Below, in pieces: positions 1 through 64,000 of a DNA stretch of 64,000 nt. The translations under genes were made by a program, and so were the position numbers. The notes under the pieces were generated by a model. The model did no database searches. It was not told where the DNA came from and saw only the letters and a list, made by a program, of their open reading frames with translations. Within the stretch, counting starts at the first letter, position 1. Every line of letters starts with the position of its first letter. The stretch spans positions 1,798,001-1,862,000 of the forward strand of contig OX596344.1 of assembly GCA_951394405.1 (NCBI GenBank), written 5' to 3'. Source of the stretch: Coprinellus micaceus. Lineage: Eukaryota > Basidiomycota > Agaricomycetes > Agaricales > Psathyrellaceae.

Positions 1-2808
1 AGCTTTCGGAACTTTTGCCTTGCGAGGGATTGATTCGCGAGGGGGAGGGGGAGGTGGCCGGGTGCGTTTCTGGGCAGGTGCTGGAGGTGCGACCGGTGCT
101 GGAGGAGGTAGTTCTGGGAACATGGGTCCATCCTCAGCTGGTGCAGGGAGCCCTGGGAACAAGGCAGGTATTGGTAGCAGCTGTTTCGTTGAGGGAGTAG
201 ATGAGGGATCCCGTTTCGTAGGAGTAGGTGGAATTGACGGATGGACAGACGGTTGCTGTGTGGCTGGCGTCTTAGGCTCAGTTTTAGGAGGTCGCTCGGG
301 AGTCCGAGGTGCTGCTTGGTCTCCATCGTCATCATTGTCGCTCTCGTCTGATCCATCATCTGGATGGTCATGGGGAGGCGGTGGTGGCGCGATGGGAGCA
401 TGAGGTGGTGCAAGAGGTGGATTCTCCGGTTCGAGATCGGCGTCTGGCCAGATGTCCCTAATGCCTATAGGCGTGTATGCCTGTTCATTCCCTACGGTCG
501 AGAGACCAGGGAAGGTGCTTTCGGCGAAGATAACATCCCGGGATATGGTGATCTTCTTCGTCACTGGATTGTAGCATTTCCAGCCTTTGTAGCCTGGTTC
601 AAAGCCGATAAAGACACAAGGCTCCGTGTGTGACTGGAGGTTCTTGCGGTCCTTGCGCGATACATGGACGTATACGCGGCAGCCAAATACTCGGTGCATG
701 GACAGATCAGGCTTTGCTTTATGCCAGACTTCATAGGAGGTAGTATTCGATAATGTAGAGGATGGGGTCGCATTCAGGATGTCTGTGTAATAGAGTACAG
801 CTGCACCCCAGAACATCATGGGAAGGCGTGCTTGGTTGAGCATGGCAATGACCCCTTCAGTTAGTGTGCGATTGAGTCGTTCGCTGACACCGTTCTGTTG
901 AGGTGTGGCTTTAACTGTGTGTTGCCGTGTGATACCAAGTCCCTTGCACCATTGAATGAAGTCGTTCCCCATGTATTCCCCTCCTTTATCATCACGAAGT
1001 TCCTTGACCTTTGTGCCGAGCTTTCGCTCACTCTTGGCAACAAAGTCTTTGAAGGCTTGGAATGCGTCACTCTTGTGTTTCAGGAGGGCGACCTCTTTGA
1101 ATCGTGAGTGGTCATCAATGAATGTGATCCAGTATCGATAGCCGATTGGTGTCTGTACAGCAAGGGGTCCATGGAGGTCCGAGTGAATCCGTCCAAGGAG
1201 CTCTGTTGAGCGATTCGCTGATAGCTTTGGGAATGGATCCCGATGTTGCTTCCCTGCGATGCAGTGTTCGCAGGTGTCGTTAAGTTCCGTGCCCTCCTTC
1301 ACCAGGATGCCAGTGGCCAAGTCTTGGCGCATAAGCGTCTCCAGACGATCCTTCCCAATGTGCCCTAACCTCTGATGTAATAGTTCCTTCCCGATTTTGG
1401 AGATGTAGGCTGCCTCCGTCTCCGTGTTTTCGAGCGTTGTCCCATTGAGAGAGCCAACAGTTCCGTCGATGGTAGCTGTTAGGAGTAGCTCGCCATTCTT
1501 GAAGAAGTCAAGCGAGTCTCCTTCAATTACGACACGCATTTTGCTCTTCTTAACGACAGAGAGGATCGAGAATAGGTTATTGCGAAGTGCAGGAACATAT
1601 AGTACATCGTTGAATATCACAGTTTGACCAACTTTTCCGTATATACGAGGCGTGAAACGTACTTCCCCCTTTCCTGTAGCCCAGACAATCTCGTTGTTAG
1701 CGAGAGACACAGCAATTTTCACCGCAACCATGTTACGGATCCACTTGCGATTGGGTGTCATATGTGAGGTTGCACCTGAGTCTGGGTTCCAGGAAGTATT
1801 AGTGGGGTTGTTACGAGCTCGACGGATAAGGGGACTTGCGATGTGGGCAACAGTGGCCATCATGACGTTCTCCTCAGCAGTCGCAGCTGTGGTGGGCGTC
1901 TCGGCGATCTTGGCTTTCTGGGAGTTCTGGACGCGGCAGTCCTTGTCCTCGTGCGTGTTCTGCCAACCGTGGACCTTGCACCTGTACTTCGCCTTCTTCT
2001 TCGGGGCAGCTGTAGCTACCTGAAGAGCGGCGGACGTCCCCTCAGCAAGCTGAGTGTTGCGAGCGAGGGAGTCGGCCTTGCGAAGGTGATCGAGGACTTC
2101 AAGGGGATTGTCGTCCCCAGTGGAGATGTGGTTGAGCGTATTGCGGAGGATGGTGTCATCCTTGCCAAGACCAATGGGGATCATGCTGATCGCAAGATCG
2201 CGCGCGAGATGAGCAGCCGTGTATCCTTCCTCGAAAGCAGAGGGCGTAAGGAGTTCACTTGCTCCCCGACTGGTGGATTGAATCGTCGTCGTTGCTCCGT
2301 CCGATGTCGTTTGGGAGGAGATGGTGACAGACCGTGTCGTCTCTGCAAGGTATTCTGCTCCTTGCGGGAGGAGCGCGGTGAGACGTGAGGCGTGTGCCAT
2401 GCAACGCGATCCGAAGTCGGAGTAGGTCTCCTTCTCAAAGCCCGAGGACCTCATGCGAAGTGCCATCATCTCCTGAAGGACACTGATGCGAGAGCCAGAA
2501 GTCTTGGGCTGGTATGTTTCCAAGAGCTTCTCCCAGATAGCAGCGATGTCGGTGACTTGGATGCCAGAGAGGACGGTCTCGAGTTGGGAGTGGTCGAGAG
2601 TAGACCGGACGTAGCCGATGAGCTTGGAGCGGCGACTGGCATAGTCGGACTTGACCTTGTCGTCGGCATTGCTCCCAGGTTTTTTCTCTTCCCCAGTGAG
2701 GATGCCGTAGGCGTTGAGGTCGAAGGCCTTGTTCTCGACAGTGAACTTCCACTGCTGCACAGTGTAGGCCGTGAGCATGATGGGCGAGGACGTAGTGGTA
2801 GAGTCCAT
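1..2808 (-). CDS. Copia Gag-Pol polyprotein, N-terminal 936 residues (partial)
   Basis: The frame opens at ATG 2808 and stays open for 936 codons to the edge. Residues 1-250 are a copia-type Gag region. A zinc-knuckle-like C-x2-H...H-x4-C cluster follows near residue 270, in a Lys-rich stretch. Aspartic protease: catalytic DSGA with Asp343. GAG-pre-integrase zinc motif: HQRLGH at 478, followed by CEHC. Integrase core: Asp544 (in IHSDLHGP), Asp607 (in RDDKGGEY) and Glu643 (in NGVSERLNR). The last two are exactly 35 residues apart, a canonical DD35E triad. After the core comes the family's conserved VFGC...GYKGWKCYNP region, then a Pro-rich linker at the cut edge. It would make the virus-like particle and integrate cDNA. 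Nothing visible is mutated. Confidence 0.93.
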   Translation of the reverse strand, partial: MDSTTTSSPIMLTAYTVQQWKFTVENKAFDLNAYGILTGEEKKPGSNADDKVKSDYASRRSKLIGYVRSTLDHSQLETVLSGIQVTDIAAIWEKLLETYQPKTSGSRISVLQEMMALRMRSSGFEKETYSDFGSRCMAHASRLTALLPQGAEYLAETTRSVTISSQTTSDGATTTIQSTSRGASELLTPSAFEEGYTAAHLARDLAISMIPIGLGKDDTILRNTLNHISTGDDNPLEVLDHLRKADSLARNTQLAEGTSAALQVATAAPKKKAKYRCKVHGWQNTHEDKDCRVQNSQKAKIAETPTTAATAEENVMMATVAHIASPLIRRARNNPTNTSWNPDSGATSHMTPNRKWIRNMVAVKIAVSLANNEIVWATGKGEVRFTPRIYGKVGQTVIFNDVLYVPALRNNLFSILSVVKKSKMRVVIEGDSLDFFKNGELLLTATIDGTVGSLNGTTLENTETEAAYISKIGKELLHQRLGHIGKDRLETLMRQDLATGILVKEGTELNDTCEHCIAGKQHRDPFPKLSANRSTELLGRIHSDLHGPLAVQTPIGYRYWITFIDDHSRFKEVALLKHKSDAFQAFKDFVAKSERKLGTKVKELRDDKGGEYMGNDFIQWCKGLGITRQHTVKATPQQNGVSERLNRTLTEGVIAMLNQARLPMMFWGAAVLYYTDILNATPSSTLSNTTSYEVWHKAKPDLSMHRVFGCRVYVHVSRKDRKNLQSHTEPCVFIGFEPGYKGWKCYNPVTKKITISRDVIFAESTFPGLSTVGNEQAYTPIGIRDIWPDADLEPENPPLAPPHAPIAPPPPPHDHPDDGSDESDNDDDGDQAAPRTPERPPKTEPKTPATQQPSVHPSIPPTPTKRDPSSTPSTKQLLPIPALFPGLPAPAEDGPMFPELPPPAPVAPPAPAQKRTRPPPPPPRESIPRKAKVPKA

Positions 2809-3396
2809 GATGGTAGGTGATGAAGAATGGGAGAGGATGAAATGATAGGTACGAAACGATAAGAGATAGGTGATAGGTAAAGTGCCCGTGATTTTGTAGG
2901 TAAAACGGACCAATACGTAGATATCCTAAAAAGGAGTTGAAGTTTTACACTAAGATCCGCAGAGGGAACCCCGCTGTCACTTTGAGTACCGGTTACTGAA
3001 AGCGTTTGGATGGAGGGAGCGCTACCGTTGCGTCGTTTCCCCAGTCCAACCGAATCAGGCCTCTCAAAGAAGGATCACTACTCTAATTCCGCAGACGGTA
3101 AGTGTCTGTGGACTTCCTGATAGCTTCTTTCCCGTAGTGGGAACGCTTGCCGCGGGGTAGAAGGTGGTAATGGAAGTTGATACGTACTCCTGAGTATCAG
3201 GAGGGGTAGTGGAATGTAAGTAGCGAAACGTAAATAGCGAAAGTGAAGATAGTGAAAATGTGAAGAGAGATAGGCTTCAGGTGGAGATATCACACGAGAA
3301 GAGGCCGTAGGCTATGGGCGATCGAGGGGCAGTGGAGCGGTTACCGCGGTGTCTGATAACGGATGGCGTGATCAGAGGAGCCCGGGGCTCATAACT

Positions 3397-3779
3397 TGTA
3401 GAACGATGCAAGTATGACCCACTGTAAGTGGGGAGAGTTCGATGTTAGATTGAAAGTAAGTAGGGTATACAAGATACGCACCTGTAAGTGGGGAGAGTTC
3501 GATGGGGACTCACCCACTTACAGTGTGGACTATATACTGTGGAGAACAATAGATAACCTATATGCGGAACAATAAGAAAGAACAATAGACGTTCCATAAG
3601 TAAAGAACAATAGCAGTGAATGGAGATAAGGTGGAGATAAGAGAACAATAAGTGCGAGTATAATGGGAATAATACAAGGTGGTTGTTGTTCTCTGTAGAA
3701 CAATAGAAGATAAGTAAAACGTTCGAAATAGAGGTATTCTTTGTAGAGATAGAGTTGACATGAGCATTGTCTTCCAACA
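3397..3779 (-). repeat. 5' long terminal repeat of the copia element
   Basis: About 383 bp with TG...CA ends (plus strand TGTAGAACG...TTCCAACA; the minus strand starts TGTTGG, common for copia). One end abuts the interrupted GTPase exon and the other abuts the leader. A 23-bp sequence (CTGTAAGTGGGGAGAGTTCG plus ATG) occurs at 3422-3444 and again at 3482-3504, a 60-bp internal periodicity. The LTR would carry promoter and polyadenylation signals. The 3' copy is off-window, so ends were set from TG/CA termini and the gene breakpoint rather than from LTR alignment. Confidence 0.75.
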
Positions 3780-4576
3780 CTTTTCTCTTCCTCTCCAGCG
3801 GCTAACCGCATAACCTGCGCTCCTGCCTCACCGTCCCTGCCAGGATTGAGCATCTTCGCCCAATGAACTTGCTTTAACTCATCCTCCCTCATCTCGAAAT
3901 CTCGTCCCGCTGCCCTCCCCCATTTCGACGTTACAAAGACCACCTTGTTGAGCGCCGAGTCCCCACACAGATGGTTGAACATCTCAAGGTTCCGGCGTGC
4001 CGTTCCCGAGAATCGGTCCTGGGAGATGTCGTGAAGGTAAACGACACCCCCAAGTATCATGTTCTTGCGATAACTAACTTGAACTTATTAGTGATAGGCA
4101 TTGCCTCCCACCCCGCAGATTGACCTACGACTCTTGAAGCCAGTTCGCTATCCGTTTCAAGATCTCGAAGTCGGAAGCAATGGTATCGTCGAACCCAGGG
4201 GTGTCTACAATGACGACCCTAGTTTCCGGCGGCAGGTAGGAGAAGTTTCGGTCGATCTGGTTGGGAACGATGATGGACTTGAGCTGAACAGTGCAAGAAA
4301 CCAGATTCTCTCCAACTTCCACGCGCGGCTCCTCCCCGATCGCTGCAAGGTAACTGTTGATGAACTGCTCATGCCGATGAATCCGTGTATTCAGTTTTCG
4401 GGTGTGGACAGGACTCACAGAACTCTTCCCAGCACCGGTTGTGCCCATGACCCTGCCACGGTATGTCAGTTTCATGGGCAGCACGTCGACTACGTTCATG
4501 CCACTCACGGAATTACAATGTCTGTTTCCAAGGCGTCGATCAAGGCCTGGTCCATAATTCTGTTCTTGCTCGACAT
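3780..4576 (-). pseudogene. P-loop GTPase A, truncated by the copia insertion
   Basis: Near-identical in layout to the intact gene at 49490-50614. Exons on the minus strand: 4576-4509, 4452-4419, 4364-4129 and 4073 to the insertion at 3780. The second exon is a 34-nt microexon encoding the P-loop (GTTGAGKSS). DTPGF (G3) and TSKWGRA (G4-like) follow. Translation matches the paralogue as far as ...LAAGEEEKS and then enters LTR sequence, losing the C-terminal helical region and basic tail. A truncated protein with a complete G core could still be made, ending in LTR-encoded residues, so it may not be biochemically silent. It is divergently paired with GTPase B. Confidence 0.9.
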
Positions 4577-5316
4577 GGCGGGCGTCAAACTGAGAGAAAT
4601 TAGAATGGAATAATAATTTTGGGACGGCGGGTTGGAGGTTTGAAGCCCAAGTGGGGTGAGCACTGAACAGGATGTCTACGGAGCCCGCACCACCAGGCCC
4701 CGAAGGAGGTGCTCTACACGCTGCGTTCGCGACGCATGTTTGAGTCCTGGCTTGCCATGAAGCCTCGTTTTCAAACATCACATTAACGGCTCCCAACTGC
4801 CTTATCCATCCAATGTGGCATGCCCCCTGTGCGTCACACTTGTGCTACCTTGCGCCTTACTGGACGAGACGGAACTTCAAGGGCGCCAAGCGGTATACGA
4901 GCAGTAGTTGAATATCCAAGCCCGCGCCGGCTGGGGGACACACAGTGTGCAGGAATATTTTTGCCTTGTAAGTCCTTGGCTTTAATCCGGCCTCGATGTC
5001 GGGGACCAGATTCTTGGATCGCTTCTTCCTGTCTCAGAGCCTCGTGCAGCCCTCCAGTGTCAAACGCAACGTGAAACATACTCCAGTCCCCTATACACGC
5101 ACTCGAAATGAATAAGGCGCGTTGACGGAGTCGATATCGCGGCTGTATTCGCTGTGCCCATTGGCAGTCGCGACCCAATTCAACACAGTCAGATGGTCCA
5201 GGGCCATTCATAGAGACATACGCCGCTGCTGAAACAATACTGAGGAGACCACCATTCCCACTTGTTCCCCAGCCCCCCATTCTTTTCCTTCGAGTCACCA
5301 CCACACCGTTTGTGCT
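4577..5316. promoter_or_regulatory. Shared upstream region between divergent GTPases A and B
   Basis: About 740 bp lie between the two start codons and no gene was recognised. The counterpart at about 48720-49489 has diverged but is still recognisable, so the divergent gene pair was duplicated together with its common upstream region. Both genes probably draw regulation from it; no specific element could be identified. Confidence 0.5.
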
Positions 5317-6271
5317 ATGCCCATCGCTAAGGATCATTCAAGAGACGATCTCATAACCAAGCAGTCCGGGGTCATCATTTTGTGAGCGCCGTTCAATTCT
5401 TCGAGTGCTACTCTCCTGAATTCCCTTGGGGTCTCAGACTCTTAGGGAGGTCCGGGGCTGGAAAAAGCCATGTGAGGTCTCCTTTCCCCTATGAAATCCT
5501 TTAACTGAAATCCTACACTCTAGTTCATCAACGTCGCGGCTGGGAGGCCCGTCGCATCTGTATCTGGGGGATTGACCGCCAGCGAAAACGAATTGGCGGT
5601 CCGCCACTTTACGCTCGAGAATCCACACCCTCGCAATCCCAGCTCCCCCGACAAACTTATCCTCGTGGATACCCCTGGCTTCGACAACTACTACCGGGAA
5701 GTGAACGATGCCACTATCCTACAGCGAATTAGTGAATGGCTGACGACCCGGTGAGCTAGTGGGCCCTCGCTTCATATTCACACCGAGAGGATCTCACTCA
5801 CTCCGGTTGCTCGTGGGTACTAGGTGTAGCCTCGACGCCCAATTCGGAGGCGTCATCTATTTCCACGACATCACCCAGGACCGCGGCGCCATGGAATACA
5901 ACCAGACGTGGCCTGCAGCGTACCTAACTGACCCTGAACCCGTTCGACACCTCCTCCTCGCCACCGTGAAATGGGACCGCATATCGGCACCTCCAGTGAA
6001 CTACGAGGAGCGTGAGGACAGACTGTCGAGAACGGTGTGGAGGAGGATGCTGGACAGGGGTGCTCGAGTGGCGCGGTTCGCCAATACCAAGGACTCGGCA
6101 TGGATGGTGCTTTCCCAACTCCTCGAACTTCAACCCCTCGACCTACACATCTTGCAGAAGGACCTGATGCGAATCAAGAGTCGGGGTCACATCAAAGGTA
6201 CGGCGAAGACGACCGGGTTTTTCTCCTGGATGATAGGGATCTTTTCAAGAGTGAGTCGTCCTCCCGAATAG
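5317..6271 (+). CDS. P-loop GTPase B (intact copy)
   Basis: Four exons: 5317-5381, 5438-5471, 5524-5750 and 5824-6271, giving 257 residues. The 34-nt second exon encodes the Walker A motif GRSGAGKSH. Exon 3 carries LVDTPGFDN (G3). Exon 4 begins RCSLDAQFGGVIYFHDITQD and contains TVKWDR, the G4-like position. These G1/G3/G4 elements fit the TRAFAC-type GTP-binding domains common in agaricomycetes. The C-terminus is a short hydrophobic/basic tail (FFSWMIGIFSRV), possibly membrane-binding. The gene is divergent from broken GTPase A and has a pseudogenised inverted copy at 47790-48720. Substrate and pathway are unknown. A further intron near the 3' end cannot be excluded. Confidence 0.8.
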
Positions 6272-6704
6272 ATACTAACATAGTAGATATGGACTCATGG
6301 GTTCATTGTCGTCTATCCAGTGGTTCGCATCGAGGTAGCGACGAAGCATTCTTGGAGGGTTCCCCACCCAGTCATGCGGTGATGGTGTACTATGATGCTC
6401 CCGACGCTTTGGTTTCGCGGGTACACGATTTTGAGAGGGCGTTCAGCATCCCGAGCTCGCGGCCACGCAGAGCTCTCGTCCTGCTAGCCTCGGGGGTACC
6501 ATTCTTGCTTGACTTCAATCTGGGTAACCAGCTCCCCTTTATTGCATCCAACAGGGAACTGTATAGCACAACGAACGCCGGGTCAATTTCCGTCTTTATT
6601 CTGATATTTTCGCATCGTTAATTTAGTGGCGAAGGAGCCGGGTCACTGGCCACTCTGCCTACAGGTGAAATACGACATGCTCATGTAGTCTCCACATATC
6701 ATTC
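6272..6704. other. Short intergenic stretch
   Basis: Lies between the convergent ends of GTPase B and the DUF6535 gene. Open frames here look like chance frames with no family match that I recognise. Confidence 0.5.
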
Positions 6705-8918
6705 CTAGCATCCATGAGACCAGGAAAGAGAGGAATTGGAGGCATTGGGGTTCGGAACGTCTACAATAGCGAACGAACTTGAAGGGGTACGATAGTTGCT
6801 GTAATGGCTCAATACTTCGGGGTCCTCGATGCCAAGGTCACGCTGGAACCGACTCCAACTCAGATTCGGAGGGAACGGAATTTGGTACTCAAGGGCGCCC
6901 GAAATTTCATTGTACTTGCGGAGGGCACCAACAAGTCGCTCGAGTGAAGGGGTCATCGTCTTGACCTTCGCGAACATTGCATGGCAGAATACTAACGCTG
7001 CCTGATAACCTTGGACGGCGACGTGGGGAGTCCCACCCTGAAGGCTGGCAAGTATTGCATCGCAGATAGGCGGGTTGTTGTCCGCGTCGTGGGCAAGGAT
7101 CTTCGCCGATGCTGCCAAATAACGTCCCACATAGGCGTTGTTGTCCATGGTGCTCACGCCGTAGTCCCCAGCTCTGATGCGGGCGAAGAAGTTCAGCAGT
7201 ATAAGGCGGGTTTGACGTCGAATTTCTACAAGGGAAATTTGATTTCAATCGTTTTAAATGCCTAGAAAAGTGGGAGACCCACCCTTTGAACACTCCAGAT
7301 CGACGTTCCTCTTCTCCAGGATGTATGCAACCCATTGAATGGGGAGACTCTGGGGAGGGCGATAGCCCCCATCCTGGTCCTGGGGGTGTACATGTCCCCT
7401 GCTCTCTTTCTGCCCGTACAACCACTCCGTCAGCCGCACACAGAGCTCCAAGCCACTCTGCTCAGCATCGGAGGGAAGACTATCGAAGTCGGTGTTACGG
7501 GAGAGCAGACGGAGGGTGGCATCGTCTTGCAGAGCATCGCAGTCATCTATCGTAACCCCAGGTGGCACACCATAGTCGAGGGGTTCTGATAACGAGATGC
7601 GATGAAGAAAACGACCATAGGGCTTCTTGTCATTGGCAGCCAGAACGATGGCCACTCCATGATCGACTGTAGTATATGTTGTGTGTGTCACAAAGGCAAC
7701 CTGCTTTGCCTCCAACAACCCTTGAACTGCATCGTACAATGGGACCGGCAGCTTCGAAACAGTGGCTTGCGTATCGGCCTTGGAATAACCCATAATGAAG
7801 TCAAAGTCGCGTTGGTAAAGCCAGGCCACTCCGTGCTCCAGCCAGGTATCGCCTTGTTTGCCACGAAATAGAATCCCCGTCCCGTGCGGCAGTTTATCGA
7901 GCCATTCAACCCTGCTCCTTTTGGAGGCGAGATTCCGGGAGTTAACTTTGAAGTACCTGTCGGACTGCTCCCCAAACGCCTGAGCGAGTTTCTTCACAAT
8001 GGGAGAGAAAAGGCGATGGAAGGCCCAAGCCTGAGGAGACCTGTAGGGGCATGGAGAGCGGGGGCGGGGCATTCGGAAGGGAAGAAAGAGGAGGGTAGCC
8101 TGGAATGTCGGTAATACTGTGGTGAGGACGACGAAGAGAAGGGCCAGCGCAACAGCCGCCCCGACCCAGGCCCCAACAGTCCGGTTCATGAGCCACAGTA
8201 GTTCCACCAGCCCCAAGAGAAATAGTACGACAGCCCCTAAAAGGAGCAGCGAGAGAAGGGTGAATGTGTGGGGGACAAGCCATCGGTCCAGGGACTCGAC
8301 TTGCATCTTGTGGAGGGAGAATGTGATCTGGGGTTCGAGGTCTCCGTGGTTATGCTGGTGCTCCCTCAGCCACTGGAGGGCGATAGTACCGATGAGCACG
8401 GTGACTAGGCTGAAAACGAGGCTCAGGAACCACAAGGTATTGATGCGGGTGCTTGAATTATCAGGAAGGGAGAAGCTGTCGGTGGTAAACGGGCGCGCAG
8501 TTTCGTTTCCAATCCTGTTGGCCACGAGGTATTCGAGCATGACTTCTACTGGGTCCTTGCGCAGGGATTTGTAGGATTCGATGATGAATGCTGTAACGAC
8601 AGCGGAGAAAAGACCGGCCTATAATAGGATGAGCGATAGAGCAGGTCAAATGTGAGTATGCCGAACATACGAAGATGAGGATGTTATTGACTTCATCCTT
8701 CCACATTTTACATCGCTCAGCGTCTTTCTTTCTCAAAGGATCCAAGAGCTGAGTCCAGGGATCGTCCTTGGCCTCTGGAAGGGGGTACTTATATGCGCCA
8801 CCGCAGTTCCAACCCTAGGTGGACAGTCAGTTCTGAACGACGCCGATTACCTGAGACGAAAACCTACCTTTTGATTCGTTGGCTCAGGATCTCTAGGAGG
8901 TTTTTCCGCTTCTTCCAT
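6705..8918 (-). CDS. DUF6535 multi-pass membrane protein
   Basis: Four exons on the minus strand: 8918-8868, 8814-8671, 8618-7283 and 7225-6705, giving 683 residues in consistent phase. The N-terminus is acidic and Pro-rich (MEEAEKPPRDPEP). The DUF6535 core follows: DDPWTQLLDP, then WKDEVNNILIF, then AGLFSAVVTAFIIESYK, the family hallmark. Helices of that block and those near INTLWFLSLVFSLVTVLIG and TLLSLLLLGAVVLFLLG are membrane-spanning. The C-terminal two-thirds are soluble and unlike anything I know. The family is expanded in agaricomycetes and its function is unknown. ATG 8918 was chosen because it is the first in-frame Met and splices cleanly into the core. It is convergent with GTPase B. 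Confidence 0.88.
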
Positions 8919-10039
8919 ATTCGGGCCAATGAAAGGATATTGAAGCCTGTGCAGATATCAGGAAAAGGAGGGAATAATAAGGCAGGCGCCAGGGCCCCAG
9001 CAGCGCGCCATATAACCACTTCGTTCGTTGACAGCCCAAATGTCACACCTCAAGCGCGACACCCTCGTGCTAACGCTCGTTGCCCTTGCATCGACCGACT
9101 GCGCGGCCACGATGCCGTTTAGTAATAAGCGACGCCTACACGGCTTGGAGGCAAGCGAGCCCCTGGCAAGAGGCTCGAATATGGGTAAATAGCGTGCCGT
9201 TACTCGCTTCCGGGGGTCGTTGAGATGTGGTTGTGGAGGTTAGAATAGTACCGGTGTCAACTGGCGTCAAGGCTTCAGTCGCATGGCACGCATGGAATCG
9301 AGGGAGTGGTGCTTCCGGGCCTACATAGCCTACTGCATAGATGTAGTTCCTGTGACTTTTGATTTTCACTCGTTCCTTCAGTTGGATGGGTCGTCATACG
9401 TCCTAAGCCGGCGCTTATTCTGTTGGCGGGTACAATGGATTCAATAAAACGTTATGAACGGCAGATGACGGACATTGGGCTGCTTATCAGTGGGCGACAC
9501 CTGCTAAATGCGTGACCTTGCAGATCGATCGTGAACAACAATCCAACACTGACACGTTCGGCCGTCCTGTGTGAAGGTGGAACACGAGGTGGACGCCTGG
9601 TTGTGCTGCTTCGTGTCGCTTCCCATCCATCGATAATGGCGCAGCCCCGGCAGAAGGCTCAGAGTCATGTTGTTTGATCCTATGAAGAAGCCATTGCGCC
9701 AAGCATCTCGTACTGGCCCTGCGCGAACCTTGGAATCGTTTTTTGACGACTGATGGTCGTTCCAGTGCTAGCTATGAATGAGAAAAACGTGTTTAGGTGC
9801 ACCTCGCATTACTAGATCGCTAATGGATTCTCGCCTTGCTAAACCTGCGAACGAAACAGCCCATGAAGGTGTCCGACTTGGGGCAACAAACCCATTCAAG
9901 TCCGGTTCCCAAAGACGACACCCTGAGGTAATGTTCGGTCAGGATTCTGGGAGTCTAATAACTCACGAGCCCATTTACTCCCGCGTTGGCATCGACAAGT
10001 TTAATGGGACAGATCTCGGGGGCAGGGCAGAGCCATGTA
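8919..10039. other. Intergenic, no gene recognised
   Basis: About 1.1 kb upstream of the DUF6535 gene. Only short unrelated frames are present. The proximal part presumably holds that gene's promoter; no motif stands out. Confidence 0.5.
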
Positions 10040-10780
10040 CGCAGTCTGTCATCTGCGCCCAGAGCCATGAAGGACAACTCCCAGGAGATTGCGAGCCACA
10101 ACCCTGGGGTAAACAATGAGGCCACCAGAGTTCTGCCAGGTCTTGAGGACGATGTTAACAGTGAGGAATGCTTCGCCTGAGGGAGGGCGGTCCGGCGGTT
10201 GGCGCCGTCATCGAGGGTGCGCTCGAACCACTGGATGCTCGACGTCGTCGAAGCGTTCTGCTGCAGAAACATCAAGTGCCTGGCCAAACTGAAAACACGC
10301 TCGGAGCGCATTGGGTTGCGCTTGTAGGCCATGGCAGAGGATCCGACTTGAAGGGCGCCTCGACTTCCTTGAGATTGCCAAGAAACGGATCTCGATCGCG
10401 ATCTTGTGTGCAGTGGCTCCAAGAGAAGCGAGTGTCGATCTTTCTGGAGTGGGTCTGGGAGCTGACGGGGTAGGTATGCTCGAAGCCGGAGACCTTGCCA
10501 GTGGTAACAAGGCTGTCGAGCTCCTCGTCCTTGCCATGGTCGCCGTCGAAGATGGCCAGGAAGCCGGCTTGGGTTCCAGTGGTCCCTCGGAGATCCCGGA
10601 GGTAGCGCGCTTTCCGGCTGAGGGGTCTGGAAGTGGGTGAGCTCGACTCTCGGGACTCGGAGGCCGCAAGAGTGTTCGGCGAACGCGGAGAGCCTCGGCG
10701 AGTATCAGGTCGGCCAGCGAGCCGATGAGAGCGAGGGTTTCGCGGAGGAAAATAAGGTCGGCGTTACTGAGCATTTCGTG
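10040..10780 (-). pseudogene. ADE13: Decayed adenylosuccinate lyase copy
   Basis: Minus-strand translation in shifting frames recovers adenylosuccinate lyase, the purine-pathway enzyme that splits SAICAR and adenylosuccinate. Seen in order: [51 protein letters not shown]; then the lyase signature [17 protein letters not shown]; then [17 protein letters not shown] late block resembles the ...[12 protein letters not shown] region. The pieces lie in at least three frames and the tail has stops, so no full-length enzyme can be made. The N-terminal 90 or so residues are not recognisable. No intron is evident across the 740 bp, which would fit a retrocopy, but this is weak evidence. The functional gene must be elsewhere. 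Confidence 0.88.
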
Positions 10781-11437
10781 AGCCGAAGACCTAACTATGG
10801 TCGACTTCGGAGGAACCTCACTCAGTAACATCGCAGGTTGGGCCCAAGAGCAGGGTTGGCGAGAACTGGTCAAGGCACAGACCGCACCGAGTCGTACGCC
10901 AGAAAGAAAGGACCCAGCAGACATTAGAACTGACGAGTGTGCAGAAGAGAAAGATATAGGGGCAAGGACCCGGAATTAGACCAAGGGGCTCGACAGACAG
11001 CAAGGCGAACACAACACTCAAGGTTGCGCTTGACGAGTCCCCCCGATCGAAACAACGTTTGAACAGACGCCCACGACACCACCTGAGCTTCTGCGGGTTA
11101 GTATTCGGAAAATGAGAGACGTCAGAACCTGTTTTTCCCATCCGTACTCGGTAATTAGTACACGATGGAGAGAACGCAATACGCACTGGTTGATAGTTCG
11201 GACTCGACGTTGTCAGTGTCACATGCACGGCATCGCGATCAGGTTTTGAGATTCAAAGCATCTGCAAGCCCAGAAGTTAACATTTCCATTCTATCCAAGC
11301 CGCGTTTATGTGGGTTTGGTGAGGGAGGAGGCTGGAGGGAGGAGGACAACAAATGCAGTAAGTTCAAGCTTGATTGGCAATACTCCAGTCGGAGGATGCC
11401 GAGCAGTTTGAATCTCCGCCTAAACAGATACCAGAAG
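10781..11437. other. Intergenic, no gene recognised
   Basis: Sequence between the lyase relic and the first MITE. I see no conserved frame; the missing 5' part of the lyase copy may have decayed here. Confidence 0.45.
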
Positions 11438-12034
11438 TAGTGTTGCCGTCGAATTGAAGTTCAATTCATTGAACTGGATGTGTCAGCCAATTCGTTGAAC
11501 TGAACTCCCCCGAATTCTGTCGGCACAACGGCACTCATCATATCACGACCGCATTTGGTGCTTGGCCCGAGGAGCATTCTCCGCCTGTCTCTGACCTTTT
11601 CGAAGGTCGGGACGCAGACAGAGCGAAATTTACAACCAGGATGGTATGAAATGGTATATTGCATACTAAAGGTAAGGCCAGAGCCTCAAGGTGTCCTCGG
11701 ATGTCCTCGGAATTTCCTGGCAGATCCAGCAACCTCTCCGAAATGAGCTGAGGGAACAGGTACCCACCATTTCTCATACCAGCGACACCAGGAAAAGAGG
11801 AATACCTCCAGCTCTGTAGTCCTTAGCCTTTTACTGAGGTAGTTTGAACCTACCTTGGAGGGGGAGGAGGGACAAGCATACAGCAGGGGGCCTACAGGCG
11901 GGCTACAAGGCGCTGTGGGTAAGCTGACACCATCAATTCGTGATAATTCGGCGCCCCCGAATTTCGTCGAATTGTGTGATCCCGAAGTGAATTGAACTGA
12001 AATTCGGTTCTAGTTCAATTCGACGGCAACACTA
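11438..12034. mobile_element. hAT-like MITE 1
   Basis: A 597-bp non-coding element with perfect terminal inverted repeats: it begins TAGTGTTGCCGTCGAATTGA and ends with the reverse complement of that sequence. It is flanked by the 8-bp direct repeat ACCAGAAG at 11430-11437 and 12035-12042. An 8-bp duplication plus TAG...CTA-type ends is the hAT signature. Subterminal sequence is full of GAACT/AGTTC palindromes, such as around 11457-11505, possible transposase sites. No transposase is encoded, so mobility would depend on an autonomous relative. Confidence 0.9.
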
Positions 12035-12043
12035 ACCAGAAGC

Positions 12044-12656
12044 TAGTGTTGCCGCCGCACTGAAGTTCAGTTCGACGAACTGGATCCATCAGGCAGTTCG
12101 TTGAACTGAACTCGAGTGAACTGTCAGACGGCACCTCGGCAACCTACCGCTTTCGGTCAATGGCCCGTTCCTCCTCAGTGCTCTCTGCTGGATGTTCTCT
12201 GTTCGTTCAACTGGGAGACCCCATGGCCATTCTCTCCCCTTCAAAAACTACAGCTTCTCTTATCTGTTTTCCGATTCTCTGGAAGCCGAGCTTCTCGACC
12301 TGTTGCTGCTTTGGGGTTCTTTCATTGGTTCAGCCTGAAGTACATTCTTCAGCTGTCCCTAATCTCCTCGGGGGGGGGGGGGGGGGAGGAGGGGTGCATG
12401 TTCAAAGCTACACGCACCATAGTCTCTCAAGATTCCACTGCGTACAGATACATGAATCCCCCCCTGACCATTCCTCTCGAAGTACACGAGAGCCTCTCCC
12501 CACCCTTGCCTTGCCGTACTCGCAGGTTAGGGGATATTTGTCAGCACAACATCACAGTTCACGTCAGTTCAAGGGCACTGAACTGACGTCGAACTGTCAC
12601 TTTTTGAACTGCACTGAACCGCAGTTCGGCGATAGTTCAGTGCGACGGCAACACTA
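12044..12656. mobile_element. hAT-like MITE 2, abutting MITE 1
   Basis: A 613-bp element with ends TAGTGTTGCCGCCGCACTGA and its near-perfect reverse complement. It is flanked by the 8-bp repeat CCAGAAGC at 12036-12043 and 12657-12664. That target overlaps MITE 1's right-hand duplication by 7 bp, so MITE 2 inserted into the edge created by MITE 1. The terminal motif is shared but the subterminal sequence differs (CACTGAA versus AATTGAA). It contains a 17-nt G run at 12370-12386 and the same GAACT/AGTTC subterminal palindromes. No protein is encoded. Confidence 0.9.
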
Positions 12657-12664
12657 CCAGAAGC

Positions 12665-13209
12665 GACTTCAAGTTGACTAGCTATCGACAACACTTCTGT
12701 TCTCCACCATCTCCCTCCTTGCTCCACATCGCTCTACGGGAAGTCGTTCGTCCTCGGGATGCCAACTTGAACCACTGGAGCTTAAACGATGCAAGCCTCC
12801 CAAACAGCTCCAAGTTTGCTCCCAATCCACCCGTTTCGAGCTGGTGGCCTTAATTCCCGTGTCACAGGCGGGGTTCATTAGGGGGGAAAGTGCTCCCAGG
12901 AGCACACCTGGTATTCAAGACCCAAAACCTACACCGAATCTCCAACGGGCGCCTAGTAACACCTACTATTGGTATTTGTCCCTATTTCATTCAGACGCCC
13001 CCAGCCACAGCCACCGCCCCCTCCGCGCCGAAGGCGTTGCGTCACCGGCTTCGCCCCGCACCTTTTACCGTGACTAAACCACCCCGGGCCTGCCGCTCCC
13101 CACCGAGGCTTTCATTTCATTCTTTCAGTCAGTCGGTCACACTCCTTCACCCCTCCTTCCTCCCTGCGGCCATGATCATTTGAATGCGCTACTACTACAA
13201 TCCCAGTTA
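12665..13209. promoter_or_regulatory. Upstream region of the ADCK1-like kinase gene
   Basis: About 545 bp between MITE 2 and the kinase start, becoming C/T-rich toward the gene (13080-13160), as is common before fungal start codons. No separate gene is seen. Confidence 0.45.
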
Positions 13210-15269
13210 ATGTCGTTGTTCTCCCCTCTTCTCTTTCCACGCCCAGCTCTTCTAAAGAGTTTCCGTGGCCAGTATGCCTTCACACCTATTAGAACAGGGG
13301 CAAGCCGGTTATATGGCACCGCCCCACACCCGGGAGCGAGACCATCGAGGCTCTTAAAGTACTCAAAGCGGCTGGGGTACCTAGGCGCAGGGCTCGGAGC
13401 TGTCTTCATCTGGGATAGATACTTCAACGCTCGCGCAATAGCGCGGAACGTCTATACACTACAAACCGTACGTCCTTCCCCGCTCCCCCACACAAAACCA
13501 AACTAACCCCTCCCCCCACCCAGTGCCTAATGATAACCCTAGACTACAAACTCAACTTCACCCCCTCCAAATCCGAGCAAATCCCCGCCCTCCACGAACG
13601 CGTCGCCACGCGCCTCTTCGACCTCCTCACCTCCAACGGCGGGCTCTACATCAAGATCGGGCAAGCCATCGGCGCCAACGCCGCCATGCTCCCCGCGCCC
13701 CTCCAACTCAAATTCGCCTCCTTATTCGACGACGCGCCGCAAATCCCCTTCTCCGTCGTGCGCTCGGTATTTATATCGGAGCTGGGGCGGCCCCCGAGCG
13801 GGGAGGGCGGGGTGTTCGAGGTGTTCGAGGAGGAGGCGGTCGCGAGCGCGAGCATTGCGCAGGTGCACAAGGCGCGGACGTGGGCGGGGGAGTGGGTTGC
13901 GGTGAAGATACAAAAGCCGGATGTGGCGAAGCAGATGGAGTGGGATTTGGCGGCGTATAGGTTCGTTATGTGGGCGTTTGAGAATTTGGCGTTTGATTTG
14001 CCGGTGTACTTTGTCGTTGGTGCGTGCTTTCCATTTCATTTGTGACCTTCCGCTGATAATGTCTACTGCGATGTAGACTTTGTATCGGACCACCTGCGAC
14101 AAGAACTCGACTTTGTCCGGGAAGCCAGCAACGCCATCCGAACCGCCCAATTCGTCGTCAACGAACCCTCCCTCGCCGGGAAAGTGCACATCCCGCAAGT
14201 CTACCCGGAATACTCCACGAAGCGCGTCATGGTCGCGGAATGGATCGAGGGCGTCCGGCTCTCCGACAAAGAGGGGATATACAGGCTTATGGGGCAACAC
14301 CCGCCCGCCTACCTTCCCTCTGACCCGCTCTCCGCGTCGGCTCTCGTCGCCTCGCCCCCTTCCTCCTCAACTTCCTCGTTAGTGGACGTCGCCCCGGGTA
14401 AGTACGCCTTCCCCGCGAAGCCTCTAAAAGGCGGCGTCAAGTCCATCATGCAAACCATGGTCGAGCTCTTCTCCGCGCAGATGTTCTCCTGGGGGTGGGT
14501 GCACTGCGACCCGCACCCCGGCAACATCATCGTCCGGCCCTCCCCCTTGAACCCCTCGCGCCCGCAGCTCGTTTTGATCGACCACGGCCTGTATACGAAG
14601 GTCCCTGAGGAGTTTATGAAGCAGTGGGTGGCGCTGTGGCGCGCGATGCTCGTGGGGGACTTTGGGGGGGTCGAGAGTGTGACGAGGGAGTGGGGGTTTG
14701 GGATGCCGGATTTGATGGCGAGTTTTACGTTGATGAAGCCGACGGTGTTGAGGAGGGGGAGGCACGCATCGTCTCCTTCTACTGAGAAGAAGGAAGGGGA
14801 GGGAGGGGAGAGGAGGCAGTTGACGCAGTATGAGATGAGCGTGAAGATGAAACAGTTGTTGAAAGCTTACCTAGTGGATACAGACCGTATGCCCAAGGTC
14901 CTCATCTTCCTCACGCGGAACATGCGCATGGTGCAGGGGAACAACCAGTCCTTCGGCTCCCCCGTCAACCGTATCAAGATCACAGGCGAGTGGGCCTCCC
15001 GCTCGCTCTTCCAGCGCACCGACCTCCCCCTCCGTGAGCGCGCGGGCGAGTGGTGGAGGCACATGGCATTTAGGATCGTGATGTTCAGCCTGGATGTGGC
15101 GTTTTGGAGGAATAGGGTGCGCGGGTGGGTGAGGGGGGTGTGGGATTGGGTTAGGGGACGGGAGGGGAGGGGGGGGAGGGGGTTTGAGGAGGAGATTGAG
15201 GAGGAGATGAGGAGGGTTGCGAGGGATAGTCTTGGGGTTGATCCGGGGGTCGGGGTATTTTCGGGGTGA
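13210..15269 (+). CDS. ADCK1-like mitochondrial ABC1/UbiB atypical kinase
   Basis: Three exons: 13210-13467, 13524-14019 and 14077-15269, giving 648 residues. The N-terminus is Arg-rich and lacks acidic residues, like a mitochondrial presequence, followed by a likely membrane segment (LGYLGAGLGAVFIW, about residue 66). ABC1/UbiB hallmarks: YIKIGQ with Lys130 of the KxGQ motif, the Ala-rich loop AVASASIAQVH, VAVKIQK with Lys214, QELDFVREA, HCDPHPGN with Asp396, and IDHG (Asp420) in place of DFG. The presequence, membrane segment and overall length place it nearest ADCK1/yeast Cqd2 (Mcp2), which act in mitochondrial coenzyme Q and lipid homeostasis. A Ser/Pro-rich insert lies near residues 335-350. 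The start is supported by the presequence; an upstream in-frame TTG is ignored. Confidence 0.92.
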
Positions 15270-16160
15270 GTGGGACACGAACATAGGACGGTGAAGCGCT
15301 GGTAATGGAGAGGAGGAAAGGCGGATATCGGGTGGGTGTGCGGACTCGTTTACATTTTTAGATGGATAGACACCAGTACACTATTCGTAATTCTAGACAC
15401 CGGGTGAGGGCGTCGTCATACCTGTGGGCGCTTACTGGCCCGTGGGCCTTGGAACGGATCCTCCTTCGACGCTCCACAGACTCGCTGCATGCTTGAGGTA
15501 GATACCAACGAAGGTTCCTTGGGAACGCGTGGAATCGAGTGTTCTGGCTTCTGGCTTCACCAAGGACGATCATCGCCGATTTCGAGCTAGTGGTGTTCAT
15601 TCATTCATGATCGACGGTCGCCAGCTCCCTCCTGCTCTGATGAACGACGATCGCGGTCCTAGACTCTACCGTCGTCGTCTATGGAAACGACTTGCAGCCT
15701 GGCACAGGAACACGTTTTGGGGCATTTCATTGCAATGGACGTCGGTGTTAAGCAACATTAAATTGAATTTGGGCGCTAGAGCCCCTTCGCTTACCCTGGC
15801 CCCTGGGTGGCAATCGATATCGGTCGTAGGGACGCGGTGTGCAAAATTAAAAGGTAGGGTAAGGTTTAAGGAACGTCCACGCTGAGCCTGGGTACCCTCG
15901 CGGTGGAAGTCCGGGTCTTGTATGGACACGCCTGCCCTCCCCCACCTCAAATGAATGAAAAGATAGAACTTTGCGTCAGTGGGGCAACGGTTGCTCCGGG
16001 CATGGAGTTCTGTGGGGGGCGGGGAGGTGATGCATTTTGCTCATGGATGGCAGCCAAAGGGGAAGAAAGGGCCAGGGAATGGGTGTGGGAATATGTTACG
16101 TTAGGCGCGTTTCAATGTTGTTGAGACTGAATTCTCTCATTCCTCCCTTCTACATTCGAG
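15270..16160. other. Intergenic between two kinase genes
   Basis: Holds the 3' region of the ADCK1-like gene and the promoter of the next kinase. Short frames on both strands look random. No repeat or RNA gene was found. Confidence 0.5.
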
Positions 16161-17571
16161 ATGGTGCTCACCACCTACGCGGGCAAGTATCGCTTCGAGG
16201 AGGAGATTGCCAACGGCGGCTGCGGTGCGTCCCCTCTCACTCTCCCCTCTACTCAACGGCTGACTCCCTTTCAAGGCACGGTATTCCTCGGCGTCCACAC
16301 CACCGCAGGAAAGCCAGTGGCGATCAAGCTGGAGCCCACACACCCGTCGCACCACAACTCGCACCCGTCGCCGCTCAAGACAGAGGCCAAGATCTACCGG
16401 TCGCTCTCCGGGGGGCAGGGCGTCCCCTGGATCATCTGGAACGGCCGCCAGGGCGACTTCAACGTCATGGTCACCGATCTCCTCGGGCCCAGCCTCGAAG
16501 ACCTCTTCAAGATGTGCAATCGCCACTTTACCATGAAGTCCGTCCTCCTATTAGCCGATCAGCTCGTTAGTCCTTCTCTCTTCTGGACTGGTTCGTAGAC
16601 TCATCGGAATGCAGATCACGCGGATAGAGTTCGTCCATTCCAACCATATCGTACACCGCGACATCAAACCCGCCAACTTCGTCATGTCAATACCCACCGG
16701 CGCACCCTGCACCTGCTCGTCCTCCTCCACCCCACCCTCACCCTCCGCCTCCACCACCTCCCTCCTCTCCTCCTCCCTCTCCCCCCACACCCCAAAACCC
16801 TCGCCCCCCTGCACCGCCCACCCCCTGGTCAACATCATCGACTTTGGCCTCGCCAAAAAATACCGCGACCCCGTCTCCATGTTCCACATCCCCTTCACGC
16901 GGCACCCCACCGCCCTGCACGGCGTCGGCACCTCCCTCTTCGCCTCCATCAACACCCACCTCGGCATCGAGTCCGCCCGCCGCGACGACCTCGAGTCCCT
17001 AGCCTACATGCTCATCTACTTTCTTCGCGGCACACTCCCCTGGCGGAAACTCCGCGCCCCGGGGTCCCTCCCATCCTCCGTCCTCGACCAGATCAGCGAT
17101 ACCGAAGAGAGGCACGGCGCGGAGGACCGCTACAACCCCGTCACCGCGACGTGGGATCTCATCCGGGACAGCAAGCTCGAGCACGAAGCGACGCTCACGG
17201 ACGGGCTCCCCGAGGAATTCGACATCCTGTACACCTACGCGCGGAACCTCGAATTCGACGACCTCCCCGACTACGATGGGCTGCGTCGGTGCTTCCGGGG
17301 GCTCGCGGACCGCCTTGGGATCGAGTACGACGGCGTCTTTGATTGGTCCGTCGATGGTCCGTCTGCCGATGCAGAGGACGGTGAGAGTAGTCCGAAAGGA
17401 AATGGAGGGGGAGTGGGGAAGGGAAAGCCCGGGCTGAGGAAGTCGAGTAGTAGGAGTAGCGGGGGGAGCTTGCATATGCGGACGAAGAGGGGGCGGACGT
17501 GTCTCGCGTGCGAGGCGAGGGCGCAGGCGAGGTTGGCGGAGGCGGCGACGGGGGATAGTAAAAGGAAGTAG
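16161..17571 (+). CDS. Casein kinase 1-like serine/threonine kinase
   Basis: Three exons: 16161-16224, 16276-16565 and 16615-17571, giving 436 residues. CK1 features: Gly-rich loop NGGCGTVFLG (18-27), VAIKLE with Lys39, Glu58 in KTEAKIY, HRDIKPAN with Asp134, DFGLAKKYRDP with Asp194, and the CK1 signature GTSLFASINTHLGIE...RRDDLESLAYMLIYFLRGTLPW. Two oddities are visible. CK1 enzymes usually read HRDIKPDN, but here it is PAN. A Ser/Pro/Thr-rich insert of about 40 residues separates the catalytic loop from DFG. The glycine loop also departs from the usual GSFG form. The C-terminus is low-complexity, with basic runs (MRTKRGRT). It probably is an active but divergent CK1 and not the main CK1 delta/Hrr25 orthologue. 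Confidence 0.9.
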
Positions 17572-17650
17572 ACGGAAGTAGACGGCGGATGAAAGGAGGT
17601 AGGCGGCGGGTAGTACTTGAAAGGAAGTAGACGGAAGTAGGCGGCGGATA
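17561..17650 (+). repeat. 59-bp direct repeat spanning the kinase stop codon
   Basis: AAAGGAAGTAGACGGAAGTA starts at 17561 and again at 17620, a 59-bp period, with smaller internal GGAAGTAGACGG echoes. Copy 1 includes the kinase stop codon (17569-17571), so repeat slippage here could move or duplicate the stop region. Confidence 0.7.
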
Positions 17651-19206
17651 AAAGGGGGTAGAGAGGTTTTTTGCGTTGGGGGTGGTATGCGGACGGAGGA
17701 GGTGGGAGGTCGTGTTGCTGCGGTTGGGTTTTGCTGTGAAGTGCGGCGATGGTGGGAGGTTGCGCCGGGTGGGATGCTGCCCAGTGTCGAGGCATATGTG
17801 GGCTGCACGCCCGGCGGGGACGCTCGACGACGCGGTACCCTCTCCTCTCGCCCTGGTGCACCCGCACCGGCGTTGGCGGCACATCGATTTCTGGGTTTCC
17901 CTCCCTGTGGTGTTCTTCGGACCCCGTGACGCTGTCTGTCCTCGTCCCGCCATGTCGCTGTCCCTACCACACACACCTCTCCCTCGTCCACACGCCCGAC
18001 ATATGAGCTATCTCACGTTCGTTCGTTCACTCAACCGTCCCCTCCACGTATCCCTACGTCACTCTCACTCTCATCCAATCTCCCGCTATCTCACGTTCAT
18101 TCCACCTCCCTCCTCTATCTCATTCCATCTCTGAGCTGTGAGCTCCAAGCTCCACCATCGACATTCCCCTGTCATCCGTCATGCACCATGCATGCACGTA
18201 TCTTGCATTTGTTCATCCTTGTTCATCCTTGTTCATCTTTCATCGACATCTTTCATCCTTCATTTGTTTTTGTTCATTTGTTCGGTATATGGCATGATTT
18301 TTACCCATCGAAGGTGGGTTGTTGGATTTTTAAAGTTGTACTATTACTGGCATGTGGCTCTGGAGGGTTACGTTTCTTTCTATTCCCTTTAATAGGATCC
18401 TAGGATCTTACCCTACCTTTCCTTCTGCGATACCACGAGACCTGTGATACCACTTCAAGCGTCGGATGGTTGGTTGGTTGGGTTGTTTTTGAGGTTTACG
18501 TCCACCCCTCCTCTTGTCCCCGTCACGTTCATTGTTTTCTGGTTATCGTGTTCATTCAACTACTGTACAGCATGTTGCATTATCGCATCCGACTTCCTCC
18601 CGGGTTTTAATTTGGCGTTTTTTGGCTTTTCACTCTTCACTTCCCGAATCCCGAGCGCTTGTGTTTTTCATTTTGGGGCTTTTACTTCAGCTTCAGCTCT
18701 CTTCACTTCACTTCGGCTTCAAGTTTCATGATCCCTTCACTTGAAGCTTGAGCACTTCACTTGAGCACTTCACTGCCGCTTCATGATCACCCCTCTTCAC
18801 TTGAAGCTTGAGCGCTTCGGCTTGGTGTGTTTTTCATTTTGGATCTTTTCATTTCGGTTCGGTTCGGGAGTGGGTGGTTGGTGTTGCGCTGCGGGAAAGG
18901 CAGAGGGTTGCGTTTGTACGTGTCGATTCTTTCCTTCGTTGGAGTCCGCGTTCGGAGCGCCCCTCGAGCCCAACCATCTCACCGTCCCTTCCTTTCTCCC
19001 TCCTCTTTCTCCTCCTTGCCCGTCCGTCATCCCCCCTCCCCCTCCCCGTCCATCCTACCCTAATCGCATGTTACCGCATCTCCTCCTCTTTCTATCTTGC
19101 ATTTGCATTTGCATCGCCCAACTTTTCTTTCAAGTGACCGGATCCTCCTACTCCTACTATTGCATTGCCCATCAATTGCATTTTCGCATTGTGCATCTCT
19201 CTCTCT

Positions 19207-19247
<41 letters not shown>

Positions 19248-20437
19248 TTCCCTCCTTTCCTTTCCCTTCAATATGTGTGTTTGCATCGACATCGACTGAG
19301 ATCTGAGACTAGCTATAGAGTTGTCAATGTACAGGTACCTACCTAACCTACGTGTTGTGTATACCAATACCAGAACTGGACTCGAAATGAAAAAGTTGTG
19401 TGTATGTGCCACTGCGACCGTCGAGGGAGGCGGGTGGGGACGTTGTGGAGGGAGGCGGTCGGGGAGTAGAGCGATGCGACTTGAGCTTGAGCTTGGACGA
19501 GGTGAGAAGAGCGCTCCCGGATCATAACCTGGGGATGGCGAGAGGTTAGACTCGGACTTCAACGGGTCGTTAAGTCAATTTGACCGTGGGCATTGGAGGG
19601 TACAATCGTACAGCCCAAATTGCAACTAGTACGTATGGGAGACGAGCGGAGGCAGTCAACCTTTCGACCCCGAGGGCGAAGTTTATTATTAGGCAACGGC
19701 GTTACTTACAAGGTGTGCTGGTAAGTAAGTATTCACATGGTGTGGGGGTCGGGACGTCTTTGTGCCCGTCCAATCGCAAGTATGGCCGAGAGAATGCAAG
19801 CAGGGGGTATGGGTGCAGTTGGGACTACTCGTCCCGGTCCGTCTCTACGAGGATATCCAGGGATATCCCGACTAGAGTCTGGTAAATTAGAGAGCGGATA
19901 AATCCATCCGAGGAACGTCTATGATCCAGGCCTCGCTCGTTTAGCTTGTATGGCGGGACTGACAGTCCTAGGAGAACCTCCTATAACCACGGGCGCTTAT
20001 TCGACGTGATAGCCATTGGCCAACCGGTAATCAAATATGATCTTTGATTGATGGACGAACACATGGAATCCAACGCCAGTGGCACCGTCTCATCTGGCGT
20101 CCTCCGGTCATCCCAATTTAGTTCGCGAGGTGTGTGTGTGTGGATTGAATCTCGAACGTGCACGCGGTAAGCGAGGGTACCAAAGATCAGGATTCAGTAT
20201 GAGTCGCGTAGGAGGAGACGAGGCCTTGCCGCAGTCCCTCGTTCCTCCTTCCTTCTTGTCGTCCTCCCTCCATCTTCCTTTTCTTTTCGACGTCCAGGGG
20301 CAGTTGGGCAACGAGCTCTGCTTCTCGCTGTAGGCCTGGATTCTCTTCCCCGGCCAAATCTCCGCAGCTTGTAGAGCTTTGGATGGTAAGGAGGGGTCAC
20401 TTCATCTTCAGGTGGAACTAGAAGGACGTCGACCCTC
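17651..20437. other. Long intergenic region without a recognised gene
   Basis: Nearly 2.8 kb. It contains GTTCATCCTT and CTTCACTTGAAGC-type simple repeats (18200-18270, 18690-18800), a strongly T-rich plus strand and a CT microsatellite, but no frame with a recognisable family. It may hold a long 3' UTR or a non-coding transcript; the sequence alone does not decide. Confidence 0.5.
19196..19245 (+). repeat. (CT)n microsatellite
   Basis: Roughly 50 bp of almost pure CT dinucleotides, flanked by further C/T-rich sequence. Confidence 0.95.
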
Positions 20438-22458
20438 ATGTCTGGCAATGTCACGATTCCGGTATGTTGGGTAACTTTCAGACTATCGAGCGGGTAGACT
20501 CACGAAACTGGCGCTACCAGGATCCGATTACAGTAACGTCCATCAACGGCCTCTTGGCGAGAGGGTACTCTGGTGTAGCCTCGTTAACGCTTGTCGTAAG
20601 CCTTCGTCATGCGGTACCTCAAGCACCCGTCAGTGTAACCTCTACTGTAGATATTCGACCATATCATCACCTCACAAGATGAGGTCCGTGTTCAGCTCTT
20701 ACTCCGTCACCTCTTCACCGTCTAATCTCGTTTTAAACCCAGGTCGAACTCGTCTGGTCGCGCGGGTGGGGTTTCGGGACTCTGCTGTTCTTCCTGAACA
20801 GGTACCTCCCTTACACGGACCTCGTCGTCAACCGCCTACGTGAGTTTCCGCCTTACGCAGACTTTCCGTGGACATTCTTGAACGTCTGCGGCTTCCAGTG
20901 TTCCGGCTGCCCCTCGATCCGAAGAGATGCAGGCAGATGGACGGCTTCGTGACATGTACGTCGGATCTATAGCGGTCTTAAAGGCGCGCTGCTCATGCTC
21001 AAGTCGTCTCTTAGGGATGACACTCCTTGGGATCGCATTATCGGAGGGTAAGTAATCTCCTGGCCGGTCACCGTCCGCGATTCGATAGTAACCCTCGAAC
21101 GCGACAGGGATTCTCGTCCTGCGCACGATGGCTCTGTGGAATAACAGTCGGCCTATCTTGTACCTTCTAGGCTTCTCCTTCTCTGTGAGTCTACCTGGAG
21201 CCCTTATCACGTCGCTCGCCTTACACTGGCCCCTCGCCCAGTGCATACTGGTCGTTTCGATCATCGTCACAAATTTATTCAACAAATCCCTGGTTTGTGC
21301 GTCTTCCTGCTTGCCAGACACTTCAAACCATCGCTGACCGGGCCCCACCAGACGGGCCATTCTTCGACAACGTTGGCTGCAAAGTCATCGAGTCAAATAA
21401 CCTCGTGATTATCAGCTTTATCCTCCTCGTTCTTCTCGAGACTCGTGCGTATCCCCATCGCAACCAACGAAAACACCGCAAGGAACCCGATACTAACCCG
21501 TTCCTGCGCCACCACAGTTATCGTAGTTCTCACAGCCATTCGGGCATCTTATCATCGTGAGACCAATTACCTCCATCTTCCTGTGTAGCAGACGCTAAGC
21601 GCCGACACGGACCGTAGTTCGACGGGGGAGCTCAGGATGGGTCACGCGGTTATACAAGCAAGGCAAGTCGGACTCCTTACGAGCTGTCGAAACGCGAGGA
21701 CTGACGATGCTTTGGGCAGGATTTGCGTTCTACCTATACATGCTCAGTACGCGGTCGTTCTCTCCCAGCCAATTTCGAGTTCGCTCACTCTAATGCAGCC
21801 ATGACCCTCCTCAACCTCATCTGGCCAATTGTGGCCCAGGCGCACTATAAAACTTTATTCGCTGGGTATGTTTCTCCTTTAACAACCCTCCCTATTCTTT
21901 CCCAACCCCCGATTGTCTGCTCATTGTCACCAACCCGAACTTTCGCCCTCATTCAGCCCGCAACGCGCGCTCCACTCCGTCTTCTGTTCCCGCGTGTTTT
22001 TCATCATCTTCAGAAAGCAGACCGGCTCCTCCTCCAACCAAACGGACGCTTACTCCGACAGCTACGACCGGCACTCGATAGGCGGGTTCACAAAGTCCAA
22101 TAATTTCTTCTCCACCATCGTCGAGTCGATGCACTTGCCCGACGATCCGGATGAGATCGACTCCGAATCCCACCACCACGAGTACGCAAACGGCGTCCCG
22201 GACGAGAGGCTGGAGGGGGGCCGTTCGCGTCGTCAGAGTAGACGAAACGATACACTGGACGTGGAAATCGTTCACAGGCGAAGTCAGCGAGATACAGGGC
22301 GTCGGAGAAGCTGGAGGCAGAGTGTCCAGAGCATGCTGAGTGGAAGGGAGAGTCCGGGAGGTGGGGAGATTGTAGAGGTGCGCATGGTAAACATGACGGA
22401 TCCTTCAGGGAAGGCTGAACGGACTACCACGATGGATTCGTTGGGCGATGTGAAATGA
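20438..22458 (+). CDS. DUF6533 multi-pass membrane protein, 13 exons
   Basis: Exons: 20438-20461, 20521-20595, 20651-20683, 20743-20839, 20899-20955, 21015-21047, 21108-21184, 21242-21296, 21352-21444, 21518-21556, 21618-21746, 21799-21865 and 21957-22458. Together they give 426 residues with every phase consistent and introns of 52-91 nt. Key pieces: LLARGYSGVASLTLV, then IFDHIITSQDEVELVWSRGW, then LFFLNRYLPY (the DUF6533 hallmark), MTLLGIALSEGILVLRTMAL, CILVVSIIV, LVIISFILLVLLE and PQRALHSVFCSRVFFIIF. About seven transmembrane helices are followed by a 125-residue cytosolic Arg/Ser-rich tail. DUF6533 proteins are an uncharacterised 7TM-like family expanded in agaricomycetes. Some tiny exons were chosen by phase and family resemblance, so individual borders may be off. 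Confidence 0.85.
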
Positions 22459-22687
22459 CAAGACGACAAGCGTAGTAGCCTCTAATTTCTGTATTCTTCT
22501 ACAGAACGCTCCGCATTGCCTTCCGACGGTTCATTGGTGAGATGGTGTTTGAAAAGCTAATTGATGTCTAGTATTACAGGGGGGTATGCTATGATACAGA
22601 GGAACAGCCTCTGCAGTGAGAGGTATATCCATAAACAATGATCTGCGATCCGGTCTCGTCTGTCCTCCTCTCATCGCGCAGCTTCGA

Positions 22688-25600
22688 TCAGATTATGGCG
22701 GCCGCGCCCCCGTGCTCTCTCTTCAACCCCTCTGCGCCCACATCCCTCAGAACTCCATCTAACCCCGCAACCAACACACCCTCCGCCGTCCCCTCATTCC
22801 ACACATCCCTGGAGCCAATCCTACGCTCAGCCACGCGAGGCACGGCGTACACGCTCTCCTTCATACCCAATCCTACCTCCTCCAACCCGTTCAAGACCCT
22901 GGTGTAGACGCTGTGATCCATGGGCCCAACAACACCCCTGACATGGCTTGCGACCTTACCTTCCGCGACGGCCAACGCGGCGATCGCCACAGGGATACCG
23001 ACGGTCCTAGCCATAGCAGTTCCGCCGAGGTGCTTGGTAGCTTCGGATGGAGACGAGCCGTAAGAAATGAGTGTCGATGTGTGCACGGTTTCGAGAGATG
23101 GGTTGGACGGGTTGCGCGAGACGATCTCGTGTGAGAGGACGACCATATCGCGCTCGCCTTCATTGTACTTGAGCTTAGTTGCGAGGAGATGGGCGAAAAG
23201 GTCGAGCGGCGTATGTGGGTCTGCAGGCAGAGCTGGGGTGTGTGGTCCTGCAGGCCACCTCTGAGCAGTACCCTCGGCAGGAAGGAGGCCAAGCCAAGTG
23301 AGGGCGTCGAGGACTACAGGAAGGTCCTGAGATGGGACAAGGTCGTGTAGAAGGGCAGTGTCCTTGTGCTTAACAAGCATAGCCTGCTGGAGCAGGTCTG
23401 TCCAGCTGCTCAGCGTAACCTTTGCACTCTGCTCGAGAAGCCCAAGGTCCTTGAATGCCTGCATAAGCTGAGCAAACCCAGGGTACCTGAGGGTTCCGCG
23501 AAGGATGGTCCTCATCTTCCCTTCGTCAAGTCCATAGGTATCGCAGTACACCATGCTGTCCCTGTTGGCCAGCCCTTCCAAGTCGAAAGCAGCACCGCTC
23601 ACTGGCACTCTCGGGAAGCTACTCTTAAGGAGGCTCTCCCCAGGAATGACGCGCATTTCCCCGTTGATCTTGAACTGCGCGCTATTGAGGGCTGCGCTGA
23701 GCACGCCGGCGGGACGCCACGAAAATTTGTACTACGGGCATATCGTTAGTCAGTCAACCGTCCTGGAAGGTAAGGAGGAGAGATCGCACCTTCAGAGGCA
23801 CTTCAGCTGCGTCGGGAGCTGGCAGACCACCACAGAAAGAAGTGAACGAGACGACCTCGCTCGAGGGTGAGGCGCGGATCTGAGAAAGCAGCGCAATAGC
23901 GGAGCAGTGGTCGATACCAGGGTCAAGCCCGATCTCGTTCAGTAGCAAAACGTTCGCGGCCTTTGCGCTGTTGGGAGCTCGGGTCAGTCGTCTATGGCAA
24001 GACCAGGCATCGACGAAATCACGTACGCTTCGTCCAACTGCTTCATCTGCGGGGAGATGTAGCTAGCCGTCACAAGGTGCTTGCTGTGCTTGACACAGAG
24101 TTCGCCCACTTTGGGGTGGAAGGCCACGGGGAGCAAACTGGGAATCAGGTCAGTCAGGGAAGTGCCACCACTTTTGAAGAAGATTCGTACCTGATGACGA
24201 CGTCGCTCTCTTCCACCAAATGCACATATGCTTCGGGGTCGCTCACGTCTGCAACCCTATACCGCACGCTGCCCTCCTTCCCTCGAGTGAGGGTCTGGAG
24301 TTCCTCAAGCGAATTGCTCGCAATAACGAGCTCAATACCAGGCGTAGCAGCGATCATATCCACCGCAGGCTTTGCAACCATTCCGCTTCCAAGCATCAAT
24401 ATACGCTTCTTAGGAGGGGTAGCGTCGCCCTTCTTAACCTCTGCCTCCGTCACTTCGCTGGATGCTGCTGGCGTGGATGGCGAGGTTTGGGCTTCGAGCG
24501 TAGACGCCGGGGTTGAAGCCGAGGCAGCAGCAGTCGATGTAGAAGCAGACGGATTCACCAACCCAGCATAAAATCCATCCACACTCTTCTGCAACCACGT
24601 ATGCCTCTCCTTCAACTTCCCTCCACTCGCAATCGTCGCCCCCTCCAACGCCTTCCCGTACCCGTCCTTCTCTGGGTTATACTCCTTCCCCTTGTACGTC
24701 CCGCTGGTCGACGAAATCAACGAATGCAGGTAAGGCATCAACCGGTCGCTAAAGGACTCGCTCGCCTCTAACGGCAGGGAGGTGGGCAAAATGTCGACGG
24801 ACATCATTTGCACAGGGGTGTTGGGCACGGTGTAGAAGGGGTCAGAGAGGGTCGTTGAGTGGGTCAAAAACTCGAGGGCTCCTCCAATGTCGCAGCTCAC
24901 GTCACCAACGTTCCGGCCACGTAGACCCCCAAGGGCGTCAGCCTTGGCTAGGACTACAGGGAGTTGGGCGTTCGTGACAAGGCGAGGGAAACCGGGGGCC
25001 CAGCCGGCGCCATGGAGAAGAAGGGTGAGGTACGGGTATATCTGTGGATGCAGAGTGAGTATTGAGGGTAGCAGAAACGAAAAATATTTGGCGCACCTTA
25101 TCGTGGAAAACGCTCCTGTAGATGTCAGGGTGTTTGTAATAATCTTCTCTGTTGTAAGGTTTCCCGTCTGTGCGCTCAAAGTAGGTGCTTGGGTGAGCAT
25201 GGAGGACATAAACCTGTTCCTTTTGTCAATATGCCGTTCTGCGAAGCACAACTTTCGAGAAACAGGTGATACCTTGCGTCTATCGACATCTGGATTAGAG
25301 ATATCCGTCAGCAAATGGTAGCCCTATACAAGAGTGTGACTTACCAGGATTGTGTACGAGGGCGTCAAGTTCTTCGATTGTGATGTACTGGACCGGAAGA
25401 TGCGCAAGCGTATCCAGCATCCCTTTCGCTACATTCCCCGACCTACGCCAGGATCAGCCAATTCTGTACACAAGCAATACACGCGAACAAACACAACGCA
25501 TACCCTGTAACTCCAATGATTACGGGCCCCAGAGGCTCAGGCGTCCCCCGCTCCTTGATTACCCTCCCAATTTCCTTCAACTGCTCGATGCACTTCTTGA

Positions 25601-26646
25601 ACGAGCCTGAGGAGTGGGGTCTGGGGGTATAGAGGAAAGGGGAGGCAATACCATGGGAGATGTGCGAGTGTGCGAGAGAGGAGAGGGACTCGAGGACGCC
25701 AGCGGCTGTAAGGGATAGATAGATGAAGTCAGTCAGTAAGGATGACCGATCAACTGGAGAAATCGTTGGAGATAGCCGACGCGTATTCGGTCGAGGAGTT
25801 GACGCGTTCCCGAGAGATAGGGGCGCTGGCTCCACGCTAGAGTACTAAATGAAGGAATGCAACGCACCTCCAGCAAACCACCCGAACCCAACTGTTCGCT
25901 CTCCCTTCTCGTTCGTCAACAGTTCATAGTCAATCAACCTCGGGTACACTGCGTTCACCCCCTGTTTACAACGTCAGCCCCGCTTAGACTCGTCGTTTGC
26001 GCAAGGATACTCACAGATGGGCTGGACGGTGCAACGAAGCGCGAGAGTAGAGGAGTGTTATACTCCTGCCCTTTGTGCGTGTGGCTGAACATGAGGTGTG
26101 TCGCACCTGGGTTGATGTGGGGGCTGGGACCATCTGTCGAGGGTAGGCTGGTATGCGATGAGGAGGGCTGGAAAACGGAGGCGGGCAAAGGGAGTTCGGG
26201 AAGAGGAATCTCTTTAATTCCCATTACGATGTCTGCCTTGCGGAAGTCGGTCGTGAGGCGTGCGCCAGCCTATGAGACGCTCGTCAGCCCGCCTTGAACT
26301 GAACAAGACCTAGAACGCACTTTGACGTATTCCTCTCCTCTAAACACTCTCCGATGGCACGGCGCAACCAGCACATCCACTTCAGGACGCTTTCGCTTCA
26401 ACTCTGCAACATCTTCTGGGGTAAGCGGGGCGCGGCGTTCCCAAACGCGCGAGGGGTCTTCACGACTGTACGTGGGTTCAACAGTCAGCCGACGTTGTCG
26501 TTCATGAGGGAGACATATTGACAGAAGTGCAGGGGGTAGGTTAACGAGGAAACAAGTGGGGAAACTCACCGAATGGCGAGTGTAACGACGCCTCGGCTGG
26601 AGCCTTTCCTGGCTATGACACCGTCCTGAACGACCTTCCTCAACAT
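22688..26646 (-). CDS. AASS: Bifunctional alpha-aminoadipic semialdehyde synthase (LKR/SDH)
   Basis: Twelve minus-strand exons: 26646-26570, 26465-26321, 26269-26015, 25961-25868, 25705-25504, 25442-25345, 25289-25273, 25219-25097, 25041-24191, 24137-24027, 23967-23790 and 23731-22688, giving 1064 residues. The N-terminal half is lysine-ketoglutarate reductase: IRREDPSRVWERRAPLTPEDV, VNAVYPRLIDYELLTNEKGERTVGFGWFAG, and GVTGSGNVAKG. The C-terminal half, from about residue 549, is saccharopine dehydrogenase: KKRILMLGSGMVAKP (Rossmann), VADVSDPEAYVHLVEESDVVI, LLNEIGLDPGIDH. A Ser/Thr/Ala-rich linker joins them. The pair converts lysine via saccharopine to aminoadipate semialdehyde and glutamate. 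The seventh exon is only 17 nt. It is convergent with the DUF6533 gene, 229 bp apart. Confidence 0.93.
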
Positions 26647-27416
26647 CTTGGTCTTGTCGCTTACGTGTCGAGAGTCCTCGAGAAGGTAGAATAGTATATG
26701 AAGTAGGCTGACCCTAAGCGGGGTTCGGTAAAAAGTCGTCGCAGGCGAGTGGCGGTGGGATGAAGGAAGGAAGAGGTAGAAGGCAAGATAAGACTAGCGT
26801 ATCTTGCACGCTGTTCAGGGTCATCACTATCAACACCCGGTTCCATTGGGAATGACATTGGGGACGACACTCACTGTCAATGTTCTCCACAACGACAGTC
26901 ATAAACAACCACGTTGGATTTAAAGGAACCTGAGCGCTACCATAACCTTTATATGCTCCCCGGAACCCTTTAGCGTCCCTGAGACCTTCGGCTCGGATCT
27001 CGTTCCACACCACCCTCGGTCCCCACCCTTGATTTAACCTTCACGTCGTCAGCACCGTTCGATAAACGCGTATGGCAGCTCTGATGGATCATCTCCATAC
27101 TGCCATGGACGCGAGCATGCACGGTGTCGCTGCCTGACTTCTATCGCCCGGGACCATGCTGCGCGCGTTCCTGGCATGCTGCGACGCGTTCCCGTACACG
27201 ATAAGGCGGAAATGGTGTCACGAGGGAGGAGGAGGAGAGCTTTGACCTGCTCTGGTCTGTGCGAGGGATAACGCCAAGCTGCATTAGGTTAGCTGTCAGA
27301 GCTCGGCGCTTAGCCGCCGTGTCGAGATCATCGGAACCTGGGGTAGCGACGTCATGGTTCACACGGCATCTACAACCCTCAAACTACTATATTGGCGTCG
27401 ATTCAAAGGGAATCCC
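26647..27416. promoter_or_regulatory. Upstream region of AASS
   Basis: About 770 bp on the 5' side of AASS, before the segmental repeats begin. Frames present lack family resemblance. It marks the junction between the conserved block and the accessory island. Confidence 0.45.
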
Positions 27417-28526
27417 GTGGAGATCGTCGCTGAGCGCATCCATGAGACGGACGGTGCGAGCCAGGTGTGGCTAGTGCCTTCGTATGCGCACGGGTGGGGC
27501 GGGACACTGGACCGGGTGGACCCCCAGCGCGATAGTGAGGGATACGAACGTTTCTGACCCAAGGCCCGGGGTTGGGACATAACGTAGGGACTCACGGAGA
27601 CAAAGTGAGAGGAACGGGAGAGGCTAAAGAAACTGAAGTCGCCTGCGTTGGGGACAACCTGCCATCCTTCGAACTGATAAAAACATGAATACAAACCCCA
27701 CCTCGGATGTAGGCCCTGCGCCCTGCTCGATAGGTCCCAGGTGATATCTAGGACACGTTAAGTTTCGGAAAGAACGGTAATCTGGTCGGCACTAGCTTGA
27801 ATTGACTTAGGGCCAGACATATTTATCGAATTTGCCCGTTGTGTTGTGATCTAGAGCCCCTCGCCAATTATTTTTGAATAGGTTAACGGGTGCTGCAGTT
27901 CCTAGGCTCCCAAGAGAATGCGATCGTCTCAAAATGCGGCTCAGGTCTAAGGTAGATATCCCGAGTTCTTCGAAGAGTCCATCCAACACGGCGCTGATAG
28001 GCCGTGTGAATGTTCATTCGGCAATACCCGTTGAAGCTTAACCGGAGGTAACCTTTCCTTCCTTCCTCCCGTCTCCCTTGGTAACTTGAATCCATCGTAA
28101 AGGCAAGGCCATCTTGCGTCTTACCCTTCAATTACGCGACTATATCCGTAGTCGATAAAATACTGTGCAGGACGCGTGAAGCACGCTCAGGACATTAACA
28201 CTGGTAAATCAATCCATGTGCAAAGGCGGCCCACTCAAGTCAAAAGACCCTCCGGTGAGCAGCCTTTTCCCATAGAACCTCTAGTGGTGTCGCAAGTGAT
28301 GCTTACTGTTCCCACCTTCAGTAGTTCGTGAGTCCCAAGACACTCTCCGCGGCGCAAGTAGTTGCAAGGGGAATTTCCGCAGCGTTGACTGTGAGTCTGC
28401 GATCGGATCCCCGCAGGCGTCGACAAATCACATTGCAGCGTGCCTTCAAATGAAAGGTACGTAGCTGTGCTAGCCACCGGTAAGTAGTTCTCGATAATCG
28501 ATGGATATTCGAAGAACCTTACAGAC
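27417..28526. repeat. Segmental repeat X, copy 1
   Basis: About 1.1 kb, homologous in direct orientation to 33204-34315. Shared landmarks: GACCCAAGGCCCGGGGTTGG (27556 and 33339), TAATCTGGTCGGCACTAGC (27779 and 33563), and the GGAGGTAACC block. A minus-strand frame with a putative intron (GTAAGCATCACTTGC... at about 28306) is partly conserved, but this copy opens with GTG where copy 2 has ATG. I do not recognise a protein family. Confidence 0.85.
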
Positions 28527-28680
28527 AGGGTAGCTCATTCCCGGAGGGAACCGCCCCCGGAGCTTCACAACTGGTGTGCATTCTCGAGCACGAAGTATAA
28601 GTGTACGGCTGATATGATAGGATAGCTCAGTGCGAATGATTTAAGGTACTTATGTTGGTGAAGCGGTCTCCGCTCTAGAC
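28527..28680. repeat. Segmental repeat Y, copy 1
   Basis: About 150 bp homologous to 37536-37680, sharing GTGTGCATTCTCGAGCACGA. Here it follows repeat X directly; at the other site the GTPase array lies between X and Y. Confidence 0.85.
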
Positions 28681-28877
28681 TTCTCGGGCTGTGGAAATTG
28701 GGGGCGCCTATCCAATTCCCGTCTCGAGCGGGGGAACTGTGAACAGCAGCATGTGAACAGATTTGGCAAGTGCACAGCTCCAGCTTCGACGCTCGCCTGG
28801 GCTCTGGCTTCGTCCTCATCTTGCCCCCGTACCCTCTTTCTCATTCTATGCTGACAACTGAGCCGCCTCTCGGATTC

Positions 28878-31725
28878 ATGGCCGAACCAGAGAACGATGT
28901 TCGTCGGCAAGTTACTGTGAGGAGCCCGAATGCCATACGTGAGCCTTTCCACGACATTCATACTCACCTTAGGGATCTCGGACAAAACTCACCCAAGTCA
29001 CAGATTACCATTACCATGGACCCATAAACCAGATCGGACAAGCGGTCAATGCCAACCTTGGGGTGAACTATGGTGAGTAACAATCAGGACGGTTTCAATC
29101 CATTCACATCCTAATTTCACGGCTAATCCTCGATACGAAGGCTCAATAAATTACGACGCTTATCAGAACTCGCCGCCCGTTTCTCCTACTGGAGAGCACT
29201 CCAGGGGGCACCCATCTCGGTTGATTCTAACGTCCGGTAAGGGCCTTATTCTAATTGACGACCTGGTGCCCCGGTCAGTCCATGCTCATTCCCTGGCTCA
29301 TCCGCGTTGTCAGATATCGCCTCCCTCCTGGACCCCATTCTACACGCCTCCCATACGCGCAACCGCAAGACTTCTCCGCCGAATTCGGATTGCTTCCCAG
29401 GTACGAGGGCGGGTGTCATCCGCGAGATCAAGTCGTGGGCGACAAGCAGCCTCTCTGACGACCCTCGACACATTCTGTGGGTATTTGGGTTCGCGGGGTG
29501 CGGGAAATCCGCCGTAGCGCAGTCACTGGCAGCACAACTGGCGGAAGAAGGTCGGTTGGGTGGTAGTTTCTTCTTCTTCCGCGGGGCGGGGGACAGGAGC
29601 AGGATACTCAGGTTTCCGACAACCATCGCCAGCCAGATCGCGATAGCGGTTCCGGGAGCTGCACAGCACATCGAGAAAGCGCTAAGGAGTCACCCTGGCC
29701 TCCTCGAGCTGACGACATCCCTCACCTTCCAATTCAAGTGCTTGGTGTACGAGCCAATCAGGGTCGCGACCGCGACATCCTACCCCTCATCGTCCTTCGT
29801 CGTTGTCATCGACGGTTTCGACGAATGCGAGGACAAGGAGGAATCATGCGACTTCATCAAGAACCTTATCAGCCTCTTTGAGCGGCACCCTGACATTCCG
29901 CTGCGCGTTCTCATCACCAGCCGCGTAGAAGACCACCTCCACAGGAGACTCCATGACTCCAACCAGGTTCGCTTACTCAATCTAGCCGAACGCACCTCGG
30001 ACGATGACATAGGTGCTGCACTCGACGCCGCAATTGCGGACGCGAAAAGTAGTAGGGTCCTCGCCTGCATCGGTGAATGGCCTTCACCGGGGGAAAGACG
30101 AGCGCTCATCAAGCACATTGGGGGATCGTTCATCTTCATGATGACCATTGTCAGTTTCCTCTTTGACCCACTCAACAACGACGGGCTTACCCCAATTGAA
30201 CGCCTCCCGCTCGCGCTCAACATGAACCCAGGGTTTGACGGCCTATACAAAGCGATTCTCGAGCGCTCACAGCACTTCCCCTACTTCTCCGACATCATCA
30301 GCACCATAGCACTGGCCCGTATCCCACTCTCCATATCTGAAATCGCCGAAGTCCTCGGCATCAAGCCAACGAACGTTGTCAGTGTGCTTGTGAGCCTCCA
30401 CGCCATCTTCCAGGTTCCAGGGGACGACCACAGTCCTGTCACACTCTGGCATACCTCTCTTCGCGACTTTCTCTGCTCTGAGGAACGCTCAGGACCTTTG
30501 TTTGCGTCCCCTTGGCACCACCGGCAGCTCGCATACTGGTACATCAGCTTGTCTGCTTCCTCAGCAGAACCACTTGGACGTCCAGTCCTAGAAGCATGTC
30601 ACCACTGGAGGATGTTCGTCGAACCAATCACAAGTTTTCCAGATTTGCTCAAAAGCCAATCGGTTCGCATCATCGCCCGTCTAGAAGCAGCATTTCCTGC
30701 CGACTTCCGCAACACGGCAGATATCTATTTCCATCCCCACAGCTTCTTGGCCCACCTTGAGGTTGTTGAGCGACAACAAATTACAACTTCTGTCGCTAGC
30801 CCGCCATACCGTCTGATCATGAGGGAGCACCCCTGGTACCTCTTTGAAGACATATTCGAGTGTATTTCTATGGCGCTCGGAGCTGGAGAGCTTATTTCTC
30901 ACTTCACGGAGTCACGCCCACACCTCTTCGACCCACCTGACTATTTGGACATGCTCATACGCGGAATTCAACTTCTCATCCGGAAAAGGCCTGGGGACGG
31001 TGCCCCCATTCTTCGGCTCAACTGCACTGGGCGAGTTGATCGGGGGCGCATAGTCTCCTGTTGGCCCAGTTGTCTCACCTGGGCGTTTAAGGCCAATCCG
31101 CATCACCATCTCTTCGACCCCACCAAGCCATATCCTATTCATATCGCAAATGAATGGGTCGATACAACCCAGGCCTACAACGCTTCCTGGAACCCGGCTG
31201 ATGCCCTAGACGTCGTAATCATGGAGTTTGTGGAACTAATGACAGAGAAAGTTGTAGTCCCATCGGTACAGTTCTATTCAGCATCAAACGGGTGAGGACC
31301 ACGCTGACAAACTTTTTGTTGCCCTCAACAGGGTCTGATCGATGTGAACTCATGGGACTGGACTTCTCGACCGAAACAGTTCCTCCTCAAAAAGGTCTGT
31401 GAATGATTCGCCAGCGCTAGTACCGTCATTATTTACATCCATTTAGCCTCCTCAACTCTCAGGCTCCGTTACAGTGTTCGAGGTACTATCTGTGAGCATC
31501 TCCAGCCCTTATGCACTCACCTTTAGGGCCGTTTACTGAAATATCATACAGGGCATTAAGTCCCTAGCTCTTTGTATGGAGTCCACTTGCAGGCACGCAA
31601 AGGCTCCACCTGATGGGCGTTGCGAGCATCTTCCCCCCAGGTATTCACCCCCGAGTCAAATCTTCTACCCTGGTATTGACCCCCGAGTCAGATCTTCTAC
31701 CCACTTTACTTCAAACTCGTCGTAG
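28878..31725 (+). CDS. NACHT-domain STAND receptor NLR1
   Basis: Exons: 28878-28938, 29004-29072, 29141-29236, 29314-31265, 31332-31394, 31447-31491 and 31552-31725, giving 819 residues in phase. The N-terminus has a Gly/Asn motif at residues 21-44 (HYHYHGPINQIGQAVNANLG), encoded by exon 2. Next comes SLLDPILHASHTRNRK and CFPGTR, the usual lead-in to fungal NACHT domains. Walker A is GFAGCGKSA (134-142), Walker B VVIDGFDECED, then ITSRVEDHL. A winged-helix-like region ends in TLWHTSLRDFL. The last 350 residues contain no WD40, ankyrin or TPR repeats that I can see. Such receptors act as regulated ATPase switches, often in non-self recognition or cell death. The final exon border is less certain; it carries GIKSLALC...STCRH, similar to the ends of NLR2 and NLR3. 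Confidence 0.85.
31641..31703 (+). repeat. 32-bp tandem duplication inside the last NLR1 exon
   Basis: GTATTCACCCCCGAGTCAAA... at 31641 is repeated as GTATTGACCCCCGAGTCAGA... at 31673, two copies. The period is not a multiple of three, so it shifts the frame of the predicted C-terminal tail. Confidence 0.85.
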
Positions 31726-32220
31726 CCAGCTTGAATTCAAGGTTTGGATTGACTGTACATTTAGCCTGTGCTTTTCGCTCGTTTCTTCACAGGCGCCCAC
31801 CCCCTGCTTCGTGTACGGCCTGCAGGGTTGACTCGGATGCTCTAGGAGTCTCCACACCGGGGCCCATATTCAAACGATGACTCACGGGTGTAGACACCCG
31901 GGGCCGGGAGAGACTAAGACGCCCTAGGAGAGTACGAAGGGCAAGGCTTGGTTGGGCTGACGGAAGTACTATCGACCCCCGAAGCTGAAAAAAAAAATGC
32001 CAACGCCAGAACCTGAAGAACCCTCGATCGTCGTCGACCCGGACGACCCCTCTGTTATTCGTCATAAGAAGGTCGGAGTTTGAGACGTATACGAAGACAT
32101 GTCGTGGACTAAGAGGCTGTTCAGAGTCCCTTTCTTGTCGAAAACAGTCGCTCTCAAGGAAGCCTATGACGAACATCCAGTCATCGTACGAATGGTCAAG
32201 GACCTCGCATCGATAGCTGA
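31726..32220. other. Intergenic, no gene recognised
   Basis: Region between NLR1 and the duplicated receptor 5' block. No coherent frame or repeat beyond a short A run. Confidence 0.45.
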
Positions 32221-32802
32221 GCACTGTGGACGAACGGGGCGAGCGGTCTCTCTAGATCGACTCTCTCTCACTTAATGTTGCCTGAAGGGTGTTGGGAAGA
32301 TGAGTGAAGTGCACCGGATTGACCCTGTTAAGTGGTGTGGATGGACGGGGCATGGGCGCCTATTTTTAACACCTGGCTCAGTCGTGGGAAGGTTGCAATG
32401 AAATGCAGTGCTGAGCAGCCAGGCCTACAGCTCTCATAGCGCCGTTTGTCGCTTCCCACCACCTACCAACCTCCTGCCCCCATCCATTTTTCCATCTTCC
32501 GTCGCTCTGTCGACCCTTTACGATCGAGGGCCAAACTGCGCCCAGTATCTTCATGTCAGACGATGGGAAGGCTAGTGAATGGGCCACTAACGACGCAAAC
32601 GTGGTCACTAATATCAGTGTGTGGGCCTCCTCATCTCCGGAGCCCAGCCGCCCTAACCCAGTCGCTTCTGTTGCTCTGTGGTAGATAACTACTATGGCCC
32701 TGTGAATCACGTTGGGCCAGCGTACAACGCGAATTTGGGGATAAACAGCGGTGAGCCCAACACCATCGTGCATCGTTCCCTTCAGCATTGGCCTGATCTC
32801 AA
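32221..32802 (+). repeat. Copy of the NLR3 promoter and first exons
   Basis: Homologous to about 43046-43578: GGTCTCTCTAGATCGACTCT near 32249 and 43070, then the upstream region, exon 1, intron 1 and exon 2. Homology ends at about 32800, exactly where an inverted-repeat element starts. Confidence 0.88.
32553..32750 (+). pseudogene. Truncated NLR with only the first two exons
   Basis: Exon 1 (32553-32616, 64 nt) and exon 2 (32685-32750, 66 nt) match NLR3 exons 1 and 2 in length, phase and sequence (MSDDGKASEWATNDANVVTN..., then NNYYGPVNHVGPAYNANLGI). The NACHT exon that should follow is absent. The motif Gln of GQ is Pro here. If transcribed from its copied promoter it could give only a motif-bearing peptide of under about 70 residues. 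Confidence 0.85.
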
Positions 32803-33151
32803 TCCGGACAAACACGCCGCCGAGGGCGGCGGGACCCAGATTTTAATCCAGACGTTGGGGGTCAAAAGTCGCCAATAGCTGGATTTTTATCCGGACAAAT
32901 GGGCGGTCGAGGAGGGGGTGGAGGCCCCACAGGAGCCATGCCACCTGGGACTTCGACTTATACCTGTCCGGAACTGCGCGCAGTACGCGCCGCGCGCCAG
33001 AAAACGGTGATTTATGCATAAAACGAGGCTCCAGGGGTCGAAATCGAGGCGCCCGAGGCGGGCTAGGGGCTAAAATTCCCAAAAATGGACGCCAAAAGCC
33101 CCGGAAGCTGGATGGACATTCGAGGTGAAAACGGGGCGAAATTTGTCCGGA
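32803..33151. mobile_element. Candidate small inverted-repeat element (MITE-like)
   Basis: Begins TCCGGACAAACACGCC and ends with sequence whose reverse complement is TCCGGACAAATTTCGCC, giving about 10 matching bp plus a CGCC echo. A third TCCGGACAAA copy lies near 32897. It sits exactly at the point where the truncated receptor loses homology to NLR3. No clear target-site duplication was identified, so this is tentative. Confidence 0.45.
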
Positions 33152-33203
33152 CGAGAGGCCCTCCCCAGGATCTAGGTTCTGAAGGCATTATCCGGGGTCC
33201 TGG

Positions 33204-34315
33204 AGACCGTCGCTGAACGCGTCTAGGAGACGGACGGTACGAGCCAGATGTGGCTAGTGCGTTCATGTGCGCACGGGTGGTGCGGGACACTCGACCGGGT
33301 GGACCTCCGACGTGATAGTGAGGGAGACGAACGATTCTGACCCAAGGCCCGGGGTTGGGAGATATCTCTGCCCGAAACTTCAAGTTAACGTGATGTCCTA
33401 GATATCACCTGGGACCTATCGAGCAGGGCGCAGGGCCTCCCACCTCGGAGGTCAGGTTTGTATTCAGGTTTCTACCAGTTCGAAGGGTGGCAGGTTGTCC
33501 CCAACGCGAGCGACTTCAGTTGCTTTAGCCCCTCCCATTCCTCTCACTTTGTCTCCATGTGGTAATCTGGTCGGCACTAGCTTGAATTGACTTAGGGCCA
33601 GACATATTTATCGAATCTGCCCCTTGTGTTGTGATCTAGAGCCCCTCGCCAATTATTTTTGAATAGGTTAATGGGTGATGCAGTTCCTGGGCTCCCAAGA
33701 GAATGTGATCATCTCAAGATGCGGCTCAGGTCTAAGGTAGATATCCCGAATTCTTCGAACACTGTCCATTCAACACGGCGCTGATAGGCCGTGTGAATGT
33801 TCATTCGGCAATACCCGTTGAAGCTTAACCGGAGGTAACCCTTCCTTCCTACCTCCCGTTTCCCTTCGTAACTTGAATCCATCGTAAAGGCAAGGCCATC
33901 TTGCGTCTTGCCCTTCATGTACGCGACTATGCCCGTAGTCGATAAAACTACCGTGCAGGACGCGTGAAGCACGCTCAGGACATGGACAGTGGTAAATCAA
34001 TCCATGTTTAAAGGCGGCCCACTCAAGTCAAGAGACCCTCCGGTGAGCAGCCTTTTCCCATAAAAATCTCGAGTGCTATCGCGAATAATGCTTACCGTTC
34101 CCCATGTCCAGTAGCTCGTAAATCCCTGGACACTCTCCGGCACGCAAGACCGGAGTGCCGACAGTGAGTCCGCGATCGAGCCAAGATCGGGCGCTCGCAG
34201 GTGTCAACAAATCACATTGCAGCTTGCCTTCAAATGAAAGGTACATAGCCATACTAGCCATCGGTCGTTCTCAATAATCGATGGAACACTCGAAGAATCT
34301 TACAAATAGGACTAC
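33204..34315. repeat. Segmental repeat X, copy 2
   Basis: Direct-orientation homologue of 27417-28526. On the minus strand an ATG-initiated frame (34261-34076) and a downstream frame (33972-33709, including YLRLSFNGYCRMNIHTAYQRR) suggest a degenerate gene of unknown family. In this copy X is followed by the GTPase array and not by repeat Y. Confidence 0.85.
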
Positions 34316-34506
34316 ACAAGCGCGAACCCTTCACTGATCACAGCGAGATCACAGTCATATATGTAAGGGGGTTAGATGAGGGCTCTGGTGTTATTTAACA
34401 ACTGTGCAGCGCAGCTGCGTCTCTTCTCCCCTTCTTCCCACCCTTTGCCCTCCCCATTTCCCCCAGCTTCCCGTACTTGCGACTTGATACACCGTCTCGG
34501 CGAGAT

Positions 34507-35472
34507 ATGGCAAGTCAACTTCCAGATACAAAGGATATACCTTTGGCGGACGCTCGAGAGACGGACATCGTCATTCCGTGAATTGCGTGTGCATTGCACC
34601 GTGCCACCCGGACATGGCCCTTACTCTGTTGGCAGCGTCTTGGGGCCAATTAGTTCAGGGAAGAGCTCTGTAAGTTACATGAAGGCAGAGCGCACTGGCG
34701 GATAGACTAACAAACGGAGACAGTTCATCAACAAGTACCTCGAAGCAATTGGAGATCCGAGACGGCTTAAAGTTGAGGGCAATCAGGATCAGCCCTGCAC
34801 CGACCAACTTCAGGCCGTCGTCATCAAAGGTCACGCCAACCTACCTCACCTCTCACCACATTCCAGGATCGTCCTTGTGGATACTCCAGGGTTCAACGAT
34901 ACGATTGCATCGGATTTCAAAATTGTCATGCGTATACGCCGGTGGTTCACAGCCTCGTAAGTGAGATTACAATATTGTCTGGCAGGCGCTCAAAATCCTG
35001 CATGTACACCAGATATCGCAAGGACCTCGCGGTCGGAGGCGTCATCTACATCCACGACATTTCTCAGGATCGATTTATACTCACTGCCAAAAGGAATTTG
35101 GATATGTTCCTACGCTCCGGTACAGACAAGTCGCTGAGCAAGGCCGTCATTGTGACCTCTCAGTGGGGGAGGCCTGCGTTGGATACGGACTTTGGATGCA
35201 GAGAGGAGGGGCTAAAGAAGGGCCGGTGGGTGAAACTACTCGGCCCTCCAAACGGTGGTTCAGGAGCGGTCGTACTTCGACTTGACTTTCCCGATGAGGC
35301 CGAGAGTGCTCGAAGAGCCGTAGACTCTGTACTCAGGAGGCTGGGCAGGGAGGCCGGGACGGCCATTATCACAGAAATGTCGGAGCCCCTTGACGGCCGG
35401 AGGCGTGGGGAGGACTGCGTTTCGGTTGAACGCTTGTCGAATCTCAAACAGGATGTGATGGTCCATGGATGA
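34507..35472 (+). CDS. P-loop GTPase C1, first unit of the tandem array
   Basis: Four exons: 34507-34577, 34636-34669, 34724-34956 and 35013-35472, giving 265 residues. It shares exon layout with the GTPase at 49490: exon 1 ends after DIVI, and a 34-nt microexon carries Walker A (here GPISSGKSS). Exon 3 holds VLVDTPGFNDT (G3). Exon 4 begins SYRKDLAVGGVIYIHDISQD and has TSQWGRP at the G4 position. The stop at 35470-35472 overlaps the ATG of the next unit (35465), and the helical/basic tail of the full-length paralogue is missing. Either two overlapping genes or one multidomain gene split by a frameshift would explain this. Confidence 0.78.
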
Positions 35473-37534
35473 CCAACTGGACGTGGAGAAGAGCGTGGAT
35501 GAAGGAGATGCAGATGTGGTGGAGCGGTCGCCAGCTTCGGACGAGCGCCTATCACCGTCAGATCCCCCCGAGGATCGACCATCCCCGAGTCCGACTGAAG
35601 AATCTCTGGATCACCCGCCAACAGCACAGCCGACCGTACAATTGGACCCACCACTCAAAGCTGACATCGTCATTCTGTGAGGGAATTCATCTTCTGTGCT
35701 TGCACTCAGGCTGAGTACGTCTGCTGACCACAGTGTCATCGGCGCTACGGGCCGGGGAAAGTACCGTGAGTATCCCAAGCCGCACTCTCTTCTCAAGTGA
35801 CTTAAGCACCAACGCAGTTCATAAACAATTATATGAAGGCAGTGGGCCGTCCCGAAACCGTCCCGGTTGGCTATTCTTTATCGCCTTTCACTCACAGCAT
35901 CGAACACGTCATCGTTGAGCACAAGGACGAAACGGGGTCGCAAAATCGGCTCGTTATTGTCGACACTCCAGGTTTCGATAGCACTGACGCCCGGGCGAAC
36001 GACGGTTGCATAATAGACCGGATCAAGGACTGGCTTAAGAAGAGGTGAGTGAATCCAGGATCTCTGTGCTCGAAAAAAGAAGTTCTGATTTCTTGGCCTC
36101 TCTAGCGTCCCCAACATGAACTCACTCGGTGGCGTTATATATCTCTACGACATTTCGAAGACTTCTAGAGCCAGCGACGCCGCTCGCAGGCACCTCCTAC
36201 TGTTCCGAAATGGGCTTGGAGGGGAGAATGTGCCTCTGAGAAAGATCTTCCTTGTGACATCCAAATGGGATTCGCTTTGTCTTCAAAGCAACGAACCGAC
36301 ATATGATAAGGTTATGGAGACCATAAAGCGCGATAATTGGAGGGTGCTGGTTAATCCTAGCATCGGGGCTGGTGCTCGGGTTATGAAATGGGACAAGGAT
36401 GCGCCCAAAGAAAGGGCCGAAAGTGCGAGAAATGTGGTCGAGTCGGTTCTGAGGGGGGTTGCACAGGAACGGATCGATCCTGTCCATTCAGACGTCCAAA
36501 AGGACGACATTGTTATTCTGTGAGTTTGATGAGATATCCCCCATTCGAAGATATCCTGACTTATCCTCAACAGAGTGTTGGGTCAAGCGAAAGCCAAGAG
36601 TTCTGTGAGTCACCTGCATTTGTTACGGGCAGAAACTAACGAGTGTGTCAAGTTCATCGAACAGTATCTCTTGCCGATCGATAAATCTCTGCCAGCCGAA
36701 TCCAATGTATTCCTCTCGGGGTTCAAGGTTGTCACAATCGCAGTTCAAACGAAGGGGAGAGCATATCCTTACCTCCCCTCCAATACCAGAGCTGCCCTCG
36801 TGGATGCCCCTTGTTGTGGCCATGATGGCAAGACTGTATGTGACCATGTCGTCTCGTCGCGCGTGACAGCCTGGCTTGAAGCGTCGTAAGTTGAATTAAA
36901 TTCGGGTAATACTTTAAAGACATCTGACGCTGAAAAAAGGTACGGCAAGAACGTGTCCGTTGGTGGAATCATCTACCTCTACGTTGACAATCCCGTAGAC
37001 AACGACATGGAGATTTTACACAAAAGTCTCGTGCAGCTCAGTCGCTCGTGCCGAGACGCCCTGACCATCATTGCGGAGCTCCACCTGGGAAAGGTTCCTA
37101 CCGTGAACTGGATGAACATCGAGAGTGTCGATGAAGACGGTAAACTGGCTGTGTACTCCCGGAAATGGGCTCAGGTGGGTGTGGGTGTTGAGAAGGTTGT
37201 CAACACACTTCTCAGCCGGGCGAATAAGAAGGCTGGAGAGGACCTCGCAACGGGGATGCTACACATTCAAGAAGAGGTGTCCTCCTTGGCAGACGCCCAA
37301 AACCCTGGGGCTAATCTGATGAACACGCTGAAAAGGATACTACAGGAACAGAAAGATCTGCTCGAGCAGACAAAAAATAACAGAAAGGAGGATGCAGGAG
37401 AGAGACGAGAAAAGGAAATACGGGTGAGGATACGAGCCTTGGAAAAGAGGTTGGAGCGATTGCAGAACCACACCCAAGTGGATCGAATGGTCAAATCGGT
37501 CGGGTCAATCCTCCGAGGTCGCCCCCTCTCCTAG
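35465..37534 (+). CDS. Tandem double G-domain protein C2-C3 with an apparent frameshift
   Basis: Seven exons: 35465-35676, 35734-35765, 35818-36044, 36106-36519, 36574-36604, 36653-36885 and 36940-37534. Two GTPase modules are fused: the last exon of C2 reads straight into QKDDIVIL, the exon-1 ending of every other family member, and splices to C3's P-loop exon. C2: a Ser/Pro/Asp-rich leader of about 65 residues, P-loop exon GATGRGK, then VIVDTPGFDS and TSKWDSL. Its P-loop exon is 32 nt instead of 34, a 2-nt loss that breaks the frame right after the Lys. C3: P-loop degenerated to GQAKAKSS, DTPGF replaced by DAPCC, G4 lost, so it is a pseudo-GTPase. It ends in a long coiled coil and a basic tail (VKSVGSILRGR). 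Apart from the 2-nt gap every junction is in phase. Confidence 0.68.
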
Positions 37535-37535
37535 A

Positions 37536-37680
37536 GTAACTAATTCCCGGAGCGGAACTGCCCCGGGAGTTTCACAACTAGTGTGCATTCTCGAGCACGA
37601 AGTTTATGCAGTACGGTCGAAGTAGAGTAGCTCAGAACGAACGATTTAAGATATGCAAGTGAAGTGGTCTTAGTTTTGGA
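37536..37680. repeat. Segmental repeat Y, copy 2
   Basis: Homologous to 28527-28680, directly downstream of the GTPase array stop. Together with repeat X at 33204 it brackets the array. Confidence 0.85.
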
Positions 37681-39884
37681 TTTCTCACCGGTGAACCAGA
37701 GTCTTGAACTCGATCTAGTCTGCTGATGTGACCTTCAGCGGGGATTATGTTTGGCCCATGGCCATGTGCTGCTTCGGGCCAAAGTGGGACGGCTCCTGGG
37801 CGCAGTATCTCCTCAGAAGCAGGGGTCTGGCGCACGAGAACCTCAGCCCTTCACTTGCTTCGCCTAGTCGAGTAAATGAGGGCAGGGCACTAGAGCTAGC
37901 GTGTTCGAACGTACCTGGTCATTCCCGAGTGCCTTCAGCGGGCAGATCGTGATAACTTTAGTGGTACCCGTTCTTGGGTACCAACTCTCGTTCCCATCAC
38001 CGCCACCATCGAAACTAAGGCTCTTGCCGTAGCCTGTCCTGGCGGTGGGGGTGCTGTCGTACCCTTCGAGAACGCGCATGATGAGCTCCACTCATCAGTC
38101 ATCGGGGAGGTAGCCAAGCTTCGAGCTTAAGTTTCCCTCGAGAGGATTTGGCGAGGATTAAGTGGTATTCCGGGCAGTTGTTCGCCCATTGGGTGTTTAT
38201 GCTTGCAAGGAGAGCTGTGGTGGGTGTTTGAGCCCTGTAGGGCATAGTAAACAAAGGCATTGTGTTCGCCGGACGCGTTATTTGTCTTTGTTATAAGCCA
38301 GGGGCGTCGCCCGTTCTCTGTCTTGGACCAACTTGAATGCCAATGGGCTACGTAAACGTCTACAGCCTATGTCCCCGACCTAGGACTTATGCATTTCCAG
38401 GGTAGGGTGGGTAGAATCCTGATGGATATCATCACCCACCCGATGTGTCGCCGAGACGTTGGACAGGAAGACTCCACGAGACTCAGCTTCCTCTCTCTCC
38501 CTCTCACAATCTCTCCTCCCTCCGCCAACGCCCTTTTGACTTACAGTTGGGGTAGATTGCTTGGCTTGCTGGGTCTAGCTGGTTGTCTCGGTACGCACGG
38601 CCGGCGGGTTCATGCACCGCGACTGCTCCCGGCGACCGTCAGCAGCTTGAATCCGGGGAGTCGCTACCTCCAGCTCGTTTGGATGCTTGCTTCAATCCAG
38701 GAGTCTTCGGTCATGTGGAACTTTGGATCTCTTGGGAGAACCCTCCCCCTTTGATTTTTGGATGGCGACCAATGCCCAACCGCCCAGTGGAGGGCGGGTG
38801 GAGGTTCCACCAAGCTGGTCGAGTGGACTCGGAATGGTGGACTCGTGTGGTGTGCCAGTCGCTTTTCGTTGAATTCTTTGAGTTTGCCTCTGGGACCAGG
38901 TGAAAGTGAGAGGGTCTGGGGATTCACGGGTGGGTGTGCTCAAGGCTCCTGTTGTTGGGAAGATGTTTGAGGCAAGAAAGCTTCGGTAGCATGAGGCTTA
39001 GCTTTGCCGACGCCGCATTCCATGTATGTTTCCCCTACAATTTTGCCCCATTTCACCATCAAGCAACACCATACGTAGCTAATAGCCCCGTTTTTGCGAT
39101 GTGCAAGGTTACGAGCGCTGGGCCCCTGTACAGATGGTGGCTCTAGGAATGCTGATCTTCCTATCTCGTCTACGCCAAGAAAGACGACATCAACAACCCG
39201 ACGTGTTCGGCGGGTTCGACACTTTCACCCCCGCCGATTTGGGTTTCTCTTCACTCCGGGTTCGGGAGCATGGTCATGGGGCTCTCTTCGGTTGCGGGCC
39301 CCGTGAAACGCGATGCCCATACGTCCACTCCCTCTCATTTCTTGGCTGAAAGTTTGTCTGCTCTTGTTGCCAACCCAGGTATATTTTTCATGAAATTGAT
39401 CATCGTCAGAGCCATAATTGATTGCGCCCAGCACTCCACACACAGGCCAATTCAAGGCCCGGAGACTCATCTGTAAGCGCCCGCCGCACTATTGGGCAAG
39501 TAGAAGCATGCGTGGTCGCATGGCGACAAATCACGCAGGGGGAAAGTCGAAGGCGGCAGAAGAAGTTTCCTTTTGAAAGTCGGGCTTGTGACTTGGTAAG
39601 TCCAGTTCCGAGTTTACAAATCAGTTCACATTTTGCTGGGTGACATTTCCGCTGGTTCTGATAGTCTGCACCAAGGTCGGTCTCATCTGAAAACACTCCC
39701 GTCCGTTACGGGCGCCTAAATCAGCGCCGAGCCTATCGGGGGAGTTTTTGCACTTATCGGGAAGTTGGGCTGTGGCTCTGTGTAGCGTCGAGTCGTCGAC
39801 GGGCATCTTTCCTCCCAACCTCCGTCTCAATCCAATCCTCACATCTTCCACCCCCAGATACGACCCGAAATGCAAGGCGAAATC
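37681..39884. other. Mostly gene-free region before NLR2
   Basis: About 2.2 kb. Apart from the helicase fragment at 37915-38091 I see only short unrelated frames. The last 300 bp presumably serve as the NLR2 promoter. Confidence 0.45.
37915..38091 (-). pseudogene. RecQ-like helicase fragment
   Basis: The minus-strand frame reads LELIMRVLEGYDSTPTARTG, then GYGKSLSFDGGGDG, then TTKVITICPLKALGNDQV. This resembles the start of RecQ/DEAD-type helicases: a Q-motif-like lead (LE..I..VLEG.D), motif I (TGYGKS) and motif Ia (PLKAL..DQ). A GTACGT splice donor follows directly at 37914. No further helicase motifs were found on either side, so it is a relic. Confidence 0.65.
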
Positions 39885-42718
39885 ATGGCGTACGACCTCA
39901 ATGCCCGTCAGGAACAAGCTTCCGCGAGCGATTTGGGCTCGATAAGTGAGACCGCCCACTGTAGTGCTGTGATCCCGGTTGACCTGAACTCCTCCCTCGA
40001 CAGGTGGACCCACGGCAGAAGGCGTCTGTTCTCCTTGTGAACACGTTTTTGAGAGTGATGCAAACGGAATACGTGAGTGCGCCCATTATCTGTGCGATCC
40101 CGATTCCATCTGATTCTCTGTACGCACTTGATAGAGAACCGCTATAACCATTATTATGGGCCAGTACACCACATTGGACAAGTGACTAACGCAGCCTTTG
40201 GGCCGAACAACGGTAAATCTTCAGCTGACCGCCCATTTGCCTTGTGCTGAGGTTACCCTTCATAGGAACAATCACCCAAAACTCAAATCAGACCCCCCAA
40301 TCAGGTTCAGCGCTCCTTCTTATCGAACACCCTACATTTGGCTCATCGGGATTCCTAGACCTTGCCACCCTTTTGAACCCACTTCTCGATGCATCACACA
40401 CCCGTAACCGCCGGACCTCACCCCCGAATTCGGACTGCTTCCCCGGGACGAGAGCGAGAGTCATCGAGGACATCTATTCCTGGGCCAAACGTGGCTTTGC
40501 TGATGAGCCCCAGCACATTCTTTGGGTGTTTGGGTATGCAGGATGTGGAAAGTCTGCGATAGCGCAGGCTGTAGCAACCCTCTTAGCGGAGAAGCATCGC
40601 CTCGGAGCTTCCTTCTTCTTCTTTCGCAACGCGGGCGACAGGAGTAAGATTTCAAGATTTGCTCAAACAATTGCTAGTCAGATAGCGGTGGCTATCCCAA
40701 GGACCGCCCCACACATTGAGGCAGCGCTGCAAGCACACCCCGGCATATTAAACCACACAACCTCCCTGACCACCCAGCTCAAGCATCTAGTGTACGATCC
40801 AATCCGAGCCGTCTCCGCAAGGTGGTATCGTCCGATGGGGCTGTGGAGGCCCTTCATCATTGTAGTTGACGGGCTAGACGAATGTGAGGATAAGGAAGGA
40901 GCATCTGCCCTCATCAAGGACCTCGTCAGCTTCTTCGAACGGAAACCCAAGACACCACTGCGGTTCATCATCTCCAGCCGGGTGGAGGACCACCTTCATC
41001 AACGGCTCCACAACTCCACACAGGTATGCTTTCTGGACCTCGTCAGCCTTACTTCGGACCAGGACATCGAGGCTGCGCTTGATGCAGCGATCCAGGACAC
41101 GAGTGGCGGCCGTGTGCTCGATGCTTGCGGCAAAGAATGGCTTAGCCCAGAGGACAAGCGGGAACTCATAACCCATATCGGACGGTCGTTCATCTTCATG
41201 ACCACCATACTCAAGGTTCTGTTTGCTCCGTCTGCAGTTGATGGACTTACGCCAGCCGCGCGCCTTCCTATGGTTTTGAACATGGACCCTGGGCATGGCG
41301 CAGGTGGGCCAAGATTTGATGACCTGTACACATCCATTCTTAACGGCTCTCAATCCCTTCCCCATTTTCACGACGTCATCAGCACCATCGCTCTCTGCCC
41401 AGGCACCCTATCCGTCGCTGAAATTGCGGATCTTCTCGATGTCCAGATAGCCGACGTTGTCGTCGTCCTGGTGAACTTGCATTCAATCATCCAAGTTCCT
41501 GGGGATGACCGCACGCCTGTAACACTGTGGCACACATCTCTCCTCGATTTCCTCACCTCGGAGGCTCGCTCAGGGACTTTTTACGCCTCCCCCAAGCACT
41601 ATCGACGTCTCGCTTACCGATACATCTCCTTATGGACATCATTCCCCCTTGAACCTCCATCCCCTGCCTCCCAGTACGCGTTGTACAAAGCAAAATACTA
41701 CTTAAACCTGTTCCTTCAACCAATCAAGAACGATACCAGCACCCTCCAACACGAAATCGACCAGATAATCGCCCATCTTGAAGTGACATTCCCCGCCACC
41801 TTTCACGATGTAGCGGCCACCTATTTCCACCTGGATCGGTTCTATATGAACTATGACAATGTGTCACTCGTTGCTTACCTATCTCCCCAATGGGAGCAAG
41901 CTACGATGATCACGCAAATCCTGGATGTGATCATGGTAAAGCCAAGAGAGTGCGCTTTCCAGGAAGAATTGCTCACACATATGCGACAGTCTCGTCCCCG
42001 GTTTTTCGACGGCAGGCATCACCTGGAAATAGTGATGCGTGCAATTCCTCTGCTTGTTCGCATAAATCCCCGCACTGGTGTCCTTGACTTGGACATCGAA
42101 AATCGGTACCTCTTTGTCCACTGGCCAGGCCACCTGGCCTCTGCGATCCGGGCTTATCCCCAGCACCCCGCTTTCGACGCAGTCACACCAACCCGTGTTC
42201 AAATTTCCCAGTATGGCTCGGGGCTCTCTTGGAATGCTTATACCATATCGGAAGTTACGACTGAACAAGCGGCATCAAACGTGAGGCTTGCAGAGCGGGC
42301 AATGAGGACAGCCAATCTGTCAGAGGTACGAGAATTTAAATTCTGTTGCAGCGAATCGTTCTTCGAGCTCACCGATCACTTTCGTACAGGCTTTACGTGG
42401 CGGCGGAGAATGGAACTGGCAGAGAAAGGTGTATTACGACTTACCTGTCTTTGGACTTGACCAGGTCAGTGGCCTGTTTACACTACGGCCTCGCATAGCT
42501 CATCATTCATGTAGTCCGATGCGGAGCGTCTCATCTCTGTCTATGACGTCTTCAACGTGAGTCCATTGTCCTCTGCAATGCGTAGGGGAGTCTCAACCCA
42601 AGAGCAGGGAATTCAATCCTTCCTCATGTGTTTACAATCCACTTGCGCTCATGGAAGAACACGTAAGGGGGAATGCGTAGAATGGTCCCTGACCCAAGGC
42701 CACGCAACTTACACATAA
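39885..42718 (+). CDS. NACHT-domain STAND receptor NLR2
   Basis: Exons: 39885-39945, 40004-40072, 40135-40212, 40266-42325, 42390-42464, 42515-42556 and 42608-42718, giving 831 residues in phase. Exon 1 has the same 61-nt length as in NLR1. An extra 69-nt exon (SGPTAEGVCSPCEH...) precedes the Gly/Asn motif exon (NHYYGPVHHIGQVTNAAFG). NACHT: LLNPLLDASHTRNRR, CFPGTR, Walker A GYAGCGKSA (159-167), Walker B IIVVDGLDECED, IISSRVEDHL. Winged-helix region ends TLWHTSLLDFL. The C-terminal half has no visible repeat ligand-binding domain. The short 3' exons (GGGEWNWQRKVYYDLPVFG; SDAERLISVYDVFN; GIQSFLMCLQSTCAH) parallel those of NLR1 and NLR3, which supports them. Confidence 0.87.
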
Positions 42719-43045
42719 ACGAGTTCAGAGTCCAGCAGCAGCTGGCCCCCTGGCCTCAGGCCTCAACTTGTCACTGAGCAGGGAACCGTTTCATCCGTAA
42801 CTTCCGGCTCTTTTGTACTCGCAGCCAGCAGCTAGTATGATTATCGATCACTGCCCGACTTCCAGACCGCATTTAACCATAGTTCGTATTGCTCGTACTT
42901 ATAGTCCTCCTACTTAGAGTATGGGCCCCATGGTTTATGTCGTTGTTTGCCTCACGCTGTGTTACTGGGGACGCATACCAAAGTACTAGGCGTACACGGG
43001 TCGACTTAGCCTCTTTCTTAAATATTTCTATCAATAGTATAGCTG
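42719..43045. other. Spacer between NLR2 and NLR3
   Basis: Short region with nothing recognisable; the NLR3 upstream duplicated block begins at about 43046. Confidence 0.45.
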
Positions 43046-43578
43046 AGCCACTGTGGATGAACGGGGCGCGGTCTCTCTAGATCGACTCTCACTCACTTAA
43101 GGCTGTCCTTAAAAGTTTTTGGGAGGATGAGTGACGTGCACAGGATTGACCCTGCTAAGTGGTGTGGATGGGCGCCTATTTTTAACACCCGGCCCAATCG
43201 CGGGAAGCTTACAACGAAATGCAGTGCTCAACAGCCTCGTGGCGCCGTTTATCGTTTCCCACCTACTACCAACCTCCTACCCCCGTCCATTTCTCCATCT
43301 TCTGTCGCTCTTCAGTATCTTCCGAGTCATGTCAGACGATGGGAAGGATAGTGAACGGGCCACTAACGACACAAACGTGGTGACCAATATCAGTGTGTGG
43401 ACCACCTCATTTCTAGAGCCCAGCCGCCCTGACCTAGTCGCGTCTGTTGCTCTGTGGTAGATAACTACTATGGCCCTGTGAATCACGTTGGGCAAGCGTA
43501 CAACGCGAATTTGGGGATAAACAGCGGTGAGCCCGGCACCATCGTGCATCGTTCCCTTCAGCATTAGCCTAATCTAGG
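43046..43578 (+). repeat. NLR3 upstream block and 5' exons, duplicated at 32221
   Basis: Contains the NLR3 promoter, exon 1 and exon 2. Its other copy at 32221-32802 lacks everything downstream. Confidence 0.88.
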
Positions 43579-46500
43579 CTCCGTAGGCTTGATAACCCAG
43601 AACGCGCACCAGGACCTGAATGCCTCGCCTCTGCAACCCCCTGCGCCAGGGAGTAGTATCCCTTCTCCTGGGATAATCCATGTATCTGGTGCGGATCTCC
43701 TTACATTAGGCAAGACGGGCCGGTTCTCATTTCGATACTCAGGCCTTCAAGCTCTGTTGAACCCCATTCTCGATGCTTCCCATACCCGCAACCGCAAGGT
43801 CTCACCGCCCAATTCCGATTGTTTCCCTGGAACTAGGACAGAAGTCATACAAAACATCAACTCCTGGGTACGAGGTAGCCTCTCCGCCGAGCCACAACAT
43901 ATCCTGTGGGTGTTTGGGTATGCGGGGTGTGGAAAGTCCGCAATCGCACAGGCTGTGGCAGTCCTATTGGCCAACAGCCGTCGGCTCGGTGCGAGCTTCT
44001 TCTTCTTCCGTGGGTCCGGAGACAGGGGCAGGATGTCGAGCTTTGCGGCCACCCTCGCGAGCCAGATAGCGACAGCGATTCCCGGAACCGCTCAGCACAT
44101 CGAGGCTGCGCTCAAGTCCCACCCTGGTTTACTACATTCCACGACATCCCTCGTCGTTCAGCTCAAGCATCTGTTGTACTACCCGATCCGAGCCGTGACC
44201 GCAAAGTGGTATCGCCCGGCCGGGGTGTGGAGACCCTTCGTCATCGTCATCGACGGCTTAGATGAGTGCCAGGACAAGGACGGCGTTTCCGAATTTATCA
44301 AAGACTTGATCGACTTTTTTGAACGAAAGCCAGACACTCCGTTGCGCTTCCTCATCACAAGCCGGGTGGAGGATCATCTTCACCAGAGACTCCACAATTG
44401 TGGCCAAGTCCGCCTACTGAACCTCGTCGATCACACCTCGGACAAGGACATCGCTGCCGCACTCGAAGCCGCCATCGAGGACGCGAAGGGTAGTAGGGTG
44501 CTCACCTGCGAAGGGGCATGGTTAACCCTGGAGGATAAGGAGAAGCTTATCGAGCACATCGGAGGGTCGTTTATTTTCATGACGACGATCGCCAAGTTCC
44601 TCTTCGCTCCATACAACACGGATAAGCGTACCCCTTCCGCCCGCCTTCCACTCGCCCTCAACATGAACCCTGGGTTCGACGGCCTATACATGGCGATATT
44701 GGAGGGTTCCCAGGACTTTCCTCACTTTTTCGACATCCTCAGTACCATTGCCTTGGCACAGGAGTCCCTCTCTATCGCTCAAATTACGGACCTCTTGGCT
44801 ATCGACACTATCGATGTCGTGAGCGTCCTTGTAAACCTGCACGCAATCATTCAGGTTCCAGGAGACGACCACACCCCTGTTACCCTATGGCATACTTCCC
44901 TGCGAGACTTTCTGACCTCGGAGAGTCGTGCAGGAGCCTTCTTTGCCAATCCAGGTCACCATGAGCGCCTTGCTTTGAGATGCCTTGACCTCGCAATTCG
45001 CCCCTCTAAACTGCGACGTAGAGGCCCAGCCTTTCTGTACGCCAACGAATATGTCTGGGACCACTACCGGGCGCTCACCCATGCGATGGGTGGAAAGAGG
45101 GACTTTCACAGCAGGACCTTTACCCTTGTGCAAACCTTCAAGGATCCATTTCTGACCGCGATCCCTGAAGATGTCCTGGATGGGCTTTACAGGTCTATCC
45201 TTGCTTCCTCCAAACACTTCCCTTTCTTCCACGACATCATCAAGACCATCGCCTTGATGCAGATCCCACTGACTCTCCCTCAAGTTGCGGATCTCCTAAC
45301 CATCATGACTATCGGTGTAAGGAAGGCACTGGTGGAGCTACACCCCGTTGTGCATTTACCGGCGGACCATCATACACCCATCACTTTCTGGCACCAGTCT
45401 TTCCTTGACTTCCTCCATTCCGAACCTCGTTCAGGAGAATTCTTTGCAGGCCCCGAACACCATCGACACCTCGCCTATCGATCCATATCCATTATCGACC
45501 CACTGGCCTCTCGCATAGACTCCCCAGGATCGGAGTACTCTCGGGACTTTGCAATCGTTCATTGGAAGCAGTCGTTGGAACCAATGACGGGAGATAGCAA
45601 CGTGTTGGGCAGCGAAGTGGAAAAATTCATTCGCCACTTACGGGCGGTTTTTTCGACCGATTTCCATGCCATGGCGCCCGCGTACTTCCACGTCGACCAC
45701 CGCTTTGTCGATAATCTTCTCCAGGTTCATCAACCCCACACCATCACTTCATTTCTCCGCGACAAGTGCCCCCAGGCTGTGCTAAACGACGAGCAACCCT
45801 GGACTTTGATCAAAAGTGCGTTTCGAACAATCGAAGCGACTCTGGGGGAGGAAGCGCTGGTCGACCATCTGCGGCCCCTTGGCCTGCGCCTGCTTGACAC
45901 ACATCACCATTTGGACATGGTCATGCGCGGCACTCAACTCCTTGTAAAACTGCGAGTCTCCGACAACGCCCTTGTCCTGCAGTCCGGATGTGCCCAGAGG
46001 GGCTACCTTACCGACTATTTCGCTGACTACATGTTCACTTCCTGGACAAAGCACCTCGCTTTGGCCCTGAGTGGCGACCCAAGACACCCTGCCTTCGACA
46101 TTGCCGACCCAAGTCACATTGAAATTCAAAACCGGGAGACAGGTTGGCCCTGGTACTCTGCGCGGCGAGATTGGGTTAATTTGGCTGGGTTGAACCTCGA
46201 AAGCGCAGAAAGGGTGGTTGAAAGGACCACGGGGACAAAGGTGACGTAACATTAAGTTCTCATAACGAAGGGAAAGCTAATAGACAGCTTGGCGTTATCC
46301 AGAAGGCACCGGAAACTACAAGTAAGTGGGACTGGGACACCAGAGGGCATTTCATCTTGAAAAAGGTCAGCCAACTGCGATCCCGTCCATCTCATACTCA
46401 TTATCGTGTTCCCTCCAGGCCTCGGCAAACCCATACGTCACTGTGTACGAGCTATTAGGTGTAAGCCTTTCCCTTTACTCCTTGAACACCCCAGGACGTA

Positions 46501-46624
46501 CTTAGCACACACTCAGGGGATTCGGTTGCTGCTGTCATGCTATCGATCGACCTGCAGTCACCGTGACCCATCTTCGCCTGGCAGCCACTGCAGCCACAAG
46601 GACCGGCACTGGGAGCAGGTGTAG
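43329..46624 (+). CDS. NACHT-domain STAND receptor NLR3 with a duplicated winged-helix unit
   Basis: Exons: 43329-43392, 43461-43526, 43578-46240, 46303-46365, 46419-46460 and 46517-46624, giving 1001 residues. Exon 2 (66 nt) encodes the Gly/Asn motif NNYYGPVNHVGQAYNANLGI. NACHT: LLNPILDASHTRNRK, CFPGTR, Walker A GYAGCGKSA (157-165), VIVIDGLDECQD, LITSRVEDHL. The winged-helix block GLYMAILEGSQDFPHFFDIL...TLWHTSLRDFLTSE is followed about 80 residues later by a second, diverged copy GLYRSILASSKHFPFFHDII...TFWHQSFLDFLHSE. That explains the extra 170 residues relative to NLR1 and NLR2. The C-terminal exons match the family (KWDWDTRGHFILKK; YVTVYELLG; GIRLLLSCYRSTCSH). Confidence 0.88.
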
Positions 46625-47789
46625 GGCAGCAAGCCCTTTCATCTCATGGGGTCGGGGTCGAATCATGGATCTTGGGAGCTTTAGGAACAGTACACATCAT
46701 CCCCACTTTCCCTTCAGATACACAATATAAGGCTTGGATCCGTGCGCATACCCTGACTCCAGCACCCTCAGAACAAGTGGCAAAGAACTCTCGGGTAACG
46801 ATAGAGACAACTTCAGAAGCAACCTGAGGGAGCCTGTTCCACCTGGATTCTGAATCTGTCGACATATCCTGCTCATGGGCACCCAAGTCTTCCGGCCATT
46901 AGCTCTCGCCGAAAGCTCCAAACACAGTTCTCCCCTACTATAAATTTGGATCCCCCTGGAGCGCAGTGTAAGGTTGTTAGGATATCAGATTTTCGTTGGC
47001 TGACTACGGGAGACTAGTTCTCCCCTGGGCCAGCGAAACCAAAATCAAGTTGGCGTAGGGCTCAAATGAGCGTTCCTCTCGTCCAAGAGCGAGAAAGGCT
47101 TGGTCAACAACGTTCTTGAGGTTCTCCTGCATGTGGAGATAGCTGATGGAATCATGTTTGTTGCGAGTAATCTAGATGAAAACGTGGCTGAGCTCGAGGC
47201 CAAGGACGTCGACATCATGCATCTAGTGGGGAATAAGTTAGCTATGTCAGTACGCGGTCGAAATCCTCCTGATCGACGGGCACGCATCTGGCATACTTGA
47301 GCAAATTTGGCGTGAGAAGGAATGTCTCGACTGACCACATAGGCACCACAGATATTGCCGATGTCCTTGAATTCGACCATCCGGTACCTAGTTATATGCG
47401 TGGAGGGAGGGACGCACCACAACTATCGGCAGGATAGGGCGTTCTTGCCTGTGGTGGACCCAGTGGGAGAACAACTCGTGATATCTAAGATAAGGTAAGA
47501 CGCTGGACTGAGGAAGGAGGGAGGGATGGAGGGGGCCAACGGAAAATGAGGCTTACCCTGTCGGAGATACAGCCACAGTCAGTAAGAACGTATAATTGTG
47601 ATGGAAGTGTGCTTACCGGTGCCTTCCACTGGGCAGGATGAATTTGCAGTTCGACCGTTCGCCTGGCCATTTTGAGGTTATGCACGTGATCGATGCACGA
47701 CATGGCAACATGGCGAGGATTTCAGGAAAAGGAACCGCTGCATAAGCATCAAGATGAAGCTAAGACCGAGGTACGCATAGTAGGTATAC
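46625..47789. other. Intergenic, no gene recognised
   Basis: About 1.2 kb between NLR3 and the right inverted arm. A plus-strand frame near 47100-47300 (VLEVLLHVEIADGIMFVASN) looks protein-like, but I found no splice-consistent gene or family match. Confidence 0.4.
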
Positions 47790-48720
47790 AATTTAATCTG
47801 GAAAAGAGCCCAGTCATCCAAGAGAAAAAACCCCTTCTTCTTCGATGTACCTTTGATTTGACCTCCACTCTTGATTTGCATCAGGTCCTTCTGCAAGATG
47901 TGTAAATCAAGAGGCTGAAGCTCGAGTAGTTGGGAAAGTGCCGTCCATGCCTAATCCTTGGTATTGGCGAACCGTGCTACTCGAGCACCCCTGTCCAGCA
48001 TCCTCCTCCACACCGTTCTTGACAATCTATCCTCCCGCTCTTCGTAGTTCAATGCGTGCGGAGGCGCCGATACGCGGTCCCATTTCACAGTGGCGAGGAG
48101 GAGGTGTCGAACGGGTTCAGGGTCAGTGAGATACGCAGTAGGCCACGTATGGTTGTATTCCATGGCACAACGGTCCTGGGTGATGTCGTGGAAGTAGATG
48201 ACGCCTCCAAACTGGGCGTCGAGGCTGCACCTAGTATTCATGAGTAACTGGAGTGAGTGGGGCGCCCTCGATGTGAATGCGAAGAGAGCACCAACTAGCT
48301 CACCGTGTCGTCAACCATTCACTAATTCGCTGAAGAATGGTGGCATCGTTCACTTCGCGGTAATAGTTGTCGAAGCCAGGGGTATCCACGAGGATAAGTT
48401 TGTCGGGGGAGCTGGGATTGCGTGGGCGTGGGTTCTCGAGCGTAAAGTGGCGGACCGCCAATTCGTTTTCGCTGGCGGTCAGTGCCCTAGAAATGGATGC
48501 GATGGGCCTTCCAGCCGCAACATTGATGAACTAGAGCGTAGGATTTGAGTTAATGTATTTCACCGGGGAAAGGAAACCCTACATGGCTTTTTCCAGCCCC
48601 GGACCTCCCTAAGAGTAGAAGGGAATTCAGGGGAGTAGTCTTCGAAGGGTCTAGTGGCACTCACAGAATGGTGATCCCGGACTGCTTGGTCATGAGGTCG
48701 TCTCTTGCATGGTCCTTAGC
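47790..48720 (-). pseudogene. P-loop GTPase B', inactivated inverted copy of B
   Basis: Minus-strand copy of the gene at 5317-6271: it keeps the P-loop exon core (GGAGGTCCGGGGCTGGAAAA), LILVDTPGFDNYYREVNDAT and CSLDAQFGGVIYFHDITQD. Three defects are visible. First, 8 bp are missing before the P-loop exon, removing the CAG acceptor used in B. Second, a TAG at 47951-47953 replaces a Ser codon after RFANTKD. Third, one extra T in the tail shifts the frame relative to B. It cannot make the full protein. Confidence 0.85.
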
Positions 48721-50290
48721 GGCAGGCGTGGTACAGGCGGTGGGTGGTGGTTCAAGGGAAATGAATGAAGGGCTGGGGAACGGGTGGGAATGGTGGTCTC
48801 TTCAGTATTGTTTCAAGTGCATGACTCTATGAATGGCCCCAGACCACTGACCATGTAATTGGGTCGCGGCTTCGAACAGGCACAGCGCATACATTTGGAA
48901 TGCGCGGTTAGGGGTAGAGGATCGGACTTCGCTTCACGTTGAGTTTGACACCGGGTCTGCATGCCTGCACAAGGTCCCCAGACAGGAAGAAGAGATCCAG
49001 GAATCTGGTCCCCGACATCGAGGCCGGAATAAAGTGAAATACTTGCGAGGCAAGGATAATCCCGCACACCACAGCCAGCGCGACGGGGTAGGATACTCAA
49101 CTACCACACCACTCGGGCATACTTGTGTCTAAAGTTCGAAATTCCTTTTGGCCAATGGCCCTACCAGCTTTGTGCCTTTGAGGATTCGTCTCGTCCAGTG
49201 ATGCGCGTGCGAGGAAGCGCAAGTGTGACGCGCAGGGGGTATGCCGCATCGGACGGATAAGGCAGCTGAGAGCCGTTAAAGCGATGTTTTAAAACAAGGT
49301 TTCATGGCAAGCCACGACCCAGACATGCACCGCGAACGCAGCGACTAGAATACCCTGCTCCCATGGATATACTTTGGAACTTGGTGGTGCGAGAGCCGTA
49401 AACATCCTGCTCACCTTACCCCCGTTTCACACCTCCATCTTGCCGTCCCCAAACTATTCTCCGATTTTCTCATTTTGACGCCCGTGAAGATGTCGAGCAA
49501 GAACAGAGTGATGGACCAGGCCTTGATTGACGCCTTGGAAACAGACATCGTAATTCCGTGAGTGCCAGGAAGATAGTCAACGCGCTGCTCATGAAACTGA
49601 CATACCGCGGCAGGGTCATGGGTGCAACGGGTGCTGGGAAGAGTTCTGTGAGTCTTGTCCACCCGAAAACTGAATAACCGGATTAATCGGCATGAGCAGT
49701 TCATCAACAACTACCTTACGGCAATTGGGGAGGGGACACGCGTGGAAGTTGGAGAAAACCTGCTTTCTTGCACTGTTCACCTCAAATCCATCGTCATTCC
49801 CAACCAGGTCGACCGAAATTTCTCCTACCTGCCGCCGGAAACTAGGGTCGTCATCGTAGATACCCCTGGGTTCGACGATACCATTGCTTCCGACTTCGAG
49901 ATCTTGAAACGGATAGCGAACTGGCTTCAAGAGTCGTAAGTCAACCTTGCGGGATGAAGAGCATATCACTGACAAGTTCGAGTCAGCTATCGCAAGAACA
50001 TGGTACTTGGGGGTGTCATTTACCTTCACGACATATCCCAGGACCGATTCTCGGGAACGGCGCGCCGGAATCTTGAGATGTTCAACCATCTGTGCGGGAA
50101 CTCGGCGCTCAACAAGGTGGTCTTTGTGACGTCAAAATGGGGGAGGGCAGCGGGACGAAATTTCGAGATGAGGGAGAAGGAGTTGAAGCAAGTTCATTGG
50201 GCGAAGATGATCAATCCTGGTAAGAACGGTGAGGCAGGAGCCCAGGTCATGCGGTTAGCCGCCGGAGGGGAAGAGAAAAGTGCTCTCGAC
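47790..50290 (-). repeat. Right arm of the inverted duplication
   Basis: Reverse-orientation homologue of 3780-6245: GTPase B' (minus) and A' (plus) with their common upstream region. Beyond the copia breakpoint, arm homology can be followed only on this side. Confidence 0.85.
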
Positions 50291-50614
50291 ATCATTGTGT
50301 CGATCCTCAAGCGGGTCGACAAGATGGCTGGGAATGAGCTTGTGCTGCAGATCCAGGAGGAGCTCGTCTCACGCAGGAAGCTCCTGGCCGACACCCATGC
50401 CGGATTAGAGCTGAAGCAACAGCTCCAGGCAATGATAGACACGCAGACGCAGATGCTCACACTGGAAGCGGGAGTCGCGGAAGGGGATTCAGAGGCAGAA
50501 AAGCAGTTACATGAAGCGCAGGCGAAGGTGCGGCACCTGGCCGAACAAGTGCGAAAACTGAAGGTTCCTTTTCACAAGCGCGTAGGGCGGTGGTTGGGTT
50601 TGGGCCGTGGCTGA
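49490..50614 (+). CDS. P-loop GTPase A' (intact, full-length)
   Basis: Exons: 49490-49557, 49614-49647, 49700-49935 and 49987-50614, giving 321 residues. G1 lies on a 34-nt microexon (GATGAGKSS). Exon 3 has VVIVDTPGFDDT (G3). Exon 4 opens SYRKNMVLGGVIYLHDISQD and has TSKWGRA (G4-like). The C-terminal 110 residues are helical, with heptad-like Leu/Glu/Lys (LQIQEELVSRRKLLAD, LHEAQAKVRHLAEQVRKL), ending in a basic, aromatic tail (FHKRVGRWLGLGRG). The architecture (G domain, coiled coil, cationic tail) loosely resembles AIG1/GIMAP-type or septin-like membrane-associated GTPases, but exact family membership needs a profile search. It is the best reference model for the five related copies in the window. 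Confidence 0.85.
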
Positions 50615-52284
50615 CCCACGTTGGGGCACTACTTATTTATTATGCATTATGTTTCCCCCCCAGAATTCTTGTGTATGTACCTTTATGCGGTCGGAAATCA
50701 GACTTATGCCTTTATATGCGGATGCCGATGAAAACGAACCTGAGTGGATGGTGACACGCATTATTCGACCTTGCTGAAGCGCAGCCCCAGCTTCGGGCCG
50801 GGAGCCTTAAAGAGAGAGGGAATCAGCTGGTTGTGAAACTCGCATCGTTTCAGCTCTCGTCGTTCAAGAGGCCTCTCATGGGGATGGGCGAGGGGGGTGC
50901 CAAGTAAGGACCTGGAGAGATGGGAAAGAAGCTATTGGACTCGAGGGGATTCGTTTAGACGGAGCTTCAATCATTTCGGCATCCTCCGAAACGAGTCGAT
51001 CAAACTGCCAGTGCACTCGTTGTGCACCTGCTCCCTCGTCTGCTCCCTCCTCCTTCCTCACGAACCCACCATGGCTTAGATATAATGGAAATTTTAGCTT
51101 CTGCACTGTCAGGTGCCCCGAAATTCGGAACCTGATCGCGATGCTCCACATTTGACAACATGATCGAGTCCACACCAAGTCCACACTATCAGTGAGCAAT
51201 TAATATAAGTTCTCCCCATAGCACCTACCGATTACACAGAGGAACCCCAGGCCCCGACGCTCTAGACCCCCGGGCTTTTCTCCCATTCTCCGAATATCGA
51301 CCCGCGGACGCTCGGGCCTCAGGTGTCGAGAGTGTGTGCTCAAATGCCGTTTCGATCCGGTGAACTTGTGCCCAGCTCGGAGCTCCAACGTTTTGCGGGA
51401 GCCTACTTAAATACCTGACAGGTGTTTTGTTCTGTGACTACTGGTGCTGTTACTCAAGAGGTGGCAGATCGTGGAATAACGGACATTGGATCTGGGCCCA
51501 TTGTGACCGAGGTGATGCCAACTCGGAGATGTCCGAACTTCGGCATCGACGGCACTCACCCAAATCCTGCTATCGCTCTACGACGGTTAGCAGTGCTGAG
51601 GAGAAGAAGAGTACAGGAAAGGCTTTACTAAGCCACTGGAGAGAGGTTGAGATCCCGTGGTGTGTTTCTTTCCCGGAGCACTTGCGTCAACCATTGGATT
51701 AACGGGCCTACATGAGCCCAATCTTACCTGCAATTATCCTCTCTTGCTGAGGTTCCGCGCATCCCAAGGCGTCGGCTGAGGGACTTGCACGCATCGTCTC
51801 TGATATTTTTGCCTGCATTCTCCACGTCGCAGAGCGGAACGAGCGCCAATCGCCAACGAATCCCTGGCGACATTGAAGCCAAGTTGGAGATGCCGTGCTT
51901 GCCGTATAATTTGGGGCTGTGCATTTTCGTGGGGAACTACCGCTTTTGGGGGGACAAGGGGGGGGGTGTTACCGTGAGAACGTGTGCAAGATCCTGGGAT
52001 CTGCCACCTCTTGGTGTAAACACTGTCCTTGTTGCTCAAAGTCCGGACCACATTCACCTAATCGCATGTTCACGGCCACGTATATAATTACACTGAGGAG
52101 TGGGCCAGACCCAAAGAATTGGAGCCTGACAGTGTTTGGGTTTGCAGCCTTTCGTCGCTCCGCAGTCATCCAAACGTGCAGGGTAGAAACAAAGACGCTT
52201 TTGCACGGAATAAACGTAAGTGCTCCAACGAGCAGTAACCAGGATCAATTCCAGCAACTACAAAATCGAAGGGATATAAATGAC
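50615..52284. other. Intergenic, no gene recognised
   Basis: About 1.7 kb between GTPase A' and the convergent end of MAK21. Short frames only; no repeats shared with the rest of the window were noticed. Confidence 0.5.
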
Positions 52285-55200
52285 CTAGATATCGTCCTCC
52301 GGCCCCTCCTCAATCAACTTCTGATAATCCTCATAACTCGCAAACGTAGGCAACCTCTTCAGCCTCTTCTTCCGCTCTCTACTGCTCTCTCCCTTCTCTC
52401 CCTTACGTTTCCTCTTCTTGCCGTCACCCTCGCCCTCTATTCCGCCCCACTCCTCTCCCTCTTCAATATCAGAGGCAGCGGAACCGGGTCCATCGTAAGG
52501 GATGAGACCTGCAGGGATGTCGTCGAGCGCAAGGAGGTCCTCGTTATCCGAACCTTCGACGAGGGAGAGTGCGTCGTCGTCGTCTTCGTCCACCCAATCG
52601 GCTTCACCACCTCCCTCTCCCTCTTCTTCACCCTCGCCGCTATCCTCCCCATCCATCTCAACGTCACTACCCATCATCGCCTTCTCAAACTCATCCCCCA
52701 ACTCCTCGTCATCATCTTCATCTTCGAGGTCAGAGTCCGACAGCAGCAGATCGTCGTCCCCCTCGGCCTTGGGCATCGACGCCTTCATCGCTTTCCAGAT
52801 CTCGTCTTCGCCCAGCTCCGAGGCATCCTCGTCGTCGTCATCGTCGCTCTCAGCATCCTCCACCACCTTCTCCCCGCTCTTCTTTCCGGCCTTTGAGCCG
52901 TCCTCCTCGTCTTCATCCTCAGAGTCCGCAGGGGCCGATCCCTCATCCTCGTCGGAGGATTCAGACTCCTCCTCCCCCTTGGCCTTCCGCCGATCAACCT
53001 TCGCCTGTTTGGCGGCTTCTCGCTCTTGCTTAGCCGTGAAGTATTTGTAGAAGAAGAGCTGGAAAAGTAGTGTTAGTATGGGTCGGCGTGGAGAGGGGAG
53101 AATAAAGATATCCAGAAAATCAACGAAAAAATCCCCCATTCCAAAACAAACAAACAAACAAACCCACTCACCTCATCAACCCCAACCTTCTCCTCCCTCA
53201 CATCCCCCCACCTCCTCTCATTCACCGCCTCCCCACCTACTATCCGCCCAACCTCCCCCTTGACGAGCTTCACGCCCTCCAGGGCGCTCGCCGCGGGCTG
53301 CATCGCACTCGCACCCTTGCCGCCCACGATGCCAGACCCGTCCGCGGGCTCCTTGAGTTTCTTGGGGTTTTTGAAGACGAACCTAAGGGGAAGTGAAGTG
53401 TGTTAGCATTCGCTCCATTCATTTCAAAACGGCATGAGAAGTAGAAGTAAAAGGTAGACTCCAGAGAACTCTCCATCCATCCAAATATATATATAGATGA
53501 AGAAAACCCGGTGGGGGGGACGTACTTATCCAAGAACCCCATAACAGTCCCCTGCCCCAAATCCGCATTCGCAGTAACAACCTCGCCTCTCAACAGCTGC
53601 CTCGCATGGAGCGCCACCGCGGGGTGGTGGTGGTGCGTCAGGGGTACGAGTTCCCACAGCGGCGACGCCGCGGGGTGCGAGAACACCGGATTCCGTGTGA
53701 GAGGATCGTATCTCTCCTCCTGCTCCGTTTCTCCTTCCGTTTGCGTGCCTTTCGCTTTCGACGACGACGAGGGCGAGGTGTTCACCATCGACCGGAGGCC
53801 GGGGACTGTGGCGAATAGCTATGGAGGGGAGGGTGTGTTAGTGGTGCTATCATTCCTTGTATGTATCTTTACCCGGTACCCGGTCTGAACGTAAGGAGGA
53901 GACATAAGGAAGAGAACACGTACCTCCCCTAGAAGGAACAACCCCCCACACACAAACTCGCTCCCGCCGGCGCCGCCGCACCCCACCGTCGCCAGGACCT
54001 GCACGAACCGCCGCACGAGGGCTCTAGCGCGCGTGGACGTCGGCGAGGGGTCGGATTTTACTGTCTGGAGTGTTCCGGTGTGTTTTGTGGGGGTGGGGTG
54101 GGGTAGGGTGGGGTGGGGGGTAAATAATTGGTTCCCGGGCGGGAGGCAAGAGTTTTGGTTTGGGGTTGGGTTTCGAGCGGAGGGGGTGGAGGGGGCATGA
54201 GGGTGAGGGTGTAGGCGGAGTCGTACAGAGGTGGGGTTGACAGGCAAGATGTGAGGTGAAAGGAAAAGAGTTTCCAGTCAGTATATAGACTCGAGCAGTC
54301 AAAGTGATAAGACACAACCCCTCGAAAGGCCGCCTTCCAAGGGACACGGAGTGGGGGGAAAGAAAGAATATGGAGTGGGGGAAAAGAAAGAATACGGAAC
54401 GGTGGAAAAGAAACAATATAGACTCAGGAAAACAAATATGGAACGGGAGAAAAGAAAGAAAGAAAGAAAGCACGCACCTTAAAGAACAAATTCAAGTACA
54501 TCGCCTGCTTCCCGCTGACGAACAACCGGGGGTCGTGCAAGCTGGCGTAGAACGCCCGGAAGTACCTGTCGACGACCTTCCCCGCGGGGGTGAGCTCTTC
54601 CTCCTCCTTCACCTTGCTCACCTTGCCCTCCTTCCCATTCTCCTTCCATCCATCCTTTCCTCCGGAGTCCTTGGATTTCCCCCCGGGCAAAGGCTTCGTA
54701 CGCCTCGAAGCCGTCGAGAAGGACGGGGAAGCGGAGGCGAGGGACGCCGCGATCTGTTGAATGAGGACCATAGCTTGGAGAGACGTATTGAACGTCGACT
54801 TGTGTGTGATGGTGAAGAGCGTGTCAATATGTGCGTAGACCCTGTGTCGTGAGCGTCAGCGCCAGCACCGGACGTGTGCGGAACGAAGGAGTCGGAGAGG
54901 AAGGATAAATGAAGGGAGGATCCGGAGGATCGGGGAGAGGAAACCGATGCGATGACGGGAAGTGTCCACCAAGCACACCGAACAAGAGAGAGACATCGAA
55001 CAAGAGAAACGACTCACCCACTCCCCTCCTCACTCCCCAACTTCGCAAACGGCACCGCGCGGTTCACACCCGTCAATATCGCGCTCACAAGTCTCGAGTT
55101 CGCATCCTCGATCTCGACGAACCCCGCCGCGCCTCTCACCTCCCCTCCTCCCCCATCCTTCGCCTTGGGTTTCCCGCCTTTCGTCGGGGGTTTGCGGCGT

Positions 55201-56451
55201 TTTTCCAGGATACGGCCTTGAGCGTCGAGCTTGACGTCTTCGTCGTGGTCGTGGTCGGAGTCGGCTGCGTCGGCGGGGGTGGAGGTGGCCTTGGGATGGG
55301 AAGGGGGAGAGGATGTGCCGAGGACTTCGCGGAATATGTCGAAATAGATGGTTATGAGCTGGGCTGCGGCGGCTTGGTCGGCGGGGCTGAGGACGATTTG
55401 GTTAAGGGTGATAACACTGTAATACTGTACGTGTCCGTTCCGCAGTGTCTTCTTCTCTTCCTTCTTCTCTTCCTTTTTCTTATCGTCTCCGAAGCGAATG
55501 TGCTTGTTCGTAGCAGGTCCCGATCCGTTGAGATTTGAAGAGGGCGTGTGGGCGGAAGAGGAAGACGGCACGGTGAAGATGACGGAATGGATCTCGCGCA
55601 CGACGATGGCCTTCATGCCGGGGTGCTTTTGGAGGACCTGGAGGATGTGGTACGAGGCCCGGCTGCATATGGCTTTCTCGGGGTCGCCGAGTTTGTTGAC
55701 GAGGAGCCGGAGGAGGTTGTGTTCCTGTTCGGGCTTGTCGCGCAGGAGCGTGGCGACGAGTGTTAGAGCCTGCGTGCGGACGTAGGGGAGGGTGTCGAGC
55801 GAGAGGGTCTGGAAGAAGGAGGGGTAAGAGAGGGCTGGGACGAGGAAGGAAGGAGGAGAAGACGGACCTCGAGGGATTGGAGGATCCCGAAAAAGTATTT
55901 CTTGAGCCAGTCTTCGAAGAACCACACGACTAGATGTTCGTCTGTCCGCTCTGGGTGACCCAGGGGTTGGTCACGGAAGGATCTGGGATCTCCATTAGCT
56001 CCATCTCAAACGAAAGAACACCTTACACGCACCTGAGCTTCCGATCGGGGACACCTCCCCCACACCACCAATCCACGACACACCTAACCGCCTTCAACGC
56101 CTCCTCCCTCCCCCCCTTCCCCCTCCCCCTCTCCGCCATCCCCCTCAACGTCTCCAGCGCCTTCGTATTGTGCACCGGGCTGCTCTGGACCATCAGCGTC
56201 AGCGCCGACAGCCTATCGCTGAGGGTACCCGTCCCCGCGACTTTGGCGAAGAACGCCATTTCGCCTTTGGCTCCGGATGAATCGGAGGGGCCCCGGGACT
56301 TTGAGGAGGAGGAGGAGAGGGAGGCGCATTCGGCGGTGTGGAGGGACTCGGCGCGGGTGAAGAGGGTGGTTATTTGGGACTGCGGCAGAGGGGCGAGGGG
56401 GGAGGGGGACTTGAGAGTGGGGGTGATCGTGTACCAGGCGGAGGCGACCAT
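52285..56451 (-). CDS. MAK21: Ribosome biogenesis factor Mak21/Noc1 (CEBPZ family)
   Basis: Eight minus-strand exons: 56451-56033, 55982-55868, 55808-55018, 54841-54478, 54064-53924, 53818-53526, 53382-53172 and 53058-52285, giving 1035 residues in phase. Family landmarks: TLSDRLSALTLMVQSSPVHNTKALETLRGMAERG, GGREEALKAVRCVVDWW, HPERTDEHLVVWFFEDWLKKYFFGILQSLE, a CBF-domain stretch (DRYFRAFYASLHDPRLF...KQAMYLNLFFK) and KFVFKNPKKLKEP. The C-terminus is a very acidic Asp/Glu/Ser region ending RLPTFASYEDYQKLIEEG. Mak21/Noc1 works with Noc2 in nucleolar pre-60S maturation. Homologues normally have roughly 100-250 residues ahead of the point where this model starts (MVASAWYTITPT), so a 5' exon may have been missed or the gene is N-terminally short. 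Confidence 0.9.
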
Positions 56452-57239
56452 CGTGGTATGGAGGGTTTCGTGCGGAAGAAAAGAGAAGGCGAGAGACCTA
56501 GGCCTCTTTTGAGCGAACGTCGTCTCAGAGAGTCGAGTCGCGAGTCGTAAAGCACGAGCGCCAAAACTCGAAGACGATCTGAAACTTTCAGTCTTGCCAT
56601 CAACGCCCGGACCGGGCGGGCCCCTTATATCCCTAGGCGCCTCTATTGTGAGAGGCGAGACAACCTCCCTCCTCGTTATCCTCGCCTGGTCATCGACATT
56701 GCGCCCTCGATGCCTTCAACACCCTATTCCGGATTTTGGGCAAGATGCGGGTTCTCCGCCGCCTGCCGAGGTTTCCGGAGTGCGAGACGCGAACGGTCGC
56801 CTTGTCCCCAGTCACCATCTCGTCTACCCTCCCCGGTCTCGTCTCGTCGCCTCTTCCTCATCCCCTACCCCATCCTCTCAACCTTCGATCTCCTCGCCCT
56901 TCCCTGGATCGACACCGATTCGCCCTTGACGGTGGAACACCCCCCTCAAACGCCATTCTGCACTCTGGCCGAGGTTTTGCGGTCGGATGAAGCACGCGCC
57001 TTGCGTGTGGGTTGGTTGGGTGCGGGGAACGCGTAGGATCGATGTGTGAGGACCTCGGGGAGTGGAACTCGACTTGTTCGTGCCAGGGCGTAGCTCTGCT
57101 GGAGGCGTGATAGGGAGAGCGGAGGTGTAAGCGTTCACGAAGGAGAACGGAAGGCAAATACCCGAACCCACCGTGACCTCCCTTCCTACATCTTCCTTCC
57201 TAACGCACACCCGAACGGAGTATATACGTATGCCTACCC
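56452..57239. other. Upstream region of MAK21
   Basis: GC-rich region that could hide the missing MAK21 N-terminal exon or a small plus-strand gene (ATG 56710, 108 codons, ending about 57036). Neither is supported by family similarity that I recognise. Confidence 0.4.
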
Positions 57240-58240
57240 TCAATCTGAATAATAGGTTCGCCACAACTGTAGGGTCCGGCTCGGGGAAGAGCTCTCTCCG
57301 TGGGTACATACCCCCATCTATTATTTCTTCGCAAGCGACTTACCCAGCGGTCAAGTACTTACGGTGCAGTTCATAAACAGTTACCTGAAGGCAGTCGGCC
57401 ACGGTACCAACACAGTCCAGGTTGTCAAGGACCTCGCACCAGCAGTATCGAGCACGTCATCCTTGACCGACCCACTACCCCCTCGTCCTTGTCGACACCC
57501 CAGGCTTCGATAACACCAAGTCCCGCGGTCACCAACCCCGCGGTCACCGACGAAAGCACCTGGAACCGCCTCAAGACCTGGTTGCAGTGGTAAGCCATTT
57601 CAGGAGTATCGTTGAGCAACTCGCCATACCTAGTCCCAATATCGAAAGGGACACGCTCGGAGAGGTTACCCCCCTCCACGACACTGGCATCTCGGGGGAC
57701 CGTCACGCCTGCCAGTAAAGCCACTGCCCCTCGCGAACACCTGCTGCGATTCCGAGCCATGTTCCTTCTCCTGAGACGGATCCTCACCGTGACTCCCAAT
57801 TCCAAGTGAGACTCTCACCAGAGGTGCAACCCAAGAAGCGAACGTACGATCAGAGGGTGGTTGGAGGCTACTGGTCGATTCCCCCTTGGCGTGTGCTCAG
57901 GTTCAAGAATTAAAGGGACATCAGGTCAAGAATTCAAGGGACATCAGGTCAAGAATTCAAGGGACATCAGGTCAAGAATTAATTAAAGGGACAGAAGTGA
58001 ACCCAAAGACGGTCCTCAAAGCGCAATGAGCGCTATTGAAGGGGGCTGCGTACGAACTTAGGACCGGCCCCCATTCAGTCGGGTCAGACGTCCAGAAGGA
58101 CGACACCCTGATTCTGTGGGTTTGATTGGCCATGGGTGCGTCCCAGCTGCGTACCACGATTTCTGACTCACCCCAAACAGAGTGTGCTGGGTGAAGTTGC
58201 GGGTAGTAATAGGGCTTCTGTGAATCTCCCTCATTCAATC
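57240..58240 (+). pseudogene. Relic of a C2-C3-type tandem GTPase
   Basis: Three fragments in the expected order: a P-loop remnant (GSGSGKSS, about 57272-57297); an exon-3 remnant starting TTCATAAACAGTTACCTGAA (57373), with LVDTPGFDNT near 57490-57520; and a C2-to-C3 junction remnant (58081-58225: GACGTCCAGAAGGACGACAC, then VLGEVAG...). Frames are broken and the C2 body is missing. The closest relative is the array at 35465-37534, not GTPases A or B. Confidence 0.8.
57899..57993 (+). repeat. 23-bp tandem repeat inside the GTPase relic
   Basis: About four copies of AGGTCAAGAATTCAAGGGAC plus ATC, the outer ones varied. It lies where the C2 body should be. Confidence 0.9.
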
Positions 58241-59265
58241 ACTGACACAACCCGACAAGTACACAAAAGTTCATCCTCGAGACTCAGACGCCTCCACAAC
58301 TGCCGGTGTCCTCGTCTCCGTCGCCGTCCGTGACCGTCCTCCTCCCCAGCCATCCACGTACTACGTACCAAGTAACCTCTTAGCCACCCAGAACCCTCGA
58401 CCAATACCAATACCCCAACTCCGGATCGATCGCAGTGGGGAGGCAGGGAGGGAGGGATGGAGCCCCGGCACCCGGCCCTCACCACATCGCGTCGCGCAGA
58501 GCCAGATTCACCCAGGATTTGGGCTCTGGGGACGACGATGTGTCGTGTAAGCTGTTTGTCCTTTACGTGGTTGGACGCTGGATCTTTTCGATGGCTCTCG
58601 CTACGACCGAAGACTAGCCACCCTCAACGTAGTAGACGCCAACTCCGAATCGGTAACCGTCCCCATATATAGCTGCTCTGCTTGATATACAACACAAGGG
58701 CTGGTTGTAGATGGTGCATCCGTGTCCGTCGCCGACGAGCACAGCTCAAACGTGGGTGGAAGGAGATGGCTCGAACCCGACAGCCGGCTCAAGGGCGATC
58801 TGAACGTAACGACTCCCTACGTTGACGCTTGACTCCTGGCTCCTGACTCTCGACTAGGACCGGATCTCGACTTTGACGCTGACTCGTCAACTAACGTCGC
58901 CCATCGCCGCTTGAAATACCGGAGGCTCTAGTTGCTGGATCCGTGTTCGTTGAGTAGTCCACGGATCGATCCACCATCCACCGTCAACGGGCGCTTAAAT
59001 GTGGAGACAGCGAACCCCTGGCTTGGGCTTTCAAGGTACGTCATATCCGTAATTTGAATATATCGTATATGATTCTCGAGCAAAGTACGCGATATTTGAC
59101 AAACTCTACAGGGTGGAGACTAGCCGTGACAATGGGGCTAGAGGCCAGCGTTCTGCGGACTTCCCCCTTACTGAGGCCTAGATACTAATTTGGGATCAGT
59201 TCAGTTCTGATAAGTCTACGCATGCTACAGCACACGCACCATCTACTCTGGAGGTCCTTGACGCT
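58241..59265. other. Intergenic, no gene recognised
   Basis: About 1 kb with AT-rich patches near 59040-59110. No supported gene, RNA or repeat. Confidence 0.45.
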
Positions 59266-60021
59266 TCAATTCCCGTCGGCGTAGCACCAGACTCTGGCGC
59301 ACTTCTCGCCGTCATCATCATGGCATAGATGCTCGCCATTGTCCCTCAACGCCAAATTTGCGTACCCATCTACACCCACGTCGAGAAGGCGCGCTTTATC
59401 CTCGCCGACCGAGATATACAGGTCGGCGTTGCCACGGTGGACCGAGCGACGCATCTCGGGCTTGACTTGGATAGTCGGCGGGGTGGGTACAACGACGTCG
59501 GGACCTGCGGTGGGTACACCTGGGACTTGTTGGAAGATAGCGCGAGCCACGTTCTCCTCCTCCTCGTCCCCTTCCACTGCCAACTTCAATTTCTTGCTCT
59601 CGTGGCCTGGGTGCTCGTGGTCGGCCCCCAACGCCACATTTGTGTATCCATATAAACCCGCCTTGAGAAGCCGCGCAGTATCCTCAGAGTCCGAATCGGC
59701 GTCATTGCGCATAATAGGCCAACGACCCGATTCTGGCTTCACTTGGATGGTCGGTGGGGTGGGCACGACGACCTTGGGGCCTGGAGTGGGCACGCCCGGT
59801 ACTTGTTGGAATATAGCACGAGCAGCCTCGGAGGAGTCACCGGGGTATCCTCCCCCTGGTCGGTAAGGACGTAGAAGTCGAAGGGGCTCATGGTAGATCG
59901 AGGGATCGACCACCTCGGGAGTGGGGGGCTCGGATCCTCCCGCCAGGGGAAGAGCGGAGACACCACTGCGGAGGGTGTAGATGGCGAGGATGGCGGAGGC
60001 GAGGAGGGTAGTGGATTTCAC
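59266..60021 (-). CDS. Small secreted repeat protein with a GTG in place of the start codon
   Basis: An open frame of 251 residues without introns. The first 24 residues are a textbook signal peptide (KSTTLLASAILAIYTL...SALP). The mature part is a 92-residue unit repeated twice: ARAIFQQVPGVPTPGPKVVV (67-) with TPPTIQVKPE, and ARAIFQQVPGVPTAGPDVVV (159-) with the same ending. Each unit is followed by ARLL...GY.N.AL..., and then an acidic His-rich stretch; the C-terminus has three Cys. No known domain. The codon at the natural start (60021-60019) reads GTG and no upstream in-frame ATG exists. It may use near-cognate initiation, be newly inactivated, or contain a base error. Candidate effector or cell-surface protein of unknown role. 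Confidence 0.65.
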   Translation of the reverse strand: MKSTTLLASAILAIYTLRSGVSALPLAGGSEPPTPEVVDPSIYHEPLRLLRPYRPGGGYPGDSSEAARAIFQQVPGVPTPGPKVVVPTPPTIQVKPESGRWPIMRNDADSDSEDTARLLKAGLYGYTNVALGADHEHPGHESKKLKLAVEGDEEEENVARAIFQQVPGVPTAGPDVVVPTPPTIQVKPEMRRSVHRGNADLYISVGEDKARLLDVGVDGYANLALRDNGEHLCHDDDGEKCARVWCYADGN

Positions 60022-60128
60022 TGCTGGTTGCTTAGAGTTGGAGTTGGTTTGGTCGGTTGGGATTTGGAGGCTTGGTTGGAGCTTGGAATGCTTGGTTGGA
60101 GATGGGGATCGAGGGAATGCGGTTGAGG

Positions 60129-60136
60129 GTTTTTAT
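60129..60136 (-). promoter_or_regulatory. TATA box of the secreted-protein gene
   Basis: TATAAAAA on the minus strand, 108-115 bp upstream of the predicted start, followed by a C/A-rich leader (CCAACCAAGC-type repeats). This is a usual arrangement for strongly expressed fungal secreted proteins. Confidence 0.55.
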
Positions 60137-60139
60137 ACA

Positions 60140-61230
60140 CTTCTGTTCAAGTCGACTAAGCTAGTTAGTAGGGCCGCGGGCGCCGCACATACGGGAAGAG
60201 GCTACGCAGCCCATATGACGGTGCGTGACGAATGTTAGACCCGCATCCTCATGTGGGGTACACGTGGCAAACAGTCAATAGCCCAGGGATATAGTATCAA
60301 TCATACGTGGGGCGGAGGAGAGTTATTCTCGCCTAGCGCAAGCAACAAGTGGTGCATAGCAAGCCCAACAGCGGACACCTACGTGAAATAAGCGCCCGGC
60401 CGCAGAGCCCGAAAAGCATCCGCAGATGGCCCGGGCCGCGCTTGCCGTTTCTCGCGATGGCGAGCCAACCTGTTGGAGCGGGTTGACCTTCAGGCGAATG
60501 TCGAAGAAGGAACCCTTCTTTCTCTCAACGCCCATCACATCCTTCGCTTCTCCTTTGCCTTGGTCGGTCGTGCCATGGCCTGCAGGCAACATACCGCCTT
60601 TCGATCGTCTCGATCTCCCTTTCTCTCCTTGAACAAACCGTGGTCTTTTTTTCGGGAACGTGCCATCTGGACGTGTGGACTGTCGCAGTGACCTTCTCTC
60701 AAATCACACCGAAATTTGGAGCAGCGAATATGTGTTATTCAGAACAAAGGACGAAACCGCTACTCGATAAATGGAAAAGTACGACAGGAACATCCAACAC
60801 CTCTGCGAACGAATTGTACCCACCCGGGGAAAGCACCAAATCTCGATACGGGGCGAACGCGTTTTTAGGGAGGGATGTGGGGTGAAGGTATGTATATATC
60901 GTGAAGAAGCAGACGGGTCCAGATTATCGGGGATATTACAAACGAAAGGTATAGTAGCAATTGAAAGAAAGGTAGCAGGACACATCGGAGAATACCACGC
61001 GGGCGAAAGCAATGTACAAGGTAAAGGCAAGGCAAAGCAGAAAGCACGAATCCGAAACATATGGAACACGGTATAACTGGACCCCAACTCCCCTCAATGG
61101 CCCCACTCCAACTATCAGCCGCTCTTCCCATCCACACTCCTCATCATCGTCGCTTCGTTCACTCCTCGCCCTCATCCTCGTCATCGGACCGACCACCGGC
61201 TGGTAGACTCGGACCCTCAGCACGAGCGTC
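60140..61230. other. Intergenic, no gene recognised
   Basis: About 1.1 kb between the secreted-protein promoter and the convergent-side end of the acidic protein gene. Only short frames, none with family resemblance. Confidence 0.5.
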
Positions 61231-63904
61231 TCACTCCCCCTCCTCGAAGACCTCCCCCCAGATGATTCGCTTGTTACCGACTACAGTCACCACATCCCTC
61301 CTCAAAGGCCTGGCTCTCCTCGCTGGGACAGAGGGCACGATGACAGCGGAGGGGAGGAGAGGAGCTGGCGCGGGCGCGGGCGCAGGTGCTGATGTGGCAG
61401 CAAGAGGGCCGGGCGCGGCGTTCTCGTCGTTCTGATCTTCATCTGACATCTCCACGTCGTCGATAAAGGAGAGGCTTGCCTCGATCTCTTCCTCCTCGCG
61501 CTCTTCGGAACTGGGTCGCTCGGAAATGGGCGAAAGGGGGCAGTTCCCGTTTCGCTCGTCGTCTTCATATTTCTGGTTGTGATTGCACTCAGCTTGGGGT
61601 GCTGAGGCAAGTGGTGCGTTCTCATCATTGGCTCCTGCACCTCGAGTGAGTACGATCATGCGGGATTTTTGTAACACAGTCACAAGCGGGGACGTACCGT
61701 AGTAGCCAGAGACTCGTCTCTTCTTGGTGGGTACCCAGAAATCCTTGTTCTCGTCATTCTCTTCGTCGCTGCCCTCAGAGCTCTCGTCGTCGCTCTCATC
61801 ACGATCGCGCTTCAAGTTCCTACAAAGCTAGTTAGCACGCTCTAGGAAAGACGAAAGCAGCCACAACATACCTGCTGGGTATGGAAGAAGGCATCCTCTT
61901 CGGTCCCAGCGGAGCGGGCTTGGAGTCGTTGGTCTTCTTCTCGGAGCCTTCCTGAGCGGCCTTGCTGTCGTTCCAGATGACGAAAGAAGCGGCAGTCTGC
62001 GAGGCTGGCTCTTCCTCTGCGTCCTCATCGGCCTCTTCCGAGTCATCCGCTTCGTCGTCGTCGTTCTTGTCCTCACTCTCATCCCGACTCTGTTGGACTT
62101 CACCAGGAGTGGCCGCCCACGTCTTCTCCTCATCCGCATAGAAATCGTCAAAGACCTCGTCATCGAGGGCTTGGTCTTCCTTCTGATTGGTGCGCTTCTT
62201 GGCTTTAACGGGGCTCTCGTTCTCGTCATCTGCATCGCCGTCGCTCTTGTCGGAGCCAGGGGAAGAAGGCTCCACACGGACTTGGGACGCAGCGGTGCGG
62301 GGATTGTTCTCGTCGCCGGCCTCACCGTCGCTGGACTCCCCCGATCCTTCAGTCCCGTCCTCCTCCCCACCATCCTCGTCCTCAACGTCAGCACCGTCCT
62401 CGTCCGTGGAAGGTGCCCAGAGTTCGATGAGTGCTTTGGCCATCGCCAGCTTCTCTTCATATGTCGGTCGTGTCAATGGCTTCGGCTTCGGACCAGCGTT
62501 CTCATTGCTGGCGGCGGCACAGGCGGGAGGGGCGATAACGCGAGGGGCAGGGGGAGTGGGTTGTCGCTGGGTAGCCATCTTTCGAACGTAGTCGTCGTAC
62601 GGACTTTGCTTCGCTGGGCCAAACTTGTTCTCCGGGTCGTCCATATCGACGCAGCGCACGCGGGCTGCCACCGTCTTGAACACGTCGGGTGGCGCGATCT
62701 CCTTCACCCTCTCCAACAGCTTCTCGATACCCTTCTCGTCCTCCTCCAGATCGTCGTTCTCGATCATGAGCTTACCCCAGGTGAACGCTTGCCTCGTTTG
62801 CACTCGTTCGAGTTCCTTGTTCATGAGCTCGGCCTCGTGCGCGAGTTCGTGGACGTGGTCTGCGAGCCATTCGGAGGTAGGGAGATTGGTGGAAGGGTGG
62901 ATGTCGGGGTTGGGGAGGGGATCGCCGTTCTCGTCAAAGTCCACGTCGTCGTCCTCGGGCAGCGTGCAGAACTTGGCCTCGGGAGACCCTGGAGCTGCCT
63001 CATCCGCCTTCTGATGCATCTCGACTCCCTCCCAGTACTGCGCCTTCCCATTGTCCTCCACAAGCCTCAACTTCTTGCCCTCGCGCAACGCCGGAAAGCC
63101 CAACCGACGCTTGATGTACCGGCTTCCAGCGGGCTTGAAGATAATCCACTCCCTCCTCTTTTTGTCGCCCTCGCGCAGAACAGATTCTTCATCGGAAAGA
63201 ACCGAAGGATCCCTGTCCGTCTCTGGCGCCTTGAGATCAGGGAAAGGCGCGCGGGGCGTGGGTCGGGTGTACTCCTCGGTATCGGTGTCCCACTCGTTCT
63301 CCTGGTAGTACCCGACCTCCTCCCATTCGGTGGGTCGCCGGAATCGCGCCTCGTGGACCGGGGGCCGCCAGGAGCCCCAGAACGGATTGTAGCGGCCCTT
63401 CGACTCGATAAGCCGGTACTTGGCGTTGTACGGGACGGGGACTAGGTGGGTAGGGACAGGGGGGACAGCGTTTTTGTCGTTCTCGTCGCTCTCGTTGAAG
63501 GCTGCTATATTGGGGGTCGGTTCAGGTGGGGGTGGGGACATCAAGTCGCCCAATACGTTGCGCTTGGCCATGCTGCCGGTGGGAGGGCGTCTGAAGGGAG
63601 CGGATGAGGGGCCTTTGCTGCTGCTGGCGGCGCTGACGGGTACTGGAGGAGCGGTCGGGGCATCGGGGATCAGTTTCGAGGCCTGGCGCGTGCTGCGACG
63701 AGGGACAGTGGGGGGCTGCTCCTGGACTTGGTTTTCGAGGATCTTGGACCCATCTTGGTGTTGATCTACGAGGTCGTTAAGGGCGACCATGCTCGGGAAC
63801 GGGACTGGGTTGGTGTTGAAGCTGTAGGGAGAAGCTGGTCGGGAGGCGGAGGGGGGGATAGCGTGGGCTGCAGCGCGTTGGGAGTTGCGCGTCGTTCGGG
63901 CCAT
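61231..63904 (-). CDS. Large acidic, probably nuclear protein of unknown function
   Basis: Three minus-strand exons: 63904-61872, 61819-61698 and 61640-61231, giving 854 residues. I do not recognise the family. The N-terminal 150 residues are Pro/Ser-rich and basic (MARTTRNSQRAAAH, RRSTRQASK). A better-ordered region follows (KYRLIESKGRYNPFWGSWRP, EWEEVGYYQENEWDTDTEEY, KKRREWIIFKPAGSRYIKRR). A helical stretch comes next (LADHVHELAHEAELMNKELERVQTRQAF). The last 350 residues are dominated by Asp/Glu/Ser runs with basic patches (KAKKRT, PTKKRRVSG), which resemble nuclear localisation signals. Many repeats of NDENA/DENN-type strings occur. A role in chromatin or transcription is only a guess. ATG 63904 is the first in-frame Met. 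Confidence 0.75.
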
Positions 63905-64000
63905 GTTGTATTTCTACGGCGAGTCAGCACACCTGTAGATCGCCCAGAAATGCAACAACGCACCGGAATACCACAAATATACTCTCTGATAGTTGTAATA

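Follow-up and report, generated by a model that had tools for sequence, protein, structure and literature searches.

A cluster of receptor genes in Coprinellus micaceus raises a simple question: what is encoded by the short separate exon near the start of each receptor, and to what might it couple them? The window analysed here (64,000 nucleotides of contig OX596344.1) contains four such exons, in the receptors NLR1, NLR2 and NLR3 and in a truncated copy. A preliminary description had located them and had proposed a signalling amyloid. The four positions are correct. All four exons are 66-78 nt long and lie between phase-1 introns, with an AG acceptor leaving two bases that complete a codon and a donor of the form G|GT (phase 1/1). 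The features of the cluster are:

28878..28938, + strand: NLR1 exon 1 (MAEPENDVRRQVTVRSPNAI), phase-1 donor
29004..29072, + strand: NLR1 motif exon, 69 nt, phase 1/1, (H)YHYHGPINQIGQAVNANLGVNYG
29141..29236, + strand: NLR1 exon 3, end of the motif (split Gly, then SINY) and linker
29314..31295, + strand: NLR1 NACHT exon (NPHP3_N 2.3e-23 and NACHT 2.2e-9 in ORF 29307-31295)
32213..32799, + strand: 5' duplicate of NLR3, ending before exon 3 (81% to 43039-43575)
32553..32616, + strand: exon 1 of the truncated copy (MSDDGKASEWATNDANVVTNI)
32685..32750, + strand: motif exon of the truncated copy, 66 nt, phase 1/1, NYYGPVNHVGPAYNANLGINSG
40135..40212, + strand: NLR2 motif exon, 78 nt, phase 1/1, NRYNHYYGPVHHIGQVTNAAFGPNNG
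40266..42460, + strand: NLR2 exon 3, motif tail GTITQ and NACHT, open to 42460 (NPHP3_N 1.9e-23 in ORF 40244-42460)
43329..43392, + strand: NLR3 exon 1 (MSDDGKDSERATNDTNVVTNI), phase-1 donor
43461..43526, + strand: NLR3 motif exon, 66 nt, phase 1/1, NYYGPVNHVGQAYNANLGINSG
43578..46249, + strand: NLR3 exon 3, linker and NACHT (NPHP3_N 7.2e-24 in ORF 43589-46249)

The four-exon model of NLR1 gives a protein of 735 aa. A six-frame scan of the window with a motif HMM recovered exactly these four copies (36.6-44.3 bits; next best 3.5). The best score in 10 shuffled windows was 12.6, and three of the four copies belong to the HMM training set. The motif heads every receptor among the matches listed for the window, where the three NACHT stretches are those of NLR1, NLR2 and NLR3. 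The truncated copy lies in a duplicate that matches NLR3 at 81% over 590 bp, and no NACHT match follows it within 1.5 kb.

The conserved stretch extends over about 28 residues, some 22 of them inside the motif exon. Its core is P-[VI]-N-x-[IV]-G ... N-A-N-[FL]-G-x-N-x-G. The codon for the final Gly of the exon is split, and [ST]-[IV]-x-Q usually opens the next exon (17 public instances); among the window copies only NLR2 has this exact tail (G-T-I-T-Q). The residue pattern originally proposed fits all four window copies but is too narrow elsewhere, matching 5 of the 32 genome copies listed (a set that includes the window receptors) and 4 of 20 public copies.

The motif extends beyond this group of paralogues, both in the genome and in related species. 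Six motif seeds identified 42 copies in the genome and the reversed peptide none. These comprise 26 copies of NLR3 type (class I), 6 with a divergent NTPase (class II), 6 HMG-box-like proteins (class III) and 4 other non-NLR copies. An NLR3-type NACHT is seen downstream of 24 of the 26 class I copies, and all six class II copies are followed by a separate NTPase lineage. By sequence, NLRs of two NTPase lineages are headed by the motif. In most non-NLR copies it is N-terminal or internal. The exon is symmetric (phase 1/1) in 27 of 31 scanned copies. A search of public proteins with the motif region alone gave no match (no candidate sharing three words).

Alignment indicates that the motif is conserved and that its flanks are not. 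Among 16 public proteins, segment identities are 20% upstream, 54% in the motif, 24% in the linker and 51% in NACHT, the motif figure being biased upward because the proteins were chosen by motif hits. Over 26 copies pN/pS is about 0.41, with pS near saturation. In related receptors the motif alternates with another N-terminal motif, F-x-x-A-x-x-F-x-I, on closely related NACHT domains. Homology between the two is unsupported (hhalign probability 10.9%). We would guess that the alternative motif is NLR05/22 of a published survey discussed below.

In its make-up the motif has the expected look of an amyloid motif: in 37 instances charged residues account for 4.3% and N, G, Q, Y and H together for 56%. 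In the AlphaFold model of a public relative, P0011, block means of pLDDT are 30-36 where the motif lies (residues 31-53), compared with 79-96 for the blocks spanning residues 111 to 240. The motif thus lies outside the folded NTPase and not in mid-domain in this one relative, where 53 residues separate it from the SPP box of the NTPase (74 in NLR3). By this single structure model, the motif shows a feature of the amyloid class, namely a short sequence of low charge within an unfolded N-terminal part of an NLR. The view of the motif as a portable unit outside the folded domain is supported.

Kinship to RHIM/PP or PUASM did not hold up. The motif shares an NLR N-terminal position with PP and BASS3 and a Gly/Asn/Gln-rich look with PP, RHIM and BASS3, but their core (G-[IV]-Q-[IV]-G or NxGxQxGxN) is missing in 52 of 52 instances, and kinship to RHIM/PP is rejected. 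PUASM (NLR32) is similar in length (about 22 aa) and in being found at NLR N-termini and effector C-termini. It differs in its FxGxGxQxxGxGxF signature, which is also missing in all 52 and leads us to reject this kinship, and in that published PUASM belongs to Pezizomycotina and PNP_UDP effectors. No PDB relative of the motif was found. A Pfam scan of eight proteins at E up to 10, including the HET-s/HRAM, sigma and RHIM models, left all eight without an N-terminal match; profile HMMs are weak on motifs this short (PMC12261475).

A partner effector carrying the same motif had been predicted for the genome, and a candidate was found on C13. The gene at C13:791489-792947 has six exons, separated by five GT-AG introns of 56-78 nt, and encodes 382 aa. 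The motif occupies residues 358-382, the last 25, directly before the stop codon, and its exon is likewise phase 1/1. An HMM built from 24 NLR-side copies only gives this C-terminus 26.3 bits. With the whole protein as query, Pfam reports MLKL_N (PF22215) and no other family (E 0.0061, 16.5 bits), and MLKL_N is also the best match of the trimmed domain (E 0.0014, 18.6 bits). Both scores are below the cut-off of 27 bits, so that this is likeness and not membership. A PDB profile search included five MLKL sequences among 19 weak matches (E 0.5-0.6), with nine unrelated sequences ranking higher. The genome thus has the motif at the C-terminus of a protein that is effector-like by sub-threshold matches. 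A paralogue at C13:754 kb shares the position of the last intron and ends in a decayed motif (NASFGTSYG|TIDKAS), which scores 11.9 bits, or 7.5 bits (below inclusion) with the NLR-only HMM; it has no MLKL_N match.

No adjacent partner is seen among the ten window ORFs scanned with Pfam: they match metabolic, ribosome-biogenesis or kinase families, have a weak match (two ORFs), or match nothing. The HMM detected no fifth motif copy in the window. On C13 the closest NLR found to carry the motif, at 537936, is about 254 kb from the candidate gene, so receptor and partner are not adjacent. Genome searches for HeLo and for Goodbye gave no match; the Goodbye model also matched no control.

Other proteins carry the motif as well. 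The six class III proteins are small and HMG-box-like: against a cut-off of 25.4 bits for the HMG box (PF00505), two of five scanned reach 19.2 (E 0.0017) and 14.9 bits and three give no match, which is likeness only. The class III family profile matches LEF-1 at 3.1e-4. A fold search with P0121, whose model is poor, gave a best E of 1.1, with no HMG box among the best 50 matches listed. In P/Q-rich proteins the motif adjoins a second, general motif. C13:792817 is not another such protein, since its upstream exons place it in the candidate partner gene.

The reading we lean towards is that the product of this exon is a portable motif for homotypic assembly, probably an amyloid signalling motif, which would couple many receptors to a few unlinked executors. 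The comparison of receptors with the C13 protein suggests that receptors and an executioner-like protein share a handle for a putative assembly. Ligand binding would cause NACHT to oligomerise, bringing many N-terminal motifs together. These would form a seed templating the C-terminal motif of the MLKL-like protein, which would then oligomerise, act on membranes and kill or wall off the cell, as for HET-S or MLKL. The HMG-box-like and P/Q-rich proteins might be additional clients of this assembly, or its modulators. Since one or two executors could serve many receptors, receptor and executor genes need not be neighbours. Counting against this view are the missing RHIM/PP and PUASM cores, the MLKL_N scores under the cut-off, the unrelated PDB sequences that rank above MLKL, the paralogue with its weak motif and no MLKL_N match, the lack of a HeLo match in the genome, the 254 kb between partner and nearest receptor, the mostly N-terminal or internal motif in non-NLR copies and the empty motif-only search of public proteins.

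The motif might instead be a short linear docking motif that recognises an adaptor or scaffold shared by these proteins, or binds its own copies in a small defined complex, without a cross-beta polymer. Consistent with this are its occurrence at either end or in the interior of unlike proteins, the missing cross-beta core signatures and the lack of a Pfam or PDB relative. However, the Gly/Asn-rich, almost uncharged make-up matches that of amyloid signalling motifs, and the layout of NLR N-terminus and effector C-terminus is as described for them (PMC7889193, PMC9815663). We consider docking possible, though on the unlikely side.

It is improbable that the exon itself lacks a signalling function and is a relic of an ancestral 5' leader, duplicated with the NLRs and captured elsewhere by recombination. 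A symmetric exon is easy to shuffle, and the truncated copy in the window retains upstream sequence, exon 1 and the motif exon with no receptor. Conservation comparable to that of NACHT, even if overstated by the motif-based choice of proteins, between flanks that are not conserved argues against a relic, as do the pN/pS value (subject to the saturation of pS) and the fact that the C13 protein ends in the motif. Very improbable is an intramolecular element that folds back onto NACHT or the linker and keeps the receptor inactive. The short distance to the NTPase would suit it, but the motif also occurs in proteins in which no NTPase is seen and is replaced by another on closely related NACHT domains.

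An assembly motif would have close parallels in the survey of Wojciechowski et al. (2022; PMC9815663), which describes amyloid-like Agaricomycete NLR motifs with MLKL-like (BaMLKL) partners, among them the NLR05/08/22/29/44 meta-family and NLR20. The resemblance is that dozens of NLRs in a genome carry a short amyloid-like motif at the N-terminus. For two species the survey reports one motif common to two MLKL-like C-termini and many non-neighbouring NLR N-termini; the layout here is the same, with 32 NLR-type loci and one clear and one doubtful MLKL-like partner. The published Basidiomycota NLR/effector pairs are likewise not neighbours, and the BaMLKL set includes sequences under Pfam thresholds. 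NLR20 (21 aa, 37 sequences, Agaricales) could be the present motif, to judge from its description and not its letters; three fragments of our motif do not occur in the available text of the survey. The separate symmetric exon and the HMG-box-like and P/Q-rich motif proteins are differences, not being reported in that text. Zebrafish NLR-B30.2 proteins similarly have short N-terminal peptide repeats shuffled between NLR groups, but the available part of that account (PMC4852459) reports no effector-side copy.

A wider reading makes the motif family an immune hub in mushrooms. Signals from at least 32 NLR-type loci, whose NTPases are of two kinds, would pass through a shared self-assembling motif to several unlike clients: an MLKL-like executioner, HMG-box-like proteins (perhaps nuclear) and P/Q-rich proteins, the last of which could bridge two assembly pathways. 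As a whole we regard this as unlikely. NLR amyloid signalling has been tested experimentally in ascomycetes and bacteria; for mushrooms, the literature consulted contains one in-silico survey and no experiment. The present locus yields defined peptides of a named motif and leads to a candidate executor that ends in it, and so makes the amyloid question testable. It also bears on a question raised in PMC7889193, namely whether signalling amyloids may operate in proteins and pathways independent of NLRs.

The motif exon is real, widespread and conserved. The genome that contains the window (G000:C11:1798001-1862000) comprises 50.3 Mb in 17 contigs. All four exons placed in the window by the preliminary description (69, 66, 78 and 66 nt) encode the motif; each matches the pattern proposed there and, as claimed, is flanked by phase-1 introns on both the acceptor and the donor side. 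In the six frames of the window they score at least 36.6 bits with a motif HMM that has three of the four in its own training set; the next best match reaches 3.5 bits, and the maximum in ten shuffled windows is 12.6. The three NACHT stretches among the matches listed in the window are NLR1, NLR2 and NLR3 (Pfam NPHP3_N, E 2.3e-23 or below). The fourth carrier, the truncated copy, is a duplicate of the NLR3 5' part that ends ahead of exon 3. About 400 bp past its break lies a repeat (window 33201-33600), 88-100% alike to pieces at 27418-27815, one of them inverted. Matches to saccharopine dehydrogenase (window 22688-25314, minus strand), an enzyme of ordinary metabolism, adjoin the NLR cluster.

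With six seeds, the motif was found at 42 places or more in the genome (weakest E 0.197). Successive seed searches added 19, 2, 10, 2, 7 and 2 places, and the totals are lower bounds; the reversed peptide gave no match in the genome. Classes were assigned from the translations around all 42 places. Class I has 26 places, with an NLR3-like NACHT downstream in 24 (17 of 19 in one batch, 5 in another, and loci L076 and L080). The two in which no NACHT was seen are the truncated copy of the window and L026, whose match ends before the NACHT. In class II, six places (L068, L070, L071, L077, L079 and L081) precede a divergent NTPase. Both class II proteins scanned contain Pfam NPHP3_N and TPR, and five of the six (without L081) form one clade, with 100% support, separate from class I. 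The six places of class III lie at C6:106-140 kb and belong to small proteins that contain an HMG-box-like segment. Pfam HMG_box matched two of five scanned (19.2 and 14.9 bits) and none of the other three, all below the 25.4 cut-off; the family profile matched the LEF-1 box at 3.1e-4. The loci L069, L072, L073, L074 and L078 represent a local family with the motif at its head, in which two members, L074 and L078, look decayed. Class IV consists of four non-NLR genes (C1:1339661, C2:5082439, C8:868792 and C13:792817); on visual inspection, three of these encode P/Q-rich proteins. The P/Q-rich proteins on C1 (L065) and C2 (L066) carry another N-terminal motif, of the general F-x-x-A-x-x-F kind, followed by the present one. 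The motif extends beyond the paralogue group of the window; the preliminary description had named confinement to that group as a refutation. In L065 and L066 the F-x-x-A-x-x-F motif scores 36.3 and 42.1 bits, values biased upward because both sequences are in the training set of its HMM. These two P/Q-rich proteins may be bridges between the two motif families.

The phase 1/1 layout (two bases remaining after the acceptor, and G|GT as the donor where the motif ends) was found in 27 of 31 copies by an automatic scan with sites read by eye; three of the 27 (L015, L017 and L025) have a weak-looking donor, GTCAGC. L026 lacks the acceptor and L061 the donor at the motif end, while L049 was left out because its frame is open upstream, despite an AG in place. 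The sites of L052, the C13 gene, lie beyond the range of the scan; its full gene model gives phase 1/1. Residues after the intron-split Gly are also conserved in public instances: G in 16/17, then S/T in 11/17 and I/V/F/M/L in 16/17, with Q two positions further on in 13/17. The motif therefore has about 28 residues, of which the exon encodes most but not all.

Mean pairwise identity among 16 public proteins is 54% in the motif (somewhat high, because the proteins were picked by motif matches) and 51% in the NACHT; the stretch ahead of the motif and the linker have 20% and 24%. The 26 genomic copies compared give a pN/pS of about 0.41, at a pS close to saturation. In 37 aligned 23-mers, charged residues make up 4.3% and N/G/Q/Y/H 56%; the most constant positions are N15 (35/37), G19 (35/37) and G23 (34/37). 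Kinship to RHIM or PP motifs, whose look the preliminary description saw in this one, is not supported: the RHIM/PP core is absent from all 52 motif instances, as is the PUASM pattern (both as given in the accessible text of PMC7885112 and PMC9815663). Pfam matched none of the N-termini of eight proteins scanned, the motif had no match in the PDB, and its profile aligned weakly (hhalign probability 10.9%) with that of the other N-terminal motif. In an AlphaFold2 model of the public relative P0011 (32 sequences), which bears on folding and is silent on amyloid, residues 1-81 have pLDDT below 50 and the NTPase is modelled with confidence. Since this model leaves the N-terminus unfolded, the motif does not lie mid-domain in a folded family, the other position that the preliminary description had named as a refutation.

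Named genera among the best 120 of 187 public relatives of NLR3 are Coprinellus, Ephemerocybe and Candolleomyces, all Psathyrellaceae, the family from which the window, too, probably derives. Among 121 public proteins (these 120 and P0121), 20 match the motif at E < 0.2 within the N-terminal 180 residues; 17 of them have E below 1e-5, and the first protein past the limit has 0.28. Many of the motif-less proteins have another motif in this position. On a tree of 145 NACHT domains (45 with the motif, 51 with the other and 49 unlabelled, left out of the count) the label switches at least 13 times, and well supported branches make 8 of these switches unavoidable; after shuffling the mean is 32, and looser labelling gives 14. 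This is a quick tree with long branches flagged, and the count could be too high if public gene models lack small exons. The sister proteins P0005 and P0021 have different labels. A single NLR of Candolleomyces eurysporus (P0100) carries both motif types in tandem. Basic KRAR...KR stretches resembling nuclear localisation signals precede the motif in P0017, P0022 and the upstream reading frame of L011.

A partner with the same motif had been predicted in the same genome, and a candidate is present at C13:791489-792947. The gene model, predicted from genomic sequence alone, has six exons, 382 residues and five GT-AG introns (56, 56, 57, 63 and 78 nt). MLKL_N is the sole Pfam family matched by the whole protein (E up to 10) and ranks first with the trimmed domain, at E 0.0061 and 0.0014, both below the curated cut-off. 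A profile of the protein and its two paralogues gave 19 weak PDB matches including five MLKL sequences (E 0.5-0.6), with nine unrelated sequences ranking ahead of these; the protein as a single query retrieved no MLKL from the PDB. The motif occupies residues 358-382, followed by the stop. This C-terminus scores 26.3 bits with an HMM built from 24 NLR-side copies only; with the same HMM two P/Q-rich proteins reach 41.5 and 33.6, and L069b, L075 and L073 reach 26.2, 19.8 and 19.7, respectively. The paralogue at C13:754 kb ends in FAQNASFGTSYG|TIDKAS, with the last intron positioned as in the C13 gene; its motif scores 11.9 bits with one HMM and 7.5, under inclusion, with the NLR-only HMM. The paralogue at 743 kb appears broken and no motif was seen in it.

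The accessible text of PMC9815663 reports 16 motifs located in short N-termini of NLRs; seven come from Agaricomycete groups and lack a neighbouring effector, and in two species a motif is common to MLKL-like C-termini and non-neighbouring NLR N-termini, the layout of the present case. In open-access journal articles, as far as their text was available, no further description of such a motif in mushrooms was found. Given the C13 protein and the weak motif of its 754 kb paralogue, one clear and one doubtful executor stand against 32 NLR-type loci (NTPase seen in 30). Our best reading is of a homotypic motif for signalling that would tie many receptors to few executors; this link, and above all the putative amyloid state, is inferred.
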